NCBI GenBank assembly: GCA_038893495.1 | Contig: JAWARJ010000001.1 | Span: 682,001-746,000, forward strand | Source of the DNA: Thermoproteus sp. | Lineage (GTDB): Archaea; Thermoproteota; Thermoprotei; Thermoproteales; Thermoproteaceae | Direction: 5' to 3' | Length of the DNA stretch: 64,000 bases | In this document: positions 1 to 64,000 of the stretch, one piece after another | Numbering within the stretch: the stretch's first letter is position 1 | Layout of the letters: every line of letters starts with the position of its first letter | Notes under the pieces: generated by a model | Database searches by the model: none | Seen by the model: the letters and a program-made list of their open reading frames with translations, nothing else | Told to the model about the DNA's origin: nothing | Translations under genes and position numbers: made by a program

Positions 1-96
1 CAGGAGGGCGTAGCGGCGGTGACGCTTAGGGACCTCTACCACGCCCTGGAGACGGGGAGGAAAATCCAGTTGTGTCCGCGGCGCCAAGCTTTATAG
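1..96 (+). CDS. 3' end of an unrecognised gene
   Basis: The frame beginning with the first base is open from the window edge to a TAG at 94-96 and gives 31 residues ending in a basic, Cys-containing tail (KIQLCPRR). Codon use (GTG, GCG, AGG, GAG) resembles the GC-rich genes that follow. It is too short to assign to a family. The window edge removes the start, so it may be a real C-terminus or only an open frame. Confidence 0.4.
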   Translation, partial: QEGVAAVTLRDLYHALETGRKIQLCPRRQAL

Positions 97-271
97 CGAT
101 TCCCATAGAGATGCGTATCGAATTTGTATTCGGCAAACGGCGACTCTGAAGGCGAGGTTCCGGCCGCTTCGAGCCGGCCGCTTTGACAGGCGGGCCGGGC
201 CCTTCGTCCCGCGCCTACATTATGCAGGTATTACCTGAGAGACCGATATAAGTGGGAGCCTGCATTAGTCC

Positions 272-511
272 ATGCCCAGGAACAAGGGGCAGGAGAAGAT
301 GTCGTTGATATCGGTGCACGTCCCCAAACGCATGTTGGAAGAGCTGGACGAGTTGGTCAGAAGGGGCATCTACCCAAATAGGAGTGAGGCCATAAGGGCC
401 GCCATAAGGGAGCTCCTATACAAAGAGTCCTTGAAGCCCTCGGCGAGGCAGATAGAGGCCGAAGAGGTCGAGGAGGAAGGCGAGGAGATACAGGTTTTGA
501 CTGGCCGCTAG
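272..511 (+). CDS. CopG/Arc-type ribbon-helix-helix transcription regulator
   Basis: This 79-aa protein has a ribbon-helix-helix DNA-binding fold. The strand segment SLISVHVPKRMLEELDEL (residues 11-28) is followed by the classic helix containing YPNRSEAIRAAIRELL (about 34-49). The family binds operator DNA as dimers, the strand residues reading the major groove. The C-terminal tail is Glu-rich (EAEEVEEEGEE) and probably outside the fold. The ATG at 272 lies about 24 bases after a TATA-like gatata (245-250), consistent with a leaderless transcript. It sits just upstream of pheS but has its own promoter, so co-function is not implied. The target is unknown; autoregulation is the common theme in the family but nothing here shows it. 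Confidence 0.85.
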   Translation: MPRNKGQEKMSLISVHVPKRMLEELDELVRRGIYPNRSEAIRAAIRELLYKESLKPSARQIEAEEVEEEGEEIQVLTGR

Positions 512-548
512 GCCCCCCTAATTCTTATTAATCCAATAGATTTTAGCC

Positions 549-2030
549 GTGGCTTTGGTCGCGCCTATAGAATACGCCATATTGAAGTCGGCGGCTAGGC
601 GGAGGAGCCTCAGAGAGGTCGCGGCGGAGCTGGGGGCCAAGCCTGAAGACTTGATGCGGTACGTGGAGTCGCTTAGGGCCAGAGGCCTTCTGGACGTCGA
701 GAGGAGGCAGGTGGAGGCCTACGAGCTGACAGAAGAGGGGGCTAGATATGCGAGGGAGGGCTTGCCGGAGCTCTTGGCGCTTAGGTCTGCCAGATGTGAG
801 GGAGATGTCTGCGTCATCGATGTGCCCGACACAGCGGAGGGGAAGATCGTCCTGGCCAATTTGGCCCGCCTTGGGCTGAAGCCCCGCGGGGGCAGGGTGG
901 AGGCGCCTCGGGAGGATGTCGAGAGGGCGCTTAGGGCCGTCGAGGAGAGGCAGAAGTACCTCGTTGAGCTGGCCTCTGGGGGGCAGGCTCCTCCCGAGAT
1001 ATACGCCGAGTTCTCTAGGAGGAAGTTAGTGCGTAGAGTCGCCAAGACTGAGCTGTACGTAGAGACGCGTGTGGACCTCTCGGCCTTGAAAGTGGCGCAG
1101 ATGAAGACCGCCTTGACGTCCGAAGACCTCAAGAGCGGCGCGTGGAGGGAAATAGTGTTGAAGCCCATAGACGCCTCGATTGAAGTTCCGCCGGCGCCTG
1201 CCCCCGTGCCCCACTTCTTCCAGGAGTTTCTGGAATACGTGAGGGAGGTCATGGTGGGGCTTGGCTTCGAGGAGGTGAGGGGACCCGTCTTGGAGTACGA
1301 ATTCTGGAACTTCGACGCTTTGTTCCAAGCGCAAGACCACCCGGCGAGGGAGGTCCACGACACCTTCTTCGTGGAGTGGAGCGGCGAGATGCCCGAGCCT
1401 CCCCCCAAGGACCTCATGGAGAGGGTCGGGAGGGAGCACGAGGCGGGGTGGGGCTATAGGTGGAGCCCCGAGAGGGCGTTGGGGCTGGTCTTAAGGAGCC
1501 AGACCACCGCCACGACCATTAGGGCTCTGGCCGAGAGGGGCGAGGGCGAGTATAAGGTCTTCACTATAGGCAGGGTCTTCAGACCGGAGCACATAGATGC
1601 GAAACACAACGTGGAGTTCCACCAGCTGGACGGGATAGTGGTGGGGAGGGGCCTCTCCTTCAAGCACCTATTGGGCCAATTGGAACAAATAGCGAAGGCC
1701 TTGGGGATGGAGGAGGTCAGGTTCAAGCCGGCCTACTTCCCCTTCACCTCGCCGTCTGTTGAGGTCTACGCGAGGCACGAGAGGCTAGGCTGGATAGAAT
1801 TCGGCGGCGCCGGCATATTCAGGCCGGAGGTCACGAGGCCTTTGGGCGTGGAGAAGAGCAGAGTGCTGGCTTGGGGCTGGGGGCTCGACAGAGTCGCCAT
1901 GATACTCCTGGGCATCGACGACATTAGGGACCTCTTCACGACGGACCTCAACAAGCTAGCCGAATACTACAGGAGGTGGCAGGCCTTCAAGAGAACTGTA
2001 GGTTCGAGCGGGAGGAAATACACGCTCTAG
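549..2030 (+). CDS. pheS: phenylalanyl-tRNA synthetase alpha subunit
   Basis: Catalytic subunit of the (alpha-beta)2 enzyme that charges tRNA-Phe in the cytoplasm. The 493-aa protein has the archaeal/eukaryotic layout. An N-terminal winged-helix region (about 1-75, with REVAAELGAKPEDL) precedes a class II synthetase core. That core shows motif 2 (GRVFRPEHID followed by HNVEFHQLDG) and motif 3 (GWGLDRVAMILLG) near the C-terminus. I accept the GTG at 549 because a TATA-like cttattaat (524-532) lies about 21-24 bases upstream and the N-terminal helix starts at once. The beta subunit gene is not adjacent in this window. Length is usual for archaeal PheS. Confidence 0.96.
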   Translation: MALVAPIEYAILKSAARRRSLREVAAELGAKPEDLMRYVESLRARGLLDVERRQVEAYELTEEGARYAREGLPELLALRSARCEGDVCVIDVPDTAEGKIVLANLARLGLKPRGGRVEAPREDVERALRAVEERQKYLVELASGGQAPPEIYAEFSRRKLVRRVAKTELYVETRVDLSALKVAQMKTALTSEDLKSGAWREIVLKPIDASIEVPPAPAPVPHFFQEFLEYVREVMVGLGFEEVRGPVLEYEFWNFDALFQAQDHPAREVHDTFFVEWSGEMPEPPPKDLMERVGREHEAGWGYRWSPERALGLVLRSQTTATTIRALAERGEGEYKVFTIGRVFRPEHIDAKHNVEFHQLDGIVVGRGLSFKHLLGQLEQIAKALGMEEVRFKPAYFPFTSPSVEVYARHERLGWIEFGGAGIFRPEVTRPLGVEKSRVLAWGWGLDRVAMILLGIDDIRDLFTTDLNKLAEYYRRWQAFKRTVGSSGRKYTL

Positions 2031-2044
2031 CCCCTACACGCGGA

Positions 2045-2877
2045 TTAGCGCTTAACGGCCTCCAGCACAGCGTCCGCTATGGCGCCCGCCACGTCGACGC
2101 CGGTAACCCTCTGGACGTTTTTGAATTCGGGGACACCGTTTACCTCCAACACCTTATAGCCCTCCTTGGACTCCACCACGTCCACGCCCGAGTAAAGCGC
2201 GCCGACAGCCTCGGAGGCCCTCACCGAGATCTCCTCCAGCTCTGGGTCTATCTTCACGGGCTCGGCCCTCCCCCCTCTGGCCGTGTTGGTCCTCCAATCT
2301 GTCGAGGCTATCCTATAGATAGCCGCCACGGCCCGCCCGGCCACTACGGCCACTCTTATGTCCCTCCCCGGCTTCTCCACATATTCCTGGACCAAGAACT
2401 CCTGCATGGACGGCTCTAAGTGCTTCTTGTGAGCTACAATTGCAACTAGGTCTTCGGCCGACTTCGCCAGATTGACTAACCTCCCCCAGGAGCCGTCCAG
2501 CGGCTTGACTATCACTGGATAGCCTATGGCTTCGGCAGCCTTTAGAGCCGGCTCCAAGCCGAAGGCCAGCACCGTCTTGGGGGTGGGCACGCCGGCGCGC
2601 CTCAAGGCGAGGTAGGTTAAATACTTATCGTGAGATATATATAGGGATTGGGCTGAGTTTATAGAGATGCCGCCAGCCGACTCGTAGGTGTGGGCCAGCG
2701 GGATCACCTTAGATCTGCCGGCCACCCTGATGAGCCCCACGCGCCCCAAGCCGTCAGGCGCGGTCAGCTCCTCGGCGTCTACAAGCCTAACAGAGGCGTT
2801 ACGCCTCTTAAGTGCGTCTATTAGCAACCGTTCGTCGAGTCTCAGAAGGTCGTAGACGAAGTCGATTTCCCCGACAT
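2045..2877 (-). CDS. LysX/ArgX-type ATP-grasp ligase with a 1-base frame break at its start
   Basis: ATP-grasp ligase of the RimK/LysX family, which joins alpha-aminoadipate (LysX) or glutamate (ArgX) to the C-terminal Glu of the carrier LysW in lysine or arginine synthesis. Visible motifs are PVIVKPLDGSWGRLV, the substrate loop NTARGG, and LEVNGVPEFKN near the end. The clean frame's first usable start is TTG at 2827, which would cut off the conserved opening strand IDFVYDLL. That strand is encoded just upstream but has no ATG, GTG or TTG in frame. A GTG-ATG pair at 2880-2875 sits 21-26 bases after a TATA box, but is out of frame by one base across a G4 run (minus strand, 2872-2869). One more G would read M-S-G-E-I-D-F-V-Y-D and give 277 aa, the family's usual length. 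It follows argH on the same strand, so an ArgX role is possible; specificity is unresolved. Confidence 0.85.
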
Positions 2878-2897
2878 CACCCGTCTGGGAAAACCCC

Positions 2898-2904
2898 TTT
2901 ATAA
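2898..2904 (-). promoter_or_regulatory. TATA box of the LysX/ArgX-like gene
   Basis: The minus strand reads TTATAAA at 2904-2898, directly after the argH stop codon. Its centre (2901) is 24 bases from the ATG at 2877. In this genome that spacing marks leaderless starts, so it argues that translation begins at 2877-2880 rather than at the in-frame TTG at 2827. The gene therefore probably has its own promoter despite following argH closely. Confidence 0.6.
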
Positions 2905-2906
2905 GT

Positions 2907-4184
2907 TTAATGTTGACAAAGCGCCAGTTTTTCTTTAGCCGAAGCCCTAACCTGTTCGGGGTCCGGAGAGCCGTATACGGGCCTCTTGACGGCCTCGCGG
3001 GGATCTGGCAACGCCGCAGTCCCCGCCTTGACGGCCTCCGCCACTTTGAAGTAGGCCTCCCTGAAGGGCATGCCCCTCATGGACAGAGCCTCGGCGGCGT
3101 CGGAGGAAGTAGTGGGATAGGTCGAGGCGTCTCTATAGGCCTTGGCGCAGTTGAACTTCATGCCGTCCAAAAAGCTCCTAAAGACCTCGAGGCCCTCCTC
3201 GGCCGTCTTGAAGACGCGCCATAGGTGCCTAGTTGCCTCCTGTAGGTCCAAGCTGTATCCGTACCCGATCTTCTCCTGCACGGACAGGAGGGCGAGGGCG
3301 TCGGCTATGGCTTCCGATATGCGGGCTCTGAGGACCTCTAGAGTCACTGGGTTCCTCTTGTGGGGCATAATGCTGCTTGTGGATATATGTTCCGCCGGGG
3401 GCTCTACATAGCCCACTAGGGGGCTCGCCCACGCTATGAAGTCGTCGACAAATCTGGAGAGCTCGGCGAGGGCGGAGGCCACTACAGACGCAGCGAGGCC
3501 TGCGAAGAAGCGGCTGGAAGAGGCGTAGAGCGTATTTTCGGCCACAGAGCCGAAGCCGGCGAGAGCGGCCAGCCTCTTGCGGTCTAGAGGCGCCGAGGTG
3601 CCTCCAGAGGGGCCTGAGCCCAACGGCGACTTGTCGGCCACAGGCCTTATGGCGGCCAGCGCGGAGTCGAAGTCGGCCAGCAGCTCGTATAGGGCTAGGA
3701 GGTAGTGGCCGAAAGTTATCGGCTGGGCTGGCTGGAAGTGGGTGAAGGAGGGCATCACGCAGTCTGCATATTCCAGCGCCCGCCTCGCCGCAGAGCACAT
3801 AAGGCCCCTCGCGACGCTCCTCAAGGCGTCTATGTGGCGGAGGAGCCTAAGCCTTATGGCCGCCGCCACGTGGTCGTTCCTGCTACGGCCGAGTCCCACC
3901 CAGCCCCCCGCAGGCCCGGCCCTCCCTATTAGGTAGTCCTCGAGAGCCTCGTGGACGTCCTCATAGCCCTGCCTCAAGAGGTCCTCCGCACGCACTTCCC
4001 CAAGCGCCTTCAAGACGGCCTCCCCATCGGCCTTGGGGATAACCCCCTTCTCGACCAGATGGGAGACGTGGGCCCTCATCACAGCCACCACCTCCTCTGC
4101 TATCTCGGCGTCGTCCTGTATGCTCGACGTATAGCCGGCCACCAGCCGGCCCGATCCCCCTATCCATCTCCTGTAGAGCGCCAT
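2907..4184 (-). CDS. argH: argininosuccinate lyase
   Basis: Last enzyme of arginine synthesis; splits argininosuccinate into arginine and fumarate. It belongs to the fumarase/aspartase superfamily. The signature loop SSIMPHKRNP is present about two thirds along, with GRSRNDHVA near residue 93 and the central THFQPAQPIT segment. The frame stays open upstream to 4298, but I place the start at the ATG at 4184. The start there (MALYRRWIGG) matches where the family begins, and the minus-strand TATA-like atatttatag (centred near 4206) is 22 bases upstream. This gives 425 aa. The 38 extra residues upstream would overlap the divergent carA promoter. The LysX/ArgX-like ligase follows 29 bases downstream and carA diverges from it, so this is an arginine/carbamoyl-phosphate neighbourhood. 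Confidence 0.95.
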   Translation of the reverse strand: MALYRRWIGGSGRLVAGYTSSIQDDAEIAEEVVAVMRAHVSHLVEKGVIPKADGEAVLKALGEVRAEDLLRQGYEDVHEALEDYLIGRAGPAGGWVGLGRSRNDHVAAAIRLRLLRHIDALRSVARGLMCSAARRALEYADCVMPSFTHFQPAQPITFGHYLLALYELLADFDSALAAIRPVADKSPLGSGPSGGTSAPLDRKRLAALAGFGSVAENTLYASSSRFFAGLAASVVASALAELSRFVDDFIAWASPLVGYVEPPAEHISTSSIMPHKRNPVTLEVLRARISEAIADALALLSVQEKIGYGYSLDLQEATRHLWRVFKTAEEGLEVFRSFLDGMKFNCAKAYRDASTYPTTSSDAAEALSMRGMPFREAYFKVAEAVKAGTAALPDPREAVKRPVYGSPDPEQVRASAKEKLALCQH

Positions 4185-4250
4185 GTGCCTTAATGTCCGG
4201 CTATAAATATGGCCTCGCCGCCGACATATTATCGATATATGGACGAAAGA

Positions 4251-4260
4251 CTTATATATG
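4251..4260 (+). promoter_or_regulatory. TATA box of carA
   Basis: The sequence cttatatatg is centred at about 4255, 24 bases before the ATG at 4279. It lies in the short region between the divergent argH and carA starts, so the two genes have back-to-back promoters. It supports the ATG at 4279 as the real start even though that ATG is out of frame with the rest of carA. Confidence 0.6.
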
Positions 4261-4278
4261 TCAAATGTTCTTGAGGCG

Positions 4279-5354
4279 ATGTCCCAGGGGCGAACCACAG
4301 GGCCTACCTCGTCCTCGAAGACGGCACAGTCCTAAAGGGCAGAGCCTTCGGCGCCGACAAGACGGCCATAGGCGAGGTCGTCTTCACGACCTCCGTCGTC
4401 GGATATCCCCAATCTATAACGGACCCCAGCTACAAGGGCCAGATACTGGTCTTCACCCACCCGCTGATAGGCAACTACGGCGTCTCGGAAGACCAGTACG
4501 AGTCCGACGGCGTACAGGTCGAGGCGGTGGTCGTCTACGAGGCCACGCGGCCCAGCCACTACAAGGCGGTCATGTCGCTAGACGAATGGCTCAAAGCCGC
4601 CGGCGTGCCGGGGATAGAGGGAGTCGACACCAGAGCCTTGGTGCTCAAGCTGAGAGAGTACGGAGTCATGATGGGGGCAGTCGGCCAGGAGCCGCCCGAC
4701 GTCCTTCTGGATAGGCTGAGGAGATCGCCCAGATATGACGAGGTGAACTACGCCTCCATAGTGTCGCCCAAAGAGCCCCAAGAGCTGGGAGACGGGAGGA
4801 TATGCATCGGGGTGGTGGACTGCGGCGTGAAGACGAGCATATTGAGGGAGCTGGTGAAGAGGGGCGTGAAGGTCCTTAGGGTCCCCTGCCTCCAGTGGGA
4901 ACTGGCGCTTAAATGCGACGGAGTGTTGTTCAGCCCCGGCCCCGGCAACCCCAACCTCCTAGACCGCGTGGCGGAGGGCGTGAAGGCCGCCGTGGAGATG
5001 CGTCTCCCAGTCATGGGCATATGCCTGGGCCACCAGATCACGGCAAAGGCCATGGGGGCGAGAATCTATAAGCTCAAATTCGGCCACCGCGCTTCCAACA
5101 AGCCAGTGAAGGACCTGACCTTCACCGGCAAGACCTACATAACGACCCACAACCACGGATATGCGGTAGATCCGGCAGACAGCGGCTTGAAGGTCTGGGC
5201 TGTCCAGCCTGACGACAAGACTGTCGAAGGCCTCTACCACCCAGAGCTCCCCATATTGACCACACAGTTCCACCCCGAGGCCGGCCCAGGCCCCCGCGAC
5301 ACCACTTGGGTCTTCGATAAATTCATAAAGATGGTAGAACGCCACAAGGCCTAG
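4279..5354 (+). CDS. carA: carbamoyl-phosphate synthase small subunit with a 1-base frame break at its start
   Basis: Glutamine amidotransferase subunit that supplies ammonia to CarB for carbamoyl phosphate, feeding arginine and pyrimidine synthesis. The main frame encodes the N-terminal CarA domain (GRAFG, GEVVFTT, GYPQSITDPSY, PLIGNYG) and a class I amidotransferase domain with nucleophile Cys in MGICLGHQ and a catalytic His in TQFHPEAG. That frame has no ATG, GTG or TTG before the conserved domain: reading back from AYLVLEDG it reaches a TGA at 4272-4274. The ATG at 4279, 24 bases after a TATA box, is one base out of frame. A G4 run at 4287-4290 read as G5 gives M-S-Q-G-A-N-H-R-A-Y and a 358-aa protein of normal length. 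The only in-frame alternative, GTG at 4527, would delete about 80 conserved residues. No carB is visible next to it. Confidence 0.9.
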
Positions 5355-5559
5355 CCGCCGACATCGCCGCACATCTGTCCAACTGGGGGTGCCCCCAAAC
5401 ACAATACCTACCGTCTCGACAAGCCCCTAAGGCGTGGAGCGCCTCATCTCTCCAAACTACATAGCTATTACGCCATACGCCCTCAAGTCGCCCTTAGCGC
5501 CAGTTATCCCGTAGGCTAGCTGTGGGAGTCCCCTGTGAGGATAAGCAGAACTCCGGCGG

Positions 5560-5808
5560 TCACCTGCCTTTAGTCCACACGCTACTGTCGCTGAGTGCCC
5601 TCTTCAGCTCCTCCGTGCCCACGTCGCAACCTCGATCTCTAAGCCATTTAGACATTATGGAAAGTATAAGTTCGGCGTTGTGTTCGCCCAAAAGGCTCTT
5701 GAGGATCTGGTAGACCTGCCAGGGCTCCTCCCTTAATATCTCCTCGAAGGGCCTCTTCAAGACCGTAATGGACTTAAAATGTATGAGGTACCTTAGACTC
5801 ACATCCAT
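5560..5808 (-). CDS. small helical protein of unknown function
   Basis: An 82-aa protein if it starts at the ATG at 5808. The frame is open further up to 5916, but the ATG at 5808 has a minus-strand TATA-like taattatac about 22-24 bases upstream. The segment FEEILREEPWQVYQILKSLL followed by GEHNAELILSIMSKWL suggests a compact helical domain. It loosely recalls the short archaeal DUF3227/NitrOD5-type domain, but that is only an impression. The first half is more AT-rich than its neighbours. It lies alone between carA and the EF-2 gene, with which it is divergent. Confidence 0.55.
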   Translation of the reverse strand: MDVSLRYLIHFKSITVLKRPFEEILREEPWQVYQILKSLLGEHNAELILSIMSKWLRDRGCDVGTEELKRALSDSSVWTKGR

Positions 5809-5984
5809 AGATATGTAAAATCGTATAATTAGTTCTTTAGTTAGGCATCTGTTAGACACAAGGTGACGTCGGGACTCTAATATAAGGGTTGCGTTAGTCC
5901 CCCTCGAAAGTTCCACATCTTCAACTCCTGGGGTGCGGGACGCCGTGACCCTAAAAAATTTAAAGTCCGAAATAAATACGGGCC

Positions 5985-8207
5985 ATGTCCAGCGTCGTCA
6001 GGATAGTTGAAAAGCAGTTGGACGAGATCTTGGCCATAGCCAAAAACCCCGCACAGATCCGAAACGCCGGCACTCTCGCCCACGTCGACCACGGCAAGAC
6101 GACCACATCCGACTCTCTGCTCATGGGCGCCGGCCTCCTCTCGCCGAAGGTCGCCGGCAAGGCTCTGGCCATGGACTACGTCGAGATAGAGCAGTTGAGG
6201 CAGATGACAGTGAAGGCGGCCAACATATCGCTGTATTTCGAATACGGCGGCAAGCCGTATCTCATCAACTTCGTCGACACGCCAGGCCACGTGGACTTCA
6301 CGGGCCACGTGACGAGGTCGCTTAGGGTTATGGACGGAGGCCTCGTGGTGGTGGACGCCGTAGAGGGCGTCATGACGCAGACCGAGACCGTGGTGAGGCA
6401 GGCACTCGAGGAGTACGTGAGGCCCGTCCTCTTCATAAACAAGATCGACCGCCTCATCAAGGAGCTCCGCCTATCGCCCCAAGAGATAATGCAACGCATA
6501 TTGACTATAGTCAAGGAGTTCAACTCCCTAATAGACATGTTCGCCCCGCCGGAGTTCAGAGACGCCTGGAAGGTAGACCCCGGCAAGGGCCAGGTGGCGT
6601 TGGGCTCGGCGCTACACAAATGGGGAATCACAATACCCATGGCCCAGAAGACCGGCCTTAAGTTCAGCAACATAGTGGACGCCTACGAGAAGGGCTACGT
6701 CGACAAGCTGGCCGCCGACTATCCGCTATACAAGACCCTCCTCTCCATGATAATCGAACACATACCGCCGCCCAACGTGGCTCAGAAGTACAGAATACCG
6801 AGGCTCTGGCGCGGAGACCTCAACAGCGAGGTGGGCAAGGCACTGCTCGAGGCCGACCCCAATGGCCCCACCGTCATAGCGGTCAGCAAGGTCAACGTTG
6901 ACCCCCACGCCGGCCTCATCACCACAGGCCGCGTCTTCTCGGGGACCATAAGGGAGGGCGACGAGGTATATATCATAGGCGCCAAGTCCAAGAGGAAGGT
7001 CCTACAGACCTACATATACATGGGCCCGTCCCGCATAGTGGTGCCCTACATGCCGGCGGGCAACATAGTGGCTCTGCTCGGCACCGACGACGCGAGGGCC
7101 GGAGACACCATAGTCGGCGCGACCTATTCCTCCATACCGCCCTTCGAGCGCATGAAGTACATATCGGAGCCCGTGGTGACTGTTGCTATAGAGCCCAAGA
7201 ACCCCGCCGACCTGGCGAGGCTGGTGGAGGCCCTAAAGGAGCAAGTCATAGAGGACCCCACACTCGAGGTCAAAATAGACCAAGAGACAGGCCAGATATT
7301 GCTGTCGGGAGTCGGCACCCTGCATTTAGAGATAGCCACTTGGCTCCTGAAAGAGAGGACCAAGATAGACTTCACGGTCTCCCAGCCGCTAATTAGATTC
7401 CGCGAGGCCGTCAGGGCTAGGTCCGAAGTCTTCGAGGGCAAGTCGCCCAACAAGCACAACCGCCTCTACTTCTACGTGGAGCCGCTCGACGAGACCACTA
7501 TAGAGCTGATAGCCACCAGGGAGATAACTGAGGACATGGACCCGAGGGATAGGGCCAAGATATTGAGGGAGAAGGCCGGCTGGGACACAGACGAGGCAAG
7601 AGGCATATGGGCTATAGACGACCGCTACTTCAACGTCCTCGTGGATAGGACCTCCGGCATACAGTACCTACGCGAAATTAGGGACTACATAGTGCAGGGC
7701 TTCAGGTGGACCACAGAGGCGGGGCCCCTGGCGCAAGAGCCCATAAGGGGCCTCAAGGTCGTGTTGACCGATGCGGTGGTCCACGAGGACCCAGCCCACC
7801 GCGGGCCCGCCCAGATAATGCCGGCAACCAAAAACGCCATATTTGCCGCCATACTGTCGGCCAGGCCGACCCTGTTAGAGCCCGTGTTGAAGCTCGACAT
7901 AAAGGTCCATCCGGACTACATAGGCGCCGTGACGTCGGTCTTGAACAAACATAGAGGCAAGATCTTGGACATGACGCAGGAGGAGTACATGGCCATGATT
8001 AGGGCAGAGCTACCCGTCCTGGAGTCCTTCACCATAAGCGACGAGCTCCGCGCCGCCGCCGCGGGCAAGGTCTTCTGGTCCATGCAGTTCTCGAGGTGGT
8101 CGCCGGTGCCAGAGGCCATGTTGACGGACCTAGTGAAGCAGATACGCAAGAGGAAGGGGCTGAAGGAAGAGATACCGAAGCCCACCGACTTCATAGAGGC
8201 CTACTAG
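5985..8207 (+). CDS. fusA: translation elongation factor 2 (EF-2)
   Basis: GTPase that drives ribosomal translocation. The 740-aa protein has the G domain with P-loop AHVDHGKTT (about residues 29-37), DTPGHVDF and NKID. Domains II to V follow. The domain IV tip contains HRGPAQIMPA, in which the His is the usual diphthamide site. Length and domain order are typical of archaeal EF-2. The ATG at 5985 lies about 24 bases after the TATA-like aaaatttaaag (5955-5965), so the mRNA is probably leaderless. It stands as a single gene. Confidence 0.97.
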   Translation: MSSVVRIVEKQLDEILAIAKNPAQIRNAGTLAHVDHGKTTTSDSLLMGAGLLSPKVAGKALAMDYVEIEQLRQMTVKAANISLYFEYGGKPYLINFVDTPGHVDFTGHVTRSLRVMDGGLVVVDAVEGVMTQTETVVRQALEEYVRPVLFINKIDRLIKELRLSPQEIMQRILTIVKEFNSLIDMFAPPEFRDAWKVDPGKGQVALGSALHKWGITIPMAQKTGLKFSNIVDAYEKGYVDKLAADYPLYKTLLSMIIEHIPPPNVAQKYRIPRLWRGDLNSEVGKALLEADPNGPTVIAVSKVNVDPHAGLITTGRVFSGTIREGDEVYIIGAKSKRKVLQTYIYMGPSRIVVPYMPAGNIVALLGTDDARAGDTIVGATYSSIPPFERMKYISEPVVTVAIEPKNPADLARLVEALKEQVIEDPTLEVKIDQETGQILLSGVGTLHLEIATWLLKERTKIDFTVSQPLIRFREAVRARSEVFEGKSPNKHNRLYFYVEPLDETTIELIATREITEDMDPRDRAKILREKAGWDTDEARGIWAIDDRYFNVLVDRTSGIQYLREIRDYIVQGFRWTTEAGPLAQEPIRGLKVVLTDAVVHEDPAHRGPAQIMPATKNAIFAAILSARPTLLEPVLKLDIKVHPDYIGAVTSVLNKHRGKILDMTQEEYMAMIRAELPVLESFTISDELRAAAAGKVFWSMQFSRWSPVPEAMLTDLVKQIRKRKGLKEEIPKPTDFIEAY

Positions 8208-8278
8208 GCGCGCCGATTTTTAAACTTCTTGATCCTCACAAGACCAAGAGTTTTTAAGGACGTTGGTAGTTCGAGGCA

Positions 8279-9502
8279 ATGGACGTTTTTAACCCCTGGT
8301 GGAGAGGAAGGCTTGAGGAGGACCCCCATATAGCCAAATGGCTCGAACAGCCGGTGAGGTGGATCCCCGATATAGTCCGCCAGATAGACCTGACGCCCTT
8401 CTCTCTACACTTCATATACGGCCCCCGCCAGGTGGGCAAAACCACGGCGTTGAAGTTGTTGATCAGGAGGCTCGTCGTGGAGGAGGGGAGGGACCCCCGC
8501 TCCATATTCTACTACAGTTGCGACATGTTGAGCGACTACAGGGAGCTGGGCGAGGTGCTCCAAGAGGTGATAAGGCTCAAGAGGGCCTGGCGGGTCGGCT
8601 CCGCCGTCGTGATACTCGACGAGGTGACATACCCCAGAGAGTGGTACAGAGCGCTTAAATACTTCGTGGACCTAGGCCACTTCAAGAACGACGTGGTTAT
8701 AGCCACGGGGTCTGTGAGCATGTACGCCAAGAGGGAGGTAGAGGCGTTTCCCGGACGGCGCGGAGACGGGCGCGACTATGTGTTGTACCCAATATCCTTC
8801 AGGAAGTTCGTAGAGGTGGCGGGCGCTGGTGCCGACTACGAGGCCTGGAGGACCCGCCTAGAGGAACTATTGGAGCTCTACCTACAGTGCGGCGGGATGC
8901 CCGCATCCGCTGTGAGCTGCCTCTCTAGGGGATCGCCGGACCCCAGCGCCGACCACCTCTTCATATCGTCTCTAAGCTCCGACTTGGCGCGGCTAGGCAG
9001 AAACGAGGCCTACGCCAAGAGGCTCTTGAGGGCAGTGATATCCAGAGCCCCCTCCCCCGTCTCGCTGAACGCCCTAGCCAAAGACTCGGAGCTCTCAACC
9101 CACAAGACGGCCTTCTCCTACCTCTCCCTACTCGAAAACCTATTCATCTTGAAGCAACTGTACTGGATCGACCCGTACACCCTCGCCGAGGACTACAGGA
9201 AAGAGAGGAAGATACACCTCCTAGACCCGGCCATGTATAGAGCCTTCGCCCAGTGGGCCAACGCCCCCGCGCCGGGCCCCGAGGCCCTCCTAGAGGCCGT
9301 AGTGGCCATGCACCTCGCCAGAAGGCACAGAGTGGGGTACTGGAGGGACAGCAGGGAGATAGACGTAGTGGTGCCCGACCTCGGGCTGGGGATCGAAGTC
9401 AAATGGGGCCGGGCGGGCAGAGGGGGAAAGGTGGGGAAGATAGAGTACAGAGAGCTCTCTAGAGGAGACGTCGTGCAGTTCCTATTGGGGCTGGCCGTCT
9501 AG
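8279..9502 (+). CDS. AAA-type ATPase with C-terminal DUF4143/nuclease-like domain
   Basis: A 407-aa member of the archaeal/bacterial AAA ATPase plus DUF4143 group. The Walker A is GPRQVGKTTAL (about 47-57) and the Walker B region is SAVVILDEVTY. A helical middle and winged-helix-like part follow (SLNALAKDSELSTHKTAFSYL). The C-terminal part has EIDVVV then GIEVKWGR, a D...ExK pattern like PD-(D/E)XK nucleases. The family is widespread, abundant in archaea and of unclear role; nucleic-acid or stress-related functions have been suggested. The ATG at 8279 lies 24 bases after a tttttaagg TATA-like box. It overlaps the convergent zinc-ribbon gene by four bases at the 3' end. Confidence 0.85.
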   Translation: MDVFNPWWRGRLEEDPHIAKWLEQPVRWIPDIVRQIDLTPFSLHFIYGPRQVGKTTALKLLIRRLVVEEGRDPRSIFYYSCDMLSDYRELGEVLQEVIRLKRAWRVGSAVVILDEVTYPREWYRALKYFVDLGHFKNDVVIATGSVSMYAKREVEAFPGRRGDGRDYVLYPISFRKFVEVAGAGADYEAWRTRLEELLELYLQCGGMPASAVSCLSRGSPDPSADHLFISSLSSDLARLGRNEAYAKRLLRAVISRAPSPVSLNALAKDSELSTHKTAFSYLSLLENLFILKQLYWIDPYTLAEDYRKERKIHLLDPAMYRAFAQWANAPAPGPEALLEAVVAMHLARRHRVGYWRDSREIDVVVPDLGLGIEVKWGRAGRGGKVGKIEYRELSRGDVVQFLLGLAV

Positions 9503-9690
9503 CCGGGCCGCCGCGACTCGTTGTATTTCGCCACGGCCCTCCTGACCTCCGCAGCCGAGCCAGACGCGATTATCGAAGCCCCCTCGAGGTCTATACGGGC
9601 GCCACAGAAGGGACATATGTGCCTCTTGGCGTCCGCCCTCGCGGCGCTGGCCATCCCACAACGGGGACAGACCACAGCCACGTACCTCAC
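9499..9690 (-). CDS. small zinc-ribbon protein (DUF1922-like)
   Basis: A 63-aa protein with two CxxC knuckles (VVCPRCGM and HICPFCGA) about 18 residues apart. This should bind one zinc ion as in DUF1922 and similar archaeal proteins. The GTG at 9690 overlaps the stop of coaBC (GTGA), so the two are co-transcribed and probably translationally coupled. The helical C-terminal tail (AAEVRRAVAKYNESRR) is positively charged, compatible with nucleic-acid contact, though that is inference. The target is unknown. Confidence 0.75.
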   Translation of the reverse strand: MRYVAVVCPRCGMASAARADAKRHICPFCGARIDLEGASIIASGSAAEVRRAVAKYNESRRPG

Positions 9691-10895
9691 CGCCTACCGG
9701 ACAGCACCCGCGTGTAGACCAGACGCGCCAGCTCCCGCTTGTGGGCGGGCCCCAGCCTCTCCATCCTCCCGTCGCTATATATCGCTATGTAGTAGTCCTT
9801 AAGCGTGCCGAAGCCCATTTTAGACACGTCGTGTGCCAGCACCAAATCCCAACCGCCTTCGGCCATCCTGGCCCTGGCCCTCCTCACCAGCTCCTCCTCA
9901 GACACGGCATATTCGGCTTTGAACCCAATTATGAGGGCCTTGGGGTTGGCCCTCCTGGCCTCAGCCGCAATTTTGGGCGCCCGCAGAAGCCTCACGGTAT
10001 ATTCGGCCAGGTCGCTACTGATCTTGCCCGAGGCCTTTTCGGCCACATAGAAGTCCAGAGGGGCTGCGGCGAAGACCATAAGGTCGGACGAGGGGGCCAG
10101 CTCCAACACGGCCCTATACATATCGAGAACCGACGTGACGGACACCGCCTTGACGCCAGGAGGAGGCTTAACGCCGGGGCCAGCCACCAGCGTCACCTCG
10201 GCGCCTCTCGCCGCTGCCTCCCTAGCGAAGTACACACCAGTGAGACCGGAGCTCGGCGTAGATATGTACTTAATGTCGTCTATATGTTCATGGGTAGAAC
10301 CTGCAGTTACCAAAACCTTCATGCCGGACATATCGCGGGGAGCCGTGGCGTCGATGACGGCCTCCGCCACCTCTTCCACCTCGGGGTACTTGGCCTTCCC
10401 CTCCTCCACCTTAGGCTCTACAATCAGGGCCCCCCAAGACCTAAGCCTCCCCAAGGCCTCCCTCAAGGCCGGGTTGTTGTACATGGTGAGGTTCATAGTG
10501 GGCACGAAGACCGCCCTGGCCCCTGCCCCCAAGGCGGCATGTATACAAGTCGTAGCCGCCCCGTCGGCGATACCCAGAGCGGCCTTGGCGATCGTGTTGG
10601 CCGTGGCGGGCGCCACCACCAAGACGTCAGCCTTGGCGCATATAGAGACGTGTTCAGCCCTGCCCGTTAGCCTATATATGACCTCTCCCCCAGTAGCCCA
10701 CTTGAAGAGTTCGGGGCTGACGAGCTCCGCCGCCCTTTTAGACATGACAACATCGACCTTCGCGCCATGTCTAATTAAAAGACGTGCCAGGTCGATAGAC
10801 CTATAGAGAGAAATACCAGAAGTGACAACGAGAACAACTTTCATATCAGACAAGAGCCCACTAAGAGAACCCTTAATAGGCTCCACTTCAGCCAT
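9687..10895 (-). CDS. coaBC: phosphopantothenoylcysteine decarboxylase / phosphopantothenate-cysteine ligase
   Basis: Bifunctional enzyme of coenzyme A synthesis. The N-terminal flavodoxin-like CoaC part has VTSGISLYRSIDLARLL, VVAPATANTIAK and the PTMNLTMYNNPALRE segment. The C-terminal CoaB part begins near MKVLVTAGSTHEHIDDIKYIS and includes GFKAEY. I choose the ATG at 10895 (402 aa) because a TTTTTA element at 10921-10915 on the minus strand lies 24 bases upstream. Alternatives are ATG 10943 and ATG 10844; the last starts directly at the flavin-binding strand MKVVLVVTSG. The first gene of a two-gene unit with the zinc-ribbon protein. Confidence 0.93.
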   Translation of the reverse strand: MAEVEPIKGSLSGLLSDMKVVLVVTSGISLYRSIDLARLLIRHGAKVDVVMSKRAAELVSPELFKWATGGEVIYRLTGRAEHVSICAKADVLVVAPATANTIAKAALGIADGAATTCIHAALGAGARAVFVPTMNLTMYNNPALREALGRLRSWGALIVEPKVEEGKAKYPEVEEVAEAVIDATAPRDMSGMKVLVTAGSTHEHIDDIKYISTPSSGLTGVYFAREAAARGAEVTLVAGPGVKPPPGVKAVSVTSVLDMYRAVLELAPSSDLMVFAAAPLDFYVAEKASGKISSDLAEYTVRLLRAPKIAAEARRANPKALIIGFKAEYAVSEEELVRRARARMAEGGWDLVLAHDVSKMGFGTLKDYYIAIYSDGRMERLGPAHKRELARLVYTRVLSGRR

Positions 10896-11036
10896 ACTAA
10901 CTTCGAAATGGCGCCTAAAAAGTATTTTCGTCTTCTTGTCCAATTTCCTATATATACGCCCACCGTAAATTTTATAAATATATGCAGATCTGTTTACATA
11001 CTTTGCGTTAGTTTATGCCGAACGCTTTAAAAACTC

Positions 11037-11174
11037 ATGACGGCAAGCCAAACAAACAAAAAAGTGACGGTATTGAGATTCGTAGAATTCGGCATATTTG
11101 CGCTCGTATTAGTGCTGGCGGCCGTTGGCGTCATAAAGCCGACGGGCACAAACTCGGGGTTCGGCATATTTTAA
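11037..11174 (+). CDS. small single-span membrane protein
   Basis: A 45-aa reading frame running from the ATG at 11037 to TAA at 11172-11174. A polar, basic N-terminus (TASQTNKKVTVLR) is followed by one hydrophobic helix (FGIFALVLVLAAVGVI, about residues 18-33) and a short Gly/Thr-rich tail. A weak TATA-like agtttatg (about 11010-11017) lies 24 bases upstream. It fills an otherwise empty divergent gap and overlaps the convergent KaiC-like gene by four bases. The shape (Lys/Arg then one helix) resembles small archaeal membrane subunits, but I recognise no family. Confidence 0.5.
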   Translation: MTASQTNKKVTVLRFVEFGIFALVLVLAAVGVIKPTGTNSGFGIF

Positions 11175-12199
11175 ACAAAAATATTTTCATTTAGGGCTTG
11201 AAGTACATAGCTTTTTCTTATTTGTGAGGAATCTGCCACATCTGCAAAGATCACCAGCTCTATAGAGCTAGACACCGCGCCTATTGCTATTAGGTAGTCC
11301 AAGGCATCGCCCGGATTAAGCAAGTCGAGAGGCACGAGGCCTGTAACTATTAGGTATTTCGGCTTTATCTCGCCTAGACCTATTTTGGTGATAAACTTCA
11401 TGAAGTCGTTAAACGAGGAGGCGACTACCACTCTCTCTGAGGGCGCCCTGAGCCTCCTAGATATACTGAATGGAGACAACACAAGGAGATAGGAGTTCTC
11501 GTTGTCGAGAAGCGGCTGGATCTTCTCTGCGAGCTTCCATTCGTTCTGTGAAAACACGCCTATCTCGGCCCCCCTGAAGGTATTTATGCCGAGCCTCTCG
11601 TCGTGGATATATTCGACGTTCTCCGCCGTCACTCTCTCCACGGGCTTAGCCCAAGCTATTCCCACTCCATCTATTATGTCGAAGATGTAGCGCGGGCTGG
11701 GCGGCCTCTTTCTGGACTTGATTAGTTGCATATATCTGATGAGGTGGCCTTGTGAGTTTATGCGGTACCAGACCTTGACGACGTGGTCGACGACGTATTT
11801 GAGCCTTTTGTGTTCCCTCTCTGCGGTGACCACTACGGGTATCTGTTGTGCCACTTGGTATAGGGTAGAGTGGACGAAGGTGGCGCTTTCGGAGTCTTGC
11901 GGCACCACGCCGTCTATGGGGTCCACTACGACCATGGAGTACTGGCCTGCGTGGTCCATGATGTACTTCGTTATGTTTTCTCTGAAGGTGCGGGGGAAGT
12001 GGTAGAACTGGAACTTCTTGGGGGACACGTTGAGTCTCTTTAGGGCTAGGTTGAAGAGCTCGTCGCTTTCGGAGGCTGAGATCCAGAGGACTTGCCCTTT
12101 GGCTCTAGACGCCAGCCTTATGGCGAATGAAGTCTTCCCGCTGCCGGGCGGCCCGTAGATTAGAGACATGCCTTCGTACATAACGTCAGTGAAGTCCAC
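11171..12199 (-). CDS. KaiC/RadA-like RecA-superfamily ATPase
   Basis: A 342-aa single-domain RecA-fold ATPase of the KaiC/RAD55 type common in archaea. Walker A is GPPGSGKTSFA (about residues 16-26) and Walker B is YSMVVVDPIDGV. The core is followed by a second, more divergent half ending at QALNENIFV. Members couple ATP binding to signalling or DNA functions; the exact role is unknown. The ATG at 12199 lies downstream of a minus-strand TATA-like tttaatcatatag (12211-12225). It is divergent from the membrane protein gene at 12278. Confidence 0.8.
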   Translation of the reverse strand: MDFTDVMYEGMSLIYGPPGSGKTSFAIRLASRAKGQVLWISASESDELFNLALKRLNVSPKKFQFYHFPRTFRENITKYIMDHAGQYSMVVVDPIDGVVPQDSESATFVHSTLYQVAQQIPVVVTAEREHKRLKYVVDHVVKVWYRINSQGHLIRYMQLIKSRKRPPSPRYIFDIIDGVGIAWAKPVERVTAENVEYIHDERLGINTFRGAEIGVFSQNEWKLAEKIQPLLDNENSYLLVLSPFSISRRLRAPSERVVVASSFNDFMKFITKIGLGEIKPKYLIVTGLVPLDLLNPGDALDYLIAIGAVSSSIELVIFADVADSSQIRKSYVLQALNENIFV

Positions 12200-12277
12200 G
12201 TAGTGGCCTGGCTATATGATTAAATTCTTTGCGTTGCGCCGTTCCCAACCTTTATATTGCAGTGGGCAGGCATATCC

Positions 12278-12871
12278 GTGCCTCTGGAGTACCTCCTCCA
12301 CGTCCTTATAGCCGTCTTGATAGGTGCCGTGGGCTATCTGGTGGGCAGATTTGCCCGTTGGGTTTTGGCCAAGGGCCTCGCCCGCGTCGGCTTCGACGAT
12401 TGGTTCCGCCGCTTCAACATAGGGAAGGCTATATTGAGGTCCGGCTATGCCGCCGGCGAGTTTTTCGGCTCGGTGGCCGCCTGGCTTATATACCTCACCT
12501 TTGTCTTGCTTGCGGCGTCCTACCTCGCCTACAGCCTGGGCTATTCCACTTGGGGCGACGCCCTCCTCTCAGTTGTGTATGTATATATATACGGCTTCGT
12601 CAAGTTCTTCATCATAGCCATCGTGGGCTTCATCCTTGTGGATGGCTTTGTGGAGTACATCTACAAGGGTGCCATATTGAAGGAGGACTCTCGCCTCTTG
12701 GCGCCTGTGGCCGAATACATCAGGGTCGTCCTTTACCTGGTGGTGGTGACTTTTGCCCTGCAGCAGGGGGGCATAGACGTCTCTACTCTCAGCCAGATGT
12801 TGATACCCATCACTTGGGGCTTGGTGGCCGCGATGGTGGCCATCGCAGTCCTCCAGACTATACGCAAATGA
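12278..12871 (+). CDS. multi-span membrane protein with conserved TM helices, MscS-like
   Basis: A 197-aa membrane protein with four or five hydrophobic helices. These include LLHVLIAVLIGAVGYLVG, AWLIYLTFVLLAASYLAYSL, FFIIAIVGFILV and a C-terminal VLYLVVVTFALQ plus LVAAMVAIAVL. The pattern resembles the conserved-TM-helix proteins related to the transmembrane part of small mechanosensitive channels, but lacks their soluble beta domain. A TTG at 12257 is possible. I prefer GTG at 12278 because the TATA-like tttatatt (12251-12258) is then about 24 bases upstream and would otherwise overlap the start. The stop overlaps the next gene's ATG (ATGA), so the two are coupled. Confidence 0.65.
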   Translation: MPLEYLLHVLIAVLIGAVGYLVGRFARWVLAKGLARVGFDDWFRRFNIGKAILRSGYAAGEFFGSVAAWLIYLTFVLLAASYLAYSLGYSTWGDALLSVVYVYIYGFVKFFIIAIVGFILVDGFVEYIYKGAILKEDSRLLAPVAEYIRVVLYLVVVTFALQQGGIDVSTLSQMLIPITWGLVAAMVAIAVLQTIRK

Positions 12872-14091
12872 ACGTCTTAGTGGTGGCGCCGCAGACCTCC
12901 AGCTATAGGGGCCCCGAGCTCACGGCGGCCAGAATGGCCAAATGGGCCTTGCGGATGGGCCACAAGGCCTTGCTTGTGGCTAGCGCCTTCCACGACTGGG
13001 ATCCGGTGGTCTCGGAGCGCGATCTGGCGAGGAGCCTCTCGGGCTATATCTCCTTCGAGAGGGACCCCAAGGCCGGAGTGCCCTCGGCGAGGGCTCTCAG
13101 CTTCAAATCGACAATTCCCGTCAGGAGGGTAACCATGAGGGACTTCTTCTCGGTCTTGAGGGCGCTCGACGAGGAGCTGGGCGTAGACCTACTTGTGGTC
13201 CACTCCACCTTTTGGAACGGCCCCGAGGAGGCGGCGCGTTGGGCCAAATGGAAGCTGGAGCTTGCCTCTATCGGCGAGCGCGTGAGGCCTACGGTCTTCG
13301 CCTATATGCCCCACTACAGGCCTCTGGAGCCCGGCTTGGGCCCTGTGGAGAGGACTTTGAGGTTGGCTTGGAACGCCACGGCCCTCCCGCAAGTCCTCAA
13401 GTCTGCCGATTTGGTCCTCTGCGCGAGCCCCTTGGAGTGTGACGACTTGACGTCGATGGGGGCAGATAGGAACAAGGCGGTCCACTATAGGGGGCTTCTA
13501 GACGACGACTTCGCGTCTCTTGTCGACTCGGCTAGGCCCGACTTAATTAGGGAGAGGCTCCGGGTGAGGGAGGACTACATCGTCAGCTATGTGGGCCCTC
13601 TAGAGCCGAGGAAGAACGTCACTGCTGTCCTCCAGACTGCTAGGAGGCTGGAGGGGAGGGGCGTGGCGTTTGTGGTCGCAGGCGGCGGCGAGGAGGCCGA
13701 GAGGCTGAGGCGGGAGGCCTCTAGGCTCTCTAACGTCTATTTCGCCGGGCTCCTCTCGGAGGAGGAAAAGGCCTCTTTAATAAAGGCCTCTTTGGCCAAT
13801 ATAATACTGTCCAGGGCGGAGGGCCTCGGCGTGGCGCAAATAGAGTTTATGTACGGCGGCGTGCCCGTCATAACCAGCGCCTCGTACGGCCAGAGGTGGC
13901 TTGTGAGGGACGGCGTGGACGGCATGCACGTAAGGGGCCCCGACGACATAGAGGGCGCGGCGAAGGCCGTCGAGGCGCTCAAAAGAGACGCGGCGTTGAG
14001 GGAGTCCTTAGGGAGAAACGCGAGGGAGAGAGCCCGCGGCTTTTTGATGTCGGAGGGCCTCGTCCAGCTTTTAAATCAGGCGGGCCGTTGA
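12868..14091 (+). CDS. family 4 (GT-B) glycosyltransferase
   Basis: A 407-aa GT4-type glycosyltransferase. The N-terminal Rossmann half starts NVLVVAPQTSSYRGPEL and the C-terminal nucleotide-sugar half contains YVGPLEPRKNVTAVLQTA, VVAGGGEEAERL and the acidic motif region RAEGLGVAQIEFMYGGVPVITS. It transfers a sugar from an activated donor to an unknown acceptor at the cytoplasmic membrane face. The ATG at 12868 overlaps the stop of the upstream membrane protein gene; an apparently longer frame upstream is not coding. The 3' end overlaps the convergent CobT-like gene by 16 bases. Confidence 0.88.
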   Translation: MNVLVVAPQTSSYRGPELTAARMAKWALRMGHKALLVASAFHDWDPVVSERDLARSLSGYISFERDPKAGVPSARALSFKSTIPVRRVTMRDFFSVLRALDEELGVDLLVVHSTFWNGPEEAARWAKWKLELASIGERVRPTVFAYMPHYRPLEPGLGPVERTLRLAWNATALPQVLKSADLVLCASPLECDDLTSMGADRNKAVHYRGLLDDDFASLVDSARPDLIRERLRVREDYIVSYVGPLEPRKNVTAVLQTARRLEGRGVAFVVAGGGEEAERLRREASRLSNVYFAGLLSEEEKASLIKASLANIILSRAEGLGVAQIEFMYGGVPVITSASYGQRWLVRDGVDGMHVRGPDDIEGAAKAVEALKRDAALRESLGRNARERARGFLMSEGLVQLLNQAGR

Positions 14092-15098
14092 GATCTCGCG
14101 AGGGCGGCTACACGGTCGTATTCGGCTTCTACCAACGGGAGGACCTCCCTGCCTATCAGTTGGGCGTAATACAGGGCGCCGCCCATAGCGACCCCCTCCT
14201 TGACTACGCCCTCCTCGTAGGCCCTTAGGCCCGGCCTTTTGGACTCGGCGAAGGAGACCGAGGCCACGTGGATGTTGGCCACCCCGACGGCCCTCATGAG
14301 CCCGTAGAAGTCGGCGTTTTTATCCTCCGCTATCCACCTGGTGGTGGCCACATGTAGCCTCTCTAAGCTCCCGCCGAGCGCCTTGTAGAGCGCCGCCGCC
14401 GCGGCCATCTGGGTCCCCCCGGCCAGCACGGGGATGCCTCCGGCCCTCTCGACGCCTCTAGCCAGAGCCGCCAGCGCCATGTGGACGGGGTCCCCCATCT
14501 CGCAGACGGCCTCCAGGGGGTCCGACGGGGGCCTTCCGCCCAGCCTCTCCAAGGCCTCCCTAACCACTCTGGCCTTCAGCTCCTTCGGGTTTTGAGGCGA
14601 CGCGGAGCTGGTCTTGCCCCATGCGTCGTAGCCGAGAGCCACGAGGATCGCCATGGCCGTAGTGGTGCCCGCCGGTATGGACTCGCCGATGTAGACGACT
14701 CCAAGCCTCCCGAGCTCTTCGCCTAGGGCGGTCCCCTTCTCCAATATGGACTCGACGGCCTTACAGCTCAAGGCGGGGCCCTTCCTGAAGTCGCGGCCCG
14801 GCTCTCCCCCCAGCTCCACGTAGGGGCTTCTCGGCGGGACTCTGGAGCCGGCGTTGACTATCAGCTTTGACACGTCGTAGGCGACCGCCCTGGTGACCAA
14901 GGCGGGCGTCGGTATGCCGGTCGGCGTCACCGGTATGACGTCTAGAGTCTTGGGCCTTCCGTAGATCAGATACTCCACGTCGAGTGCAGGCGTGTAGTGG
15001 GTCATCTCTGGCGCGGCCCCGGCGACCGTTATACCGGGTATCAACGATATATCCGTCGTACCCACCACTATGGCCATCACTGAGGGCTTCAACGACAT
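14076..15098 (-). CDS. CobT-like phosphoribosyltransferase family protein (UPF0284)
   Basis: A 340-aa protein of the archaeal/cyanobacterial family related to CobT, which activates the lower ligand of cobalamin by moving it onto nicotinate mononucleotide. Family features are the early GTTDISLIPGITVAGA segment, the glycine-rich GESIPAGTTTAMAILVALGYD and PVLAGGTQMAAAAALYKAL. Whether this subfamily performs the CobT reaction in archaea is less certain than for bacterial CobT. I chose the ATG at 15098 because a minus-strand atgtatatatgc (15126-15115) is centred 24 bases upstream; the ATG at 15128 lies outside that promoter. Confidence 0.85.
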   Translation of the reverse strand: MSLKPSVMAIVVGTTDISLIPGITVAGAAPEMTHYTPALDVEYLIYGRPKTLDVIPVTPTGIPTPALVTRAVAYDVSKLIVNAGSRVPPRSPYVELGGEPGRDFRKGPALSCKAVESILEKGTALGEELGRLGVVYIGESIPAGTTTAMAILVALGYDAWGKTSSASPQNPKELKARVVREALERLGGRPPSDPLEAVCEMGDPVHMALAALARGVERAGGIPVLAGGTQMAAAAALYKALGGSLERLHVATTRWIAEDKNADFYGLMRAVGVANIHVASVSFAESKRPGLRAYEEGVVKEGVAMGGALYYAQLIGREVLPLVEAEYDRVAALARSQRPA

Positions 15099-15161
15099 AT
15101 GCGGGAACAACTTCCCGCATATATACATTGCGCAGGTCAGCTCCTCGCTAGCTCGACGCCT

Positions 15162-16061
15162 CTATTCGCCTATCGTCCCTCTTAGCTCTACGCCGAGTTT
15201 TTTGGCCAGCTCGGCGGCTCTTTTCCTTATGAAGGGGGAGACCAAGAGGAGTTTTGGCTTTACGCTGGTGGCCTTCTCGTAGAGCTGTCCTATCCTATAG
15301 AGCTCCAACACGTCGCCCATGTCGGCAGAGGCCTTAAACTCCACAAGGATATGAGTCCCATCCTTCACAAGGAGGTCGACCTCCACCTGGCTGGGATGGC
15401 CGTAGACAAGCCCCTGCGAGTCGAAATAGGTCCACCTCTCCGCCCTATATTCGCCGAGAAGGTCCTCCACGAGGTACCTCACAGACTCGCGAAAAGCCTC
15501 CTCAGACACAACACCCCACCTAGTCCCCAACGCGTTGACCCTAACCGCCAGCTCCCTAATAGCCTTCGAATGGTCCTCCAAGACCTTGGAATGCTTATCG
15601 ACGGCGGCCTGTAGGGACTGTATGGCCTTTGAGTGTTCCTCGACTGCCTTCTGTAGCGACTGTATTGCTTTAGAGTGTTCCTCGACGGTCCTTTGCAGGG
15701 ATTGGATCGCCCTAGAATGTTCCTCTACAGCCCTCTGTAAAGACTGTATTGCTTTCGAATGTTCTTCAAGGGCTTTCTGTAGGGACTGTATCGCTTTGGA
15801 GTGTTCCTCTAAGACTTCGGAATGCCTCTCGACGGACGCCTGTAGGGACTGTACTGCCCGGGAATGTTCCTTTATCGTCTCCTGTAGCTCCCTTATGGCC
15901 CTTGAGTGCCGCGTGGCCTGTCTCTGGAGGGCCTTCACGGCCTTGATGTTTTCGTCTATGCTTTGGAACAACTTGTCGAGCCCTAGGAGGCCCAACACTG
16001 CGTATCTAAACTCCTCGTCGCTCTTCAAGAGCTCCAAGAGCTCCTTCTTCAACTTCTCCAC
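15162..16061 (-). CDS. repeat coiled-coil protein with C-terminal PD-(D/E)XK nuclease-like domain (DUF3782-like)
   Basis: A 299-aa protein in three parts. A short helical head (1-45) is followed by about ten 14-residue coiled-coil repeats of the type HSKAIQSLQKALEE, with two half-length units (HSEVLEE, HSKVLED), spanning roughly 50-190. The C-terminal domain contains QVEVDLLVKDGTHILVEFKAS, the D...ExK pattern of PD-(D/E)XK nucleases. The DNA of the repeats is also repetitive (42-base period). Such DUF3782-type proteins are common in Thermoproteales with no known function. A minus-strand TATA near 16084 is 23 bases from the ATG. Related architectures occur at 41917-42816. Confidence 0.75.
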   Translation of the reverse strand: MEKLKKELLELLKSDEEFRYAVLGLLGLDKLFQSIDENIKAVKALQRQATRHSRAIRELQETIKEHSRAVQSLQASVERHSEVLEEHSKAIQSLQKALEEHSKAIQSLQRAVEEHSRAIQSLQRTVEEHSKAIQSLQKAVEEHSKAIQSLQAAVDKHSKVLEDHSKAIRELAVRVNALGTRWGVVSEEAFRESVRYLVEDLLGEYRAERWTYFDSQGLVYGHPSQVEVDLLVKDGTHILVEFKASADMGDVLELYRIGQLYEKATSVKPKLLLVSPFIRKRAAELAKKLGVELRGTIGE

Positions 16062-16139
16062 GTGGATGTCTACCCGACATATAAAAGCCTCTGCGCCGTG
16101 GCCGCAAAGAGATATATACGATAATTATCCCTCCCTCCA

Positions 16140-17042
16140 ATGTATATAGGGAGGGCCCCCTCCACTAGCGCCAACTTGGGTAGTGGCTTCGACGTAGTCG
16201 CGGTGGCGCATGACGCCTATTTCGCCGAGGCCTACGCGTCGGTGGGCTCCGGCTGTGGAGTTCACGTGAAGTTCAGGGGGTTCGATCCCGGCGAGAACAA
16301 CACGGTCTCGGCGTCCTTCAGGCGCCTCTTCGAGACGTTGGGGATCTGTAGGGAGGTCGAAGTGGAGATAGACAACAGGATCCCGGTGGCCAGAGGGCTG
16401 GGCAGTAGCGGCGCCTCGTCTGTAGCGGCTCTGGCGGCCTTCGCGCGGGAGGCAGGCGTGGAGGTCGACCCGGCCCTCTTGATAGAGGCGGCCGGATACG
16501 GCGAGGCGGCGGCCGCGGGGAGCCCCCACTTCGACAATGTGGCCGGCGCAACGTTGGGCGGGGCAGTGGTCATAACCTCTCTGTCCCCTCTACGCGTCGT
16601 TAAGTTTTCGCCACGCCTAACCTTCGTGGTGGGGGTGCCCGACGTCCCCCCGATGCCCAACAAGACTAAGGCCATGCGGGAGGTCCTGCCCAGACAAGTG
16701 GAGTTTCCGATTTATGTCAGACAGATGTCCAGATTGGCGGCGCTAGTGGCCGGATTCGCCAAGTCGGACCTCACCCTAGTGGCTAAGGGGATGGAGGACG
16801 AAGTTGTGGAGGCCGCGAGATCTAGGCTCATACCGGCCTACGATAGGGTCAGGAGGTACGCGTTGGAGGCGGGGGCGCTGGCTGTGGCCATATCCGGCGC
16901 GGGGCCCTCCATGATAGCTCTGGTCCGCGAGGAGGACGCCGACGCCGTTAGGAGCGCCGTCTTGAAGGCCTATTCGGAGGAGGGCGTTGCGGCTGAAGCT
17001 AAGGTGGCCTCCATTACGGAGGGCGCGTTGGCAAAACAATAA
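16140..17042 (+). CDS. thrB: homoserine kinase
   Basis: GHMP-family kinase that phosphorylates homoserine for threonine synthesis. The 300-aa protein has an N-terminal substrate loop ([20 protein letters not shown]), the ATP loop [20 protein letters not shown] (about 82-101) and the C-terminal [12 protein letters not shown]. Length is normal. The ATG at 16140 follows a TATA-rich stretch (atatatacgataatta, 16112-16127). The 3' end holds a TATA-like element for the next operon. Confidence 0.93.
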
Positions 17043-17063
17043 ATATGGGACGGCTTTTCTATT

Positions 17064-17651
17064 GTGAGCCTTGAGAAGAACATCGTCGAGAAGATCGCCT
17101 CCTATATCCCCGGCTATGCGGGATATAAGGAGAAGGAGATAAGGAGGGAAACCGACGCCCTCGTCAGGAGGCGCGTTTCGGCCGTGCTGGCCGAGGCCAA
17201 ATCTAAAATGGTCCTCACGCCCTCCGCCGCCAGAGCCATCGCGGCCAATAGAGACGCGGCGTACCTCTGGGACTCCACAAAGGCGCTCTTCGACAGAGTG
17301 ATACAGAGGATAGACAAGGCGCCCGCCGGCTACTCTGGCTTCTACGATCTAGTCAAAATAGACGAAGCCGCCTTAGATAGGATATACCAAATGGACCTGG
17401 CCCTAATAGAGAAGGCGGAGGGCGTCGCCAAGCTGGTGGACGAGCTTATGGCGGCGAGCCCAGGCTCCGACGTCTGGCTACAAAAACTCGCCGCGCTCTC
17501 CTCCGCCCTCTCCCAACTCGACTCGGCGGTCGACGAGAGGAATAACTACATGGCCGGCCTTGCGTCCGTCGGAGGGGGACAGGCGGCGAGCCAACAGGCA
17601 GCCGAGCCTCAAGGCCGCAAAGGCATATTGGGGAGGCTCCTAGGGAGGTGA
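17064..17651 (+). CDS. helical protein of unknown function, first gene of the SPFH operon
   Basis: A 195-aa largely helical, charged protein with no signal peptide or membrane span. It has a low-complexity tail (GGGQAASQQAAEPQGRKG) ending in GRLLGR. I do not recognise a family. The GTG at 17064 lies about 21-24 bases after caataaatat (17038-17047), which overlaps the end of thrB. It heads a tight five-gene operon: the SPFH gene starts two bases after its stop. In Bacillus the comparable ydjFGHI operon begins with a helical PspA-type gene; this protein could be a positional equivalent, but sequence similarity is not evident to me. Confidence 0.75.
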   Translation: MSLEKNIVEKIASYIPGYAGYKEKEIRRETDALVRRRVSAVLAEAKSKMVLTPSAARAIAANRDAAYLWDSTKALFDRVIQRIDKAPAGYSGFYDLVKIDEAALDRIYQMDLALIEKAEGVAKLVDELMAASPGSDVWLQKLAALSSALSQLDSAVDERNNYMAGLASVGGGQAASQQAAEPQGRKGILGRLLGR

Positions 17652-17652
17652 T

Positions 17653-18720
17653 ATGCCCCAAGTAATAGAGTGGGTAAACCCCAAGGAGGACGAAATCATC
17701 TGGCGGTACCCAGTCGAACAGATAGAGTGGGGCGCCCAGCTCATAGTGCAGGAGTGGCAAGCCGCCGTATTCTTCAGAGACGGGAAGGCCTACGACGTCT
17801 TCCGCGCCGGGAGGCATACCCTCACCACGCTAAACCTGCCCCTGCTCATGAGGGTATTGAGCCGTATTGCCGGCTTCGAGAGGTCCCCCTTCGTGGCGAC
17901 GGTCATATTCGTGTCGTTGAAGCAGTTTCAACTGCCCTTCGGCGGGAGGGCCCAGACCGTCGAGCTGGCGCCAATACAATTCTACGGCACCGCTTGGTTC
18001 AGGGTGGAGGACCCGGCCCTATTCGTGACGCAGGTGGTGGGCGGGCAGGGGGTGTACACCACAGAGGACTTGCAGAAGTTCTTGAGGGGCTACTTCAACG
18101 AGGGCCTCATGGCCGAGCTATCTAAACAGTCCATATTCACGATATACCAGTCGTTAGAACAAGCGTCGTTCGTCCTCAAGAACTCCCTCGACCCCTACTT
18201 CAAGAGGCTGGGGCTGGAGTTGATAGACCTCAAGTTCGAAGGCCTCGACGTGACTGACCCCATATGGCGCGATAGGCTCTTCTACATAAGAGCCGCCGGC
18301 GTGAGCCCCTCGGAGTATCTACGCATGGAGGCGGTCGAGAAAGCGGCGGCCGAGCTGGGCAAAAGTCCCGGCGCGGCCGTGGGGGCCGGCATAGCCATAA
18401 TACCGCCGCTCTTCGGAGGGACCCCCGCTGGGGGAGGCGCGGCAACCGGAGGGGCTCCGCCCGGGGGCGGCGGAGCGCAACCTGGAGGGGGTAGCGGGGG
18501 CGGTGGAGGGACCCCGCCGGGCACGATCGTCTCGACCCAGCTGGCCCAGGCGCAACAGGGCGTGGTCTGCCCCAGATGTGGCTACGTAAACCCGCCGGGC
18601 GCCAAGTTCTGCATTAACTGCGGCGCGCAGTTGCCCCAGGAGAAGATATGCCCCAAGTGCGGATTTAGGAATCCGCCCAACGCCAAATTCTGTATGAACT
18701 GCGGGACTCCGTTGCCGTGA
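17653..18720 (+). CDS. SPFH-domain protein with tandem C-terminal zinc ribbons (YdjI/virion-core-like)
   Basis: A 355-aa protein. Residues about 1-240 form an SPFH/band-7-like domain of the type first named after a poxvirus core protein: it starts VIEWVNPKEDEIIWRYP and includes LIVQEWQAAVFF, FRAGRHTLTT and the later LGLELIDLKFEGLDV. A Gly/Pro linker of about 40 residues follows. Two zinc ribbons end it (CPRCG...CINCG and CPKCG...CMNCG). SPFH proteins scaffold membrane microdomains. No transmembrane segment is visible here, so membrane contact would come from partners. The next gene starts within its stop codon, and downstream genes encode zinc-ribbon membrane proteins. Confidence 0.88.
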   Translation: MPQVIEWVNPKEDEIIWRYPVEQIEWGAQLIVQEWQAAVFFRDGKAYDVFRAGRHTLTTLNLPLLMRVLSRIAGFERSPFVATVIFVSLKQFQLPFGGRAQTVELAPIQFYGTAWFRVEDPALFVTQVVGGQGVYTTEDLQKFLRGYFNEGLMAELSKQSIFTIYQSLEQASFVLKNSLDPYFKRLGLELIDLKFEGLDVTDPIWRDRLFYIRAAGVSPSEYLRMEAVEKAAAELGKSPGAAVGAGIAIIPPLFGGTPAGGGAATGGAPPGGGGAQPGGGSGGGGGTPPGTIVSTQLAQAQQGVVCPRCGYVNPPGAKFCINCGAQLPQEKICPKCGFRNPPNAKFCMNCGTPLP

Positions 18721-19013
18721 GGGCCCACGAGGGCTCCCTCGCGGCGGCGTTGGTAGTGGAGGGCGCGTACTTAATAGCGTCTTCTCTCGGCGTAGTGCCC
18801 CTCAGCGCGTATCTGGCAGTCGGCCTTCCCCTTGCCGCCTTCGGGCTGGTCTATTTGGCGCTAGGCGACAGGCGGGCATCCCTATGGGGAGGCTTGATCG
18901 CGTTGGCGGGCATCGCGATAGCCTCCGGCGGCGTCGCGTCGCCGCTGTTGGTGGTGGGGGCCGCGTTGTTGTTAATAGGCCTCTTCGCGTTGGTCCATGT
19001 CCTCCGGAGCTAG
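18717..19013 (+). CDS. small three-helix membrane protein
   Basis: A 98-aa, very hydrophobic protein with about three membrane helices: an AAALVVEGAYLIAS region, a central LPLAAFGLVYLAL and the C-terminal SPLLVVGAALLLIGLFAL. It starts at a GTG inside the stop of the SPFH gene and overlaps the next gene by 17 bases, so all three are translated from one message. No family recognised. Likely a membrane partner of the SPFH/zinc-ribbon proteins, by position only. Confidence 0.7.
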   Translation: MRAHEGSLAAALVVEGAYLIASSLGVVPLSAYLAVGLPLAAFGLVYLALGDRRASLWGGLIALAGIAIASGGVASPLLVVGAALLLIGLFALVHVLRS

Positions 19014-20025
19014 AGAGTTCCGGTGCTCCTACTGCGGCGCGCCGTTGGACGTAGGCCCCGACTCCGTCGTGGTGGTCTGTAGGTACTGCGGAAAGCCGAA
19101 CTTCGTGGCCGACGACGTGAAGGCCGGGGAGGTCCTCGCCGTGCCGGCTATCAAAGGCGACGAGGCGGCGAGGAGGGCCTTGGAGGCCGCCAGGAGGAGG
19201 CTACAACTGCGCTTTAGGCTGAAGAGGGCCGTCTTCGGCGACCCGGACCTCTACTACGTGCCCTACTACTTCGTGGACCTCTCGCTCAGAGCCCACTACA
19301 GCGCGAGAGTCCTCGTGACCTACACGAGGACCGTCTATGTGGGCAGGGAGGCGCGCACTGAGGTGGTCACCAGAGAGGTCTCCGTCGCCGGGGATCTAGA
19401 CTACAGGAAGGTGGTGCCCGTCCTGGCGAGGCGCGGCGTGGAGGGCGTGGCGACTGCGGAGCTCGCCGAGCGCTACCTCTCCACAAGGCCCCAGGCGAAG
19501 CGCCTAGACGAAATAGAGCTGAGCTACCGCACCTCTAAGGCCTTCCTCGCGGCTGAGTTCGGCGGGGAGAGAGCCAAGGCGGTGGCCCTTAGGGAGGCCG
19601 TTGAGGGCCTCTTGGAGGCAGTGGATAGAGACGCGGCCGATAGGGCCAGGAGGCGCGTGGGACATATAGCGGCCAGCGCCAACGTCCTAGATAGGACGGT
19701 GGACTTCGATGTGGAGAAGGCCGAAGTCTCGCATTTGACCTACCTACCCGCCTGGGTCGTCCCCTACGTCTACGACGGGGCTCAATACGCCATGGCGCTG
19801 TCGGGATGGGACGGCTCTCTGCTCGCTCTGACCGAGCCGGTCTTCTTGGAGGAGAGGGCCGGCGCGTTGACGGCCGCCGCGGTCGCCGCGGGCATATTGG
19901 GAGGCATAGGCGGAGCCGTGCTCCCGGCCAGCTACGCCGTCGGCTTGGCCCTAATCGCGGCGGGGGCCCTCGCGGGGTACTACGCGGCCAGAGGCGCCAC
20001 CAAGAGCGTTGAAGTCAAGAGATGA
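18997..20025 (+). CDS. N-terminal zinc-ribbon, C-terminal membrane-anchored protein (YdjG-like layout)
   Basis: A 342-aa protein. It opens with a zinc ribbon (FRCSYCGAPLDVG, then VCRYCGKPN). A soluble middle region of about 240 residues with YVPYYFVDLSLRA and a second aromatic motif (LTYLPAWVVPYVYDG) follows. It ends with two hydrophobic helices (ALTAAAVAAGILGGIGGAV and AVGLALIAAGALAGYYA) and a short basic tail. The plan matches bacterial zinc-ribbon membrane proteins next to SPFH genes (for example YdjG of Bacillus). It overlaps both neighbours; the stop overlaps the next ATG. Confidence 0.78.
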   Translation: MSSGAREFRCSYCGAPLDVGPDSVVVVCRYCGKPNFVADDVKAGEVLAVPAIKGDEAARRALEAARRRLQLRFRLKRAVFGDPDLYYVPYYFVDLSLRAHYSARVLVTYTRTVYVGREARTEVVTREVSVAGDLDYRKVVPVLARRGVEGVATAELAERYLSTRPQAKRLDEIELSYRTSKAFLAAEFGGERAKAVALREAVEGLLEAVDRDAADRARRRVGHIAASANVLDRTVDFDVEKAEVSHLTYLPAWVVPYVYDGAQYAMALSGWDGSLLALTEPVFLEERAGALTAAAVAAGILGGIGGAVLPASYAVGLALIAAGALAGYYAARGATKSVEVKR

Positions 20026-20873
20026 AGGTCCGTTGTCCCTACTGCGGCGCAGAGTACGAGGCGCCGGACGGCGCGGCCTTCACGGTCTGTCCCTACTGCG
20101 GGACCGTCCTGAAGGAGGGGAAGACCTACGAGGCCGTCTACATCTTCGAGCCGCGGCTAGACTCGCCTAACGCCTTCAAGAAAGCCCTCTCATTCAAGCC
20201 TTGGGCCTCTCCGAGAGACCTGCCAACGGCCAGCCCGGCCTCGGCGGAGCTCCATTTCGTCCCACTCTATCTATATTACGTCTACTTCTCGCCTCTCGAC
20301 GAGCTGGCGACTTACGTCGCAGTCTCGGCGCTACGGGACCCTCCATTCTACATACCCAAGGACTACAAGTTCCCGGCCCGCTGGAGGGCCCCCTTTAAGC
20401 CGAGCCTCGAGAGGAAGGCGGTATTCCACCAGCCCCAATTGAGGCCGGAGGAGGCGTGGGCCCAAGCCTCTAGGAGGTACGACCGGGAGGCCAGGGCGTA
20501 CGCCTCTGCGTTTAAAGTGCCCATAGAGGATAGGAGCCGCCTCGAGGGCCTCGTCTACTACCCCTTCTGGAGGCTGGAATACGACTATGGGGGCAGGAGG
20601 TATTCTGCGGTGGTGGACGCAGCTGAGGGCGACGTGGTCTATATGGAATATCCAGTCTCGCGGAGGGGCAGGGCGGGATCGGCGTTGGCCGCCGCGGCTT
20701 TAATATTGGGGTCGGTCGTGATCGGGGCCGTAGCCGGCGCCTTCGCCCTCCATCCGCTTTGGGGGATGGCCGGAGGGGCCGTTGGGGGTGTTGGAGGGGC
20801 CTTGAGGCTTTTGGCCTTCGCGGTGGAGCGAAAGGCCGTCTATAGACAAGACAGAGCCGTGGAGCTCCTCTAG
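20022..20873 (+). CDS. paralogous zinc-ribbon membrane protein
   Basis: A 283-aa protein with the same plan as the gene before it. An N-terminal zinc ribbon (VRCPYCGAEYEAP, then CPYCGTVLKEG) leads into a soluble region with LHFVPLYLYYVYF and YYPFWRLEYDYGG. Two C-terminal helices follow (ALAAAALILGSVVIGAVAGAFAL and a Gly-rich helix), then a basic tail. The repeated P-x-Y/W-x-x-x-Y motifs shared with the upstream protein suggest the two arose by duplication and may pair. The ATG overlaps the upstream stop. It converges with rnhA with a four-base overlap. Confidence 0.75.
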   Translation: MKVRCPYCGAEYEAPDGAAFTVCPYCGTVLKEGKTYEAVYIFEPRLDSPNAFKKALSFKPWASPRDLPTASPASAELHFVPLYLYYVYFSPLDELATYVAVSALRDPPFYIPKDYKFPARWRAPFKPSLERKAVFHQPQLRPEEAWAQASRRYDREARAYASAFKVPIEDRSRLEGLVYYPFWRLEYDYGGRRYSAVVDAAEGDVVYMEYPVSRRGRAGSALAAAALILGSVVIGAVAGAFALHPLWGMAGGAVGGVGGALRLLAFAVERKAVYRQDRAVELL

Positions 20874-21448
20874 TCGACCAACCCCTCCAATTCGGACAGC
20901 CTGTATTTCCTCAAGAGCTCGACGAGTATGCGCGCCGCCTCCTCCAGCTCCAGCCCCTCCCTTTCGGCGGCCCTCCTGACTTCGCCCATCAGCGTCTGGA
21001 TCCAGCCGTCGTCGCCGCCGTAGCCGTACTCCGCCGCATGTAGCTCGTAGGCTATCCTGGAGAGACCGTCTGCCTCCCTGTTGTCCTCCCTAGGGACCCA
21101 CTCCACCTCCCATTTCGAGAAGGAGGAGAGGAGTGCCTCCACTTCGTCCTTCAGGGACAAAAGCCTATGGGAGTTCACACCCCACTCGCCCCTTATCTGT
21201 TTGACGACAAGCTGGCTGTCACCCCTGACGACCACCTCATCGCATTTAAGCTCTTTGGCCCTCCTCAAGGCCTCGCGGAGGGCCGTATATTCCGCCACGT
21301 TGTTGGTACAGCCGTCTCCGTGGCAAGCCACGCCGTAGCCCCTGTCAAGCCTCTTCCCGCCCTCGTCGTATATCACATAGCCGTAGGTACCCAAGCCGCC
21401 CGGATTTATGGGCTCACAGGCCCCGTCGAAATAGACGACGCACCTCAC
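20870..21448 (-). CDS. rnhA: ribonuclease HI
   Basis: Type 1 RNase H, cutting RNA in RNA-DNA hybrids. The 192-aa protein shows all four catalytic acidic residues: Asp8 in YFDGA, Glu53 in NNVAEYTAL, Asp77 in VRGDSQL and Asp127 in NREADGLS. A C-terminal helical extension of about 55 residues follows the catalytic fold and is of unknown role. It starts nine bases after the GAT-QueC stop on the same strand, so the two probably share a message. No clear promoter of its own was seen. Confidence 0.93.
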   Translation of the reverse strand: MRCVVYFDGACEPINPGGLGTYGYVIYDEGGKRLDRGYGVACHGDGCTNNVAEYTALREALRRAKELKCDEVVVRGDSQLVVKQIRGEWGVNSHRLLSLKDEVEALLSSFSKWEVEWVPREDNREADGLSRIAYELHAAEYGYGGDDGWIQTLMGEVRRAAEREGLELEEAARILVELLRKYRLSELEGLVD

Positions 21449-21457
21449 GGCAGTCCG

Positions 21458-22945
21458 CTAGCGGTCTTGCGGCCGCCTCCACACGTAGGGCTTCGTACCC
21501 CGCCAGAACTCCTCCTCTTCTTCGGGCGGTAGGTCGTACTCCACGGGGTCCCTCACGCCGTTTATCTTGAAGGCGAGGCGCCGCATATAGCAGGGCCCGC
21601 ACCTCCCGCAGTGTTTAGGCCCCTTGTCGTAACAGCTCCAAGTGAGGTGTAGTGGGGCGCCCACCTCCAGACCCAACTTCACTATCTCGTGTTTGACCAA
21701 ATGACCCACCGGCATGAGGAGCTGTACCTTCCGCTGAGGCCCAGTGGCGTAGGGCAGTAGCGAATTTATGAGGCGTATGAACTCCATCTCGTTGTCGGGA
21801 TAGGCCCCGGCCTCCTCCATATTGACGCCGAGGGCCACGTAGTCGTAGCCCCAAGCCTCGGCCAGAGCCACTGCCAAGGCAATAAAGACGAAATTCCTCG
21901 CGGGGACCCACTCGTGGGCGAATTCGGCGCCTTCCCTCCCCATATCGACTCTATTTATCTCGCCTTCGCCCAAAAGCGGCGAGCGGCCCGCCAGCTTGAA
22001 GAAGTCCATGTCGACCTCTATTAGGGGCACCCCCAAGGCCTTGGAGATCTCCCTCACTGCCTTTTTCTCAGGGCCTTCCGCCACATGTCGGTAGTTGAAA
22101 TGGAGCAGCGCCACGTCGTATCCCTGCCTCAACAGGGCCGTAGCGGCCGTGGTGGAGTCCAGGCCGCCGCTGGCCACCACCAACGCCCTCTTCTTCCTGG
22201 CGGGCTCTGCGTCTGCCTTCCAAAGGCTTGCAGTCCTCCAGGTCTTGTCCACGCCGACCTCTACCACCGTATAAGGCTCGAGCCTCTTGACGTAATTGCC
22301 GTCCCAAGGCGCCACATCCCCCTGTAGGTACGTGTCGAAGCTGGCGAAAAATAAGGCGTTGAGCTGACGGTCCCACATGTAGTAGAGCGGGCGGAAGTTA
22401 GCGGCGAGCCACAAACGGCCGGGCCTCGCCGAGTCCAATACGGCCAGGGCGTAGCTACCCACCACCTCGTCCCTCAATATCCTCCTCAAACCCTCAAGGG
22501 AGCCGTCCCACAGCCTCTCCAAGAGGGGCGGGAGGATCGCCGTGTCTATTTTGGACTTACGCCTAAGTCCGTACTTCCGCTCCAGCTCTATGTCGTTAGC
22601 TATAGTGCCGTTGTGGGTCACCGCTATCCTCTCGCCGACCATGGGCTGTATGTCTTCTTGCGTCTTCTCGGCTACGTGTTCCGTCGTGGGCTCCGCCCTA
22701 TTGTTAAATATGGCGGCTATCGACTCCTCGTCGAATATCTTCGGCATGTCCTTAAGGGCCTCCGGCGCGGACCTCCTGTCCTTATAGGCCCTATAGGTCC
22801 CCCGCCTGGTCAGAACCACGACGCCGAAGCTGTCTCTGCCCCTCTCGGCGCTCGCCTCGGCTATAGCCCTAAGCCTCGCCTCTATGGCCGCGGCCCTCTC
22901 TGCGTCCAGCTCGCCGAACACCAGAACTCCCCCTATGGAGCACAC
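21458..22945 (-). CDS. GAT-QueC: glutamine amidotransferase fused to a QueC-type synthase (archaeosine pathway)
   Basis: A fusion known from Crenarchaeota, where GAT-QueC is implicated in converting preQ0 in tRNA to archaeosine. The N-terminal half is a class II glutamine amidotransferase-like domain (RDSFGVVVL, GTIANDIELERKYG). The C-terminal half is QueC-like with ATP loop ALVVASGGLDSTTAA and a zinc site in CYDKGPKHCGRCGPC. The frame opens at TTG 22957, but I place the start at GTG 22945. The minus-strand TATA tttaaata (22973-22966) is centred 24 bases upstream, and this start makes Cys the second residue (M-C-S-I-G-G). That is exactly where class II amidotransferases need their N-terminal nucleophile after Met removal. 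Length is then 495 aa. Confidence 0.92.
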   Translation of the reverse strand: MCSIGGVLVFGELDAERAAAIEARLRAIAEASAERGRDSFGVVVLTRRGTYRAYKDRRSAPEALKDMPKIFDEESIAAIFNNRAEPTTEHVAEKTQEDIQPMVGERIAVTHNGTIANDIELERKYGLRRKSKIDTAILPPLLERLWDGSLEGLRRILRDEVVGSYALAVLDSARPGRLWLAANFRPLYYMWDRQLNALFFASFDTYLQGDVAPWDGNYVKRLEPYTVVEVGVDKTWRTASLWKADAEPARKKRALVVASGGLDSTTAATALLRQGYDVALLHFNYRHVAEGPEKKAVREISKALGVPLIEVDMDFFKLAGRSPLLGEGEINRVDMGREGAEFAHEWVPARNFVFIALAVALAEAWGYDYVALGVNMEEAGAYPDNEMEFIRLINSLLPYATGPQRKVQLLMPVGHLVKHEIVKLGLEVGAPLHLTWSCYDKGPKHCGRCGPCYMRRLAFKINGVRDPVEYDLPPEEEEEFWRGTKPYVWRRPQDR

Positions 22946-22964
22946 GACTCCATCCAAGCCGCCC

Positions 22965-22991
22965 TATTTAAACCTTCAAAGTTTTTTATGG
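22965..22991. promoter_or_regulatory. divergent promoters of GAT-QueC and moeA
   Basis: Two TATA-like elements lie close together. tttaaata on the minus strand (22973-22966) is 24 bases from the GTG at 22945. gttttttatgg on the plus strand (22981-22991) is centred about 24 bases before the GTG of moeA at 23008. Both transcripts would be leaderless. The spacing of the two boxes is so small that simultaneous pre-initiation complexes would likely interfere. Confidence 0.6.
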
Positions 22992-23007
22992 ACATCGAAG
23001 TCCCTAC

Positions 23008-24258
23008 GTGTCTAGGGGGTTCAAGAGCCTAGTCCCCGTGGATAGGGCAGTGTCGGAATTCCTATCGAGAATTACCCACAAGCCCCAAGTGGTCGAGAGG
23101 CCCCTGGGGGAGGCGTTGGGCCGATATCTGGCTAGAGACATAGTGGCTGAAGTCGACGTGCCGCCGTTCGATAGAGCCGCCTTTGACGGATATGCCGTGA
23201 GGTCCGTCGACACTATGGGCGCCTCTAGGGCCAACCCAGTGGTGTTGAGGGTCGTGGGCTCGGCTAAGCCCGGGAGGCCCTACGAGGGCACGATCGGCGA
23301 GGGCCAGGCCGTGGAGATAGCCACAGGCGCCCCTATGCCCAAAGGCGCGGATGCGGTGGTGCCCTACGAGGAGGCGGCCGATAGGGGAGGGGCCATAGAG
23401 GTCTACAGGCCAGTCCCGCCGTACTATTACGTCTCCAGGCGGGGGGAGGATCTGGCCAAGGGCGAGCTCGTCCTGAAGGCCGGAACTAGGCTGAGGCCTT
23501 GGGACTTGGGGGTCCTCGCCTCTATGGGCATGTCTAAAGTGTCTGTATACGACGTCAGGGCCGCCGTGCTCTCCACTGGAGACGAGCTGGTCGACGTGGA
23601 GGATCTAGTTGGCGGAGTTCCCCCTCCCGGCAAGATTGTGAACTCCACTAGGTTCGCCCTCGTGGGTTTGTTCCAAGAGCTGGGGGCAGATGCAGAGTAC
23701 CTCGGCATAATCCCCGACGACGAGAAGGCCATAGAGGACGCTCTTGCCAAGGCGGTCGAGAAATACGACGTGGTGGCCACCACGGGGGGCGCCTCTGTGG
23801 GAGGCCCCGACGCGACCCACAAGGCCGTCTCGGCCCTTGCGGAGTTCTACGTGAGGGGCATAGCCGCCAGGCCGGGGAGGCCCAACGGAGCCGCCGTGAT
23901 TAAGGGCAGGCCCGTGGCGGTCCTTTCGGGCTTCCCAGTGGCGGCCATAGTGGGCTTTGAGGTCTTCGTGAGGCCGGCCGTATTGAAGCTAGTGGGAGGG
24001 CGGCCCGAGCCGAGGCCCATCGTGAGGGGAGTTCTAACTAGAAGGATAACCACTCCGATAAACGTCAGGACTTACGCCAGAGTCCGCGCGTATGTGAAGG
24101 AGGGGAAGGTCTACATAGAGCCGCTGGCGGTCACCGGCAGCGGAGTCCTCTCAACTCTAACTAGAGGCAACGCCCTATTGATAGTGCCCGAGAATAGAGA
24201 GGGCTACGACGAGGGCGATGAGGTCGAGGTGCAGCTACTGAGGGCCCTCGACGAATAG
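23008..24258 (+). CDS. moeA: molybdopterin molybdotransferase
   Basis: Inserts molybdate or tungstate into the adenylylated pterin to finish the Mo/W cofactor. The 416-aa protein has the expected MoeA domains: the N-terminal region with [14 protein letters not shown], the MoCF-binding domain with [16 protein letters not shown] and [11 protein letters not shown], and the C-terminal barrel ([10 protein letters not shown]). The start is GTG 23008, with a TATA element 24 bases before it. In Thermoproteales the cofactor often holds tungsten. Downstream lie a TusA-type gene and a SelD-like fusion, suggesting a cofactor- or chalcogen-related neighbourhood. Confidence 0.94.
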
Positions 24259-24714
24259 GCGAAAGGCCCAGCTCCTCCCCTCTTGCATTAAAGCCGGTGG
24301 CTAATGGTTCCTGCTAGGTTTAGCGCGCAGGCCGGCTACCAAAGCTCAGAGACTGCCACATTTCAGCTGTTGACGACGAGAGCTGGCGCTCAACGCCATG
24401 TGTAGGTAGTGGAGGACCGTGGGAGGGAATACTACAAAATATGACCGCGTTGACGCATGTAGAGGGGAAAGACGCAAAGGCCCATGTCGACACCGTAAGT
24501 GGGCAATACATCGTCCAGACGTATGTACGCAAAAAGGCCGCCTTTACTATAAGTTGGGCGCCGCAGATGAGCGCCGAGCACATGAGTATAGGTAACGGCG
24601 CCCTAAAGATAGTTGCTGTGTGTATGTATGGGTCCCTGTAGGGCCATTGCGACCAGATATATGCCAAAGGTGAATTTATTGCACTATTCGAAGACCTTAA
24701 TCTTACGTTTCGAC
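24259..24714. other. 456-base gap without a convincing gene
   Basis: A 66-codon plus-strand frame exists at 24441-24641 but has no TATA element at the expected distance and matches nothing I know. It could be a remnant of a lost gene. The stretch ends with the promoter of the TusA-type gene (ccttaatctta near 24692-24702). No RNA gene or repeat was recognised. Confidence 0.4.
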
Positions 24715-24963
24715 ATGTCGACTATGGAGCAGATAAAGAGGAGGCTCCTCGACTTGAGAGGCTACGTATGTCCCTATCCGCAATTGGCTACGCTTAAGAC
24801 TTTAAGGTCCATGGAGGTGGGCGAGGAGCTCGAGGTCGTCACCGACAATCCGCCTTCGGTGGAGAACGTGCCGGCTATCGCCAGGAGGGAGGGCCAGGAG
24901 GTGGTCTCGGTGCAACAAATAGGCGAGGGACTTTGGAGGATAGTCATTAGGAAGGTCCGATGA
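24715..24963 (+). CDS. TusA/SirA/YedF-type sulfur carrier protein
   Basis: An 82-aa TusA-fold protein with the diagnostic [17 protein letters not shown] segment. Cys19 of the CPxP motif would carry a persulfide (or selenide) for relay to a partner. The rest of the beta-alpha fold is intact ([29 protein letters not shown]). ATG 24715 follows a TATA-like ccttaatctta; ATG 24724 is an alternative. The stop overlaps the ATG of the SelD-like fusion, so the two are translationally coupled. In bacteria YedF-type proteins are linked to selD, which supports a joint chalcogen role here. Confidence 0.88.
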
Positions 24964-26663
24964 ACCCCATAGAGAGGTTTAGGGAGAGGGTTAGGCTCTA
25001 TAGGGAGGCCGGAATAGCCATAGAGTCGCTGTCGTTGGGCTGTTCCGTCAAAGTGGACCTATACGACGTCTTGTACCCAGCCATAGAGCTCCTCAAGGAC
25101 GAGGTGTCTAAGCTCAATTTGGTCATAGCGCCGAGAGAGGACGCTGCCATAGTGAGGGGCGTCGGGGCCGAGTTGAGGCGGCTCTATTTGGATCCTGAGG
25201 ACCCCAGGATAGATCCGGCGTTTCTTGAGTCCTACGCGCCCGACCTCGCCGTTGTCTTGGTGCAACTCTATATGGCCAAAGCCGCGACCCCCAAGGCCTT
25301 CGCCGAGTACGCCGCGAAGCTCTACAAGGCCTTGGGCTCCTCTAGGCATAGGGTGTGGCTGGGCAAGGGGCACAGCATAGTGAGCACCAAAAGGGGCGCC
25401 GAGTTCTTCATGGTGGATTTCCTCAAGGTGGGGACTGGCGAGGGCTATGTCTTGGCCAATAACGACACGATACAGGTCATAGACCCCTCCGAGGACCTCG
25501 ACTCGTCCCTACAGGTGGCGGTCGCCATAAACAACGCCCTGAACGACCTATACGTCAAGGGGGTCCACAATGACGTAGAGATAGCGCCTGTCTACGACGC
25601 GCCGGAGCCCTATTACGCCAAAATAGAGGCGGCCGTGAGAAGCCATGCGTCGTCTCTAGGCAGGCTGGTAGAGGCGCCCCAGCCCAGAAGGGGCTATTTG
25701 CTCCTAGGCGCCACCGCCTATGGCCCTCTCGACAGAGAGCCCCCCACGTTCTACAACCATCTGGGCGAAGACTTCGTGGTGTTAGTCACCAGGCCTTTCG
25801 GCGAGCTGGCCTTCTTCACGACCTACGTAGCCATACATACAGACGCCGAGCTCCTCAAGTCCTTCGAGAAGTCTGTAATGCCCCTAGACCAATTCGAGAA
25901 GGAGAAGAGAGCCGTGTTAGAGCTCATGGCCCAGCCCAATAGGGACGTGGCCGAGGTCATATACCAATACCTCCCGGAGCTCGGAGAGAGGTTCGACCCC
26001 GAGCGCCATATAGCTGCCACCATAGACGTGTCGGGGCCCGGCGTCTTTGTGTTCAAGGAGGTGGCTGAGAGGGCCGGCGTCGACATAGAGCTCACAGACG
26101 TGCCGCTTTTAAGTTCGGCGGTCTCCAAATTCGCCGCGGAGAATTACGTCATGCCGGACGCGACGGCAGGCACCAACGGGGCGATCGCGCTCTTCTTGCA
26201 CAAGAAGCTCGCCGACGAGGTCCTGGACAGACTCGCCAGGATAAAGAGACTTAAGCCTATGGCGATCGGCAGGGTGTTGGGGAGGGGCGAAGGGAGACTT
26301 GTGGTGCCCAGTTGGGCTTTGGGCTACATATCGAGCGAGAAGCTCAAAGAGAAGCTGATAGGCGCGAGGCAAGTCCTCGGGGCGTTGGCGGCAGGAGGCA
26401 AGAAGGTTAGAGCTAGGGCCTACGTCGAGGGTGAAGTCCAAGGCGTGGGGTTTAGGCCCACGGCCAGATCTAAAGCCAGGGCGTTAGGCCTTACTGGCTA
26501 CGCCGCGAACCTCCCAGACGGGAGGGTCGAACTCGTCGTCGAGGGAGATAGGGAGAGGATAGAGAAATTCCTACAGGAGCTCTGCACCCGCTTCGACTGC
26601 AAGGTCGGCGAGGTCATCTGGGAGGAGGCCAAAGGCGAGTATAAGGACTTCGAAGTTAGGTAG
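24960..26663 (+). CDS. SelD-like (PurM superfamily) protein fused to an acylphosphatase domain
   Basis: A 567-aa two-domain protein. Residues 1 to about 465 resemble selenophosphate synthetase and related PurM-fold enzymes, which bind ATP and make phosphoryl intermediates. The segment [20 protein letters not shown] has Cys28 and Lys31 in the Cys-x-x-Lys spacing of SelD. Further conserved-looking parts are [16 protein letters not shown] and [13 protein letters not shown]. Residues about 473-567 are an acylphosphatase with [14 protein letters not shown] (phosphate-binding Arg) and [14 protein letters not shown] (catalytic Asn). The carrier gene tusA overlaps its start and moeA lies upstream. 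Acylphosphatase plus PurM logic recalls HypF/HypE, but here both are in one chain. The product is unknown; selenophosphate, thiophosphate or a related activated chalcogen is an inference. Confidence 0.85.
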
Positions 26664-26803
26664 CGCCCCTACTCCACCCGAAGATCCCGGGCAGACGGCC
26701 CCTCGGGGTTTTACTCGGAGCCTCCAGAGGGGGCCTATAACTCAAGCTCGGGGGCCTGCCGATAGGGGACGCGTCTCAGACCTACCAAGTACACTGAGCG
26801 GAA

Positions 26804-26832
26804 CTCCCTACGGCTTCGCCGTAAGTCAGGAG
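26804..26832. other. perfect hairpin in the 263-base gap before the thioredoxin-domain gene
   Basis: TACGGC-TTC-GCCGTA at 26809-26823 forms a perfect six-pair stem, flanked by CTCC (26804-26807) and GGAG (26829-26832) that could extend it. It lies between the convergent ends of the SelD-like gene (26663) and the gene ending at 26927. Short open fragments around it (for example ELNELLGALPISRIIEIP near 26834) may be decayed coding sequence. It could be a structured 3' end or a small RNA; there is no clear promoter. Confidence 0.3.
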
Positions 26833-26926
26833 AGCTGAATGAGCTTCTCGGCGCCCTGCCGATTTCTAGGATTATAGAGATCCCTAGGGAGCCATAGTGA
26901 AGAAGCTTGTGGAGAAACTAAAGGCG

Positions 26927-28918
26927 CTACTCTAGGCGGTAAGCCTCCCTCCTGAACTCCCTCACAGCCTCGCGTAGCCGCCCAGTGTCCCTTATGGGCA
27001 TGGTGCATGCCCCCCAGGCGCAGACGTAGGCGGCGGACCTCGGGCCTCTTGTCATCGACCTTATGGAGGGCTCCGGGTAGTCCCACTGCTCACCGACAGG
27101 GACCACGAGGTGGAGGGGGCGGTATTCGGCCAACGCGGCCCTCCAAAGCTCTTCGCTCCCGACGATCACAGTACGGGGAGGCTCCGCGATGTGGGCGTCT
27201 AGGGCTATCGCCAGACTTGCGGCGGAAGGACCTAGGCGTTGCATCTTGCCGTACAGCGCCCTTAAGGCCCGATCTGCGGCCTCCCTGAACTTCTTCACCC
27301 CAGTCACGTAGTACAAGTAGTCACAGGTCAGCATTGCAAGGGAGTTGCCGGAGTAGTTGGGCGTATCCGTGGCCGGTATGTTGGGCGTCCTCAATACCGG
27401 ATCGGGCTCCTCCACGTCCCTGAAGCCGGCCTCCGTGGCGAACTTGTCCACCATAGCCTCGCCAAGCTCTACTGCCCACATCAGCCACGAGGGGTCAGCC
27501 GTATGGGCGAAGGCCTCCAATGCGGCTAGAGAACAGTACGCATAGTCCTCCAGGACGCCGGGGCCCAGCAGTACGCCGTTGCGCACGCCTCGTCTGAGGA
27601 CGCCGCCATCCCACAGGGCTCGCCTCAGCCTCTCCAAGGCCTTAAGGGCAAACTCGGCGTTGCCGACGCCAGCGAGCCTGCTGGCCTCAAGCTCGGCCTT
27701 GGCCGCGGCGCAACTCCACCCTGCGTATATCGTCTTGTCCACGAAGGGAGGCCTCCTTTCACGGCGCCTTTTCTCTAACAACAAGCGGAGGATCCTGTTC
27801 CCTTCGGGGACCCACTCGACCACCCTCGGCGTGACTTTGCCTTCGGGCCAGTTGAATTGATAGAGGCCGAACATCTCGGCGGCTTTTTCGAACAGAGGCC
27901 CCAGCGCCTCTCTCAGCTCCTCTTCGGTCCACCGGTAGTAGCCCCCTTCCTCTCCCTCAACGTCTGCGTCTTGGCTCGCGTAGTAGCCGCCCTCCGGGTC
28001 GCGCATAAATTCGTCGAACCACGAGACTATGCCCGCCGCGGTCCTCCTCAACAGCTCGTCGCCGAAGTGGGCGTAGGCGCGGGCGTAGGTGGAAAGGAGC
28101 TCCGCGTTGTCGATCAGCAACTTCTCGTAGTGGGGCACCGCCCAGACCCTGTCGGTGGAGTATCGGAAGAAGCCGCCTCCCACCTGGTCGTACACGCCGC
28201 CCATGGCCATAGCCCTCAGGGTGGCTAGAGCCATCTTGGCGTATATGGACTTCCCGTCGTAGAAGTGACGGAGCATCAACAGGTCGAGCTGGGTAATTGG
28301 GGGGAACTTGGGCGCCGCGCCGAACCCTCCGAACTCCTCGTCGAAAGAGGCGGCCAAAGAGGCCAAGACGTCGACTTCCAGGGACCTGCCGGGCTCCCCC
28401 GGAGCAGGCGAGTGCCAGCTCGCGACCTCTCTGGCGAGATCCTCAGTCATCTTCTTGATGTCGCCCCTCTTCGTCCTATAGGCGTCCAGGACCGCTCTGA
28501 GCACCTTCGCCATCCCGGGGAGGCCCATGTGGTCCCTCGGCGGGAGGTACGTGGCGGCCCATATCACCTCCCCCTCTGGGGTCATGAACACGGTGAGGGG
28601 CCAGCCGGCTTGTCCCGCGATTAACATTGCATATTCCTGCAGACGGCGGTCTACGTCGGGGCGCTCGTCCCTGTCCACCTTAATCGGCAGGAAGTAGCGG
28701 TTTATCAGCTCGGCCACCTCGTCGTCGCTGTACGTGGTTTCGTCCATGACGTGGCACCAATGGCACCACACGGCGCCCACGTCGACAAGGACGGGCCTGT
28801 CTTCCCTCCTCGCCGCCTCGAAGGCCTCTGCGCACCAGCCCCACCACTTCACCTTGCTCCTAAGCCCCTCTAACACGAAGGGCGATGTCGACTTTTTTAA
28901 ACACGCCTCTCTGTCCAC
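26927..28918 (-). CDS. thioredoxin-domain DUF255/YyaL (spermatogenesis-associated 20-like) protein
   Basis: A 663-aa member of the conserved YyaL/SPATA20 family. The N-terminal thioredoxin-like domain (about 20-160) has GAVWCHWCHVMDE with a CxxC-type pair, then FLPIKVDRDERPDVD and GWPLTVFMTPEGE. A long alpha/alpha-toroid region follows, as in N-acylglucosamine epimerases (YDQVGGGFFRYSTD, HYEKLLIDNAELL, YYASQDADVEGEEG). The function is not established in any domain of life. The GTG at 28918 lies about 20 bases after a palindromic TATA box shared with the divergent decayed merA gene. Confidence 0.9.
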   Translation of the reverse strand: MDREACLKKSTSPFVLEGLRSKVKWWGWCAEAFEAARREDRPVLVDVGAVWCHWCHVMDETTYSDDEVAELINRYFLPIKVDRDERPDVDRRLQEYAMLIAGQAGWPLTVFMTPEGEVIWAATYLPPRDHMGLPGMAKVLRAVLDAYRTKRGDIKKMTEDLAREVASWHSPAPGEPGRSLEVDVLASLAASFDEEFGGFGAAPKFPPITQLDLLMLRHFYDGKSIYAKMALATLRAMAMGGVYDQVGGGFFRYSTDRVWAVPHYEKLLIDNAELLSTYARAYAHFGDELLRRTAAGIVSWFDEFMRDPEGGYYASQDADVEGEEGGYYRWTEEELREALGPLFEKAAEMFGLYQFNWPEGKVTPRVVEWVPEGNRILRLLLEKRRRERRPPFVDKTIYAGWSCAAAKAELEASRLAGVGNAEFALKALERLRRALWDGGVLRRGVRNGVLLGPGVLEDYAYCSLAALEAFAHTADPSWLMWAVELGEAMVDKFATEAGFRDVEEPDPVLRTPNIPATDTPNYSGNSLAMLTCDYLYYVTGVKKFREAADRALRALYGKMQRLGPSAASLAIALDAHIAEPPRTVIVGSEELWRAALAEYRPLHLVVPVGEQWDYPEPSIRSMTRGPRSAAYVCAWGACTMPIRDTGRLREAVREFRREAYRLE

Positions 28919-28933
28919 ATAAATTCCGATAAG

Positions 28934-28943
28934 TTTATATAAA
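28934..28943. promoter_or_regulatory. palindromic TATA box serving two divergent genes
   Basis: TTTATATAAA is its own reverse complement. Its centre is about 20 bases from the GTG at 28918 (minus) and 22-26 bases from the tandem ATGs at 28961/28964 (plus). Both are within the spacing typical of leaderless starts here. Upstream element asymmetry (BRE) would normally set direction; a perfectly symmetric box suggests firing both ways or a weak direction choice. Confidence 0.55.
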
Positions 28944-28960
28944 ATTGTGAAGGAGCGTCC

Positions 28961-29556
28961 ATGATGTACGACGTCGTCATAATAGGCGGAGGGTCCGCCG
29001 GCTTCGCCGCCGGGCGGGTGCCCAACTCCGAAACCGCCGGCGGCTTGTTGAAGCCAAATCCGGACGGCTCCATAAAGGTGAACACAAAGATGGAGACGTC
29101 AATGCCGGGCGTATACGCGACGGGGGACGTGGCCGGAGGCGTCTTCCTCGGAGGGGGCGCTACTCCGAAAACGCAACGGCCAGACAGGGCGTTATGGCGG
29201 CCGAAAACGCCATGGGGCTCCGCCGAGTACAACCCGTTGGCGACGCCGAGGGTAGTCTTCACAGATCCCCCGGTGGCCGCCGCGTAGACCTCCAAGAGGA
29301 CTGCCGGTTTCATCAAGGTGAACACCTACCCCCGAGACTTGGCGCCTCTCCATGAGGGGAGGCAAGATAGCCGGCGCGGTGATCGCGGCCCCCACGCAGA
29401 GGAGTTGATACACGTATTCGCCCTGGCCGTGGCGAAAGGCATGTACGTGCAGGACATAGCCGAATAGGTGCCGGCCTTTCCTTCGGCGAGGCGCTGAGGC
29501 TGACAGTGCTCGCATTCCAGAAGGACGTATCTAAGCTGAGCTGTTGCGCGGGCTAG
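28961..29556 (+). pseudogene. merA: decayed mercuric reductase / flavin disulfide reductase
   Basis: About 200 codons of a family that normally has 450 or more. The N-terminus MMYDVVIIGGGSAGFAA (FAD loop) jumps straight to GRVPNSE, removing some 250 residues including the CxxxxC redox pair. The second flavin motif survives (GVYATGDVAGG). Next, RQGVMAAENAMG is in the +1 frame relative to it, then TPRVVFTDPPVAA is back in the first frame. Later GGKIAGAVIAAPT and AEELIHVFALAVAKGMYVQDIAE lie in two other frames. The gene ends with KDVSKLSCCAG, the paired C-terminal cysteines typical of MerA. At least one large deletion and several frameshifts are needed, so it cannot work. The promoter is intact. 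Confidence 0.85.
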
Positions 29557-29573
29557 TCCCGGAATAGAAAAAA

Positions 29574-29813
29574 CTATTTTATTATTGTCAAGACCACGTT
29601 TGGCGCTGCCTCTCTGCGTTCCACTTTGAATCCCGCCGAGCGGGCTATGGCCTCTATAGTGAGCGCCCAGTCGTAGTCGTCCGTGACGGCCTCTACCGCC
29701 TCGTCGGGGCTCAGCCGCTGTAGGTGTTCCATTAGGATGTAGGCGGGGTGTTTGAGGCCCAGCTTGTGACAAGAATCTTCTCGGGAAAAGGTGTACTTCG
29801 CCACTACTTTCAT
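29574..29813 (-). CDS. small TusA-fold-like protein downstream of rhodanese
   Basis: A 79-aa protein that looks like a TusA-fold relative: a strand, a helix (YILMEHLQRLSPDEAVEAV), a second strand/helix (DWALTIEAIARSAGF) and a last strand (NVVLTIIK). It lacks CPxP; a single early Cys (REDSCHKLG) takes a nearby position. The ATG at 29813 overlaps the stop of the rhodanese gene (ATGA), so the two are coupled and probably share sulfur traffic. Family assignment is tentative. Confidence 0.65.
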   Translation of the reverse strand: MKVVAKYTFSREDSCHKLGLKHPAYILMEHLQRLSPDEAVEAVTDDYDWALTIEAIARSAGFKVERREAAPNVVLTIIK

Positions 29814-30649
29814 TTCTCCACTGGGGCGCCCACCAGATTGCCCCACTCGGCCCAGCTCCCGTCGTAGACCCTCACGGCGGGGTACTTCAAGATGTACTTC
29901 AATACGAACCAGGTGTGGGCCGCCCTCTCGCCTATCCTGCAGTAGGTGATCACCTCTCTGTCCGGCGTGATGCCGGCCGACTCATAGAGCCTCCTCAGCT
30001 CCTCAACCGGCTTGAACTTCCCCGTGTTGGGGTCCACCGCCTGCGCCCAAGGTATGTTCACCGCGCCGGGTATGTGGCCGCCTACTTGCGTCTGCTCGTT
30101 GGGGTACTCGGGGGGCGCGGTGACCTCGCCTTTATACTCCGCCGGGCTCCTCACGTCAACCAGCAGGACGTTTCTCTTCACCTCGCCGTGCATGACCTTG
30201 TTCATCACCTCCCAGAGGTAGGCCCTCCTGGAGCCCCAGTCCACCCTCCTCACCTTGTACTGCGTCTTCGGGTAGCTGGGCACATCCCGCGCGGTGGGCT
30301 TGCCCTCTTTGGCCCAAGCGGTCCTGCCCCCGTCCATGAGCTTGAGGTCCTCGTGGCCGTAGGCCTCGAAGAGCCAGAAGGCGTAGGCGGCAAACCAGTT
30401 GTTGAAGTCGCCGTACAGCACCACCGTGTGGTCGTTGGAGATGCCCTTTTCGGACATGAGCTTCTCGAAGTCGGCCGGCTCCACGAAGTCCCTCCTGACG
30501 GGATGTCTGAGCTCCCTCCAGGCGATCGACACAGCGCCGGGGACGTGCCACTGGTTGTAGGCCGTGTTGGGGTCGTAGTCCACCTCCACCACCATCACCT
30601 TGGGGTTGTTTAGGTTTTGTAGTACCCAGTCGCTTGTTACTAATGCCAT
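29810..30649 (-). CDS. thiosulfate sulfurtransferase (two-domain rhodanese)
   Basis: Moves sulfane sulfur from thiosulfate to an acceptor. The 279-aa protein has two rhodanese domains. The N-terminal one (VMVVEVDYDPN, HVPGAVSIAWRE) lacks a catalytic Cys. The C-terminal one has LLVDVRSPAEYKGE, HIPGAVNIPW and the active loop VITYCRIGERAAHTWFVL, with Cys as the persulfide site. Length matches the TST/MST family. The start codon at 30649 is about 20-24 bases from a minus-strand gaattaaattc. The TusA-like small gene follows with a stop/start overlap. Confidence 0.93.
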   Translation of the reverse strand: MALVTSDWVLQNLNNPKVMVVEVDYDPNTAYNQWHVPGAVSIAWRELRHPVRRDFVEPADFEKLMSEKGISNDHTVVLYGDFNNWFAAYAFWLFEAYGHEDLKLMDGGRTAWAKEGKPTARDVPSYPKTQYKVRRVDWGSRRAYLWEVMNKVMHGEVKRNVLLVDVRSPAEYKGEVTAPPEYPNEQTQVGGHIPGAVNIPWAQAVDPNTGKFKPVEELRRLYESAGITPDREVITYCRIGERAAHTWFVLKYILKYPAVRVYDGSWAEWGNLVGAPVEK

Positions 30650-30736
30650 GTAGTAGATTTCGAATTTAATTCTTTAAAGTAGTCAGTGATGCACAAAATA
30701 CACCACATATACGATTATATACATATACTTCCATCC

Positions 30737-30803
30737 TAAAGAGACCTGGGCTCCTCTTTACGCTAGGCCGTCCAACCTTAAAGATAAGGAGTTGTAGGCC
30801 TAG
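30737..30803. ncRNA. candidate structured RNA: two tandem hairpins
   Basis: Two inverted repeats follow each other in the 150-base gap between two minus-strand genes. TAAAGAG (30737-30743) pairs with CTCTTTA (30754-30760). CTAGGCC (30763-30769) pairs with GGCCTAG (30797-30803), with inner pairing CAACCTT/AAGGaGTTG. A TATA-rich run (cgattatatacatata, about 30709-30725) lies upstream on the plus strand at a distance that would start a transcript near 30740. Alternatively, these are 3' end structures of the gene ending at 30800. No known RNA family was recognised. Confidence 0.3.
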
Positions 30804-31312
30804 CTGTGGCTAGCCTCGTAGCGCCTCACGATGGCTTGTTCGTCTGGAGAGAGCTTCCGGACGGCATAGACGTCCGCCACGAGCTTCTCGCCATCTACGC
30901 GCACCTTATAGAAGGTTATCTCGCCCGGGGCCTCCCTAACGCCGAATCTCACCTCCTTGCCGGCCAGCGCTCTGGCCGCGCCCTCTATTTCCTCTATGGC
31001 GTAGAAGACAGGCGTGTGGAGCGCCGCCAGCCTCCTTACTTTACTCAAAACTCTCAATGCCCTCTCGCCGAGATTCTCCACATAGGGGCTCATCAACAAA
31101 AGCGCGTTGTCCACTTCTCCCTCCAGCTCGTTCGAGGCCACGACGGAGGTAGAGGCCCCTCTGGCGGCCGACATGGCCGCCACAACCGACGCCATGGCTA
31201 CACAGCTGGGCGTGTCGTCGAAGACGATCGTGAAGTCTTTGAGGTCGGATATCAAAACCTCCGAATATATCCTGCCCAGGAGGGCCCTATATGCCAGCTC
31301 GGCGCCGTCCAT
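30800..31312 (-). CDS. protein of unknown function
   Basis: A 170-aa soluble alpha/beta protein starting MDGAELAYRALLGRIY. Strand-like segments LKDFTIVFDDTPSCVAMA and VDNALLLMSPYVEN alternate with helices. The C-terminal third has short beta strands (GEITFYKVRVDGEKLVADVYAV). No family was recognised. The frame is open to 31381, but ATG 31312 is 22-24 bases after the minus-strand TATA tattttatag (near 31329-31338). It is divergent from the DsrE-like gene. Confidence 0.65.
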   Translation of the reverse strand: MDGAELAYRALLGRIYSEVLISDLKDFTIVFDDTPSCVAMASVVAAMSAARGASTSVVASNELEGEVDNALLLMSPYVENLGERALRVLSKVRRLAALHTPVFYAIEEIEGAARALAGKEVRFGVREAPGEITFYKVRVDGEKLVADVYAVRKLSPDEQAIVRRYEASHS

Positions 31313-31417
31313 AGACTTTTGTTTGGAGCTATAAAATAATGTGTTGTTATGTGCACAATCTGCAGTGAATAATAGGCACATTAGGCCAGATATTTACGCT
31401 CTAAACGCCAGACCTAC

Positions 31418-31882
31418 ATGTCGTCGAAGAAAACTGTAGGCATAGTGGTCCAGAGCGGGGCGGCAAATAGGATATGTTGCGTGGTGATCTACGCCGCGGC
31501 CGCCTTGGCGTCGGGCAGGAAGGTAGTGCTCCATTTGGTCAACGAGGGCCTTGTGGCCTTCAGGAAGGACACAGCCGACAAGATATGGGGTAGCTTGAAG
31601 CCCGACGACTGGTCTATATTCCCCGAGGGGTATAGGTCATATGTGGAGACCTTCTTGAAGAACTTAAATTCAGCAATAAAGTCCGGCCGGTTTAAAGACT
31701 GGCGCGACGCGCTCGTAGAGCTTAAGGAGATGTTCAAAGAGGACTTCAAGATATATGCCTGCCCCATGGCGGCGCAGATGTATAACATAAAGAAGGAAGA
31801 CCTACTGGACATAGTCGACGGGATAGCCGGCGCCGAGACCTTCCTAGAGGAGGTAGAGGGCGGTACTGTCTTCGTCTTCTAG
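31418..31882 (+). CDS. DsrE/DsrF-like sulfur relay protein
   Basis: A 154-aa protein of the DsrE/F-like fold. The first strand and glycine region is VGIVVQSGAANRICC, a long helix (IYAAAALASGRKVVLHLV) follows, and the later FKIYACPMAAQMYNI holds a Cys at the position where DsrE-type proteins carry sulfur. Such proteins pass persulfide sulfur in sulfur oxidation or tRNA thiolation, and archaeal versions accompany rhodanese and TusA. Both of those occur within 1.7 kb. ATG 31418 lies 24 bases after agatatttac. It ends one base before rad50, on the opposite strand. Confidence 0.8.
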   Translation: MSSKKTVGIVVQSGAANRICCVVIYAAAALASGRKVVLHLVNEGLVAFRKDTADKIWGSLKPDDWSIFPEGYRSYVETFLKNLNSAIKSGRFKDWRDALVELKEMFKEDFKIYACPMAAQMYNIKKEDLLDIVDGIAGAETFLEEVEGGTVFVF

Positions 31883-34003
31883 CTACAAATCTATCCTTTT
31901 ATCCGCCACCTCTTCAAATTCCCCTAAATGCGACGTGACCAAGACCGTCCTCACGTCTCTGGCCAAGTCTCTAACCAGCTCCACAATCCTCCTCCTATGG
32001 ATCTCGTCGAGGTGTTCAGTGGGCTCGTCCAATATGAGCAGAGGCGGACGGCCCAAGAGGGCCTTGGCCAGAGCGACTCTGAGGGCGAGCGCCGCGAGGT
32101 TCGCCTCGCCTAGAGAGAGCGCCGTGTGGAGGAACTTCTGGCCGTCGCTTCTAGACACCACCACGTAGTACCTCCCCTCAATTTGGGCCAGCTCGGCGGA
32201 GCGGAAGACCTCTTTATGTCTAAGCCTAACGAAGACGTCGTTCAGCTCGGCGTTGACCGCCTCGATTAGGACCTTCCTCGCGAGAGGCTTTACGTCCTTT
32301 AGGGCGGATCTGACGGCCTTCCCCCTCTCCTCGGCCCTCCCGTGGATTTCCGCCTCCCTCTTGACTTCGGCCAGCTCCTTGGAGGTCCTCTCGAGCTCCG
32401 CCCTAAGGGACTTCGACTGCTCCTCGAGCTCCTCGGCCCTAGACGACGCCTTGAGGTAGGCCTCGGCCTTGGCTCTAAGCGCCTCGTAGGTCTTGCCCAA
32501 CTCCGCGAGCTTAGGCCTCAAGGCCGAAAGCTCCGCCTCCACTTGGGCGAGCCGGGCCCTCAATGCAGAAAGCCTCCTCTCGGTCTCGGCCCTCTTGGCC
32601 TCAAGGGCCTTCAACTCCTCTTCCAGCCTCCTCTTGGCCGAAAGCCTCGCCGAGGCCTCGGCCCTCCTCCTCTCCAACGCCTTTTGCTCCTCGTAGAGTC
32701 TTTTCAACTCTTCGAGCCTCCGCTTGGCCTCCCCCAAGCTGAGATGTAGGTATTCCTTCGTCTTCATGTACTCGTCGCGGGCCCTCTCGAGCCTCTTTAT
32801 GGCGCTCTCCACCTCGTAGGCTCTGGCCTCTATCCTCCTCAACTCCTCCTCAAGCCTTTTGGCCTCGCCTTCATGTCTCCGCACGGTCTCCTCCGTCAGA
32901 GGCCCGCCGCAGACTGGACACCTCCCCCCGCTGGCCATGCCCGCCACCTTCAAGACCTCTTTGGCTAGGCTCAACTTGGCCATCACCTCGGCCCTCTTGG
33001 CCCTCAACTCCTCCCTCTCCCTATAGGCCGCCTCCAGCTCTTCTGGCTTGAAGGACTTGGCCGCCTCTAGGTCGGCGCTGGACAAGACGTCTACAGCCCT
33101 CTTGGCCTCGTAGTATTTGGCCTCGACTGTGGGGTCCGGCTGGGGGAGTGACTTCAGCTCCTCTTCGAGCCTCTCCAGCGTCTTGAGCTCCTCGGCCTTC
33201 CTGTCGGCTTCTACGTCTAGCTCCACGAGCTCCTCCTCCAGCCTCTCCACCTCGGCCCTAAGAGACTTCGCCTCCTGCTCCAACGCGGCGGCCCTCTCCC
33301 GCAAGGCGCCGAATTGGGCCTCGGTCTCTTTATACTGCTGGAAGTAGGGACGGAGCCCCTCGGCCTCCCTCTTGGTCTCCTCCAACTTCGCCTCTATCTC
33401 CTTTAGGCGCCTAGAGGAGTCCTCGGCCCTCCTATTCAGCTCTTCGAGTCTTCCCTCGGCCCTCTCCCTCTTCTTGGAGACCGCCGTCAAGACGTCCCTA
33501 ACTATTTCGTCGAGCTCGTCGAACTCATCCAGGCGGAAGAGCCTATCGATGTACTCCGGCTCGAGCAATATCCGCCTCAACTCGCCCTGCCTTATATAGG
33601 CGAGATTTGCGAATTCCTCCACGCCGAGGCCCAACGCCTTTATGACGGCGGCCGTCACCTCCTGGTCACCTCTAGCCACCATCTTGCCTTCAGCCAACAG
33701 GTAGGTCCCCGCCGTTATGCTCCCCGAAGGCCCGAACCTCCTGGCCACTACGTACTCCACTCCGTCGAGCCCCACGAAGGACAGCTGGATCGAGGCCTCC
33801 GAGGCCCCCCTCCTCACTAGGTCTGACCACTTGGCCCTAGTCTTTTGGAGCCACCTAGAGCCGTAGAGGGCTATCGCGATCGCCTCCAAGAGGCTGGTCT
33901 TCCCGGCGCCGTTGGGGCCGTAGATGAAATTGACGCCCTCGACGAAGTCGGTCGCGAAGTCCTCGTGGACTCTGAAATTTCTAAGTTCTATCGACTTCAA
34001 CAT
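31883..34003 (-). CDS. rad50: DNA double-strand break repair ATPase Rad50
   Basis: SMC-like ATPase that, with Mre11, processes DNA ends. The N-terminal Walker A is GPNGAGKTSLLEAIA. Two long coiled coils flank the zinc hook GGRCPVCGGPL. The C-terminal half has the signature TALSLGEANLAALALRVAL and Walker B LLILDEPTEHLDE. I start it at ATG 34003 (706 aa), where the family's MLKSIELRNFRVHE opening lies, and not at 34033. It overlaps the mre11 end by 23 bases. At 706 aa it is shorter than many archaeal Rad50 proteins (near 850-900), mostly in the coiled coils. Confidence 0.95.
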   Translation of the reverse strand: MLKSIELRNFRVHEDFATDFVEGVNFIYGPNGAGKTSLLEAIAIALYGSRWLQKTRAKWSDLVRRGASEASIQLSFVGLDGVEYVVARRFGPSGSITAGTYLLAEGKMVARGDQEVTAAVIKALGLGVEEFANLAYIRQGELRRILLEPEYIDRLFRLDEFDELDEIVRDVLTAVSKKRERAEGRLEELNRRAEDSSRRLKEIEAKLEETKREAEGLRPYFQQYKETEAQFGALRERAAALEQEAKSLRAEVERLEEELVELDVEADRKAEELKTLERLEEELKSLPQPDPTVEAKYYEAKRAVDVLSSADLEAAKSFKPEELEAAYREREELRAKRAEVMAKLSLAKEVLKVAGMASGGRCPVCGGPLTEETVRRHEGEAKRLEEELRRIEARAYEVESAIKRLERARDEYMKTKEYLHLSLGEAKRRLEELKRLYEEQKALERRRAEASARLSAKRRLEEELKALEAKRAETERRLSALRARLAQVEAELSALRPKLAELGKTYEALRAKAEAYLKASSRAEELEEQSKSLRAELERTSKELAEVKREAEIHGRAEERGKAVRSALKDVKPLARKVLIEAVNAELNDVFVRLRHKEVFRSAELAQIEGRYYVVVSRSDGQKFLHTALSLGEANLAALALRVALAKALLGRPPLLILDEPTEHLDEIHRRRIVELVRDLARDVRTVLVTSHLGEFEEVADKRIDL

Positions 34004-35117
34004 AGAGCCAGTCCTCGACGGCCTTCCTCGCAAGGGCCTTGTCGCCGTCCCTTAAATGCGCCAGCGCCTTCACCACAGCCTCGGCGCCCTCGCCGAGCCT
34101 TTCCCTCAAGAGCCTCTCCACGGCCTCGTAGGCGGATCCCACCCTGGCCACTACGTGTCTCGGCTTCTTGGTTCTATCCACTACGTCCACGTAGAGGGCC
34201 TTGGCGAATTTTGCCGCATGGGACGAAGGCCGGAGGTCCTCGCGGATCTCGCCGTAGAGCTCCACCTTAACGACGACGCCCTCCCCGTCGAAGAGAGAAG
34301 AGGCCTTCTCAAGAGCCGCCTCTAAGTCCTTTAGGTCTTCGACGAAGGCCCTCAGCCTCAACATCCTCCTGCGGGGCTTGAGGAGGACCTCCCTCACCGA
34401 GGCGCTCTTGCCGGCGACGTCTATTATGTAAAAGCCCTTGGGCGCCGCCTCTTGGTGTAGCTCCCACCGGCCGCCCCTCCAATCCCAAGTCTCGAACTCC
34501 CCCGAATCCCAAAGCTCCAACGAGCCGGCCCAAAGGACTCCAGCGGGGTGCTTGGCCCCGTGGTCGTGCACGTGGCCGGCCGCCACGTGGACCGCCTTCA
34601 CTCCCGCCAACACGCCAGCGGGCATGGTGTATTCGTCGACCGACGCGGGGTATCTGGCCTTGACGCCCTCAACTGCTTGATGTATCGCCAAGATGGAGCC
34701 GGGCCTGGCCGAGAGTAGCTTCGCCCTATATTCCTCGGCCTTAGACCTAGGCGTGGCGCAGGCGCCGTAGAGCCAAACCCCGCCCAAGTCGGCCTCCTGG
34801 AAGCACAAAAGCCTCAAGGCCCCCACCTTGTCTAGAATCTTGAGGGGCGTCTCCTCGGGCCTCAAGTGGCTGTAGTCGTGGTTCCCCCCTATGGCGTATA
34901 TAGGCACGTCGAGCCCCTCCAATAGGTCCAACAGCCTCAAGAGAGTCCTCGTCGACGGCCTCCTGGTGTCCAACAGATCGCCTGTCACCACAACGGCGTC
35001 GGCCCCCTTGGCGAGCCTCAAGGCCTCTGCGAAAGCTTGGAAGTAGTCGTCTTCCCTCTCCTTGAGGTGGTACTGCTGGCGGCCCAGATGGGCGTCGCTT
35101 ATGTGGGCGACCTTCAT
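33981..35117 (-). CDS. mre11: DNA double-strand break repair nuclease Mre11
   Basis: Manganese-dependent nuclease partner of Rad50. The 378-aa protein has the phosphoesterase motifs in order: AHISDAHLGRQQYH, VVTGDLLDTRRPS, AIGGNHDYSHLR and the later AAGHVHDHG. The C-terminal region (about 270-378) would bind the Rad50 coiled-coil base. The ATG at 35117 overlaps the herA stop (ATGA), and its 3' end overlaps rad50, giving a coupled herA-mre11-rad50 operon. Confidence 0.95.
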   Translation of the reverse strand: MKVAHISDAHLGRQQYHLKEREDDYFQAFAEALRLAKGADAVVVTGDLLDTRRPSTRTLLRLLDLLEGLDVPIYAIGGNHDYSHLRPEETPLKILDKVGALRLLCFQEADLGGVWLYGACATPRSKAEEYRAKLLSARPGSILAIHQAVEGVKARYPASVDEYTMPAGVLAGVKAVHVAAGHVHDHGAKHPAGVLWAGSLELWDSGEFETWDWRGGRWELHQEAAPKGFYIIDVAGKSASVREVLLKPRRRMLRLRAFVEDLKDLEAALEKASSLFDGEGVVVKVELYGEIREDLRPSSHAAKFAKALYVDVVDRTKKPRHVVARVGSAYEAVERLLRERLGEGAEAVVKALAHLRDGDKALARKAVEDWLYVEVDRT

Positions 35118-36934
35118 GGCGCCCTCCTGACCTTTATTATCTCGGAGAGGGCCCTATACACGTGGTGGCAACCCGACTCCCCGCACTTGTTGCACTTGGC
35201 GTATTTCGACTCGAGCGATATCTCGACCTCGGCGCCGTCGGAAGTAAAGGCCTTCCAGACTCCGCCGTTGGGGGAAACCGACTTCAAGCCTACGCCCGAC
35301 GCGGCCAAGACGACAGAGGGGGGAGGCGGCTTGTTGAAGAGCCTCCTCCACATGGCCGCCACATCCTCGTCGGCCTTACGCCAAGCTTCGGCCAACGACA
35401 CGTCGGCGCCTCCGTAGTCCAAGAGGCGGTCCCTCAGCCTTATCACCGCTGGCAGCCTCACCACGGGGCCCAACACCACGGCCTCGCCCCTATCTAGGCC
35501 GGGCAAGTTCTCAAGATAGTCCTGTGCCAACTGCTCGCTACTATCCCTCACGGCCTCTTGGTCCTTGGGGTTTATTATCCTCATTATCACTTGCGACTGC
35601 ATCTGGCTCATGACGTCTGGATCCACGCGAGACGGCCTTTGTGTTATGACCACTAGATATGCCCCGAACTTCCTCCCCTCCGCCGCTATGCGGGACACCG
35701 CCTCGTAGGACCTAGTCCTCCTGGAGGACCTAGGGGGAGCGAACCTATGGGCCTCCTCTAGGACTATTACCACGGGCCTCTCCAACTTGACGCCCGGAAG
35801 GCCCCTCACGTGCCTCACCCTAGCCCTGAAGATCCTAGTCAAGAGGTGCCAAGCCACGTAGTCCTGTATCTCATCGCTGACGCCCGCCAGATTCACCACA
35901 GTGAAGTCAGCGAGGATTTTGGCCAGGGGAGTCGTCCTGGCCGAAAAAACGCCGAGCCTCGCCAGACGCCTCAAATAGGCCGCCGCGCTGAAGATAGAAT
36001 GGCGGTCCCTCCTGGCCAGCTCGGCAAGCTCGTCCGCCCTCTCGTCGTCGACCCCCCACTGCTTCAACGCCTTCTTCAACTGTTGGTCGCCTCTAAGCGC
36101 GAGCGACAATATCGAGGCGAGGCCCTTCGGCCCCATCTTCCTGGCGCCGGCCCTATAGGCGGCTCTGGCCAGGGCGTGGGCGAGATATATGGAATAACGA
36201 ATCTTAGTGGCCTTCGGCGGCACCCCCGCGGCGTCGGCCAGCGCGTCGGGGTCCATGTCCAACACGCCTATCCTATACATCACGTCCCCAGCGTGGTGCC
36301 TAGAGACCCTCACGGTCAGAGCACTTACGGAACCCAGCCTAGAGGCCGTGTCCCTAGCCGCGACGTACTCGCCGTGGGGGTCCAGGACGACCACGAGGGC
36401 CCCCCTCTTGAGGAGCTCCTCTATCAAGACCACAGAGAACCAAGTCTTACCGCTGCCAGTGGCCGCTATGACGGCCATATGTCTCTTGAGGCCCTCCACA
36501 TCTAGACATAGGTCCAAAGGCCTCGCCGAGAGCCTCCCGACGCAGAGCTGGCCCTCGCCATAGAGCTCAGCCACCTCCTCGTCGCTAGCCAAGACGACAG
36601 GGGCGCCTATCCTCGGAGGGAGCTTCGGCATGTGTATCTCGCCGTTCCAGATATAGCCGAGAATCCTCACCTTCGCCATCTGCACCTCCAACAGGTCGTG
36701 GGAGACCCCATCTACCACATTGTATAGAGGGAGGTCTCTCTTGAGCTGGTAGGGGTCCCTAATGATCTTGACTATCTGGCCCAGAAGCCTCACCTGTACG
36801 GGCTCCTCGCCGTCTGGAGGGATCTCGACGCTGTCGACGGCCACATATTCGTAGAGCCTCACGGGCCTCTCGGGGTCCAATGTGGCGAGGAACTCCGTGG
36901 GGGTCGAGCTGGCTATGACATACCCTATCTTCAT
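35114..36934 (-). CDS. herA: bipolar DNA helicase/translocase HerA
   Basis: Hexameric FtsK/HerA-type ATPase that works with NurA, Mre11 and Rad50 in resection of DNA ends. The 606-aa protein has an N-terminal HAS barrel region (1 to about 150) and the RecA core. Walker A is AATGSGKTWFSVVL, Walker B is RPVVIVLEEAHRFAPP, and the arginine-finger region follows (SRIAAEGRKFGAYLVVITQRPS). A C-terminal Cys cluster (CNKCGESGCHH) near the end is an unusual small zinc-site candidate. The start at 36934 follows a TATA-like element near 36954. It heads the resection operon. Confidence 0.94.
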   Translation of the reverse strand: MKIGYVIASSTPTEFLATLDPERPVRLYEYVAVDSVEIPPDGEEPVQVRLLGQIVKIIRDPYQLKRDLPLYNVVDGVSHDLLEVQMAKVRILGYIWNGEIHMPKLPPRIGAPVVLASDEEVAELYGEGQLCVGRLSARPLDLCLDVEGLKRHMAVIAATGSGKTWFSVVLIEELLKRGALVVVLDPHGEYVAARDTASRLGSVSALTVRVSRHHAGDVMYRIGVLDMDPDALADAAGVPPKATKIRYSIYLAHALARAAYRAGARKMGPKGLASILSLALRGDQQLKKALKQWGVDDERADELAELARRDRHSIFSAAAYLRRLARLGVFSARTTPLAKILADFTVVNLAGVSDEIQDYVAWHLLTRIFRARVRHVRGLPGVKLERPVVIVLEEAHRFAPPRSSRRTRSYEAVSRIAAEGRKFGAYLVVITQRPSRVDPDVMSQMQSQVIMRIINPKDQEAVRDSSEQLAQDYLENLPGLDRGEAVVLGPVVRLPAVIRLRDRLLDYGGADVSLAEAWRKADEDVAAMWRRLFNKPPPPSVVLAASGVGLKSVSPNGGVWKAFTSDGAEVEISLESKYAKCNKCGESGCHHVYRALSEIIKVRRAP

Positions 36935-37052
36935 AGCGGCCCTCCCGCCTCCTTATTCATGTAAAAAACGCCTCTATGCACGATAAAATATCTATAGTGT
37001 TTAAATAGGGTTAACTTACCGCATTTGAGTCCAGTATACAAAAAGTTTCGGG

Positions 37053-38336
37053 CTAGAGGCCCATGGCCATTTTGACCCTCCTGGCCATAGAGACGCCAGA
37101 GCCCCTCAACATCTGCTTCAAATAAACCGCATATTCCGCAAGTTGGCTGGACTTAAAGGACGCCACCTCGTGGGCGTACCAAAGCCAGTAGTTGTAATGC
37201 GCCTCATCCCTATATTGGGCCAGGAGGAGAGAGACCACGTCGTCCACCGAAGCTTGGGGGTAGAAGGCCTTGACCGACGCCCCGTCGAACATCTTCGTGC
37301 CCCACATAGGGACCTCCACGAGGAGGGGCTCGGACCTCTCAGACGGCTTGAGGTAGAACATCAACACCTTGGGCAACAACGAGAGGGCGCGCCTCGCCAT
37401 GTCTAAATAGTCGAAGGCAGACGCCTCGCCCCTAAAGGCTATGGCGTCCTCCACCCTGTCCTCTACGGCCTCCATCAGCCTCGCCACTGTGGTCAGGCCC
37501 TTGAAGCTCATATAGGCATCGCAGGCGCCTAGGAGCATAGGCGTGGTGTAGGTCCGGGCCGCCATGCCGCCCAGAACCACCGGGTCCGCCACCGACTGTT
37601 TAAACAACGCGTCTAACGCCGAGCGGGCCTCCGAGTCGTCTCTAAGCCTCTGGTAGGCCGAAAATATGGCCCTCCTAAACCTCCTAAGCCACATGACCGA
37701 ATACCACCTAAGCCCCCTATCCACTATGTAGTCGTCTAGCTTCCCCCGCAGAATCTCGAAGGCGGCATGCTCCTTGAGCACCTTGAACCTACTGTCCTTC
37801 GACACGAAGACAGCCTTAACGCCCGCCCCCTCGGCCTTCGCTAAAAGCTCGGCGAGGGAGTAGAGCGCCGCGATCATCTCAGGTATGTAGAATATGGATT
37901 GGAACTCCCTAGTCAATATGAGGTTGTGTATCAACATTATAGCCTTGGCGTATAGGGACCCATCCATAAGGAGGTAGTCAAAGCCCCCCTCCTCCAACGC
38001 CGCGGCGGCCGCCAGCGACTCCGCCATGGCCAAATAGGCCCAGGACACAGCCGAGGAGTCGACCGTCAAGACGTCCACAAGGAACTCCCTCTTCAAGAGG
38101 CCCCTCCCCACGGCCGCCGCCCTGGCCAGTATGATCTTGTGGCCGTTCTCCAGCTCCACGAGCCCTATGCCTCCGTCCACAGCCACCGCAGGCGCGTCGA
38201 GTTCCCCCTCGGGGGCTTCCTGTACAGGTATCTTGGCCCGTAGGAAGTCGAAGGAGGAGCTGAGGCGTTGATATTCGACGTACTTGCTTATTTTGCTCTT
38301 GGCGCCCCTCAGGAAGAGGTCGAAGAAGTGGTCCAC
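37053..38336 (-). CDS. nurA: 5'-3' nuclease NurA
   Basis: RNase H-fold nuclease that degrades the 5' strand in partnership with HerA. The 427-aa protein shows the N-terminal Asp motif in APAVAVDGGIGLVEL, the second acidic motif in YLLMDGSLYAKA, and VSKDSRFKVL. GTG 38336 lies about 24 bases from a minus-strand TATA-like tctatttattt (near 38356-38366). It sits 118 bases upstream of herA on the same strand but appears to have its own promoter, as herA does. Confidence 0.88.
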   Translation of the reverse strand: MDHFFDLFLRGAKSKISKYVEYQRLSSSFDFLRAKIPVQEAPEGELDAPAVAVDGGIGLVELENGHKIILARAAAVGRGLLKREFLVDVLTVDSSAVSWAYLAMAESLAAAAALEEGGFDYLLMDGSLYAKAIMLIHNLILTREFQSIFYIPEMIAALYSLAELLAKAEGAGVKAVFVSKDSRFKVLKEHAAFEILRGKLDDYIVDRGLRWYSVMWLRRFRRAIFSAYQRLRDDSEARSALDALFKQSVADPVVLGGMAARTYTTPMLLGACDAYMSFKGLTTVARLMEAVEDRVEDAIAFRGEASAFDYLDMARRALSLLPKVLMFYLKPSERSEPLLVEVPMWGTKMFDGASVKAFYPQASVDDVVSLLLAQYRDEAHYNYWLWYAHEVASFKSSQLAEYAVYLKQMLRGSGVSMARRVKMAMGL

Positions 38337-38445
38337 AGAGAATTAACTATAGCAAATAAATAGAGGTTGGAGGTTGCCTCTGAGGCGAGTACACAAAAAC
38401 TTTCAGCCCACTACAACCTTTATTACAGAGGGGAACTCCGCACAT

Positions 38446-39093
38446 ATGGTCCTGAAGCCTAGAGACAGAGTTGTGTTCATAGGCGACAGCATAACCGATG
38501 CGGGCAGAAGGGACGCCGCCCCGCCTCTAGGGAACGGCTATGTGGCCCTCTTCAAGGACCTAGTGGACGTCTCCAAGCCCGAACTGAGGCTAGAGGTAGT
38601 GAATAGGGGGATCAGCGGAAACACCGTGCGGGACCTAAAGGAGAGGTGGGAAGACGACGTGCTAGCCTTGAGGCCTGCCGCCGTGTCGGTACTAATAGGG
38701 ATAAACGACGTCCATAGGTACCTAGGCGGCGATCTGGGGCTCTCGCCCGAGGGCTACTACGAGACCTACAGGGAGCTCCTAGAGGCTACAGTGGGGAAGC
38801 TCGACGGCGCGGCGATACTCCTCATGGCGCCCTTCTACGTCAGCAGGGCCTCTGCCCTCGACACGACTCGCAGAAAGGTCTTGGAGCTCCTGCCCGAATA
38901 CGTCAGGGCTGTGGAGAGGCTCAGCGCGGAGTACTCGACGCTGTACGTAGACCTACACGCCGAGTTCCAAAAGCTCTTGGAATACATAGAGCCGGAGGAA
39001 TTGGCGCCAGACGCCATACACCCCACGCGGAAGGGACATATGTTGATAGCCCTCAAGGCCTATAGAGCCCTCGTGGGGGAGGAGGCAAAGTAA
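38446..39093 (+). CDS. SGNH/GDSL-family hydrolase (esterase)
   Basis: A 215-aa SGNH hydrolase. Block I is VVFIGDSITDAGRRD with the nucleophile Ser. Gly/Asn blocks follow (VNRGISGNTVRDL and VLIGINDVHRYLGG). Block V is APDAIHPTRKGH with the catalytic Asp and His. Such enzymes cleave esters of lipids or acetylated sugars; the substrate is unknown. No signal peptide is seen, so it is probably cytoplasmic. ATG 38446 is 24 bases after cctttattac. The longer upstream frame from 38374 would have to cross that promoter. Confidence 0.88.
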   Translation: MVLKPRDRVVFIGDSITDAGRRDAAPPLGNGYVALFKDLVDVSKPELRLEVVNRGISGNTVRDLKERWEDDVLALRPAAVSVLIGINDVHRYLGGDLGLSPEGYYETYRELLEATVGKLDGAAILLMAPFYVSRASALDTTRRKVLELLPEYVRAVERLSAEYSTLYVDLHAEFQKLLEYIEPEELAPDAIHPTRKGHMLIALKAYRALVGEEAK

Positions 39094-39116
39094 AATATAG
39101 GTATTTAGAGCCGGTC

Positions 39117-40112
39117 GTGGCCGAGATACTGGAGGCGAGATACCAAAGGGCGTCTTTCAACGGCTCGCAGGAAGTCTTGAGGGGAGACTTCGAGGCTAGG
39201 TACGGCCCCCGCTGGGCCGAACTCCTCGAAGCCGCCGAAGGGGCGGGCGAGGAGGACATACGGAAGGCCCAAGCCAACGCGGGGGAGCTGGCGGCCCTCG
39301 TGGCCTCTAGGATAGACGACGAGAGGGTCGCCTCCCTCTACGCCAAATACGCCAAGGACCTCACAGTAGAGGGACAACTTAAGGCGGGGCTGGAGCTGTT
39401 GGAGGTCCCCGAGGCCTTCGAGAAGATAATACGTTGGGGCCTCGCCATGCACTTCACAGACGACGTGGTGGCGGCCCCGCCCTACCTCGCCGGGCTCCTA
39501 GCAGGCTTGAAGCCGGTAGAAGTCCCGCTGGACGTCCACAAGGAGCTGGAAGCACTCGACGGGCCTCTGCTGGCCCTAATCGAAGGCGAAATCGCGGGCG
39601 ACGCCGACTGGGCCCTCTACGAGGAGGTCTACGGCCCCAAGCCATCCGCGCGGATTAGAGTAGGCCGCCTCGCGGTGTACGACCCAGAGCTAGGCCTCGT
39701 GGTGAACCCCGCCACATATCCCGACCAGGTACTGGAGGCGTTGTTGGAGTTGAAGGAGAGGAGGGCCAGGCGCATGGCGTCGGCCTTGGGCCTACACGGC
39801 GAGTACGAATTCGACGAGAGGTCCCGCTGCGGGCTGGCCTATCTCTCCTACGACGGGACCGCCGAGGGGAGCGCCGAGGTCTACATATGCCCCTGGCTGG
39901 CTGTGCCCGTATCCGTGGCGAGGAGGGGGAGAGTCAACAAGGTCTTCGTGGTGTGGGGCCAGCCGCCGAGAGGCCTCGCCAGGAGGAGAGACATGTTCGT
40001 CTTTCTCTACGAGGAGGGGGCCCGCGTCTACTACCCAGAGAGGGCCAAGACGATACACGAACACTTAGTGGACCTCCTCTATAGGTCGGGCATAGCGGTC
40101 GAGGAGGGATAG
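39117..40112 (+). CDS. protein of unknown function
   Basis: A 331-aa soluble protein with a helical N-terminal half (repeated Glu/Ala-rich helices to about residue 190) and a mixed C-terminal half containing RCGLAYLSYDGTAEGSAEV and YICPWLAVPVSVARRGRVN. It ends near RAKTIHEHLVDLL. No family recognised. GTG 39117 lies about 22 bases after taaaatatagg (39092-39102), right after the esterase stop, so it has a separate promoter 23 bases downstream of that gene. Confidence 0.7.
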   Translation: MAEILEARYQRASFNGSQEVLRGDFEARYGPRWAELLEAAEGAGEEDIRKAQANAGELAALVASRIDDERVASLYAKYAKDLTVEGQLKAGLELLEVPEAFEKIIRWGLAMHFTDDVVAAPPYLAGLLAGLKPVEVPLDVHKELEALDGPLLALIEGEIAGDADWALYEEVYGPKPSARIRVGRLAVYDPELGLVVNPATYPDQVLEALLELKERRARRMASALGLHGEYEFDERSRCGLAYLSYDGTAEGSAEVYICPWLAVPVSVARRGRVNKVFVVWGQPPRGLARRRDMFVFLYEEGARVYYPERAKTIHEHLVDLLYRSGIAVEEG

Positions 40113-40158
40113 GCCGGTTTGACTTAAAACTATATAAAGATGTAGCGGGTAGGCGGAC

Positions 40159-41325
40159 ATGAGCATTAGCAGGCCGCCCAACGGCGTCTACGTCTTGAAG
40201 ACGGCAGTGGAGATGAGGGCCTTCATCAACCTGCTCAAGAAGTTTAGGGGATACGCCACGACTCTAATCACCCTCTACATCAACGGCGAGAGGCCCATGC
40301 CGGACGTCTTGACCCTATTGAGGAGCGAGTGGTCCACTGCCTCCAACATAAAGGACAAGACCACGAGGACCCACGTCCAGGACACCTTGGAGCGCATAGT
40401 GAATAACCTCAAGGGGGAGGCCAAGGCGCCCGAAAACGGCATGGCGGTCTTCGCCGGCTTCCACATGATAAATCCCGGCAACTACGAGTGGGTGTACTAC
40501 GTGGTGGTGCCGCCCCAGCCCATATACACCTTCAAATACATATGCGACACCGCTTTCCACACCGAGATATTGGAGGACCAGATAAAGTCCAGCGTGGCCT
40601 ACGGCATAGTGGTGGTGGAGAGGGGAGAGGCCGTCTTGGCGGTCTTGAGGGGAGGCCAGTGGGAAGTCATAAAGACCGTTCAATTCTTCGTGCCCGGGAA
40701 GCACAGCGCAGGCGGGCAGTCGGCCAACCGCTACAAGAGGCAGACCGAACATCTAGCCGAGGTGTTCTACAAGATGGTGGCCGAAGAGGTCAACAAGGTC
40801 TTCCTCGCCATGCCGGGCCTCAAGGGCCTCATCGTGGCGGGGCCAGGCCCCACAAAGGAGGACTTCCTAGAGGAGGGAGGGCTGGACTACCGCCTCAAAG
40901 ACAAAGTGCTGGCGGTTGTGTCGGCCTGTTGCGCCAACGAGTACGGCGTCATCGAGGCCATTAGGAACGCAGAGGAGCAGTTGAAGGAGAGCGAATACGT
41001 CAAGGCCAAAGAGCTCATGGACAGAGTCATGTACTACGCCGTGAAGAAGAGCGAGTATATGGTCTACGGCAAGGACAAAGTCATGAAGGCCATGGACATG
41101 GGCATAGCAGAGGTCATAATCGTGGCAGAGGAGCTCGGCGAGGACGAGGTGTTGGACGTAATAATGAAGGGAGACTCCAAAGGCGTCAAAGTGGAGGTAG
41201 TGCCCAGAGGCGTGGAGGAGAGCAAGACGTTGGTACAGGCCTTCGGGGGCTACGTGGCCCTCCTAAACACCCCCGCCTGGGTGTTAGAACAGGCCGCCCA
41301 AGCCGCAGAGGCCAAGGCCAGCTAG
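40159..41325 (+). CDS. prf1: peptide chain release factor aRF1
   Basis: Recognises all three stop codons and triggers release of the peptide. The 388-aa protein has the N-terminal decoding domain with YICDTAF (the YxCxxxF motif) and NIKD at residues 63-66 in place of the usual NIKS. The central domain has the catalytic GGQ in KHSAGGQSANRYKRQ, and the C-terminal domain is archaeal in length. ATG 40159 is 24 bases after tatataaa (40131-40138). It converges with cysC with a four-base overlap. Confidence 0.96.
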   Translation: MSISRPPNGVYVLKTAVEMRAFINLLKKFRGYATTLITLYINGERPMPDVLTLLRSEWSTASNIKDKTTRTHVQDTLERIVNNLKGEAKAPENGMAVFAGFHMINPGNYEWVYYVVVPPQPIYTFKYICDTAFHTEILEDQIKSSVAYGIVVVERGEAVLAVLRGGQWEVIKTVQFFVPGKHSAGGQSANRYKRQTEHLAEVFYKMVAEEVNKVFLAMPGLKGLIVAGPGPTKEDFLEEGGLDYRLKDKVLAVVSACCANEYGVIEAIRNAEEQLKESEYVKAKELMDRVMYYAVKKSEYMVYGKDKVMKAMDMGIAEVIIVAEELGEDEVLDVIMKGDSKGVKVEVVPRGVEESKTLVQAFGGYVALLNTPAWVLEQAAQAAEAKAS

Positions 41326-41864
41326 CCCTCCAGCCTCTTGAGGACCAAATTGACCAGCGCGGCGGCGTTGAGCTCCGGCGGAGTCTCGGCGTTGTCCAAC
41401 ACGAGGTCGGGCGACGTCGGCTCCTCGTAGGGGTCATCCACCCCCGTGAAGTTCTTTATCTCGCCCCTAAGGGCCCTTGCGTAGAGGCCCTTGGGGTCCC
41501 GCCTAACCGCCACCTCAAGAGGTACCCTCACATAGACCTCCAAAAACGGCACTTCCTCCTCCACAATCTTCCTGACTTCGGCCCTCACGTCGCGGTAGGG
41601 AGAGACGAACGCCGCCAAGACCACCACCCCGTTGCGCGCAAGAAGGCGGGCTATCCAAGCCACCCGGAGGAGGTGAGCGCGCCTCTCCTCTCTAGTGAAG
41701 CCAGCACCCACATTAATCGTCGAGCGGACCCAATCGCCGTCTAGGACTTCGACCCGATAGCCCAAAGCCCTAAGCCGCCCCGCCGCGAGGTCGGCAATAG
41801 TAGTCTTCCCGGACGCCGGAAGGCCAGTCAGCCAAGCAACAAGGCCACGCTCCAAACAACGCAT
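41322..41864 (-). CDS. cysC: adenylylsulfate (APS) kinase
   Basis: Makes PAPS from APS and ATP. The 180-aa protein has P-loop WLTGLPASGKTTIADL (about 12-27), RVEVLDGDWVRSTI, and the lid region with RDPKGLYARALRGEIKNFTGVDDPYE, whose second part is typical of CysC. Length is normal. It stands alone between aRF1 and a coiled-coil nuclease gene. PAPS might serve sulfation, but no sulfotransferase was recognised in this window. Confidence 0.93.
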   Translation of the reverse strand: MRCLERGLVAWLTGLPASGKTTIADLAAGRLRALGYRVEVLDGDWVRSTINVGAGFTREERRAHLLRVAWIARLLARNGVVVLAAFVSPYRDVRAEVRKIVEEEVPFLEVYVRVPLEVAVRRDPKGLYARALRGEIKNFTGVDDPYEEPTSPDLVLDNAETPPELNAAALVNLVLKRLEG

Positions 41865-41916
41865 AATGTGGCATAATTAGTCTAATTAATAAACATTACG
41901 GAGAGGCAGCCGAGAG

Positions 41917-42816
41917 CTACAGCCTCAACTCAGTCCTCTCCTTTAGGTTTTCGACGAGCCATATGCCCAGCTCTTTTGCCTTCTCTACGGCGCCGGGCAT
42001 GGCGATGTTGCAGTACAGCACCTTCACCAACTTGCCCTGAAACTTCTCGGGCCACCTCCTCGCCGCCTCGTCGATTCTGGCCGCTAGGCGCTCCACTGCG
42101 TTGGGGCCGGCTCTCACCTTGGCCTCCCCAACCACAGTCAACTCCCCCGTGGTGCAGTATATGTCGAACTCGTAGTCCGAGTCGAGAAAGAGCCTGTCGG
42201 GGACGCAGGTGATCCCCCTCTGTTTGAGAAGCCAACGCACCACGTCGCGCGCCTCCTCCTCAAGAGAAACCATAATCCTCTCCAACTGCTCCTTCGTCGC
42301 CATCTTATCCTCAAGCCTCTTTAGATCCTCCTTAGTGGCCATCTTGTTCTCCACCTCGTCGAGTCTCCTTTTCAATTCCTCTACGTCTTGTTTTGTCGCC
42401 ATCTTCTCCTCAAGCCTCTTGACCTCCCGCGCGAGGTCCTCCTTTGTTGCGTACTGCTTTAGGTCTTCCTTAGTGGCCATAGACTGCCTTATGTCTTGAA
42501 TCTCGCCTTCAATCCTCTTGACGTCCTCTTTAGTCGCGAACTTCTCCAAGTCGTCCTTCGTGGCGAATTGCTTCAGATCTTCCTTTGTCGCCATTTTCTC
42601 CTCAATCCTCCTTAAGTCCTCTTTGGTGGCCACATTGAGGGGTATGACTATCTCGCCGGCTATGGCTTTCGCCAACGCCAGTCTGGCCTCCTCCGACGAG
42701 AGGATGAGCTCCGCAAGTTCCCTCCCGTCTCCTCTAAGGGCCTCTATGATTACCTCTCTCAAGAACTGCCTCTCCTCCTTAACGAGGCGGCGGAGAAGCT
42801 CCTTAAACTCCTCCAC
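41917..42816 (-). CDS. repeat coiled-coil protein with C-terminal PD-(D/E)XK nuclease-like domain
   Basis: A 299-aa protein of the same plan and exactly the same length as the one at 15162-16061, but with a different repeat. A helical head (1-65) leads into seven or more ATKEDL-type units (KMATKEDLKRLEDK, QFATKDDLEKF), then a nuclease-like domain with YEFDIYCTTGELTVVGEAKV (D...ExK). A following VKVLYCNIAMPGAVEKAKELG strand/helix ends it. The MATKEDL repeat is widespread in DUF1640/DUF3782-like archaeal proteins. The function is unknown. Confidence 0.72.
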   Translation of the reverse strand: MEEFKELLRRLVKEERQFLREVIIEALRGDGRELAELILSSEEARLALAKAIAGEIVIPLNVATKEDLRRIEEKMATKEDLKQFATKDDLEKFATKEDVKRIEGEIQDIRQSMATKEDLKQYATKEDLAREVKRLEEKMATKQDVEELKRRLDEVENKMATKEDLKRLEDKMATKEQLERIMVSLEEEARDVVRWLLKQRGITCVPDRLFLDSDYEFDIYCTTGELTVVGEAKVRAGPNAVERLAARIDEAARRWPEKFQGKLVKVLYCNIAMPGAVEKAKELGIWLVENLKERTELRL

Positions 42817-42877
42817 GATATTCTCTACGCCATTTATAAAAACCTTACACGACGGACGCAGGCCCCACCTCCCTACT

Positions 42878-43150
42878 TCAGGCGCAATTCGGCTCGCCGC
42901 CTCGCGGCCTTAATCCGTTTGGCGTCCACGACTGCCCACAGGGGGCTCGACATCGAGAGACGCCCTCTAGCCATCTGGCGCAAATAGCTCCTCCCGGCGC
43001 CTCTAGGCGGACCGCTCCCGCCAAGAAGGCCGCTGCGTAGTCGGCAACGACCACAGCGACGGCTCTCCCGGCCATCACCTCCAGATCTTCACGTAGCCGG
43101 ACGATAGGCATGTCCAATGCGGCATAGGCCTTAAGCTCCCTATAAAGCAC
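42878..43150 (-). CDS. short frame sharing an inverted coding repeat with the next gene
   Basis: A 90-aa frame starting at GTG 43150. Its first residues LYRELKAYA are encoded by a 30-base segment that is the inverted copy of one inside the divergent gene at 43196, with changes only as T/C transitions. The middle looks protein-like (RAVAVVVADYAAAFLAGAV), the end does not (Cys/Pro/Arg rich). The palindromic-looking tatataaat at 43167-43175 is 20-24 bases upstream. It could be a small gene or a remnant of a paralogue. Confidence 0.3.
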   Translation of the reverse strand: MLYRELKAYAALDMPIVRLREDLEVMAGRAVAVVVADYAAAFLAGAVRLEAPGGAICARWLEGVSRCRAPCGQSWTPNGLRPRGGEPNCA

Positions 43151-43366
43151 ATCTAGACGCCTCCAACTTATATAAATCGCGCATAACGGGGCCCTATGGG
43201 CAATAGGCCGAACAGCGCAGTCTCCGCCGCGATATCTCTCATATCGATCTTCCTCTTCATCCACGGCGCGGCGGCCGGCGTAGATAAGGCCTCGTACGAC
43301 TACTACGTGTGGGCGACCTCGATATTGGCGCTATATGCGCTCTATAGGGAGCTCAAGGCCTACGCC
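43121..43366. repeat. inverted 30-base coding repeat, arms 43121-43150 and 43337-43366
   Basis: The reverse complement of 43121-43150 matches 43337-43366 at 26 of 30 positions. All four differences are T/C transitions; three are at third codon positions and silent in the frame that reads LYRELKAYA in both genes. The arms are about 186 bases apart and face each other across the promoter of the membrane protein gene. Confidence 0.7.
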
Positions 43367-45124
43367 GCCGCGCCAGTCGCCTCTACGATGTTGGTAGGAG
43401 TAGCGGGAGGCGCCCTAACGGCCTTCGGCAGGCTGGCAAGCCTTTTGATTAACCTATTCGGCGTGTTCGGCTACGTCGCCCCCCTCGTGGGGAGCGAATA
43501 TTACTCCCCCGCCAGCCTCTACGCGACGACGTTAGTGCCCATAGGCGCTCTATACATCTTTATTTCCGCCGCGATAAATGCGGCGAACGGGGGGCCCGTC
43601 CCCCTCGGCAGGTCCTCCACATATAGGGAGATATATAGGGCCCTCGCCAGTTGGGCCAAAAGAGTAGACGTGAGGCTCAAGGGCACTAAGGCAGGGACCG
43701 CAACGGCCGCGAGTATTTCATTCGCAATTGCCTTCGCCTATAGGTTCCGGCCAGAGCTCTTCTATTCGGGCTTCCTCATAGGGTGGGACACGGTGGAATA
43801 TGCGGCACATCTAATGGACTTCATGAGCAGATGGCAGATATTCGCGCCCTACTATTGGATGGGAGACTATAGGCACATACCGCCCATGTTGGACATAATA
43901 CTGTCGCCTTTCGCCAGCGCCTTCGGCGCATGGGCCGTATTTAAGGTATACCCCACAGTGGCGTTTGCCACTATAGCGGCCCTCTCGGCCCTAATCACCA
44001 TGAAGGTCTTCAGGAAAGACTGGAAAGTCGGCCTCCTGGCGGGCCTCATGTCGACGTTATACATCTTGAACTTAAGGATCAGTTGGGACTACCAACGACA
44101 GCTCCTAGGCACCGTATTTCTGTTGCTGTCCATATTCGCGCTGGACCTATGGGGCCTGGCCAACAATCTGAAGAGAGCCGCCGCGGCCGCCGCCCTGCTG
44201 GTCGCAACGGCGCTCAGCCACGAGGCGGCAGGCCTGGCCGCCATGGGCGTAGCCCTGACTCTAGCCTACATGGGGCTCAAGAGAGGAGATAAGTACAGCC
44301 TAGTTGCAGGGGCCGTCGCCCTCGCGGCCGACACGGCCCTAGAGGCTTGGTATTGGGGAAAGCCCATAGAGTACGTCTCCTCCACAGGCCTCGCCTATCT
44401 GCCAGGATTCGTCCCGAGCGGAGGGCAACAGGGCTACGTGGTGTCCTACCTAATAGCCGGCTTCGGGCTGGTGTTATTTCCGGCGATTGCGGCGGCCTTC
44501 AGACACAAAAAAATCTACATAGCGGCCGCCACGGCCACGTTGGTCCTGGCCGGCATCTCGCCCCTAATAGCGCCAGACACCAGCGTCACGCTTTGGTATA
44601 GATTCCTAATAGGCGCGGCGCCCTTGATGACGATACTCGCAGCCGTGGGCATAACCGACGCCACAAAGGACTGGAGAGCCATAGCCGCATACCTAATAGC
44701 CTTCGCCCTCCCGGGCTTCATGTTCGTATACGCCTACAATTGGCTCACTAACTATATCTCCGCCCTCTCCGAGTTCCCAAACATCCTCATGCCCTCGCCG
44801 CCCAGTATTAACTACATCAGGATATACCAATTCTTCGAGACCCACCACCTCAATTACACCATAGTGGCCGGTCCAGACATAGCAAGGTACATACATTTAG
44901 CCATAAGGAACCCCAACCCCCAGAAGTTCCAATGGGCCTGGTATGTAGACACATGGGACTACGCATGTCAAGTAGCGCAAGAACACAACCTCACAGAGCT
45001 AGTGGTAGTCGCCAACTCCGAGCCAAACCGAACCCAATGCCCACTAAACGCGACCCCCATCAACGACTACGAGCCCCACATATATCTAGTACACATAGAG
45101 CCAACCCACACCGCGTCCCCATAG
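43196..45124 (+). CDS. multi-spanning membrane protein, GT-C glycosyltransferase-like
   Basis: A 642-aa protein with a short first loop and around a dozen membrane helices to about residue 545, then a soluble tail. The early loop after the first helices has GWDTVEYAAHLMDFMSR and YWMGDYRHIPPMLD, which resembles the acidic first loop of GT-C enzymes that use polyprenyl-phosphate sugars. The tail includes NYIRIYQFFETHHLNYTIV and ends in a loose region. It is likely involved in surface glycan or protein glycosylation. ATG 43196 follows tatataaat (43167-43175). Its length and helix pattern are like the AT-rich gene at 62292, but the sequences do not look closely related. Confidence 0.65.
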   Translation: MGNRPNSAVSAAISLISIFLFIHGAAAGVDKASYDYYVWATSILALYALYRELKAYAAAPVASTMLVGVAGGALTAFGRLASLLINLFGVFGYVAPLVGSEYYSPASLYATTLVPIGALYIFISAAINAANGGPVPLGRSSTYREIYRALASWAKRVDVRLKGTKAGTATAASISFAIAFAYRFRPELFYSGFLIGWDTVEYAAHLMDFMSRWQIFAPYYWMGDYRHIPPMLDIILSPFASAFGAWAVFKVYPTVAFATIAALSALITMKVFRKDWKVGLLAGLMSTLYILNLRISWDYQRQLLGTVFLLLSIFALDLWGLANNLKRAAAAAALLVATALSHEAAGLAAMGVALTLAYMGLKRGDKYSLVAGAVALAADTALEAWYWGKPIEYVSSTGLAYLPGFVPSGGQQGYVVSYLIAGFGLVLFPAIAAAFRHKKIYIAAATATLVLAGISPLIAPDTSVTLWYRFLIGAAPLMTILAAVGITDATKDWRAIAAYLIAFALPGFMFVYAYNWLTNYISALSEFPNILMPSPPSINYIRIYQFFETHHLNYTIVAGPDIARYIHLAIRNPNPQKFQWAWYVDTWDYACQVAQEHNLTELVVVANSEPNRTQCPLNATPINDYEPHIYLVHIEPTHTASP

Positions 45125-45214
45125 ACCGCGCGATGAGGCGACAAAACCCGCCAGCGCCCCCTCCGCTCGAAGCCGACGCCGGAAAAACATATAAGCCGCC
45201 CCCAATGTGTCGTT

Positions 45215-45571
45215 ATGCTCTCGCCGTCGGATCTCGTCCATAGGCTTTCTGCCGTTAGGTCCCTCGCGTTACGTAGAGGGGTCTGGCTTAAGGCAAGCCC
45301 GACGGCGAGAGCGCTCATTGAATCAGTCGTGTTCCACCTAAAGAGGGGCGGGAGAGTCAAGTCGCCCGCCCTCCTCACGGCCCTAGAGGAGGCCGTCAAG
45401 GAGGTATTGACATTGGCCTTGCCGCTACGCGTCAAGGCGAAAGCCATCGGCTACGCCATAGCCAAAAGGCTCAAGATAGAGATAGACGAAGAAAAGGCAG
45501 TCGCGTTAGGCATACAGTGGATAAACACACCCAAGAGATACAGAGCTACGGTAAAAAGCTGGACGCCATAA
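45215..45571 (+). CDS. 118-aa protein of unknown function, copy 1
   Basis: A helical, basic 118-aa protein with a nearly identical paralogue at 51778-52134. The central block (VFHLKRGGRVKSPALL, then TALEEAV) and the ends (VALGIQW, TPKRYR, WTP) are shared. ATG 45215 is 24 bases after acatataag, and the second copy keeps the same arrangement. No family recognised. A family 2 glycosyltransferase follows each copy. Nothing visible suggests catalysis; the Arg/Lys content and helix pattern would fit nucleic-acid or protein binding. Confidence 0.7.
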   Translation: MLSPSDLVHRLSAVRSLALRRGVWLKASPTARALIESVVFHLKRGGRVKSPALLTALEEAVKEVLTLALPLRVKAKAIGYAIAKRLKIEIDEEKAVALGIQWINTPKRYRATVKSWTP

Positions 45572-45692
45572 GTCGGCTGGCGCAGATGCGGCGCATAAAT
45601 TCGGCGCGTTATGTGAGGAAGCCCGTTGGAAACGCCTCAAGGTCCCCAGCCCCCACAGATCCTCTAACCAAATCGACAGGCAGGCCGTTGCC

Positions 45693-46784
45693 ATGTTGCT
45701 GACGACAGTCGGCGCCGCGTTGGCGGCGATACACTTCGGCTCCGCGCTTACATATTACGCCGCGGCGAAGAGGTGGCTCAAAAGGCCGTGGGGCCTGGCG
45801 GCCGAAGACCCAGAGCTCCCCAGAGTCACCGTGGTGGTGCCCACCTACAACGAGGCGAGGCACATAGGCGAGAGGCTGGAGGACATCTACAGGCAGGACT
45901 ACCCCCACGCGTTGATGGAGGTCATAGTGGCCGATGGGGCCAGCACAGACGGCACGGCGGAGGCCGCCGAGAGGTGGGCCGAAAGGCATCCCGACCTGGC
46001 GGTAAAGGTGTTGAGGGAGAGGGAGAGGAGGGGGAAGTCCGCATCGCTGAACGAGGCGCTCAAGGCCGCCAGCGGCGAGGTGGTAGTGATCGCCGACGCC
46101 GACGCAAGGTGGGCCCCCGACGCCTTGAGGAGGGCCGTCGAGAAGCTAAGAGACCCACAAGTCGGCGCAGTGACTTGCGTCAAGAGGCCGGCCGCCGGCG
46201 GGCCCGCCGGAGTCGAGGCGGCCTATAGGGACTACTACAATTTGTTGAGAGTAGCTGAGAGCAAAAAGTGGGCAACCCCCATATTCCACGGGGAGCTCGC
46301 CGCCTTCAGGAGGGACCTCCTCGAGGGGATCGGCGGGTTCCCGCCGGGCGCGGACGACAGCGGGGCCGCGACCGCCGTGGCGCTAATGGGCTATAGGGCC
46401 ATAGCCGCAGACGACGTGATTTGCGTCGAGGCGGTGCCTAAGGGGTACTGGCAGTGGCGCGTCAGGAGGGCACAACACCTAGTGGACCACTTCTGGAGGA
46501 CGTTAAGGAGGATAGGCGAGGCCCCGCCCCCCTTCAGGCCGGTCCTAGCCGCCGAGGCGTGGCTACACCTATTCAACCCCTGGCTACTCCCTGCGTCCAT
46601 AGCGCTCTTGGCCCTCGCCGCCGCCTCGGGGAGCCTCGCCGCCGCGGCGCTGTTGGGGCTCGGCGCCGCCGCGACCGCGTCCAGACAGTTCAGGACGTGG
46701 GCCGCCATGCAGATATACCTAATCGCCGCCGCGCTGAGAAACCTAAAGGACAAACAATACGTCTGGCAGAAAGACGACAAATAA
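45693..46784 (+). CDS. membrane family 2 glycosyltransferase
   Basis: A 363-aa processive-type GT2. One N-terminal helix (TVGAALAAIHFGSALTYYAA) precedes the catalytic domain with VTVVVPTYNEARHIGERL, the DAD-type metal/nucleotide motif (VVIADADARWAPDAL), FHGELAAFRRDLL and the QWRVRRAQH motif (a QxxRW-like element). Two C-terminal hydrophobic helices follow (SIALLALAAASGSLAAAALL). Such enzymes add sugars to lipid-linked or exported polymers at the membrane. No strong TATA was seen at the usual distance. Confidence 0.85.
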   Translation: MLLTTVGAALAAIHFGSALTYYAAAKRWLKRPWGLAAEDPELPRVTVVVPTYNEARHIGERLEDIYRQDYPHALMEVIVADGASTDGTAEAAERWAERHPDLAVKVLRERERRGKSASLNEALKAASGEVVVIADADARWAPDALRRAVEKLRDPQVGAVTCVKRPAAGGPAGVEAAYRDYYNLLRVAESKKWATPIFHGELAAFRRDLLEGIGGFPPGADDSGAATAVALMGYRAIAADDVICVEAVPKGYWQWRVRRAQHLVDHFWRTLRRIGEAPPPFRPVLAAEAWLHLFNPWLLPASIALLALAAASGSLAAAALLGLGAAATASRQFRTWAAMQIYLIAAALRNLKDKQYVWQKDDK

Positions 46785-46942
46785 GCACGCCACAGCCTAA
46801 AGGGCGCCGCCGATTGGGCCAACTGCAGGAGGCCGTCGAGCAGGCCCGAGAGGGGCCAGAAGGCCCTGTAGACGACGAACGACGCAAAGATAGTCAACGT
46901 TCAAAGAACAAAACGTAGGTGCTTTTAAATCTGAGTTGAGGC

Positions 46943-47509
46943 GTGGACGTGTACGAGACTGTCGAGAAGCCGCTCCCGAAGCCCTCAGCGGAGGAATACG
47001 CCTCTGTCCGCCTCCTCGAGGCGTTAGTAGAGGCCTTACTCGCCCTTAGATTCCTCAAGGAGGGCCTCGTGAGAAACGCCGCCGGTAAGGCCTTTCAGGC
47101 GTGGTGGGCAGTGCTGGCGGCTCTCCTCAGGCTGGAGCTCGACAGGCTTAAGGCCCTTGCCGAGGACGAGGAGGAGAGGCACTGGCTCGAAGAGAAGGCC
47201 GTCCCTAGAGTGCCGACGTCGAGAATGGTGACGCTCTCGCAAAGGCTAAGGGAGTTGGGCTATGGCGACGTCTTCGCGTGGACTGCCGTCGCGTTGGACC
47301 TACACGACTATCAATACAACGGGCCCGATCCAGACATGGCTCTCTCTAAGTATAGGTCGAGAGAGGAGGCGGCGGTGGCAGTTAGAGAGCTCGTAGAGGC
47401 CGTGGCCGAATACGCCGAAAGGCTCAAGGCTAGGGCCAAGTGGAGTGAGGAGCACGAAAAGGTTCTGAGAGAACTAGCGGCGTCGCTACGCGTATCCCAA
47501 AAGCAATGA
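46943..47509 (+). CDS. PaREP1-family helical protein, cassette copy 1
   Basis: A 188-aa member of the PaREP1 family, a helical family abundant in Pyrobaculum and relatives that has been grouped with HEPN-type domains. Conserved parts are PLPKPSAEEYASVRLLEAL, the core helix GLVRNAAGKAFQAW, VPRVPTSRM and LHDYQYNGPDPD. I see no canonical RxxxxH RNase motif. GTG 46943 (or 46949) follows cttttaaat. The stop overlaps the ATG of the ATPase gene (ATGA), so the two products are made together. Copy 2 lies at 48583. Confidence 0.85.
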   Translation: MDVYETVEKPLPKPSAEEYASVRLLEALVEALLALRFLKEGLVRNAAGKAFQAWWAVLAALLRLELDRLKALAEDEEERHWLEEKAVPRVPTSRMVTLSQRLRELGYGDVFAWTAVALDLHDYQYNGPDPDMALSKYRSREEAAVAVRELVEAVAEYAERLKARAKWSEEHEKVLRELAASLRVSQKQ

Positions 47510-48537
47510 GGCGTGTCAAACTCCAATTCGCTGGGCGGGAGGTAGAGTTTGTCGATAGGGAGACCGCAATAAGGCAGTTCGAAGAGCTGGCTGAGAAAGG
47601 GACATGGTGGCCTCTAGTCGTGTATGGGCCCGAGGGGTGCGGCAAGTCGGCACTGCTCAAACAGGCGGTGGAGGTCCTTAAGGAGCACGGCTATTCGGTG
47701 ACGTACATCAGTCCTTTGGCTAAAGATAGGGATGAGAGACTTCTATACACTGAGGACCTCAAGGATTTTGTAAGAGCTGTGCTCAAGGAGTTCGCCAAGA
47801 GGCTTCCAGACCCCCTTAACGACGCCAGCGCGCTTATCGACGTGGCCGTCGAGGCGTTGTACCGCGTCGTGAAGAGGGGCAGAAACAGGAAGATTGCGGT
47901 GCTGGCAGACGATGTCTTTCAAGCAATCGGCCTCGACAAGGCGGAGCTCCTCGTCAAGCAGTTCCTAAACATGATTGAATATCCCTCCATCAAATACGAA
48001 AAGATCGTGATCGTAGTGGCGTCGAGCGAGGGCGTAACGAGGAGGAGAGTAGGGAGACATAGGTGGGCCCAAATTAGGGCAATGTGGAACATGCCGCGTG
48101 ACGGCTTCCGCCAACTCTACGACTTGTTGCCAGAGCCGAAGCCCCCCTTCGAGGAGGTCTGGAGGTGGACCGGCGGGAACCCCGAAGCGCTGGAGGTATT
48201 ATATAGGGCCGGGTGGGATTTTCACAAGTTGGCTGTCGACTTGGCCACATCTAAAAACCTGTACAACTTGGCGGCCGGGTTGAAGGCCTCGGAGCGGCAA
48301 ATGTTAGCAGAGGCCCTGGAGGACCCCGACGCGCTTCTCCGGCCCGGGGGCGTAGACGGGCTGTTAGACCGGCTCGTAGAGCTAAACCTCATAGCTGAGG
48401 TGAACCCCTACAGAGACCCATACTTCTGGGTAGACCAGCCCCCACCCGAGAGAGACCCCGAGCTGGGGATCGGCAAGTACTACGCCTGGCAGACACCCCT
48501 CCACAGAGAGGCCGTGAGGAAAGCCCTAGCCGCGTAA
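47506..48537 (+). CDS. archaeal P-loop ATPase, cassette copy 1
   Basis: A 343-aa STAND/AAA-type ATPase of the archaeal ATPase group. It has VKLQFAGREVEFVDRE at the start, Walker A GPEGCGKS (residues 41-48), Walker B IAVLADD (131-137), a sensor-like IVVASSEG, and a C-terminal winged-helix-like region. The last 35 residues (DPYFWVDQPPPERDPELG followed by YYAWQTPLHREAV) are nearly identical in copy 2. It is coupled to the preceding PaREP1 gene. The substrate is unknown; an antitoxin-, chaperone- or defence-like pair is inference. Confidence 0.85.
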   Translation: MRRVKLQFAGREVEFVDRETAIRQFEELAEKGTWWPLVVYGPEGCGKSALLKQAVEVLKEHGYSVTYISPLAKDRDERLLYTEDLKDFVRAVLKEFAKRLPDPLNDASALIDVAVEALYRVVKRGRNRKIAVLADDVFQAIGLDKAELLVKQFLNMIEYPSIKYEKIVIVVASSEGVTRRRVGRHRWAQIRAMWNMPRDGFRQLYDLLPEPKPPFEEVWRWTGGNPEALEVLYRAGWDFHKLAVDLATSKNLYNLAAGLKASERQMLAEALEDPDALLRPGGVDGLLDRLVELNLIAEVNPYRDPYFWVDQPPPERDPELGIGKYYAWQTPLHREAVRKALAA

Positions 48538-48582
48538 CGGCACGCATGTGCGTCAGAGGAGTTTTTAAACCCGAGTAGGGAT

Positions 48583-49158
48583 GTGGACGTGTATGAGGCA
48601 GTCGAGAGGCCGCTCCCAAAGCCCACGGCGGAGGAATACGCCTCGGCGAGGCTGTTAGAGGCGTTAGTGGAGTCCCTCCTCGCCCTTAGATTTCTTGAAG
48701 AAGGCCTCGTCCGCAACGCCGCGGGGAAGGCCTTCCAGGCTTGGAGGGCGGTGCTGGCGGCTCTCCTCAAGCTGGAGCTCGACAAGCTCAAGGCCCTTGC
48801 CGAGGACGAGGAGGAGAGGAAGTGGCTTGAGGAGAGGGCAGTGCCGAGAGTGCCCACGACTAAGATGATACCGCTTTCGCAGAGACTTGGGGAGCTGGGC
48901 TACGGCGACATCTCAGCGTGGACGAGTCAAGCCCTCAACCTACACGATTATCAATACCACGGGCCGGATCCAGACATGGCGCTATCGAAATATAGGACTA
49001 GAGGTGAGGCGGCTGTTGCGGTAAGGGAATTGGCAAGGGCCGTGGTGGACTACGTGGAGAAGCTACGGGGAAGAGTAAAGTGGACGGAGGAGCACGAAAG
49101 GGCTTTGGGAAGGCTCGCGACGTCGTTGCGAAGCCCCAAAAACAATGAAGAGAGTTAA
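48583..49158 (+). CDS. PaREP1-family helical protein, cassette copy 2
   Basis: A 191-aa paralogue of the gene at 46943, similar along its whole length (roughly three quarters identical by eye), including GLVRNAAGKAFQAW and LHDYQYHGPDPD. The promoter is conserved too: tttttaaaccc before the start and the same VDVYE opening. Its 3' end overlaps the second ATPase by 14 bases instead of 4, because its C-terminus ends differently (SPKNNEES). Both copies keep open frames with mostly conservative changes, so both appear functional. Confidence 0.85.
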   Translation: MDVYEAVERPLPKPTAEEYASARLLEALVESLLALRFLEEGLVRNAAGKAFQAWRAVLAALLKLELDKLKALAEDEEERKWLEERAVPRVPTTKMIPLSQRLGELGYGDISAWTSQALNLHDYQYHGPDPDMALSKYRTRGEAAVAVRELARAVVDYVEKLRGRVKWTEEHERALGRLATSLRSPKNNEES

Positions 49159-50173
49159 GCTACCATTCGCCGGACGTGAGGTCGAGTTCGTAGACCGCGA
49201 GGTGGCGCTGAAGCAGTTCGAAGAGCTGGCGGAGAGGGGAACTAGATTTCCCCTTGTGGTCTATGGGCCGGAGGGCTGTGGCAAGTCGGCCCTCTTGAGG
49301 CAGGGCATGGAAGTATTGAGGGAGCGCGGCTACTCCGTTACGTACGTCAGTCCTCTTGTGGATAAGGAGCGCGACCGTCTGTTATACACAGAGGACCTTA
49401 AAGAGGTCATGAAGGAGGTGTTGGGCGAGGTCGTGAGCAGGTTTCCCGATCCATTCAACAGCGCCCGCGCCTTGATTACAATTGCAGTAGAGGCCCTCTA
49501 CCGCGCCGTGGAGAGGGGCAGGAATAAGAAAATCGCGGTGCTGGCAGACGACGTATTTCAAGCTATTGAGCTAGACAGGGCCGAACAACTAGTCAAACAG
49601 TTTCTAAACATGATAGAGTACCCCTCCGTGAGGTACGAGAAGATCGTCATCGTCGTGGCGTCGAGCGAGGGGGTTACTTGGGAGAGAGTTGGTCGGCACA
49701 GCTGGGCTGAAATTAAAACCATATGGAACATGCCGAGAGAGGGCTTCAGACGGCTCTACGACCTGTTGCCGGAGCCGAAGCCGCCGTTCGAGGAGGTCTG
49801 GAGGTGGACTGGGGGGAATCCGCGGTATTTAGACCGCCTGTATTTCGTCAAGTGGGACGTAGGGAAAGTCGTAGATGAGGCTGTGAGGCGAGGCCTTATG
49901 GACAGACTAGCCAGTCTAAACGACATGGAGAGGGAGGTGTTAAGGGAGGCTCTTGACGACCCAGACGCCCTCTTCCACAACATCAGGAGAGCGCCAAGCC
50001 TTGTGGATAAGCTGATCGAGTGGAACCTCATCACAAGAGTATACAACAAAGATCCATACTTCTGGGTCGACCAGCCCCCACCCGAGAGAGACCCGGAACT
50101 GGGAGTGGGCAGGTACTACGCGTGGCAGACACCCCTCCATAGGGAGGCAGTGAGGAAAGCGCTGGCGGGCTGA
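49145..50173 (+). CDS. archaeal P-loop ATPase, cassette copy 2
   Basis: A 342-aa paralogue of the ATPase at 47506. Walker A GPEGCGKSALLRQ, Walker B IAVLADDVFQ and VVASSEGVTW are kept. The shared GFRRLYDLLPEPKPPFEEVW block is followed by a strongly diverged stretch (about residues 230-290, within the winged-helix region). It then returns to a near-identical C-terminus (DPYFWVDQPPPERDPELG). The diverged middle suggests that the two copies recognise different partners while keeping the motor and the tail. Confidence 0.85.
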   Translation: MKRVKLPFAGREVEFVDREVALKQFEELAERGTRFPLVVYGPEGCGKSALLRQGMEVLRERGYSVTYVSPLVDKERDRLLYTEDLKEVMKEVLGEVVSRFPDPFNSARALITIAVEALYRAVERGRNKKIAVLADDVFQAIELDRAEQLVKQFLNMIEYPSVRYEKIVIVVASSEGVTWERVGRHSWAEIKTIWNMPREGFRRLYDLLPEPKPPFEEVWRWTGGNPRYLDRLYFVKWDVGKVVDEAVRRGLMDRLASLNDMEREVLREALDDPDALFHNIRRAPSLVDKLIEWNLITRVYNKDPYFWVDQPPPERDPELGVGRYYAWQTPLHREAVRKALAG

Positions 50174-50346
50174 GCAGGCTCCGCCCGCCTCTAGGGCTAC
50201 CTTTGCGGCGGGCGTATACGGCGCATGCAGAAATCCGCGGCGCCGAGCCGTTATTGGAAATCACGCGTCGTAGTTGTGGCGCATCCACGGCCCCCGCCAC
50301 GCGGCTCCGACAGCTACGCGCCGCGGCGAGTGGAGCTGTAGGCCGC

Positions 50347-50841
50347 CTATTGCTTCTGCTTTAGGGCCTCCAATATCGATCTGTGGATGTCCAGAAGGAT
50401 CTTTTGGTTTTCGACCATGACCTTCTGAAGTTCCATAATCAACTTGTTCATTTCGTCGAGCCTAGCCTGAAGCCCATCAATCCTCTTATTAGTCTCGTCA
50501 ATACGCCTATTCAACTGATCCGCGAGGGCGTCGATGCGTTTGTTAGTTTCATCTATTCGCCTATTCAGTTGCTCAGCAAGCGCGTCGATACGTTTGTTCG
50601 TCTCATCTATACGTTGGCTTAACTGCTGAAAGACTTCATCTATACGCTTGTTGGTCTCATCGATACGCCTATTGGTCTCGTCTATTCGCTTATTAGTTTC
50701 GTCTATACGCCGGTTCTGCTCCCTCAGAACGGCGAGAGTCAAGAGGAAAAGGTCCTCCGTCTTAAGCTTCTCGCCCTTTTCTACCTTCTTTAGGACTATC
50801 TCGAGGGACTTATCGAGAACCGGGCCGAGGACGGACTCCAT
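50347..50841 (-). CDS. heptad-repeat coiled-coil protein
   Basis: A 164-aa protein consisting of a short helical head (SVLGPVLDKSLEIVLKKVEKGEKLKTED) and a long coiled coil made of RRIDETNKRIDE units (seven-residue period), then a helical end (MELQKVMVENQKILLDIHRS). Unlike the proteins at 15162 and 41917 it has no nuclease domain. The frame is open to 51177, but ATG 50841/50844 is right after a minus-strand TATA tttatata (50866-50859), and the upstream residues are Arg/Pro rich and unlike protein. It may bridge other proteins. Confidence 0.7.
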   Translation of the reverse strand: MESVLGPVLDKSLEIVLKKVEKGEKLKTEDLFLLTLAVLREQNRRIDETNKRIDETNRRIDETNKRIDEVFQQLSQRIDETNKRIDALAEQLNRRIDETNKRIDALADQLNRRIDETNKRIDGLQARLDEMNKLIMELQKVMVENQKILLDIHRSILEALKQKQ

Positions 50842-51119
50842 CATATGGTAATATAGCCTATATAAAAAACTGACACGCCGCAAGCAACGCCTATGTAGCG
50901 AGGCCCAGCGACGCGGGACGGATCCGGCAAAGGCATGGCCCCCACACGCCAGTTGCGGCAGGAGCCCGCGGCCGATGGAGGCCGCGAGGCGGCGTATACG
51001 GGCTGGAGGCGGGGTGTCGAGCAGAGCCGCCGAAGGGAGGGCGTCGGGGCGTCGGCTTTCGCCAGCCCTATCCGCGGCGCCTGTTCTCCGAGTTGAGGTA
51101 GTAGCTAATATTATATCGG

Positions 51120-51735
51120 CAAGACCCCTAGACGGTCTGAAGCCCACACCCCCCACAGCCCTCCTAGAGTCGCTCAAGAGGATAGGCCTCGGCAGGCCTA
51201 AACCTCTCGGGGTCGAACTCCACCACGACGTCCCCCCTGTCCGTCCTCACCCTAATCCCCCTATCCTTGAGGTCGAACCCCCCTCAGCAATGGCGTCCAC
51301 CTTCGCCCTCTCGAACCTGAGGCAGAAGGCGCCCCCGCGGTCTCCCTCCAGCGGGTCCCTAACCCCAGAGACTTTCGCCCATCGGCGAGGAAAATCCCCA
51401 TCTTGTCGCCACCCCTACGCCCGACGGAGATGGCTAGGATACTGAGGCTCAAAGGTATGCCCGGCCAAATGAGCCAGAGGAGCCACGGTTCAATTCGAGA
51501 CCGGCCACCTAATACTCGAAGTTAGTCTCCGCTTGTTTTAGGGCAGGCATTTGGAGCTTTCGCTCACGACCGCGCCCTCCCTAATGGGCCAGAGTATCGC
51601 CAAGTCGGGGCCGTCCCACTTCACGCAACGCCCCAGCCGCGAGGCACGCCCCCCAGTCATGTAGAGCCAACCCTTCCCCTTGCCGACAGTACGAGTCCAG
51701 CGCACGACAGCCAGAGCCGCCAGCCCCTCCGAACG
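51120..51735 (-). pseudogene. degenerate minus-strand coding remnant (possibly PaREP2-type)
   Basis: On the minus strand, protein-like pieces are scattered over several frames. AVVRWTRTVGKGKGWLYMTGG with VKWDGPDLAILWPIREGAVVSE is in one frame at about 51735-51540, then stops. KVSGVRDPLEGDRGG and FCLRFERAKVDAIAEGG are in a second frame near 51380-51290. FDLKDRGIRVRTDRG and DVVVEFDPERFRPAEAYPLERL are in a third near 51270-51170. At least two frameshifts and stops are required. The fragments recall the large PaREP2 repeat family of Pyrobaculum relatives, but I cannot confirm it. Bases 50842-51119 show nothing further. Confidence 0.5.
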
Positions 51736-51777
51736 GGTCTGCCCGTAAAGCTTAAAAGAGTTGCCATACGTGCCTTT

Positions 51778-52134
51778 ATGCTCTCGTCGGGGGTTCTGCG
51801 CCTGAGGCTTTCTGCCGTTAGGGCTCTCGCGCTGCGTCGGGGAGTTTGGTTTAGGGTTAGGCCCCCGGCGAGGGCGCTCATCGAATCAGTCTTGTTCCAC
51901 CTAAAGAGGGGCGGGAGGGTCAAGTCGCCCGCCCTCCTCACGGCCTTAGAGGAGGCCGTTAGGGAGATCTTATCCTTGACGTTGCCCCTCCGCATCAAGG
52001 CGAAAGCCATCGGCTACGCTATCGCCAAAAGGCTTGGAGTCAAGGTGGACGAAGAGAAGGCCGTCGCTCTAGGAATACAGTGGATGAATACGCCGAAGAG
52101 ATACAGAACAGCCGTAGAGGAGTGGACGCCGTGA
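51778..52134 (+). CDS. 118-aa protein of unknown function, copy 2
   Basis: Paralogue of 45215-45571, the same length and about 75-80 percent identical by eye. The block FHLKRGGRVKSPALL is identical. ATG 51778 is 24 bases after agcttaaaagag. The first bases after its stop (gtgaggaagccgtcggaa) resemble a stretch about 40 bases after the stop of copy 1 (gtgaggaagcccgttggaa), so the duplication probably extends beyond the gene. It too is followed by a family 2 glycosyltransferase gene. Confidence 0.7.
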   Translation: MLSSGVLRLRLSAVRALALRRGVWFRVRPPARALIESVLFHLKRGGRVKSPALLTALEEAVREILSLTLPLRIKAKAIGYAIAKRLGVKVDEEKAVALGIQWMNTPKRYRTAVEEWTP

Positions 52135-52297
52135 GGAAGCCGTCGGAACTCCTCCGGATAGAGGGATTCGGGGCGGCCTTCAGACCGCGCCTATCCCTAT
52201 AGGGCCGGCATTGCGTCAAGGCGGTAGGGCCAAAGTCCGCTTGGAGCTACAGGATGTATAACGGCGAATCACCTAGTACAGTCAAACTGGTGATGTA

Positions 52298-53200
52298 ATG
52301 AAGGTAGTTGTGGGCATACCGACATTCAACAGGCCTGACATATTACGTATATCCCTACCGAGGCTCGCAGCATCGGGCGTTGATGGATTGATAGTAGTGG
52401 CCGACGCGGTGGATGAGGTAACCCTTGGGAAGTACAGGGAATTGATAAACGACGTCGCGAAGAGCATAAACGACGTAATTTACGACCTGAACCTCGGCAG
52501 GAGGGGCTCCGTCAATGCGAGAAACAAGGTCTTGGAGCTATTCCTAGAGCATTATGGCAATAACTACGCCATAATCACATACGATGACGACTACATACCG
52601 CCGAAGACGGACTGGATACGCCCCGCACTCGCACATTTCAGAGATGCCAACGTGGGGATTGTAGGCGGCAAGGTCATAAACCTCAGAAGGAGACGCGTAG
52701 ACCCAGACTTCAGCCTAAACGTAATGCCCTACCTAGCCGACGTGCTCACCGAAGCGACAGGATTCATATTCCTAGACACAAAGCACGGACCGAGAACCGC
52801 CAAGTACGTGACGCACCTAATGGCGATAAGAAGAGAGGTAATAGAGAGAGGGGTTAGGTACGACACACAATACAAAGGCACAGGCTATAGAGAGGAAAGC
52901 GACCTCCAAGAACGAGCGCGGAAACTAGGCTATAGAATAATATTCGAACCGAACTTCTACACATACCACGCAAACCTAGAGTACGGAGGAGATAGGTCAG
53001 AAGATAAACCGGCAAGGTTCTACTGGAAGGCTAGAAACAATACATACTTCATGTTAAAGAACCAAAAACCAAAAATAAAGCTAATACTAAGTACATACAT
53101 AATACTCGCATATGCGATGATAAACGGACCAAAAACCGCTAAAAATGTGATAAAAGGCATAAAAGACGGATATGGGACATTCCACGAAACCCCAAGGTAG
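52298..53200 (+). CDS. family 2 glycosyltransferase
   Basis: A 300-aa GT2 enzyme. The N-terminal nucleotide-binding strand is VVGIPTFNRPDILRISLPRL and the metal motif is IITYDDDYIPP (DDD in place of DXD), followed by VGIVGGKVINLRRRRVD. The C-terminal part is Tyr/Lys/Asn rich (ARFYWKARNNTYFML) with a final hydrophobic stretch. It adds a sugar to an unknown acceptor. GC content falls towards its 3' end, where the AT-rich island begins. It opens the run of co-directional glycan genes that continues to the window end. Confidence 0.85.
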   Translation: MKVVVGIPTFNRPDILRISLPRLAASGVDGLIVVADAVDEVTLGKYRELINDVAKSINDVIYDLNLGRRGSVNARNKVLELFLEHYGNNYAIITYDDDYIPPKTDWIRPALAHFRDANVGIVGGKVINLRRRRVDPDFSLNVMPYLADVLTEATGFIFLDTKHGPRTAKYVTHLMAIRREVIERGVRYDTQYKGTGYREESDLQERARKLGYRIIFEPNFYTYHANLEYGGDRSEDKPARFYWKARNNTYFMLKNQKPKIKLILSTYIILAYAMINGPKTAKNVIKGIKDGYGTFHETPR

Positions 53201-53212
53201 TGATACGCAACG

Positions 53213-53338
53213 ATGATCATAAAAATCGTATTTGCTTGCCATGACTTCCCAGCACTTAAGTGTATGCCAAATTTCTATAATAGGGCGCTGGATTTCGTAA
53301 TACTTAATAAGATATATAGAAGGATAGTCTATGTTTGA
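53213..53338 (+). pseudogene. 41-codon fragment at the edge of the AT-rich island
   Basis: An open frame from ATG 53213 to TGA 53336-53338 (MIIKIVFACHDFPALKCMPN, then YNRALDFVILNKIYRRIVYV). It lies between the GT2 and FkbM genes. It looks like the start of a larger protein cut off after 41 residues, since nothing this short is expected to begin with such a core strand. It overlaps the FkbM start by four bases, so it could also be a small translated leader. Confidence 0.3.
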
Positions 53339-54075
53339 AAATATATTCAATGTTATTATTGTCGGCTTTTAGGCCGTTAATGAAACATAGATATTTCCAA
53401 TATAGAGGAAATATGGCAATATATTATTTACTTGTAGCTATATCTAAATTATATTCATTATTGTTCTTTGGCCTAGATCATATAATCATTATAACGCCAT
53501 ACGGTAAATTACTGGTGCCAAAAAAAGGTTATGCGAGCGGAGCCAGGCCCATTACTATGGCCCTAGATGTCGTAGAGCCACAATGGAAACCCTACTTTGA
53601 AACTATGATAAAAGACGCCGACTGGTTCCTAGACATAGGGGCGGCGTCAGATGGGTATTATACGTTAAAAGCCGTACGATTAAATCCAAAGATTAAAGTA
53701 ATAGCTATAGAACCGTTAAAGAAAGAATATTACTATCTTTTTAATAATTTAATATTGAATAATATTTATAGAAATGTTAAATCATTAAATGTAGCCTTAT
53801 GCAGAGAAGAAAAAGAAACTGAAATTGAAGGAGAAAAAGTAAGATGCGTAACATTGAAGGATCTTGGCGAATTAAAAGGAAGGGGAGTAATAAAGTTAGA
53901 TGTAGAAGGAGCCGCGTATGATATATTGCATAATTTTCTAGATTATATATGTAATTTAAAGCCTGTCATATTCTTAGAGATACATAATGAGCAAGAGGTT
54001 AAACTACTATTTATGCTTAAATCATGTGGATATAAAGATATAAAAAAGAGCGGAGGTATGCATATACTCATATGA
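53335..54075 (+). CDS. FkbM-family methyltransferase
   Basis: A 246-aa SAM-dependent methyltransferase of the FkbM group that methylates sugar hydroxyls of surface glycans. Motif I is WFLDIGAASDGYYTLKAVR and the next acidic strand is IKVIAIEPLKKEYYYL. The second motif, GVIKLDVEGAAYDIL, is the family hallmark. TTG 53335 is the upstream start; ATG 53350 is equally likely. The gene is strongly AT-rich compared with the rest of the window. The stop overlaps the next ATG (ATGA), tying it to the GT4 gene. Confidence 0.82.
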   Translation: MKIYSMLLLSAFRPLMKHRYFQYRGNMAIYYLLVAISKLYSLLFFGLDHIIIITPYGKLLVPKKGYASGARPITMALDVVEPQWKPYFETMIKDADWFLDIGAASDGYYTLKAVRLNPKIKVIAIEPLKKEYYYLFNNLILNNIYRNVKSLNVALCREEKETEIEGEKVRCVTLKDLGELKGRGVIKLDVEGAAYDILHNFLDYICNLKPVIFLEIHNEQEVKLLFMLKSCGYKDIKKSGGMHILI

Positions 54076-55202
54076 TAATAATACATACATATCACCACTA
54101 CTGGCCGGTAACAGGAGGACTAGAAAACGCCGTAAAGAACCTGGCGGAAGAACAGGCGAAGCTTGGCCATGAGGTGCACGTCGTAACGAGCACATACGGC
54201 GCTCAGGGAAGGCCAAGAGAAGAAGAGGTGAACGGGGTCTACGTACATAGGGTAAAGGCATGGAGGCCGCAGTACCCAGACCTGACGGTACCGAGGGAAA
54301 TACCTAGGGGACTCCTAAAGAGGGCCGACGTGGTGCACGCCCACTCACAAAACAGCCTATTCGCCGTGAGGATCGCACAGGAGGCACACAGGCTGGGCGC
54401 CAAAGTGGCGATGCACTACATGGCCGTCGACACCCTACAGACCCACCCAAACCCCGCCATAAGGCTACTAGGGCCGATATACGCGAGGCGCAACTTGAGG
54501 ACAGCCCTCGGGATCGCCGACATACATCTGGTGAGGAGCAGAAGAGACCAAGAAATACTCAGGAGGAAATACGGCGTAGAGCCCCACTACCTACCAGACG
54601 CGGTGCCTACGTACTACCTAACGAGGCCCAAAGCCGACCCCGATGAGTTCAGGAGAAGGTTCGGCATACCCCAAGACAGGCTGTTCGTATATGTGGGGAG
54701 GATACACAAGCTCAAAGGCCCATACGTGTTAGTCAAGGCCATGCCGCACTTAAGCAAAGACATCGGGGTAGTCATGGCCGGGCCGGACAACGGCTACTTA
54801 AGGGCAGTCCTCGAGCTCGCCGACAGGCTGGGCGTAAGGGACAGGCTCCACTATCTGGGCTATGTCGACGAGGACACGAAGATAGACGCTCTGGACTCCT
54901 CAATAGCGCTGGTCCTGCCATCGGTGACCGATTACGTGGAGGTGTACCCAATGATAATAACCGAGGCATGGGCTAGGGAAAGGCCGGTGGTAGGGACCGC
55001 CGTGGGGGGAATACCGTACAGGATAAGACACGGCGAAAACGGATCGCTAGTGCCGCCGAATGACCCGCAGGAGCTGGCAAAGGCCATGTCGGAGCTGGCC
55101 GAGAACGCCGAAATAGCGGAAAAGATGGGCAGAACAGGTAGAAAAGAGATAAATACATGGGATGAAATAGCTAAAGAATCGATAGATCTATACCGACTAT
55201 GA
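54072..55202 (+). CDS. family 4 glycosyltransferase
   Basis: A 376-aa GT4 enzyme. The acceptor half starts THYHHYWPVTGGLENAVKNL; the donor half has VYVGRIHKLKGPYVLVKAM and the E-x7-E region VEVYPMIITEAWARERPVVG. It likely adds mannose, glucose or a related sugar to a lipid-linked glycan on the cytoplasmic side. GC content is back to about the window average, in contrast to the FkbM gene before it. It overlaps the FkbM stop and the epimerase start, so three genes are coupled. Confidence 0.9.
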   Translation: MIIIHTYHHYWPVTGGLENAVKNLAEEQAKLGHEVHVVTSTYGAQGRPREEEVNGVYVHRVKAWRPQYPDLTVPREIPRGLLKRADVVHAHSQNSLFAVRIAQEAHRLGAKVAMHYMAVDTLQTHPNPAIRLLGPIYARRNLRTALGIADIHLVRSRRDQEILRRKYGVEPHYLPDAVPTYYLTRPKADPDEFRRRFGIPQDRLFVYVGRIHKLKGPYVLVKAMPHLSKDIGVVMAGPDNGYLRAVLELADRLGVRDRLHYLGYVDEDTKIDALDSSIALVLPSVTDYVEVYPMIITEAWARERPVVGTAVGGIPYRIRHGENGSLVPPNDPQELAKAMSELAENAEIAEKMGRTGRKEINTWDEIAKESIDLYRL

Positions 55203-56152
55203 GCAAGCGGGCGCTCGTAACAGGAGGAGCCGGCTTCATCGGAAGCCACCTGGTGGACAGGCTCATCGACATGGGGTGGCACGTCAGGGTTCTAGACAAC
55301 CTGAGCACGGGAAGGCTGGAAAACCTGAAGCGGCATATCGGCAAGAAGAATTTCGAGATCCTGCAAGCCGACCTAAAGAATAGAGAGGCCGTAGAGAAGG
55401 CAGTTGAGGGTGTTGATGTGGTTTTCCACTTTGCGGCGAATCCGGAGGTGAGAGTGAGCACCACCGACCCGGAGGTGCACTATAGGGAGAACGTAGAAGC
55501 TACATTTAGCTTGCTAGAGGCCATGAGGAAGAAAGACGCGAAGGAGCTCGTCTTCGCGTCGTCCAGCTCGGTCTACGGGGAGCCCGAAGAGATACCGGTG
55601 GGGGAGGAGGCGCCGGTGAGGCCCGTGTCGGTGTACGGGGCCACTAAGGCCGCATGTGAGAACCTGATACACGCCTACACGAAGCTCTACGGCATTAGGG
55701 CGGTGGTCTTGAGGTACGCCAACGTTGTGGGGCCGAGGCTGAGGCACGGCGTGATATACGACTTGTTAATGAAGCTTAGGAGGGATCCCAACAAGCTGGA
55801 AGTCCTCGGCGATGGGACCCAGACGAGGAGCTACGTCTACATCGACGACGCTGTGGAGGCCACATTGCTGGCATACGAAAAGTCGAGAGGCGCCTTCAAG
55901 GCCTACAACGTCGCCAGTGAGGACTGGATAGCCGTGAACGACGTAGTCGAAGTCCTGCTGGAAGTGACCGGCCTAAAGCCCCACGTCGTCTACAAGCCGG
56001 TGCTACACGGCGTGGGGTGGCCAGGCGACGTCAAGAAGATAGCGTTGAAGATAGACAAACTGAAGGAACTGGGCTACAGGCCCAAGATGAAGAGCAAAGA
56101 GGCGGTGGGGGCTACAGCAAAGGCCCTGGTGGAGGAGCTGGGGCTTAGATGA
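55199..56152 (+). CDS. NAD-dependent nucleotide-sugar epimerase (GalE-like)
   Basis: A 317-aa extended short-chain dehydrogenase. The Rossmann loop is VTGGAGFIGSHLVDRL, then NLSTGRLENL, VFHFAANPEVRVS and the catalytic YGATK with the upstream Ser (ASSSSVYGEPEE). Members interconvert UDP-glucose and UDP-galactose or related sugars. The exact substrate cannot be read from the sequence, so I give no symbol. It supplies activated sugar for the neighbouring transferases. It overlaps the GT4 stop (ATGA) and the next gene. Confidence 0.9.
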   Translation: MSKRALVTGGAGFIGSHLVDRLIDMGWHVRVLDNLSTGRLENLKRHIGKKNFEILQADLKNREAVEKAVEGVDVVFHFAANPEVRVSTTDPEVHYRENVEATFSLLEAMRKKDAKELVFASSSSVYGEPEEIPVGEEAPVRPVSVYGATKAACENLIHAYTKLYGIRAVVLRYANVVGPRLRHGVIYDLLMKLRRDPNKLEVLGDGTQTRSYVYIDDAVEATLLAYEKSRGAFKAYNVASEDWIAVNDVVEVLLEVTGLKPHVVYKPVLHGVGWPGDVKKIALKIDKLKELGYRPKMKSKEAVGATAKALVEELGLR

Positions 56153-56580
56153 AAATCATCGTAATAAGGAGGGTCTCCCTAATAAACACGGCCGCCACCC
56201 TGTTGATAGCCGCGGCTAAACTGCCAGCCAGAATATTGGCCGTAGTCGTAGCCCTAGCGGCAATTCCGGCATTCCTCTTCTACTTCGCCGGTTGGAACGT
56301 CCAATCCATCCAATACAGCGAGTACTATCCACAAACGTTTCTAGCCGCCCATGGCCCCAGCGTAGGTCCCTACAGTAGGTTGCCTACAGCGCCTAACTTC
56401 CTTATAAATAACAATATAAATCCAGGCATGTACTATAAAATAACTCATGTGAATAATTTGATACAAATATACTATTATACACAGTCATATATAATTAATA
56501 AGATAAATACATACTTATTGCCACATGAAAGTCTGATATATAACTCTGGTGCCTTCAAGTTAGTAAAGCCTGTTAGATAG
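56149..56580 (+). CDS. chimeric short membrane protein, probably a collapsed larger gene
   Basis: A 143-aa frame. The first half is GC-rich with one membrane helix (ILAVVVALAAIPAFLFYFAG) and the segment YSEYYPQTFLAAHGPSVGPY. At about base 56395 base composition switches to AT-rich, and the second half (YYKITHVNNLIQIYYYTQSY, then LIYNSGAFKLVKP) resembles the last strand of large archaeal membrane glycosyltransferases. The likely reading is the two ends of one or two large genes joined after deletion. The frame stays open, so it may still be made. Confidence 0.5.
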   Translation: MKIIVIRRVSLINTAATLLIAAAKLPARILAVVVALAAIPAFLFYFAGWNVQSIQYSEYYPQTFLAAHGPSVGPYSRLPTAPNFLINNNINPGMYYKITHVNNLIQIYYYTQSYIINKINTYLLPHESLIYNSGAFKLVKPVR

Positions 56581-56585
56581 CGGCC

Positions 56586-57401
56586 GTGAAGATCAGCATA
56601 GTAGTTCCAAGCAAAGGTTGCATCTATATCAAATATCTACTGACCTCGCTCAGAGACCAAACCACAAAGCCGAATGAAATCGTCCTCGTCCTCAAGGACT
56701 GCGACGTCCAGCGGATCGAAAAGGCCTATTCGCCTTGGCTCAACCTAGTCGTGGTGGAACAGAAAGAGGGATATTTCACCCACGCGTTGAATCTAGGCAA
56801 AAAGGCCGCATCAGGCGATATAATCATATTCACCGATGACGACGCAATAACCCCCAAGGGTTGGATTAAAAAATATATTAGATTTCATAGACTATATCCC
56901 AGGACGGCTGGGATCTCTAGCAGAGATATCTATATCGAATTGAAGTCCATGAGGATCAGACCCACACCAGACGATTTGCCCTACGTGAGGATCTACAGAT
57001 GGACCTTCAGGCCGCTACTAGAAAGACCCCATCCGCTTCTAAAAGACTACGCACTAGGCATATATGTGACTAGAGACTACAAGATCGCACATGGCCCATG
57101 TATACCCAACAGGTCGTGCTACTCCTTGCCCTTTAGGGGCGTTAATATGAGCTTTAAAGCAGAATATATTTACGATATTTGGTTTCCTGAACATCCCTTA
57201 CTCAGAAGAGCTCCTGGCAACGAGCAATACTTCGGCTTGCAGTTACTACTCAAGGGATTCAATACTATTTATGTTCCTGGCAACCCTGTTCTTCACATAT
57301 ATAGAGAAGAAAGTTTGTCAAGGACTAGAAATAGAAACGAGATAAATGTAGAGTATTACACAATGAAGCAGTTATTTAGAGAAATGCTTGAGGGGAAATG
57401 A
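56586..57401 (+). CDS. family 2 glycosyltransferase
   Basis: A 271-aa GT2 enzyme with KISIVVPSKGCIYIKYLLTS at the start, a metal site in DIIIFTDDDAITPKGW and a substrate region LPFRGVNMSFKAEYIYDIWF. No membrane helix was seen. It starts at a GTG five bases after the preceding stop and its end overlaps the next ATG (ATGA). Composition grows more AT-rich towards the 3' end. Confidence 0.87.
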   Translation: MKISIVVPSKGCIYIKYLLTSLRDQTTKPNEIVLVLKDCDVQRIEKAYSPWLNLVVVEQKEGYFTHALNLGKKAASGDIIIFTDDDAITPKGWIKKYIRFHRLYPRTAGISSRDIYIELKSMRIRPTPDDLPYVRIYRWTFRPLLERPHPLLKDYALGIYVTRDYKIAHGPCIPNRSCYSLPFRGVNMSFKAEYIYDIWFPEHPLLRRAPGNEQYFGLQLLLKGFNTIYVPGNPVLHIYREESLSRTRNRNEINVEYYTMKQLFREMLEGK

Positions 57402-58597
57402 GGGTTGCGTTAATATCTTCAGGCCTTGTACCAGTTCCGCCTAAGCGTGGTGGCGCCGTAGAGCTCTACGTCTATTACTTAGTTAAAGAGTTAAGAAAGC
57501 AAGGTATAGAAGCATATGTGATCGACAGAGATTGGGATAGTAATGAGCAGATATATGAGAACGATTTTATGCTAAGAATCCCCCTAAGAAATCCGCTATC
57601 ACTTCACCTAGACAAACTACTTGGTAAGAGGAAAAAGATCTTGGAGGAGCTCTCCTTCGGTTTTGAGGTTTTAAAATATCTAAGGAATTTCGATATAGTA
57701 CATGCTAACACTGCCTGGGCTGGCTATGTTATTGCCATCAAAAAACGTGAATTAAATAATGCTAGACTTGTTTACACATGTCACAATGGCTTATGGACCG
57801 AGGAGAAAGTCCACCTAGGTGAAAAAGTGATTAGGTATGTGGAAGGTTATATCATGAGAAAAGTTGATGTAGTTATAGCTCTAAACAACACTATGAAGAG
57901 AGCTTTGGTTAAGAAAGCGGGTATTAGCTTAGAGAAAGTAGTTACTATACCGAATGGCGTTGACGTAGAGTTCTACAGACCTGGAATAGAGTGTAGCGAA
58001 GTTGCCCAAAAATTGAGTCTTCAAGGGAAGTATGTAGTACTCTTTGTTGGAAGGATCTCCTCAGAAAAGGGTGTACACATTCTCTTAAAGGCGCTTAAAA
58101 TCCTCAAGGACAGATACGGTCTTCGAGACGTAAAAACTTTGATAGTGGGCCCACTCTCTGGGACATATGGTTCCTCAGATATTTCACCATATGCTAAAGA
58201 GCTCATGAAATATGTACGTCAAGAACATTTAGATGTAATATTTTTCGGGGATGCAGATCCAACAACATTAAGAAAAATATACTCGTGCTCCCATATATTT
58301 GTACTTCCATCACTGTTTGAAGCCTTCCCTATGGTTCTACTGGAGGCCATGGCCTCAGGACTCCCTGTCATAGGCTCGAGAGCTGGGGGAATACCCGATA
58401 TTATTAAAGATGGCGTTAACGGGCTCTTATTTGAGAAGGGTTCTCCAGAAGATTTAGCAGAAAAGCTTAGCGTACTGTTAACCAATGATTCTCTACGTAG
58501 AGAAATGGGTAGAGAATCTAGAAGAATTACTGAAGAAAAGTATTCTTGGCAAAAGGTTGCTGAAAAGATACTATATACATATAAGGCCTTGAGTTAA
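57398..58597 (+). CDS. family 4 glycosyltransferase
   Basis: A 399-aa GT4 with SGLVPVPPKRGGAVELYVYYL in its acceptor half (GGAVE loop). In its donor half are VLFVGRISSEKGVHILLKAL and the SLFEAFPMVLLEAMASGLPV region containing the E-x7-E pair. The gene is AT-rich with AGA/ATA-type codons unlike the core genome. It overlaps the GT2 gene before it. The sugar and acceptor are unknown. Confidence 0.9.
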   Translation: MRVALISSGLVPVPPKRGGAVELYVYYLVKELRKQGIEAYVIDRDWDSNEQIYENDFMLRIPLRNPLSLHLDKLLGKRKKILEELSFGFEVLKYLRNFDIVHANTAWAGYVIAIKKRELNNARLVYTCHNGLWTEEKVHLGEKVIRYVEGYIMRKVDVVIALNNTMKRALVKKAGISLEKVVTIPNGVDVEFYRPGIECSEVAQKLSLQGKYVVLFVGRISSEKGVHILLKALKILKDRYGLRDVKTLIVGPLSGTYGSSDISPYAKELMKYVRQEHLDVIFFGDADPTTLRKIYSCSHIFVLPSLFEAFPMVLLEAMASGLPVIGSRAGGIPDIIKDGVNGLLFEKGSPEDLAEKLSVLLTNDSLRREMGRESRRITEEKYSWQKVAEKILYTYKALS

Positions 58598-58617
58598 GAT
58601 GAGATGATTTTTTAAGA

Positions 58618-59823
58618 ATGAGGGTCCTACATTTAATACCTGCTTTAAGTGGCGGTGGCGTACTCAATGTAAGCATCAATTTAACGAAGGCATTTGCAAA
58701 GCTTGGACACGAACTCTATGTGATTGGGCCTCGCAATAAAGAACTTATGAAGTACGCTAACATGTTTATAGAAACCAAAGCCCCTCTAGATCTTGTGAGT
58801 GACCCATTCTATGCTTATGCTTACACGCTAAGAAATGTGAACACAGTAAAGAGTCTCACAAAGGAAGAGAAGGTTGACATTATTTTAACCCATGGTCCTC
58901 TGGTAGTATTGTGTATGTATGAAGGCATTAACATCCCGTGTTTTTCTGTTGTTCATGGAACTTATGGTAATGAAGTACGTTGGATGCGCTACCACCCCTT
59001 AAGAGGCTTTGATAAGTTAAGATATATGCTATCGATAGCTCTTACTTATACCCACGATATGAAGCTTTATAGTCTAGCGACTAAGAAAGGATTAAAACTA
59101 ATTGCCGTAAGCGAGAGGACGAGACAAGAGCTCATAAAAAACGGAACTTTAGGAGAAAACGTGTTCAGCATACTCAATGGTGTAGATATAGAGCTCTTTA
59201 GACCAATAAATAGAGAGTTTGCTCGGCAATATGTAGAAAAGAAGTACGGCATTAGACTAGACGACTTTATTATAGCTCACGTGGGTTTGGGGCCTATAAA
59301 GGGTACACATGTCTTAGTCAAAGCTTTGGCAATACTTAAGAAGAGGGTTAAGTTCACAGCTCTCTTTGCAGGTAGGTTGGGACCTAAAAGCTATCGCGAA
59401 TACATAGAAAAAATTGTTAGAGAATTAAATCTATCTAAAGCAGTAAAGATGCTTGGCTGGGTTCCCTATGAAGACTTATCATTCATCTACAATGTAGCTG
59501 ATGTAATTGTGGTTCCAAGCTATAGTGAGGGTGGACCCTTAACGACACCAGAGTCCTTAGCGTGTGGCACACCCGTGATAGCGACGAACGTTGGTGGGAA
59601 TATGGAGTACTTAAAGGCTGTAAATATGGAACGTAATCTCATAGAAATCAAGAAGTATGATTTTTCAATAGAATTATTTTCAAAAATTTATGACTTTTAT
59701 GTGAACAAATATACATATTCACGAGAGAATCTCGCCAAAACAGCTAGTCATCACTTCTCATGGACTAAAATAGCACAGAAATACATCACTACGATATCCA
59801 AAACTTTGGCCAAGTATCATTAA
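58618..59823 (+). CDS. family 4 glycosyltransferase
   Basis: A 401-aa GT4. It starts RVLHLIPALSGGGVLNVSIN with the Gly-rich acceptor loop and continues through HVGLGPIKGTHVLVKALAIL to the SEGGPLTTPESLACGTPVIA region. In that region the first acidic residue of the usual E-x7-E motif is kept and the second is the Glu of PES. The gene is AT-rich and lies 20 bases after the previous stop. It shares the overall layout with the gene before it, but the acceptor halves differ, as expected for enzymes adding successive sugars. Confidence 0.88.
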   Translation: MRVLHLIPALSGGGVLNVSINLTKAFAKLGHELYVIGPRNKELMKYANMFIETKAPLDLVSDPFYAYAYTLRNVNTVKSLTKEEKVDIILTHGPLVVLCMYEGINIPCFSVVHGTYGNEVRWMRYHPLRGFDKLRYMLSIALTYTHDMKLYSLATKKGLKLIAVSERTRQELIKNGTLGENVFSILNGVDIELFRPINREFARQYVEKKYGIRLDDFIIAHVGLGPIKGTHVLVKALAILKKRVKFTALFAGRLGPKSYREYIEKIVRELNLSKAVKMLGWVPYEDLSFIYNVADVIVVPSYSEGGPLTTPESLACGTPVIATNVGGNMEYLKAVNMERNLIEIKKYDFSIELFSKIYDFYVNKYTYSRENLAKTASHHFSWTKIAQKYITTISKTLAKYH

Positions 59824-59824
59824 T

Positions 59825-60865
59825 ATGTATGATCAATTCGATAAGTTAATTTCCTTAGTTATTCCTATAAGAAACGAAAGTAATGAGGTAATTTCTACAC
59901 TGTGTCAAAGTCTAAAGATGCAAAAGTTCAAAGATCTTTATGAAGTAATAATAGTTGATGAAAGTGATGATGAACATCTTATATATATACTATCATGTAT
60001 AGATGCCTTGCAGAAAGAGAGGATACATGTTAAATTTTTACATAAGTCTTTTCAAGGTGTAGGACACGCTACGCTTGAAGGATTGAAACTAGCTAATGGC
60101 ATGTATGTAATTTTCTTAGACAGCGATAATTTGATTAGTACAGATTTTATTGAAACTTTAGTCAATACATTGAGAAAAGAAAAAGACTTGAATATATTGG
60201 CTTTTGTGTCCTTTCTGTCACGTACATCATATCAATTCTCGCTATCGAATAAACCATTTTTAATTGCAAGACTTTACCTTTCTACCTTCTTCAAGGGATT
60301 AATCTATAATCGTAACATTGGGTTTATCAATATATTAAGAATGTGGAATAGGAGATTTTTACTTGAGGTTGTGGGAACAGATATTAAAAGCCCACTTCTC
60401 TCTTATCAAGATCAGCCAAAGTTCTGGTTTAAAGTCTTTGAGGGATTGAAAAAAGGTTGGAAATATAGACATATAGACAAAGTTCTAATTGAAGATATTA
60501 GACACAATATTGAGGATTATAATTATAGGTTCATATGCAGAAGAATGAAGTGGTACGTAAAGGGAGCTATGACGGCATTAGCAAATCATGAGATTACAGC
60601 ATATACTCTAATGACTTTAGCCCTACCTGTAGCACTAATACTAGTGTTCTTGGCTATAATTATCAATTTTAAATTAACAATCACTGTATCAGCTACCTTA
60701 TATTCCATCTTATTTATCCTACTGTGTAAAGTACGAAGATTACCGATCCTCACTACAAATACTCTAAAAGCGTTTGTCTTTATACCAGTATTGCTACTGA
60801 TAGAATCCTTGTGTGGGTTGTTAGCAATAGTGGAGGTAGCAGTAATGCAAAGAATTAAGATTTAG
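59825..60865 (+). CDS. family 2 glycosyltransferase with C-terminal membrane helices
   Basis: A 346-aa GT2. The catalytic part has ISLVIPIRNESNEVISTLCQ, VIIVDESDD and the metal motif MYVIFLDSDNLIS. About three membrane helices follow near residues 255-335 (LMTLALPVALILVFLAIII, then LYSILFILL and FVFIPVLLLIESLCGLLAI). The ATG at 59825 is one base after the previous stop. Such dolichol-phosphate-sugar synthase-like enzymes prepare lipid-linked sugars or act on them. AT-rich. Confidence 0.85.
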   Translation: MYDQFDKLISLVIPIRNESNEVISTLCQSLKMQKFKDLYEVIIVDESDDEHLIYILSCIDALQKERIHVKFLHKSFQGVGHATLEGLKLANGMYVIFLDSDNLISTDFIETLVNTLRKEKDLNILAFVSFLSRTSYQFSLSNKPFLIARLYLSTFFKGLIYNRNIGFINILRMWNRRFLLEVVGTDIKSPLLSYQDQPKFWFKVFEGLKKGWKYRHIDKVLIEDIRHNIEDYNYRFICRRMKWYVKGAMTALANHEITAYTLMTLALPVALILVFLAIIINFKLTITVSATLYSILFILLCKVRRLPILTTNTLKAFVFIPVLLLIESLCGLLAIVEVAVMQRIKI

Positions 60866-60883
60866 ATATTTAATTACATCTTT

Positions 60884-62272
60884 TTGATATTTGGCGTAGC
60901 CAATTATGCGGAGAAATCTACTTGGAGAAAATTTAATGTGAAGAGGTTACTGACCCAGCCCTCGGTGTTAGTAACTTTATCGCCTACTACCTACTATGGT
61001 GGAGCTGATTCAATATCATATTCGATTTACTATGCTCTAAAATCTCTTGGTTACGATGTTTATCCATATCATATTGAGGGTAGCAACTATGCTCGTTCTA
61101 CTATGTTTTCTCATTCTACCATGTTTTTAAGCGCTGAAATAACAAATATGATGAGTAAGACCATCGATAAAATGCTTCAAAGGACGGAGAAAATTATTGC
61201 AATTTCGACTTTTCCTCAATACACATATCATTTACTGAAATTGAAGGGGAGGTATAATAATAAATTAATTGTTTTATGGAGACCTGGAGGTAACGATTTC
61301 TTATGCCCACTTCATAATGAAGTTTGCCCTTACTCTCCTCAGGAGATTGCCTACGGCTTCTCTACTTCACCTCAATTCTTCTTAACTAAATGTATTTGGC
61401 ACATGCTTAAAATCAGAAAGTTTTCTCTATACAGCACCTTGATATGGCCGTCACTACGAATATTAGCAAAACAACGGTTAGACGGACTTTTAGCATCTCG
61501 TAGTATATACATAGAGGGATGCAAAAGAATCGGCTATGAAAGGTGTTTCTATATAGGCTTTGGAATTGATACTGCCAGGTTTAAACCAAGAGACAAGGCC
61601 ATAATCATCGAGCACCTTGTTAACAGTAATATCCTCAACTCAGTGAAGAGCAACATCCTACTTGGAGAACTTCGGACCTTCATAATCGATGTCCATGACC
61701 CTAACACTATGGTATTTGGTTTTATAGGTTCTACAAGACCTAGATGGAAAAATGTCGAACTCTTAATCAAAGTATTTGCACAATTAAAAAAGATTGAACA
61801 ACAATTAGTCGGTGAACGTAAGTTAAATTTAAAGTTGATAATTATAGCTAGAGATGCTGATCTCTTGGTTCCATCTATTCACCAATATTCGAGTTATTTA
61901 GAGGATTCCATATTAGTTATTCGAAGAATACCACATCAATACATACATTATTTCTATAACCTAATAGATATTTTCGTCAATCCTTCTCTTCTAGATTCAC
62001 TTGAAGTGAATACGCTAGAGGCGTTGGCCTCCGGGAACATTGTACTAGCAAGCAATCGAGGTTCCATAAAAGATCTTGAGAGGTTAGGAATCAAAGTAAT
62101 AAGGTTCGAACCCAGGGAAAAGGAGCTAGTGCAAACAATTATTAACCTGGTCAACGATTTAGATAAAATAAGAAAAATTTATAAAAATAATCTAAATATT
62201 TTTAAGAAAGCTTTTGATCTGAACGCTTTTGCTAAGCGATTAGATAGGGCCTTACAAGAGCTAGTCTCATGA
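60884..62272 (+). CDS. family 4-like glycosyltransferase
   Basis: A 462-aa GT-B enzyme. The acceptor half has LSPTTYYGGADSISYSIYYAL and a long variable middle with several Cys (FLCPLHNEVCPYSPQEIAYG) that could form a metal site. The donor half has FGFIGSTRPRWKNVELLIKV and VNPSLLDSLEVNTLEALASG, the E-x7-E region. The TTG at 60884 is the first start; an in-frame ATG or GTG closer to the conserved core (near FNVKRLLTQ) is possible. AT-rich. Confidence 0.82.
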   Translation: MIFGVANYAEKSTWRKFNVKRLLTQPSVLVTLSPTTYYGGADSISYSIYYALKSLGYDVYPYHIEGSNYARSTMFSHSTMFLSAEITNMMSKTIDKMLQRTEKIIAISTFPQYTYHLLKLKGRYNNKLIVLWRPGGNDFLCPLHNEVCPYSPQEIAYGFSTSPQFFLTKCIWHMLKIRKFSLYSTLIWPSLRILAKQRLDGLLASRSIYIEGCKRIGYERCFYIGFGIDTARFKPRDKAIIIEHLVNSNILNSVKSNILLGELRTFIIDVHDPNTMVFGFIGSTRPRWKNVELLIKVFAQLKKIEQQLVGERKLNLKLIIIARDADLLVPSIHQYSSYLEDSILVIRRIPHQYIHYFYNLIDIFVNPSLLDSLEVNTLEALASGNIVLASNRGSIKDLERLGIKVIRFEPREKELVQTIINLVNDLDKIRKIYKNNLNIFKKAFDLNAFAKRLDRALQELVS

Positions 62273-62291
62273 GGTATTCTAGGGATATATC

Positions 62292-63986
62292 ATGAACAGT
62301 TCACTATTATATATATTCTACTTCCTTTTCTTGATAACTTTTTCATTTGCTATTTCATCACTAATTATATTAAAGAAAACTAGAAGAATGTTATTAGCAA
62401 TGATCATATGGGGTCTCTTTGTATGGCTGATGTATTTTATTGTATTAGAACCTTCATGGATTTTAGCTAACGGAGACCTCATATACATGCTTAAAATCGT
62501 TAATTATACCGTAGCTGATGGGCGTTATCCCTTTGAAAATCAAGAGCTACAAATAATAAGACCTAATTACCTTATGTACCCAACTCCATTCCTAATCCAA
62601 GCAATTCTCTCTATTGTAACTGGGATACGTCCTGAAATGCTAATATACATCCCAATTACAATGTTTGCAACATATACTATAGTGATTATTGTGGTAAGTT
62701 TGTTAATGAGGAACTCCCCTATTAGTCTACTCCCGTTTATAGTGTTGCCGCTCTTCAACTTTCTTGCTATCAACATGACAGCATACTTTGTATATTCACA
62801 CATATCAAGAGCTTTAATAATTCTTTCCTTATACTTTATCTTTACAAAACGCACTCAAGTTGAACATCGTTACCTCCTTTGGATTCAAAGCATCCTCTTA
62901 ATAGTAGCTACTGTGATGGGACATTCTCAAGAGCCGATAACGCTCGTAGTGCTCCTCATTATCTTCACAATATTTTTCTTAAGTCTAAGAATTGTTATAA
63001 GAAATAGTAAAGCGCAGTTGTATCGTGGCACTTCATTATTTATACTATTTACAAGTCTTTTTATTGTAATTCTACTGTTATATGATATCTATGTTGCAAT
63101 GGATATTTATAAAGGAATTATTACATTCATTTATAACTTTATAAACGCATTGTTAGGCAGAGCCTCTATAGAAGTAGCTATGGAGAAGAGTACTATAGCG
63201 CAAACTATTCTTACACCTTTAGAGTTTAATCTAATGTTATTAGGCTATCTTAGTACTGTTGTCTACATCGCAATAAAATTATTTAGTTTCCTTATCTTAG
63301 CTGTTAGGGAAAAAGATTATCAATGTCTATCCTATATATCCACAGTGATAGTCTATAGCGTTATTACTGTAATACCATTATTGACTCCAGGAATAGGCAC
63401 AGATCTCTTCTGGAGACCTATATGGGCATTATTCTCATTCACTTCCATAGGTTCAATTACTTTTTGCAAATATGATGAAACTGGTAGAGGTATGTGGAAA
63501 CGTTTGCTAACTATTTTTGTTACTATTATCATAGCGTTTCTATTTCTTTCTAATATAATATATCTTCGCCTCCATCTAATCCCTTCTGAGGTATATATAC
63601 ATGAATCTAAAACTATTAGTATACTATACCAAACTTTAAGTTATAGTAATTTTTTAGATTTATTTAAAGAGAGCACTATCTACATTATTGATACACCAAC
63701 ACAACCAGCGTACGAAATCAGTAAAGCCTTCTTCTTGATACTGCAGAGCAACCCAAAATACAATTTAATATTCTCGAATTGTAGTATTCAAAGTTATAGT
63801 TTAACATACTTTAACGGAATTATTAAATTAAGAGGATATCCACGCGAAATGTGTATAGATTATTCTAACTTCAAAACGACCCTACAAAGAGGTAGCATAG
63901 TCATTACAGATGAGTACGAATTTTCTAACATCTTTTCATTAATATTTAAAATAACACATATCAACGTATACTTCGTTACAAACTAA
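62292..63986 (+). CDS. multi-spanning membrane protein, possibly a GT-C glycosyltransferase or glycan exporter
   Basis: A 564-aa protein with about eleven or twelve membrane helices to residue 430 and a soluble tail ending FKITHINVYFVTN. The first loop (PSWILANGDLIYMLKIV, then NYTVADGRYPFENQELQII) carries acidic residues as in archaeal GT-C proteins. It is the most AT-rich gene of the window and its codons (ATA, TTA, AGA) differ strongly from the core. The stop at 63984-63986 is just inside the window edge. It may link the finished glycan to a protein or lipid; this is inference. Confidence 0.65.
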   Translation: MNSSLLYIFYFLFLITFSFAISSLIILKKTRRMLLAMIIWGLFVWLMYFIVLEPSWILANGDLIYMLKIVNYTVADGRYPFENQELQIIRPNYLMYPTPFLIQAILSIVTGIRPEMLIYIPITMFATYTIVIIVVSLLMRNSPISLLPFIVLPLFNFLAINMTAYFVYSHISRALIILSLYFIFTKRTQVEHRYLLWIQSILLIVATVMGHSQEPITLVVLLIIFTIFFLSLRIVIRNSKAQLYRGTSLFILFTSLFIVILLLYDIYVAMDIYKGIITFIYNFINALLGRASIEVAMEKSTIAQTILTPLEFNLMLLGYLSTVVYIAIKLFSFLILAVREKDYQCLSYISTVIVYSVITVIPLLTPGIGTDLFWRPIWALFSFTSIGSITFCKYDETGRGMWKRLLTIFVTIIIAFLFLSNIIYLRLHLIPSEVYIHESKTISILYQTLSYSNFLDLFKESTIYIIDTPTQPAYEISKAFFLILQSNPKYNLIFSNCSIQSYSLTYFNGIIKLRGYPREMCIDYSNFKTTLQRGSIVITDEYEFSNIFSLIFKITHINVYFVTN

Positions 63987-64000
63987 AATTATTAATTTGT

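Follow-up and report, generated by a model that had tools for sequence, protein, structure and literature searches.

Do the two tandem gene pairs at this Thermoproteus sp. locus, each joining a gene for a helical PaREP1 protein to one for a P-loop ATPase, constitute an undescribed two-component system, as the original prediction proposed? The home genome is a single contig of 1,995,394 bases, of which positions 682001–746000 make up the window (64,000 nucleotides). ORF calling gave two intact PaREP1–ATPase units, a and b, at 46943–50173, their four complete genes all on the + strand (Table 1). Each ATPase starts inside the PaREP1 frame, overlapping it by 4 nt (ATGA) in unit a and by 14 nt in unit b, and intergenic space for a separate ATPase promoter is absent. 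TTTTAAA lies 13 bases 5' of the PaREP1 start in both units, and a TTTAAA-type box is found 13–14 nt 5' of this start in all four PaREP1–ATPase units of the home genome; by consensus, the two TATA-like boxes in the window are predicted to be the units' own promoters. Direct repeats begin at 46917 and 48557, and the duplication therefore takes in the promoter stretch. The earlier description of intact tandem units with overlapping ATPase starts and, as far as consensus can predict, a promoter each, set between duplicated genes, is borne out.

Table 1. Features of the two PaREP1–ATPase units and of the genes flanking them (positions in the window).
Feature	Position	Strand	Remarks
Flanking gene copy 1, 118 aa	45215..45571	+	No family; 78% protein identity to copy 2
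TATA-like TTTTAAA 5' of PaREP1a	46923..46929	+	Consensus only; similar box in 4/4 genome units
PaREP1a, HEPN-like helical protein, 188 aa, GTG start	46943..47509	+	PF05942 E 2.7e-26
ATPa, ATPase_2/STAND-type ATPase, 343 aa	47506..48537	+	PF01637 E 1.3e-72; start overlaps PaREP1a stop
ATPa variable C-terminal segment V, about residues 227–305	48184..48420	+	42% identity to ATPb vs 85–92% in flanks
TATA-like TTTTAAA 5' of PaREP1b	48563..48569	+	Within duplicated stretch; consensus only
PaREP1b, HEPN-like helical protein, 191 aa, GTG start	48583..49158	+	PF05942 E 1.2e-26; AF2 pLDDT 93.7; PDB 2q00/2hsb and other HEPN folds
ATPb, ATPase_2/STAND-type ATPase, 342 aa	49145..50173	+	PF01637 E 1.7e-68; AF2 pLDDT 95.7; PDB 2qen, Cdc6/ORC, Avs3, NLR RPP1
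ATPb Walker A, GPEGCGKS	49265..49288	+	G41–K47 at least 97% conserved (n=103 ATPases)
ATPb variable C-terminal segment V, residues 227–304	49823..50056	+	Two exchangeable classes family-wide
Flanking gene copy 2, 118 aa	51778..52134	+	No family; 78% protein identity to copy 1

Both components belong to families that are already known, PaREP1/8 and ATPase_2. PaREP1a and PaREP1b match PF05942 at 92–93 bits (gathering score 24.4), a match found in all 28 members of the PaREP1 alignment. Since the PaREP1 profile gave no HEPN match by sequence among PDB sequences, fold comparison was used. The confident AlphaFold2 model of PaREP1b is all-helical and its high-probability PDB matches are HEPN proteins, namely 2q00 (Sulfolobus), 2hsb, 1ufb, AbiV, 1wol and sacsin HEPN, with E-values of at least 0.02 and TM-scores of 0.35–0.45 by query length, so that the fold match is support, short of proof. 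At that strength the model supports a HEPN-type four-helix fold, in agreement with the HEPN grouping made originally. H121 (63/63), R44 (62/62), W54 (63/63), Y123 and D129 are invariant across 62–64 distinct PaREP1 sequences, and K49 is nearly so (61/63, 97%); in these, no canonical HEPN Rx4-6H Arg is conserved at positions 114–117, in line with its published absence from the Parep1/8 branch (PMC3710099).

ATPa and ATPb match PF01637 at 231–245 bits (gathering score 33.2), and their sequence matches to NB-ARC, NACHT and nSTAND families are weak. The confident ATPb model is nearest in fold to archaeal PABY2304 (2qen), followed by Cdc6/ORC, DnaA, Avs3 and plant NLR cores (RPP1). A GPEGCGK P-loop, DD at 135–136, GGNP at 223–226 (GxP) and a conserved tail, WQTPLHREAV, mark the sequence. 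In the AlphaFold2 model, residues 227–304 form helices and begin a winged-helix-like unit that is completed, by a wing and a final helix, in the conserved tail; calling these elements a winged helix is our interpretation of the model. The ATPase combines the features by which STAND proteins are recognised (P-loop NTPase, GxP motif, winged helix and NB-ARC/NACHT-like fold), and ATPb, as modelled, is a STAND/ATPase_2 protein that has no effector fused to it; in immune receptors, ATPases of this class serve as molecular switches. PADLOC models gave only weak P-loop matches for the pair (best E 2.9e-5, mad8), no PHROGs family covers the pair, and no such ATPase was found in viral contigs.

How far the two genes belong together was judged from their relatives. 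A contig search with a single ATPase sequence returned nothing, and an alignment query returned 150 loci; PaREP1 and PaREP8 labels are unreliable because their profiles compete, and a combined PaREP1/8 count was used. A same-strand PaREP1/8 gene lies within 300 bp, in either order, of 19 of 103 ATPases, making this the commonest neighbour family (the next occur at 6 and 5 loci); the other 84 have no same-strand PaREP1/8 neighbour, and 107 of 127 PaREP1 genes are unlinked among the matches listed. The neighbour survey revealed no other dominant partner of the unlinked ATPases. Across 19 genomes of the family with 78 ATPase matches, 19 matches have a same-strand PaREP1 within 500 bp, upstream of the ATPase in 9 loci and downstream in 10. 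Nonetheless, 22 of the 61 ATPase–PaREP1 pairs within 10 kb are at most 300 bp apart, where a uniform spread would give about 2.4 (p 7e-16), and 17 of 54 with the home genome excluded (p 2e-11), although these p-values assume independent pairs, which recent duplicates (e.g. in Pyrobaculum sp. WP30) are not, and therefore overstate the significance. Mapped on the motor-domain tree of the 103 ATPases, linkage was gained or lost in about 15 changes, 11 of them forced by starred branches. The closest ATPase relatives, at 57–62% identity, come from the MAGs WANN and JALWZH, and most of them are solitary or belong to tandem arrays made up of ATPases only; no ATPase above about 62% identity was found among the relatives searched, and the window's ATPases are lineage-specific. 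Enriched adjacency, scattered gains and losses and lone closest relatives together indicate that the pairing is recurrent and above chance, but loose and non-obligate. The predicted linkage in other genomes thus exists and the partner is a STAND/ATPase_2 protein, but an obligate two-component module is not supported: most ATPases and most PaREP1 genes are unlinked, and gene order flips.

The home genome holds 20 PaREP1 genes and five ATPases of the subfamily. The ATPase at 762 kb has no PaREP1 before it; the other four, at 729, 731, 765 and 1494 kb, lie directly 3' of one. Units a and b are 77% identical in PaREP1 and 70–71% in the ATPase. The closest pairs in the ATPase motor domain are b–d and a–e, yet in PaREP1 b–d ranks among the two most distant pairs of the four home units, and the partners were therefore not simply duplicated together. 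Co-duplication of the pairs as units was rejected on this ground, PaREP1 and ATPase distances disagreeing among the four pairs.

More distinctive than the pairing is what has happened within the ATPase. ATPa and ATPb are 75% identical over residues 1–80, 62% over 81–125, 85% over 126–226, 42% over 227–304 and 92% from 305 to the end. The divergence of the winged-helix region in an otherwise conserved ATPase, as first noticed, is therefore real, but it is accompanied by a second variable stretch, residues 81–125. Segment 227–304 comes in two classes among the 103 ATPases, one with the pattern 'RW..WLE.AVEDPD.LW' and the other with 'L..L...ER..L..AL.DPD.L', and the class changes 22 times on the motor tree (residues 1–226; at least 11 changes forced) versus 4 times on the segment's own tree. 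Motor and segment part company in either direction: in P. calidifontis, two ATPases have motors of 93% identity but segments of 38%, and their residues 81–125 agree at every aligned base, while pairs of Vulcanisaeta distributa (motor 54%, segment 86%) and WP30 (51% and 76%) show the reverse. Trees holding the two regions together were rejected for these three example pairs (p 0.047, 0.0018 and 4e-87), values that are descriptive, as the pairs were picked after seeing the identities. In ATPase pairs with unsaturated dS the segment has a dN/dS of about 0.20–0.25, indicating purifying selection, and exchange therefore makes much of the variety. The segment variety is old and has been redistributed by recombination or gene conversion. 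Both window copies carry the second segment class and their dS is saturated, so that the dN/dS comparison proposed for them is uninformative and the exchange result holds for the family. Target-driven diversification, which the original prediction had read from the winged-helix divergence, is accordingly not upheld, given saturation in the window, purifying selection in close pairs and variety that stems partly from exchange. Restriction specificity subunits and immune receptors are known to diversify by segment exchange of this kind.

As a putative function we tentatively propose a STAND-type switch whose sensor segment can be exchanged and which, at some loci, is co-expressed with a HEPN-like protein, possibly acting in conflict or stress. 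Each unit would be a small operon in which HEPN-fold PaREP1 is co-translated with the STAND/ATPase_2-type ATPase. The ATPase may serve as a nucleotide-controlled switch, its exchangeable segment 227–304 reading a signal and its invariant tail helping to hold the resting state; once switched, it would permit action on RNA or nucleotides by a helical effector, in these units the co-expressed PaREP1, most likely in a setting of intracellular conflict or stress. The loose linkage would be understandable if the ATPase, which has no built-in effector domain, could work with any HEPN-like partner at hand. In favour of this mechanism are the two folds, the conserved PaREP1 residues, the recurrent adjacency, an overlap of the two genes that recurs in P. 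aerophilum, the segment exchange and the existence of bacterial HEPN–STAND fusions. Against this mechanism stand the unlinked majority of ATPases, the unconserved gene order, the missing HEPN Arg, the discordant partner distances and the weak PADLOC matches.

The strongest rival is chance co-location: two expanded families would share accessory islands, where local duplication sometimes creates and then amplifies adjacency with no joint function. Both families are indeed strongly expanded (20 PaREP1 genes in the home genome and up to 48 in a genome of the order; up to 17 ATPase matches in one genome), most members are unlinked with flipping order, tandems under 300 bp also occur within each family (4/29 PaREP1–PaREP1 and 7/26 ATPase–ATPase pairs), and in P. 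oguniense PaREP elements have been described as markers of variable regions (PMC3558965). Coincidence does not, however, readily account for a pair density that is about 7.6 per 100 bp at distances under 150 bp but 0.2–0.9 past 600 bp, for 20 of the 22 near pairs lying on the same strand, or for the same 4-nt overlap in two distant ATPase lineages. In this NTGA overlap the ATPase start lies over the PaREP1 stop; it is found in home units a, c and d and, as GTGA and with the same gene order, in P. aerophilum, whose ATPase belongs to the other main motor clade. We consider coincidence somewhat unlikely on this balance.

Two further explanations assign the pair other roles. The ATPase might handle DNA, its Cdc6/ORC-like fold and winged helix enabling it to bind specific DNA sequences as a factor belonging to mobile or repetitive elements, with exchanged segments changing the DNA site and PaREP1 incidental or structural. 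ORC, Cdc6 and DnaA are prominent among the structural matches of ATPb, the exchanged segment sits at the winged-helix location, and ATPases occur in tandem and decayed arrays; but the best match is 2qen, the Avs3 and NLR NB-ARC cores are matched as well, and the window has no tRNA and, around the units, no repeats beyond the gene duplicates, which makes this explanation improbable. That the units are toxin–antitoxin systems, with HEPN-like PaREP1 as RNase toxin and the ATPase as antitoxin or modulator, seems similarly improbable. HEPN/MNT systems do have a HEPN protein as their toxin (PMC7641770, PMC3710099), and overlapping two-gene operons in tandem copies would fit, but PaREP1 lacks the Rx4-6H Arg, the unit has no AMPylating MNT, and PaREP1 usually occurs without the ATPase, relative genomes such as G008 having seven PaREP1 matches and no such ATPase.

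The switch that we favour resembles several known systems without coinciding with any. The PaREP1 proteins share with PaREP1/PaREP8 (PF05942; HEPN-T Parep1/8, Anantharaman et al., 2013) the profile match (E 1e-26), the conserved His, the missing Rx4-6H Arg, the expansion in Thermoproteales and the nearest fold, 2q00, but published Parep1/8 operons consist of tandem Parep genes or include MNT and REase genes, not this ATPase. The ATPases resemble ATPase_2-type archaeal STAND NTPases (PABY2304, 2qen) in P-loop, GGNP, winged-helix-like end and whole-length fold, but have neither a fused effector nor long sensor repeats, and differ in the WQTPLHREAV tail, the exchangeable segment and, at times, the PaREP1 neighbour. 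HEPN–STAND fusions, in which a HEPN effector is joined to a STAND NTPase, have been described in bacteria (PMC3710099), whereas here the genes are separate, co-translated and loosely paired. HEPN/MNT toxin–antitoxin systems (HepT/MntA) likewise have a HEPN-fold protein in a two-gene operon, but the partner here is ATPase_2 rather than a nucleotidyltransferase and the HEPN Arg is absent. Avs/NLR immune receptors share the ATPase STAND fold and a variable C-terminal part, but are large single proteins with their own effector, whereas these ATPases are small. We found no published description of PaREP1–ATPase pairing or of the segment exchange, which is weak evidence of novelty as the subscription literature lay mostly outside the search.

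Many Thermoproteales genomes carry tens of PaREP1 genes, and the family has no known role; the pairing offers the family a candidate partner in a STAND-type ATPase. The segment exchange is measurable in a probable sensor region, and we found no earlier description of it for these archaeal ATPases. A bolder version of the switch, which we regard as distinctly unlikely, is that these are split NLR-like immune or stress receptors of hyperthermophilic Thermoproteota, in which small STAND switches would swap a C-terminal sensor cassette of about 78 residues between two ancient classes and act via PaREP1-type HEPN effectors, adjacent or in trans. If true, a regulator would for the first time be proposed for the expanded PaREP1 family. 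Few defence systems other than CRISPR-Cas, RM and argonautes are known in Thermoproteota (PMC12988326), and a class that has escaped detection there would therefore be of consequence. The 118-aa flanking-gene family is also found beside such ATPases elsewhere, in other orders.

A PaREP1 gene of the home genome (locus L003) lies between two genes that both look like MNT-type nucleotidyltransferases, an arrangement reminiscent of HEPN/MNT pairs. HepT-like HEPN genes are found convergent with ATPases of the family, 67-68 bp apart, at L108 and L146. A gene for a retropepsin-like aspartyl protease adjoins the ATPases in five loci (L141, L176, L185, L166 and L221), and in Vulcanisaeta the ATPase occurs in tandem arrays (L197, L193 and L216) in which several copies are broken up into pieces.

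The helical-looking 118-aa gene on either side of the PaREP1-ATPase units had no match in Pfam or PHROG, and its family again adjoins related ATPases at six loci in other genera and orders. A coiled-coil gene with RIDETNKRIDE repeats lies near several of these ATPases in the home genome, including at L036 (near 9316 and 14726). Two further coiled-coil proteins end in what, by eye, looks like a PD-(D/E)XK nuclease domain with a D..E.K pattern.

The TATA-like boxes (window 46923-46929 and 48563-48569) are centred only ~17 nt 5' of the annotated PaREP1 starts, so that a leaderless transcript would begin near an in-frame GTG at codon 3, which may be the true PaREP1 start. The ATPases of P. aerophilum and of L189, a Candidatus Calditenuaceae MAG contig that is possibly misbinned, have identical variable segments.

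Features of the window and of related loci (locus coordinates are local)
Feature	Location	Remarks
MNT-like genes, one on each side of a PaREP1	L003 810-1172 and 2252-2599	Home genome, ~1,383 kb
HepT-like HEPN genes	L108 3522-3782, L146 3914-4312	P. calidifontis and P. oguniense
118-aa gene	Window 45215-45571 and 51778-52134	Flanks PaREP1-ATPase units
118-aa gene family	L204, L177, L180, L220	Beside related ATPases
RIDETNKRIDE coiled-coil gene	Window 50350-50856	- strand
Coiled-coil proteins, nuclease-like end	Window 41917-42816 and 15162-16061	Separate window regions
Long glycosyltransferase cluster	Window 52298-64000	Immediately downstream of PaREP1-ATPase units
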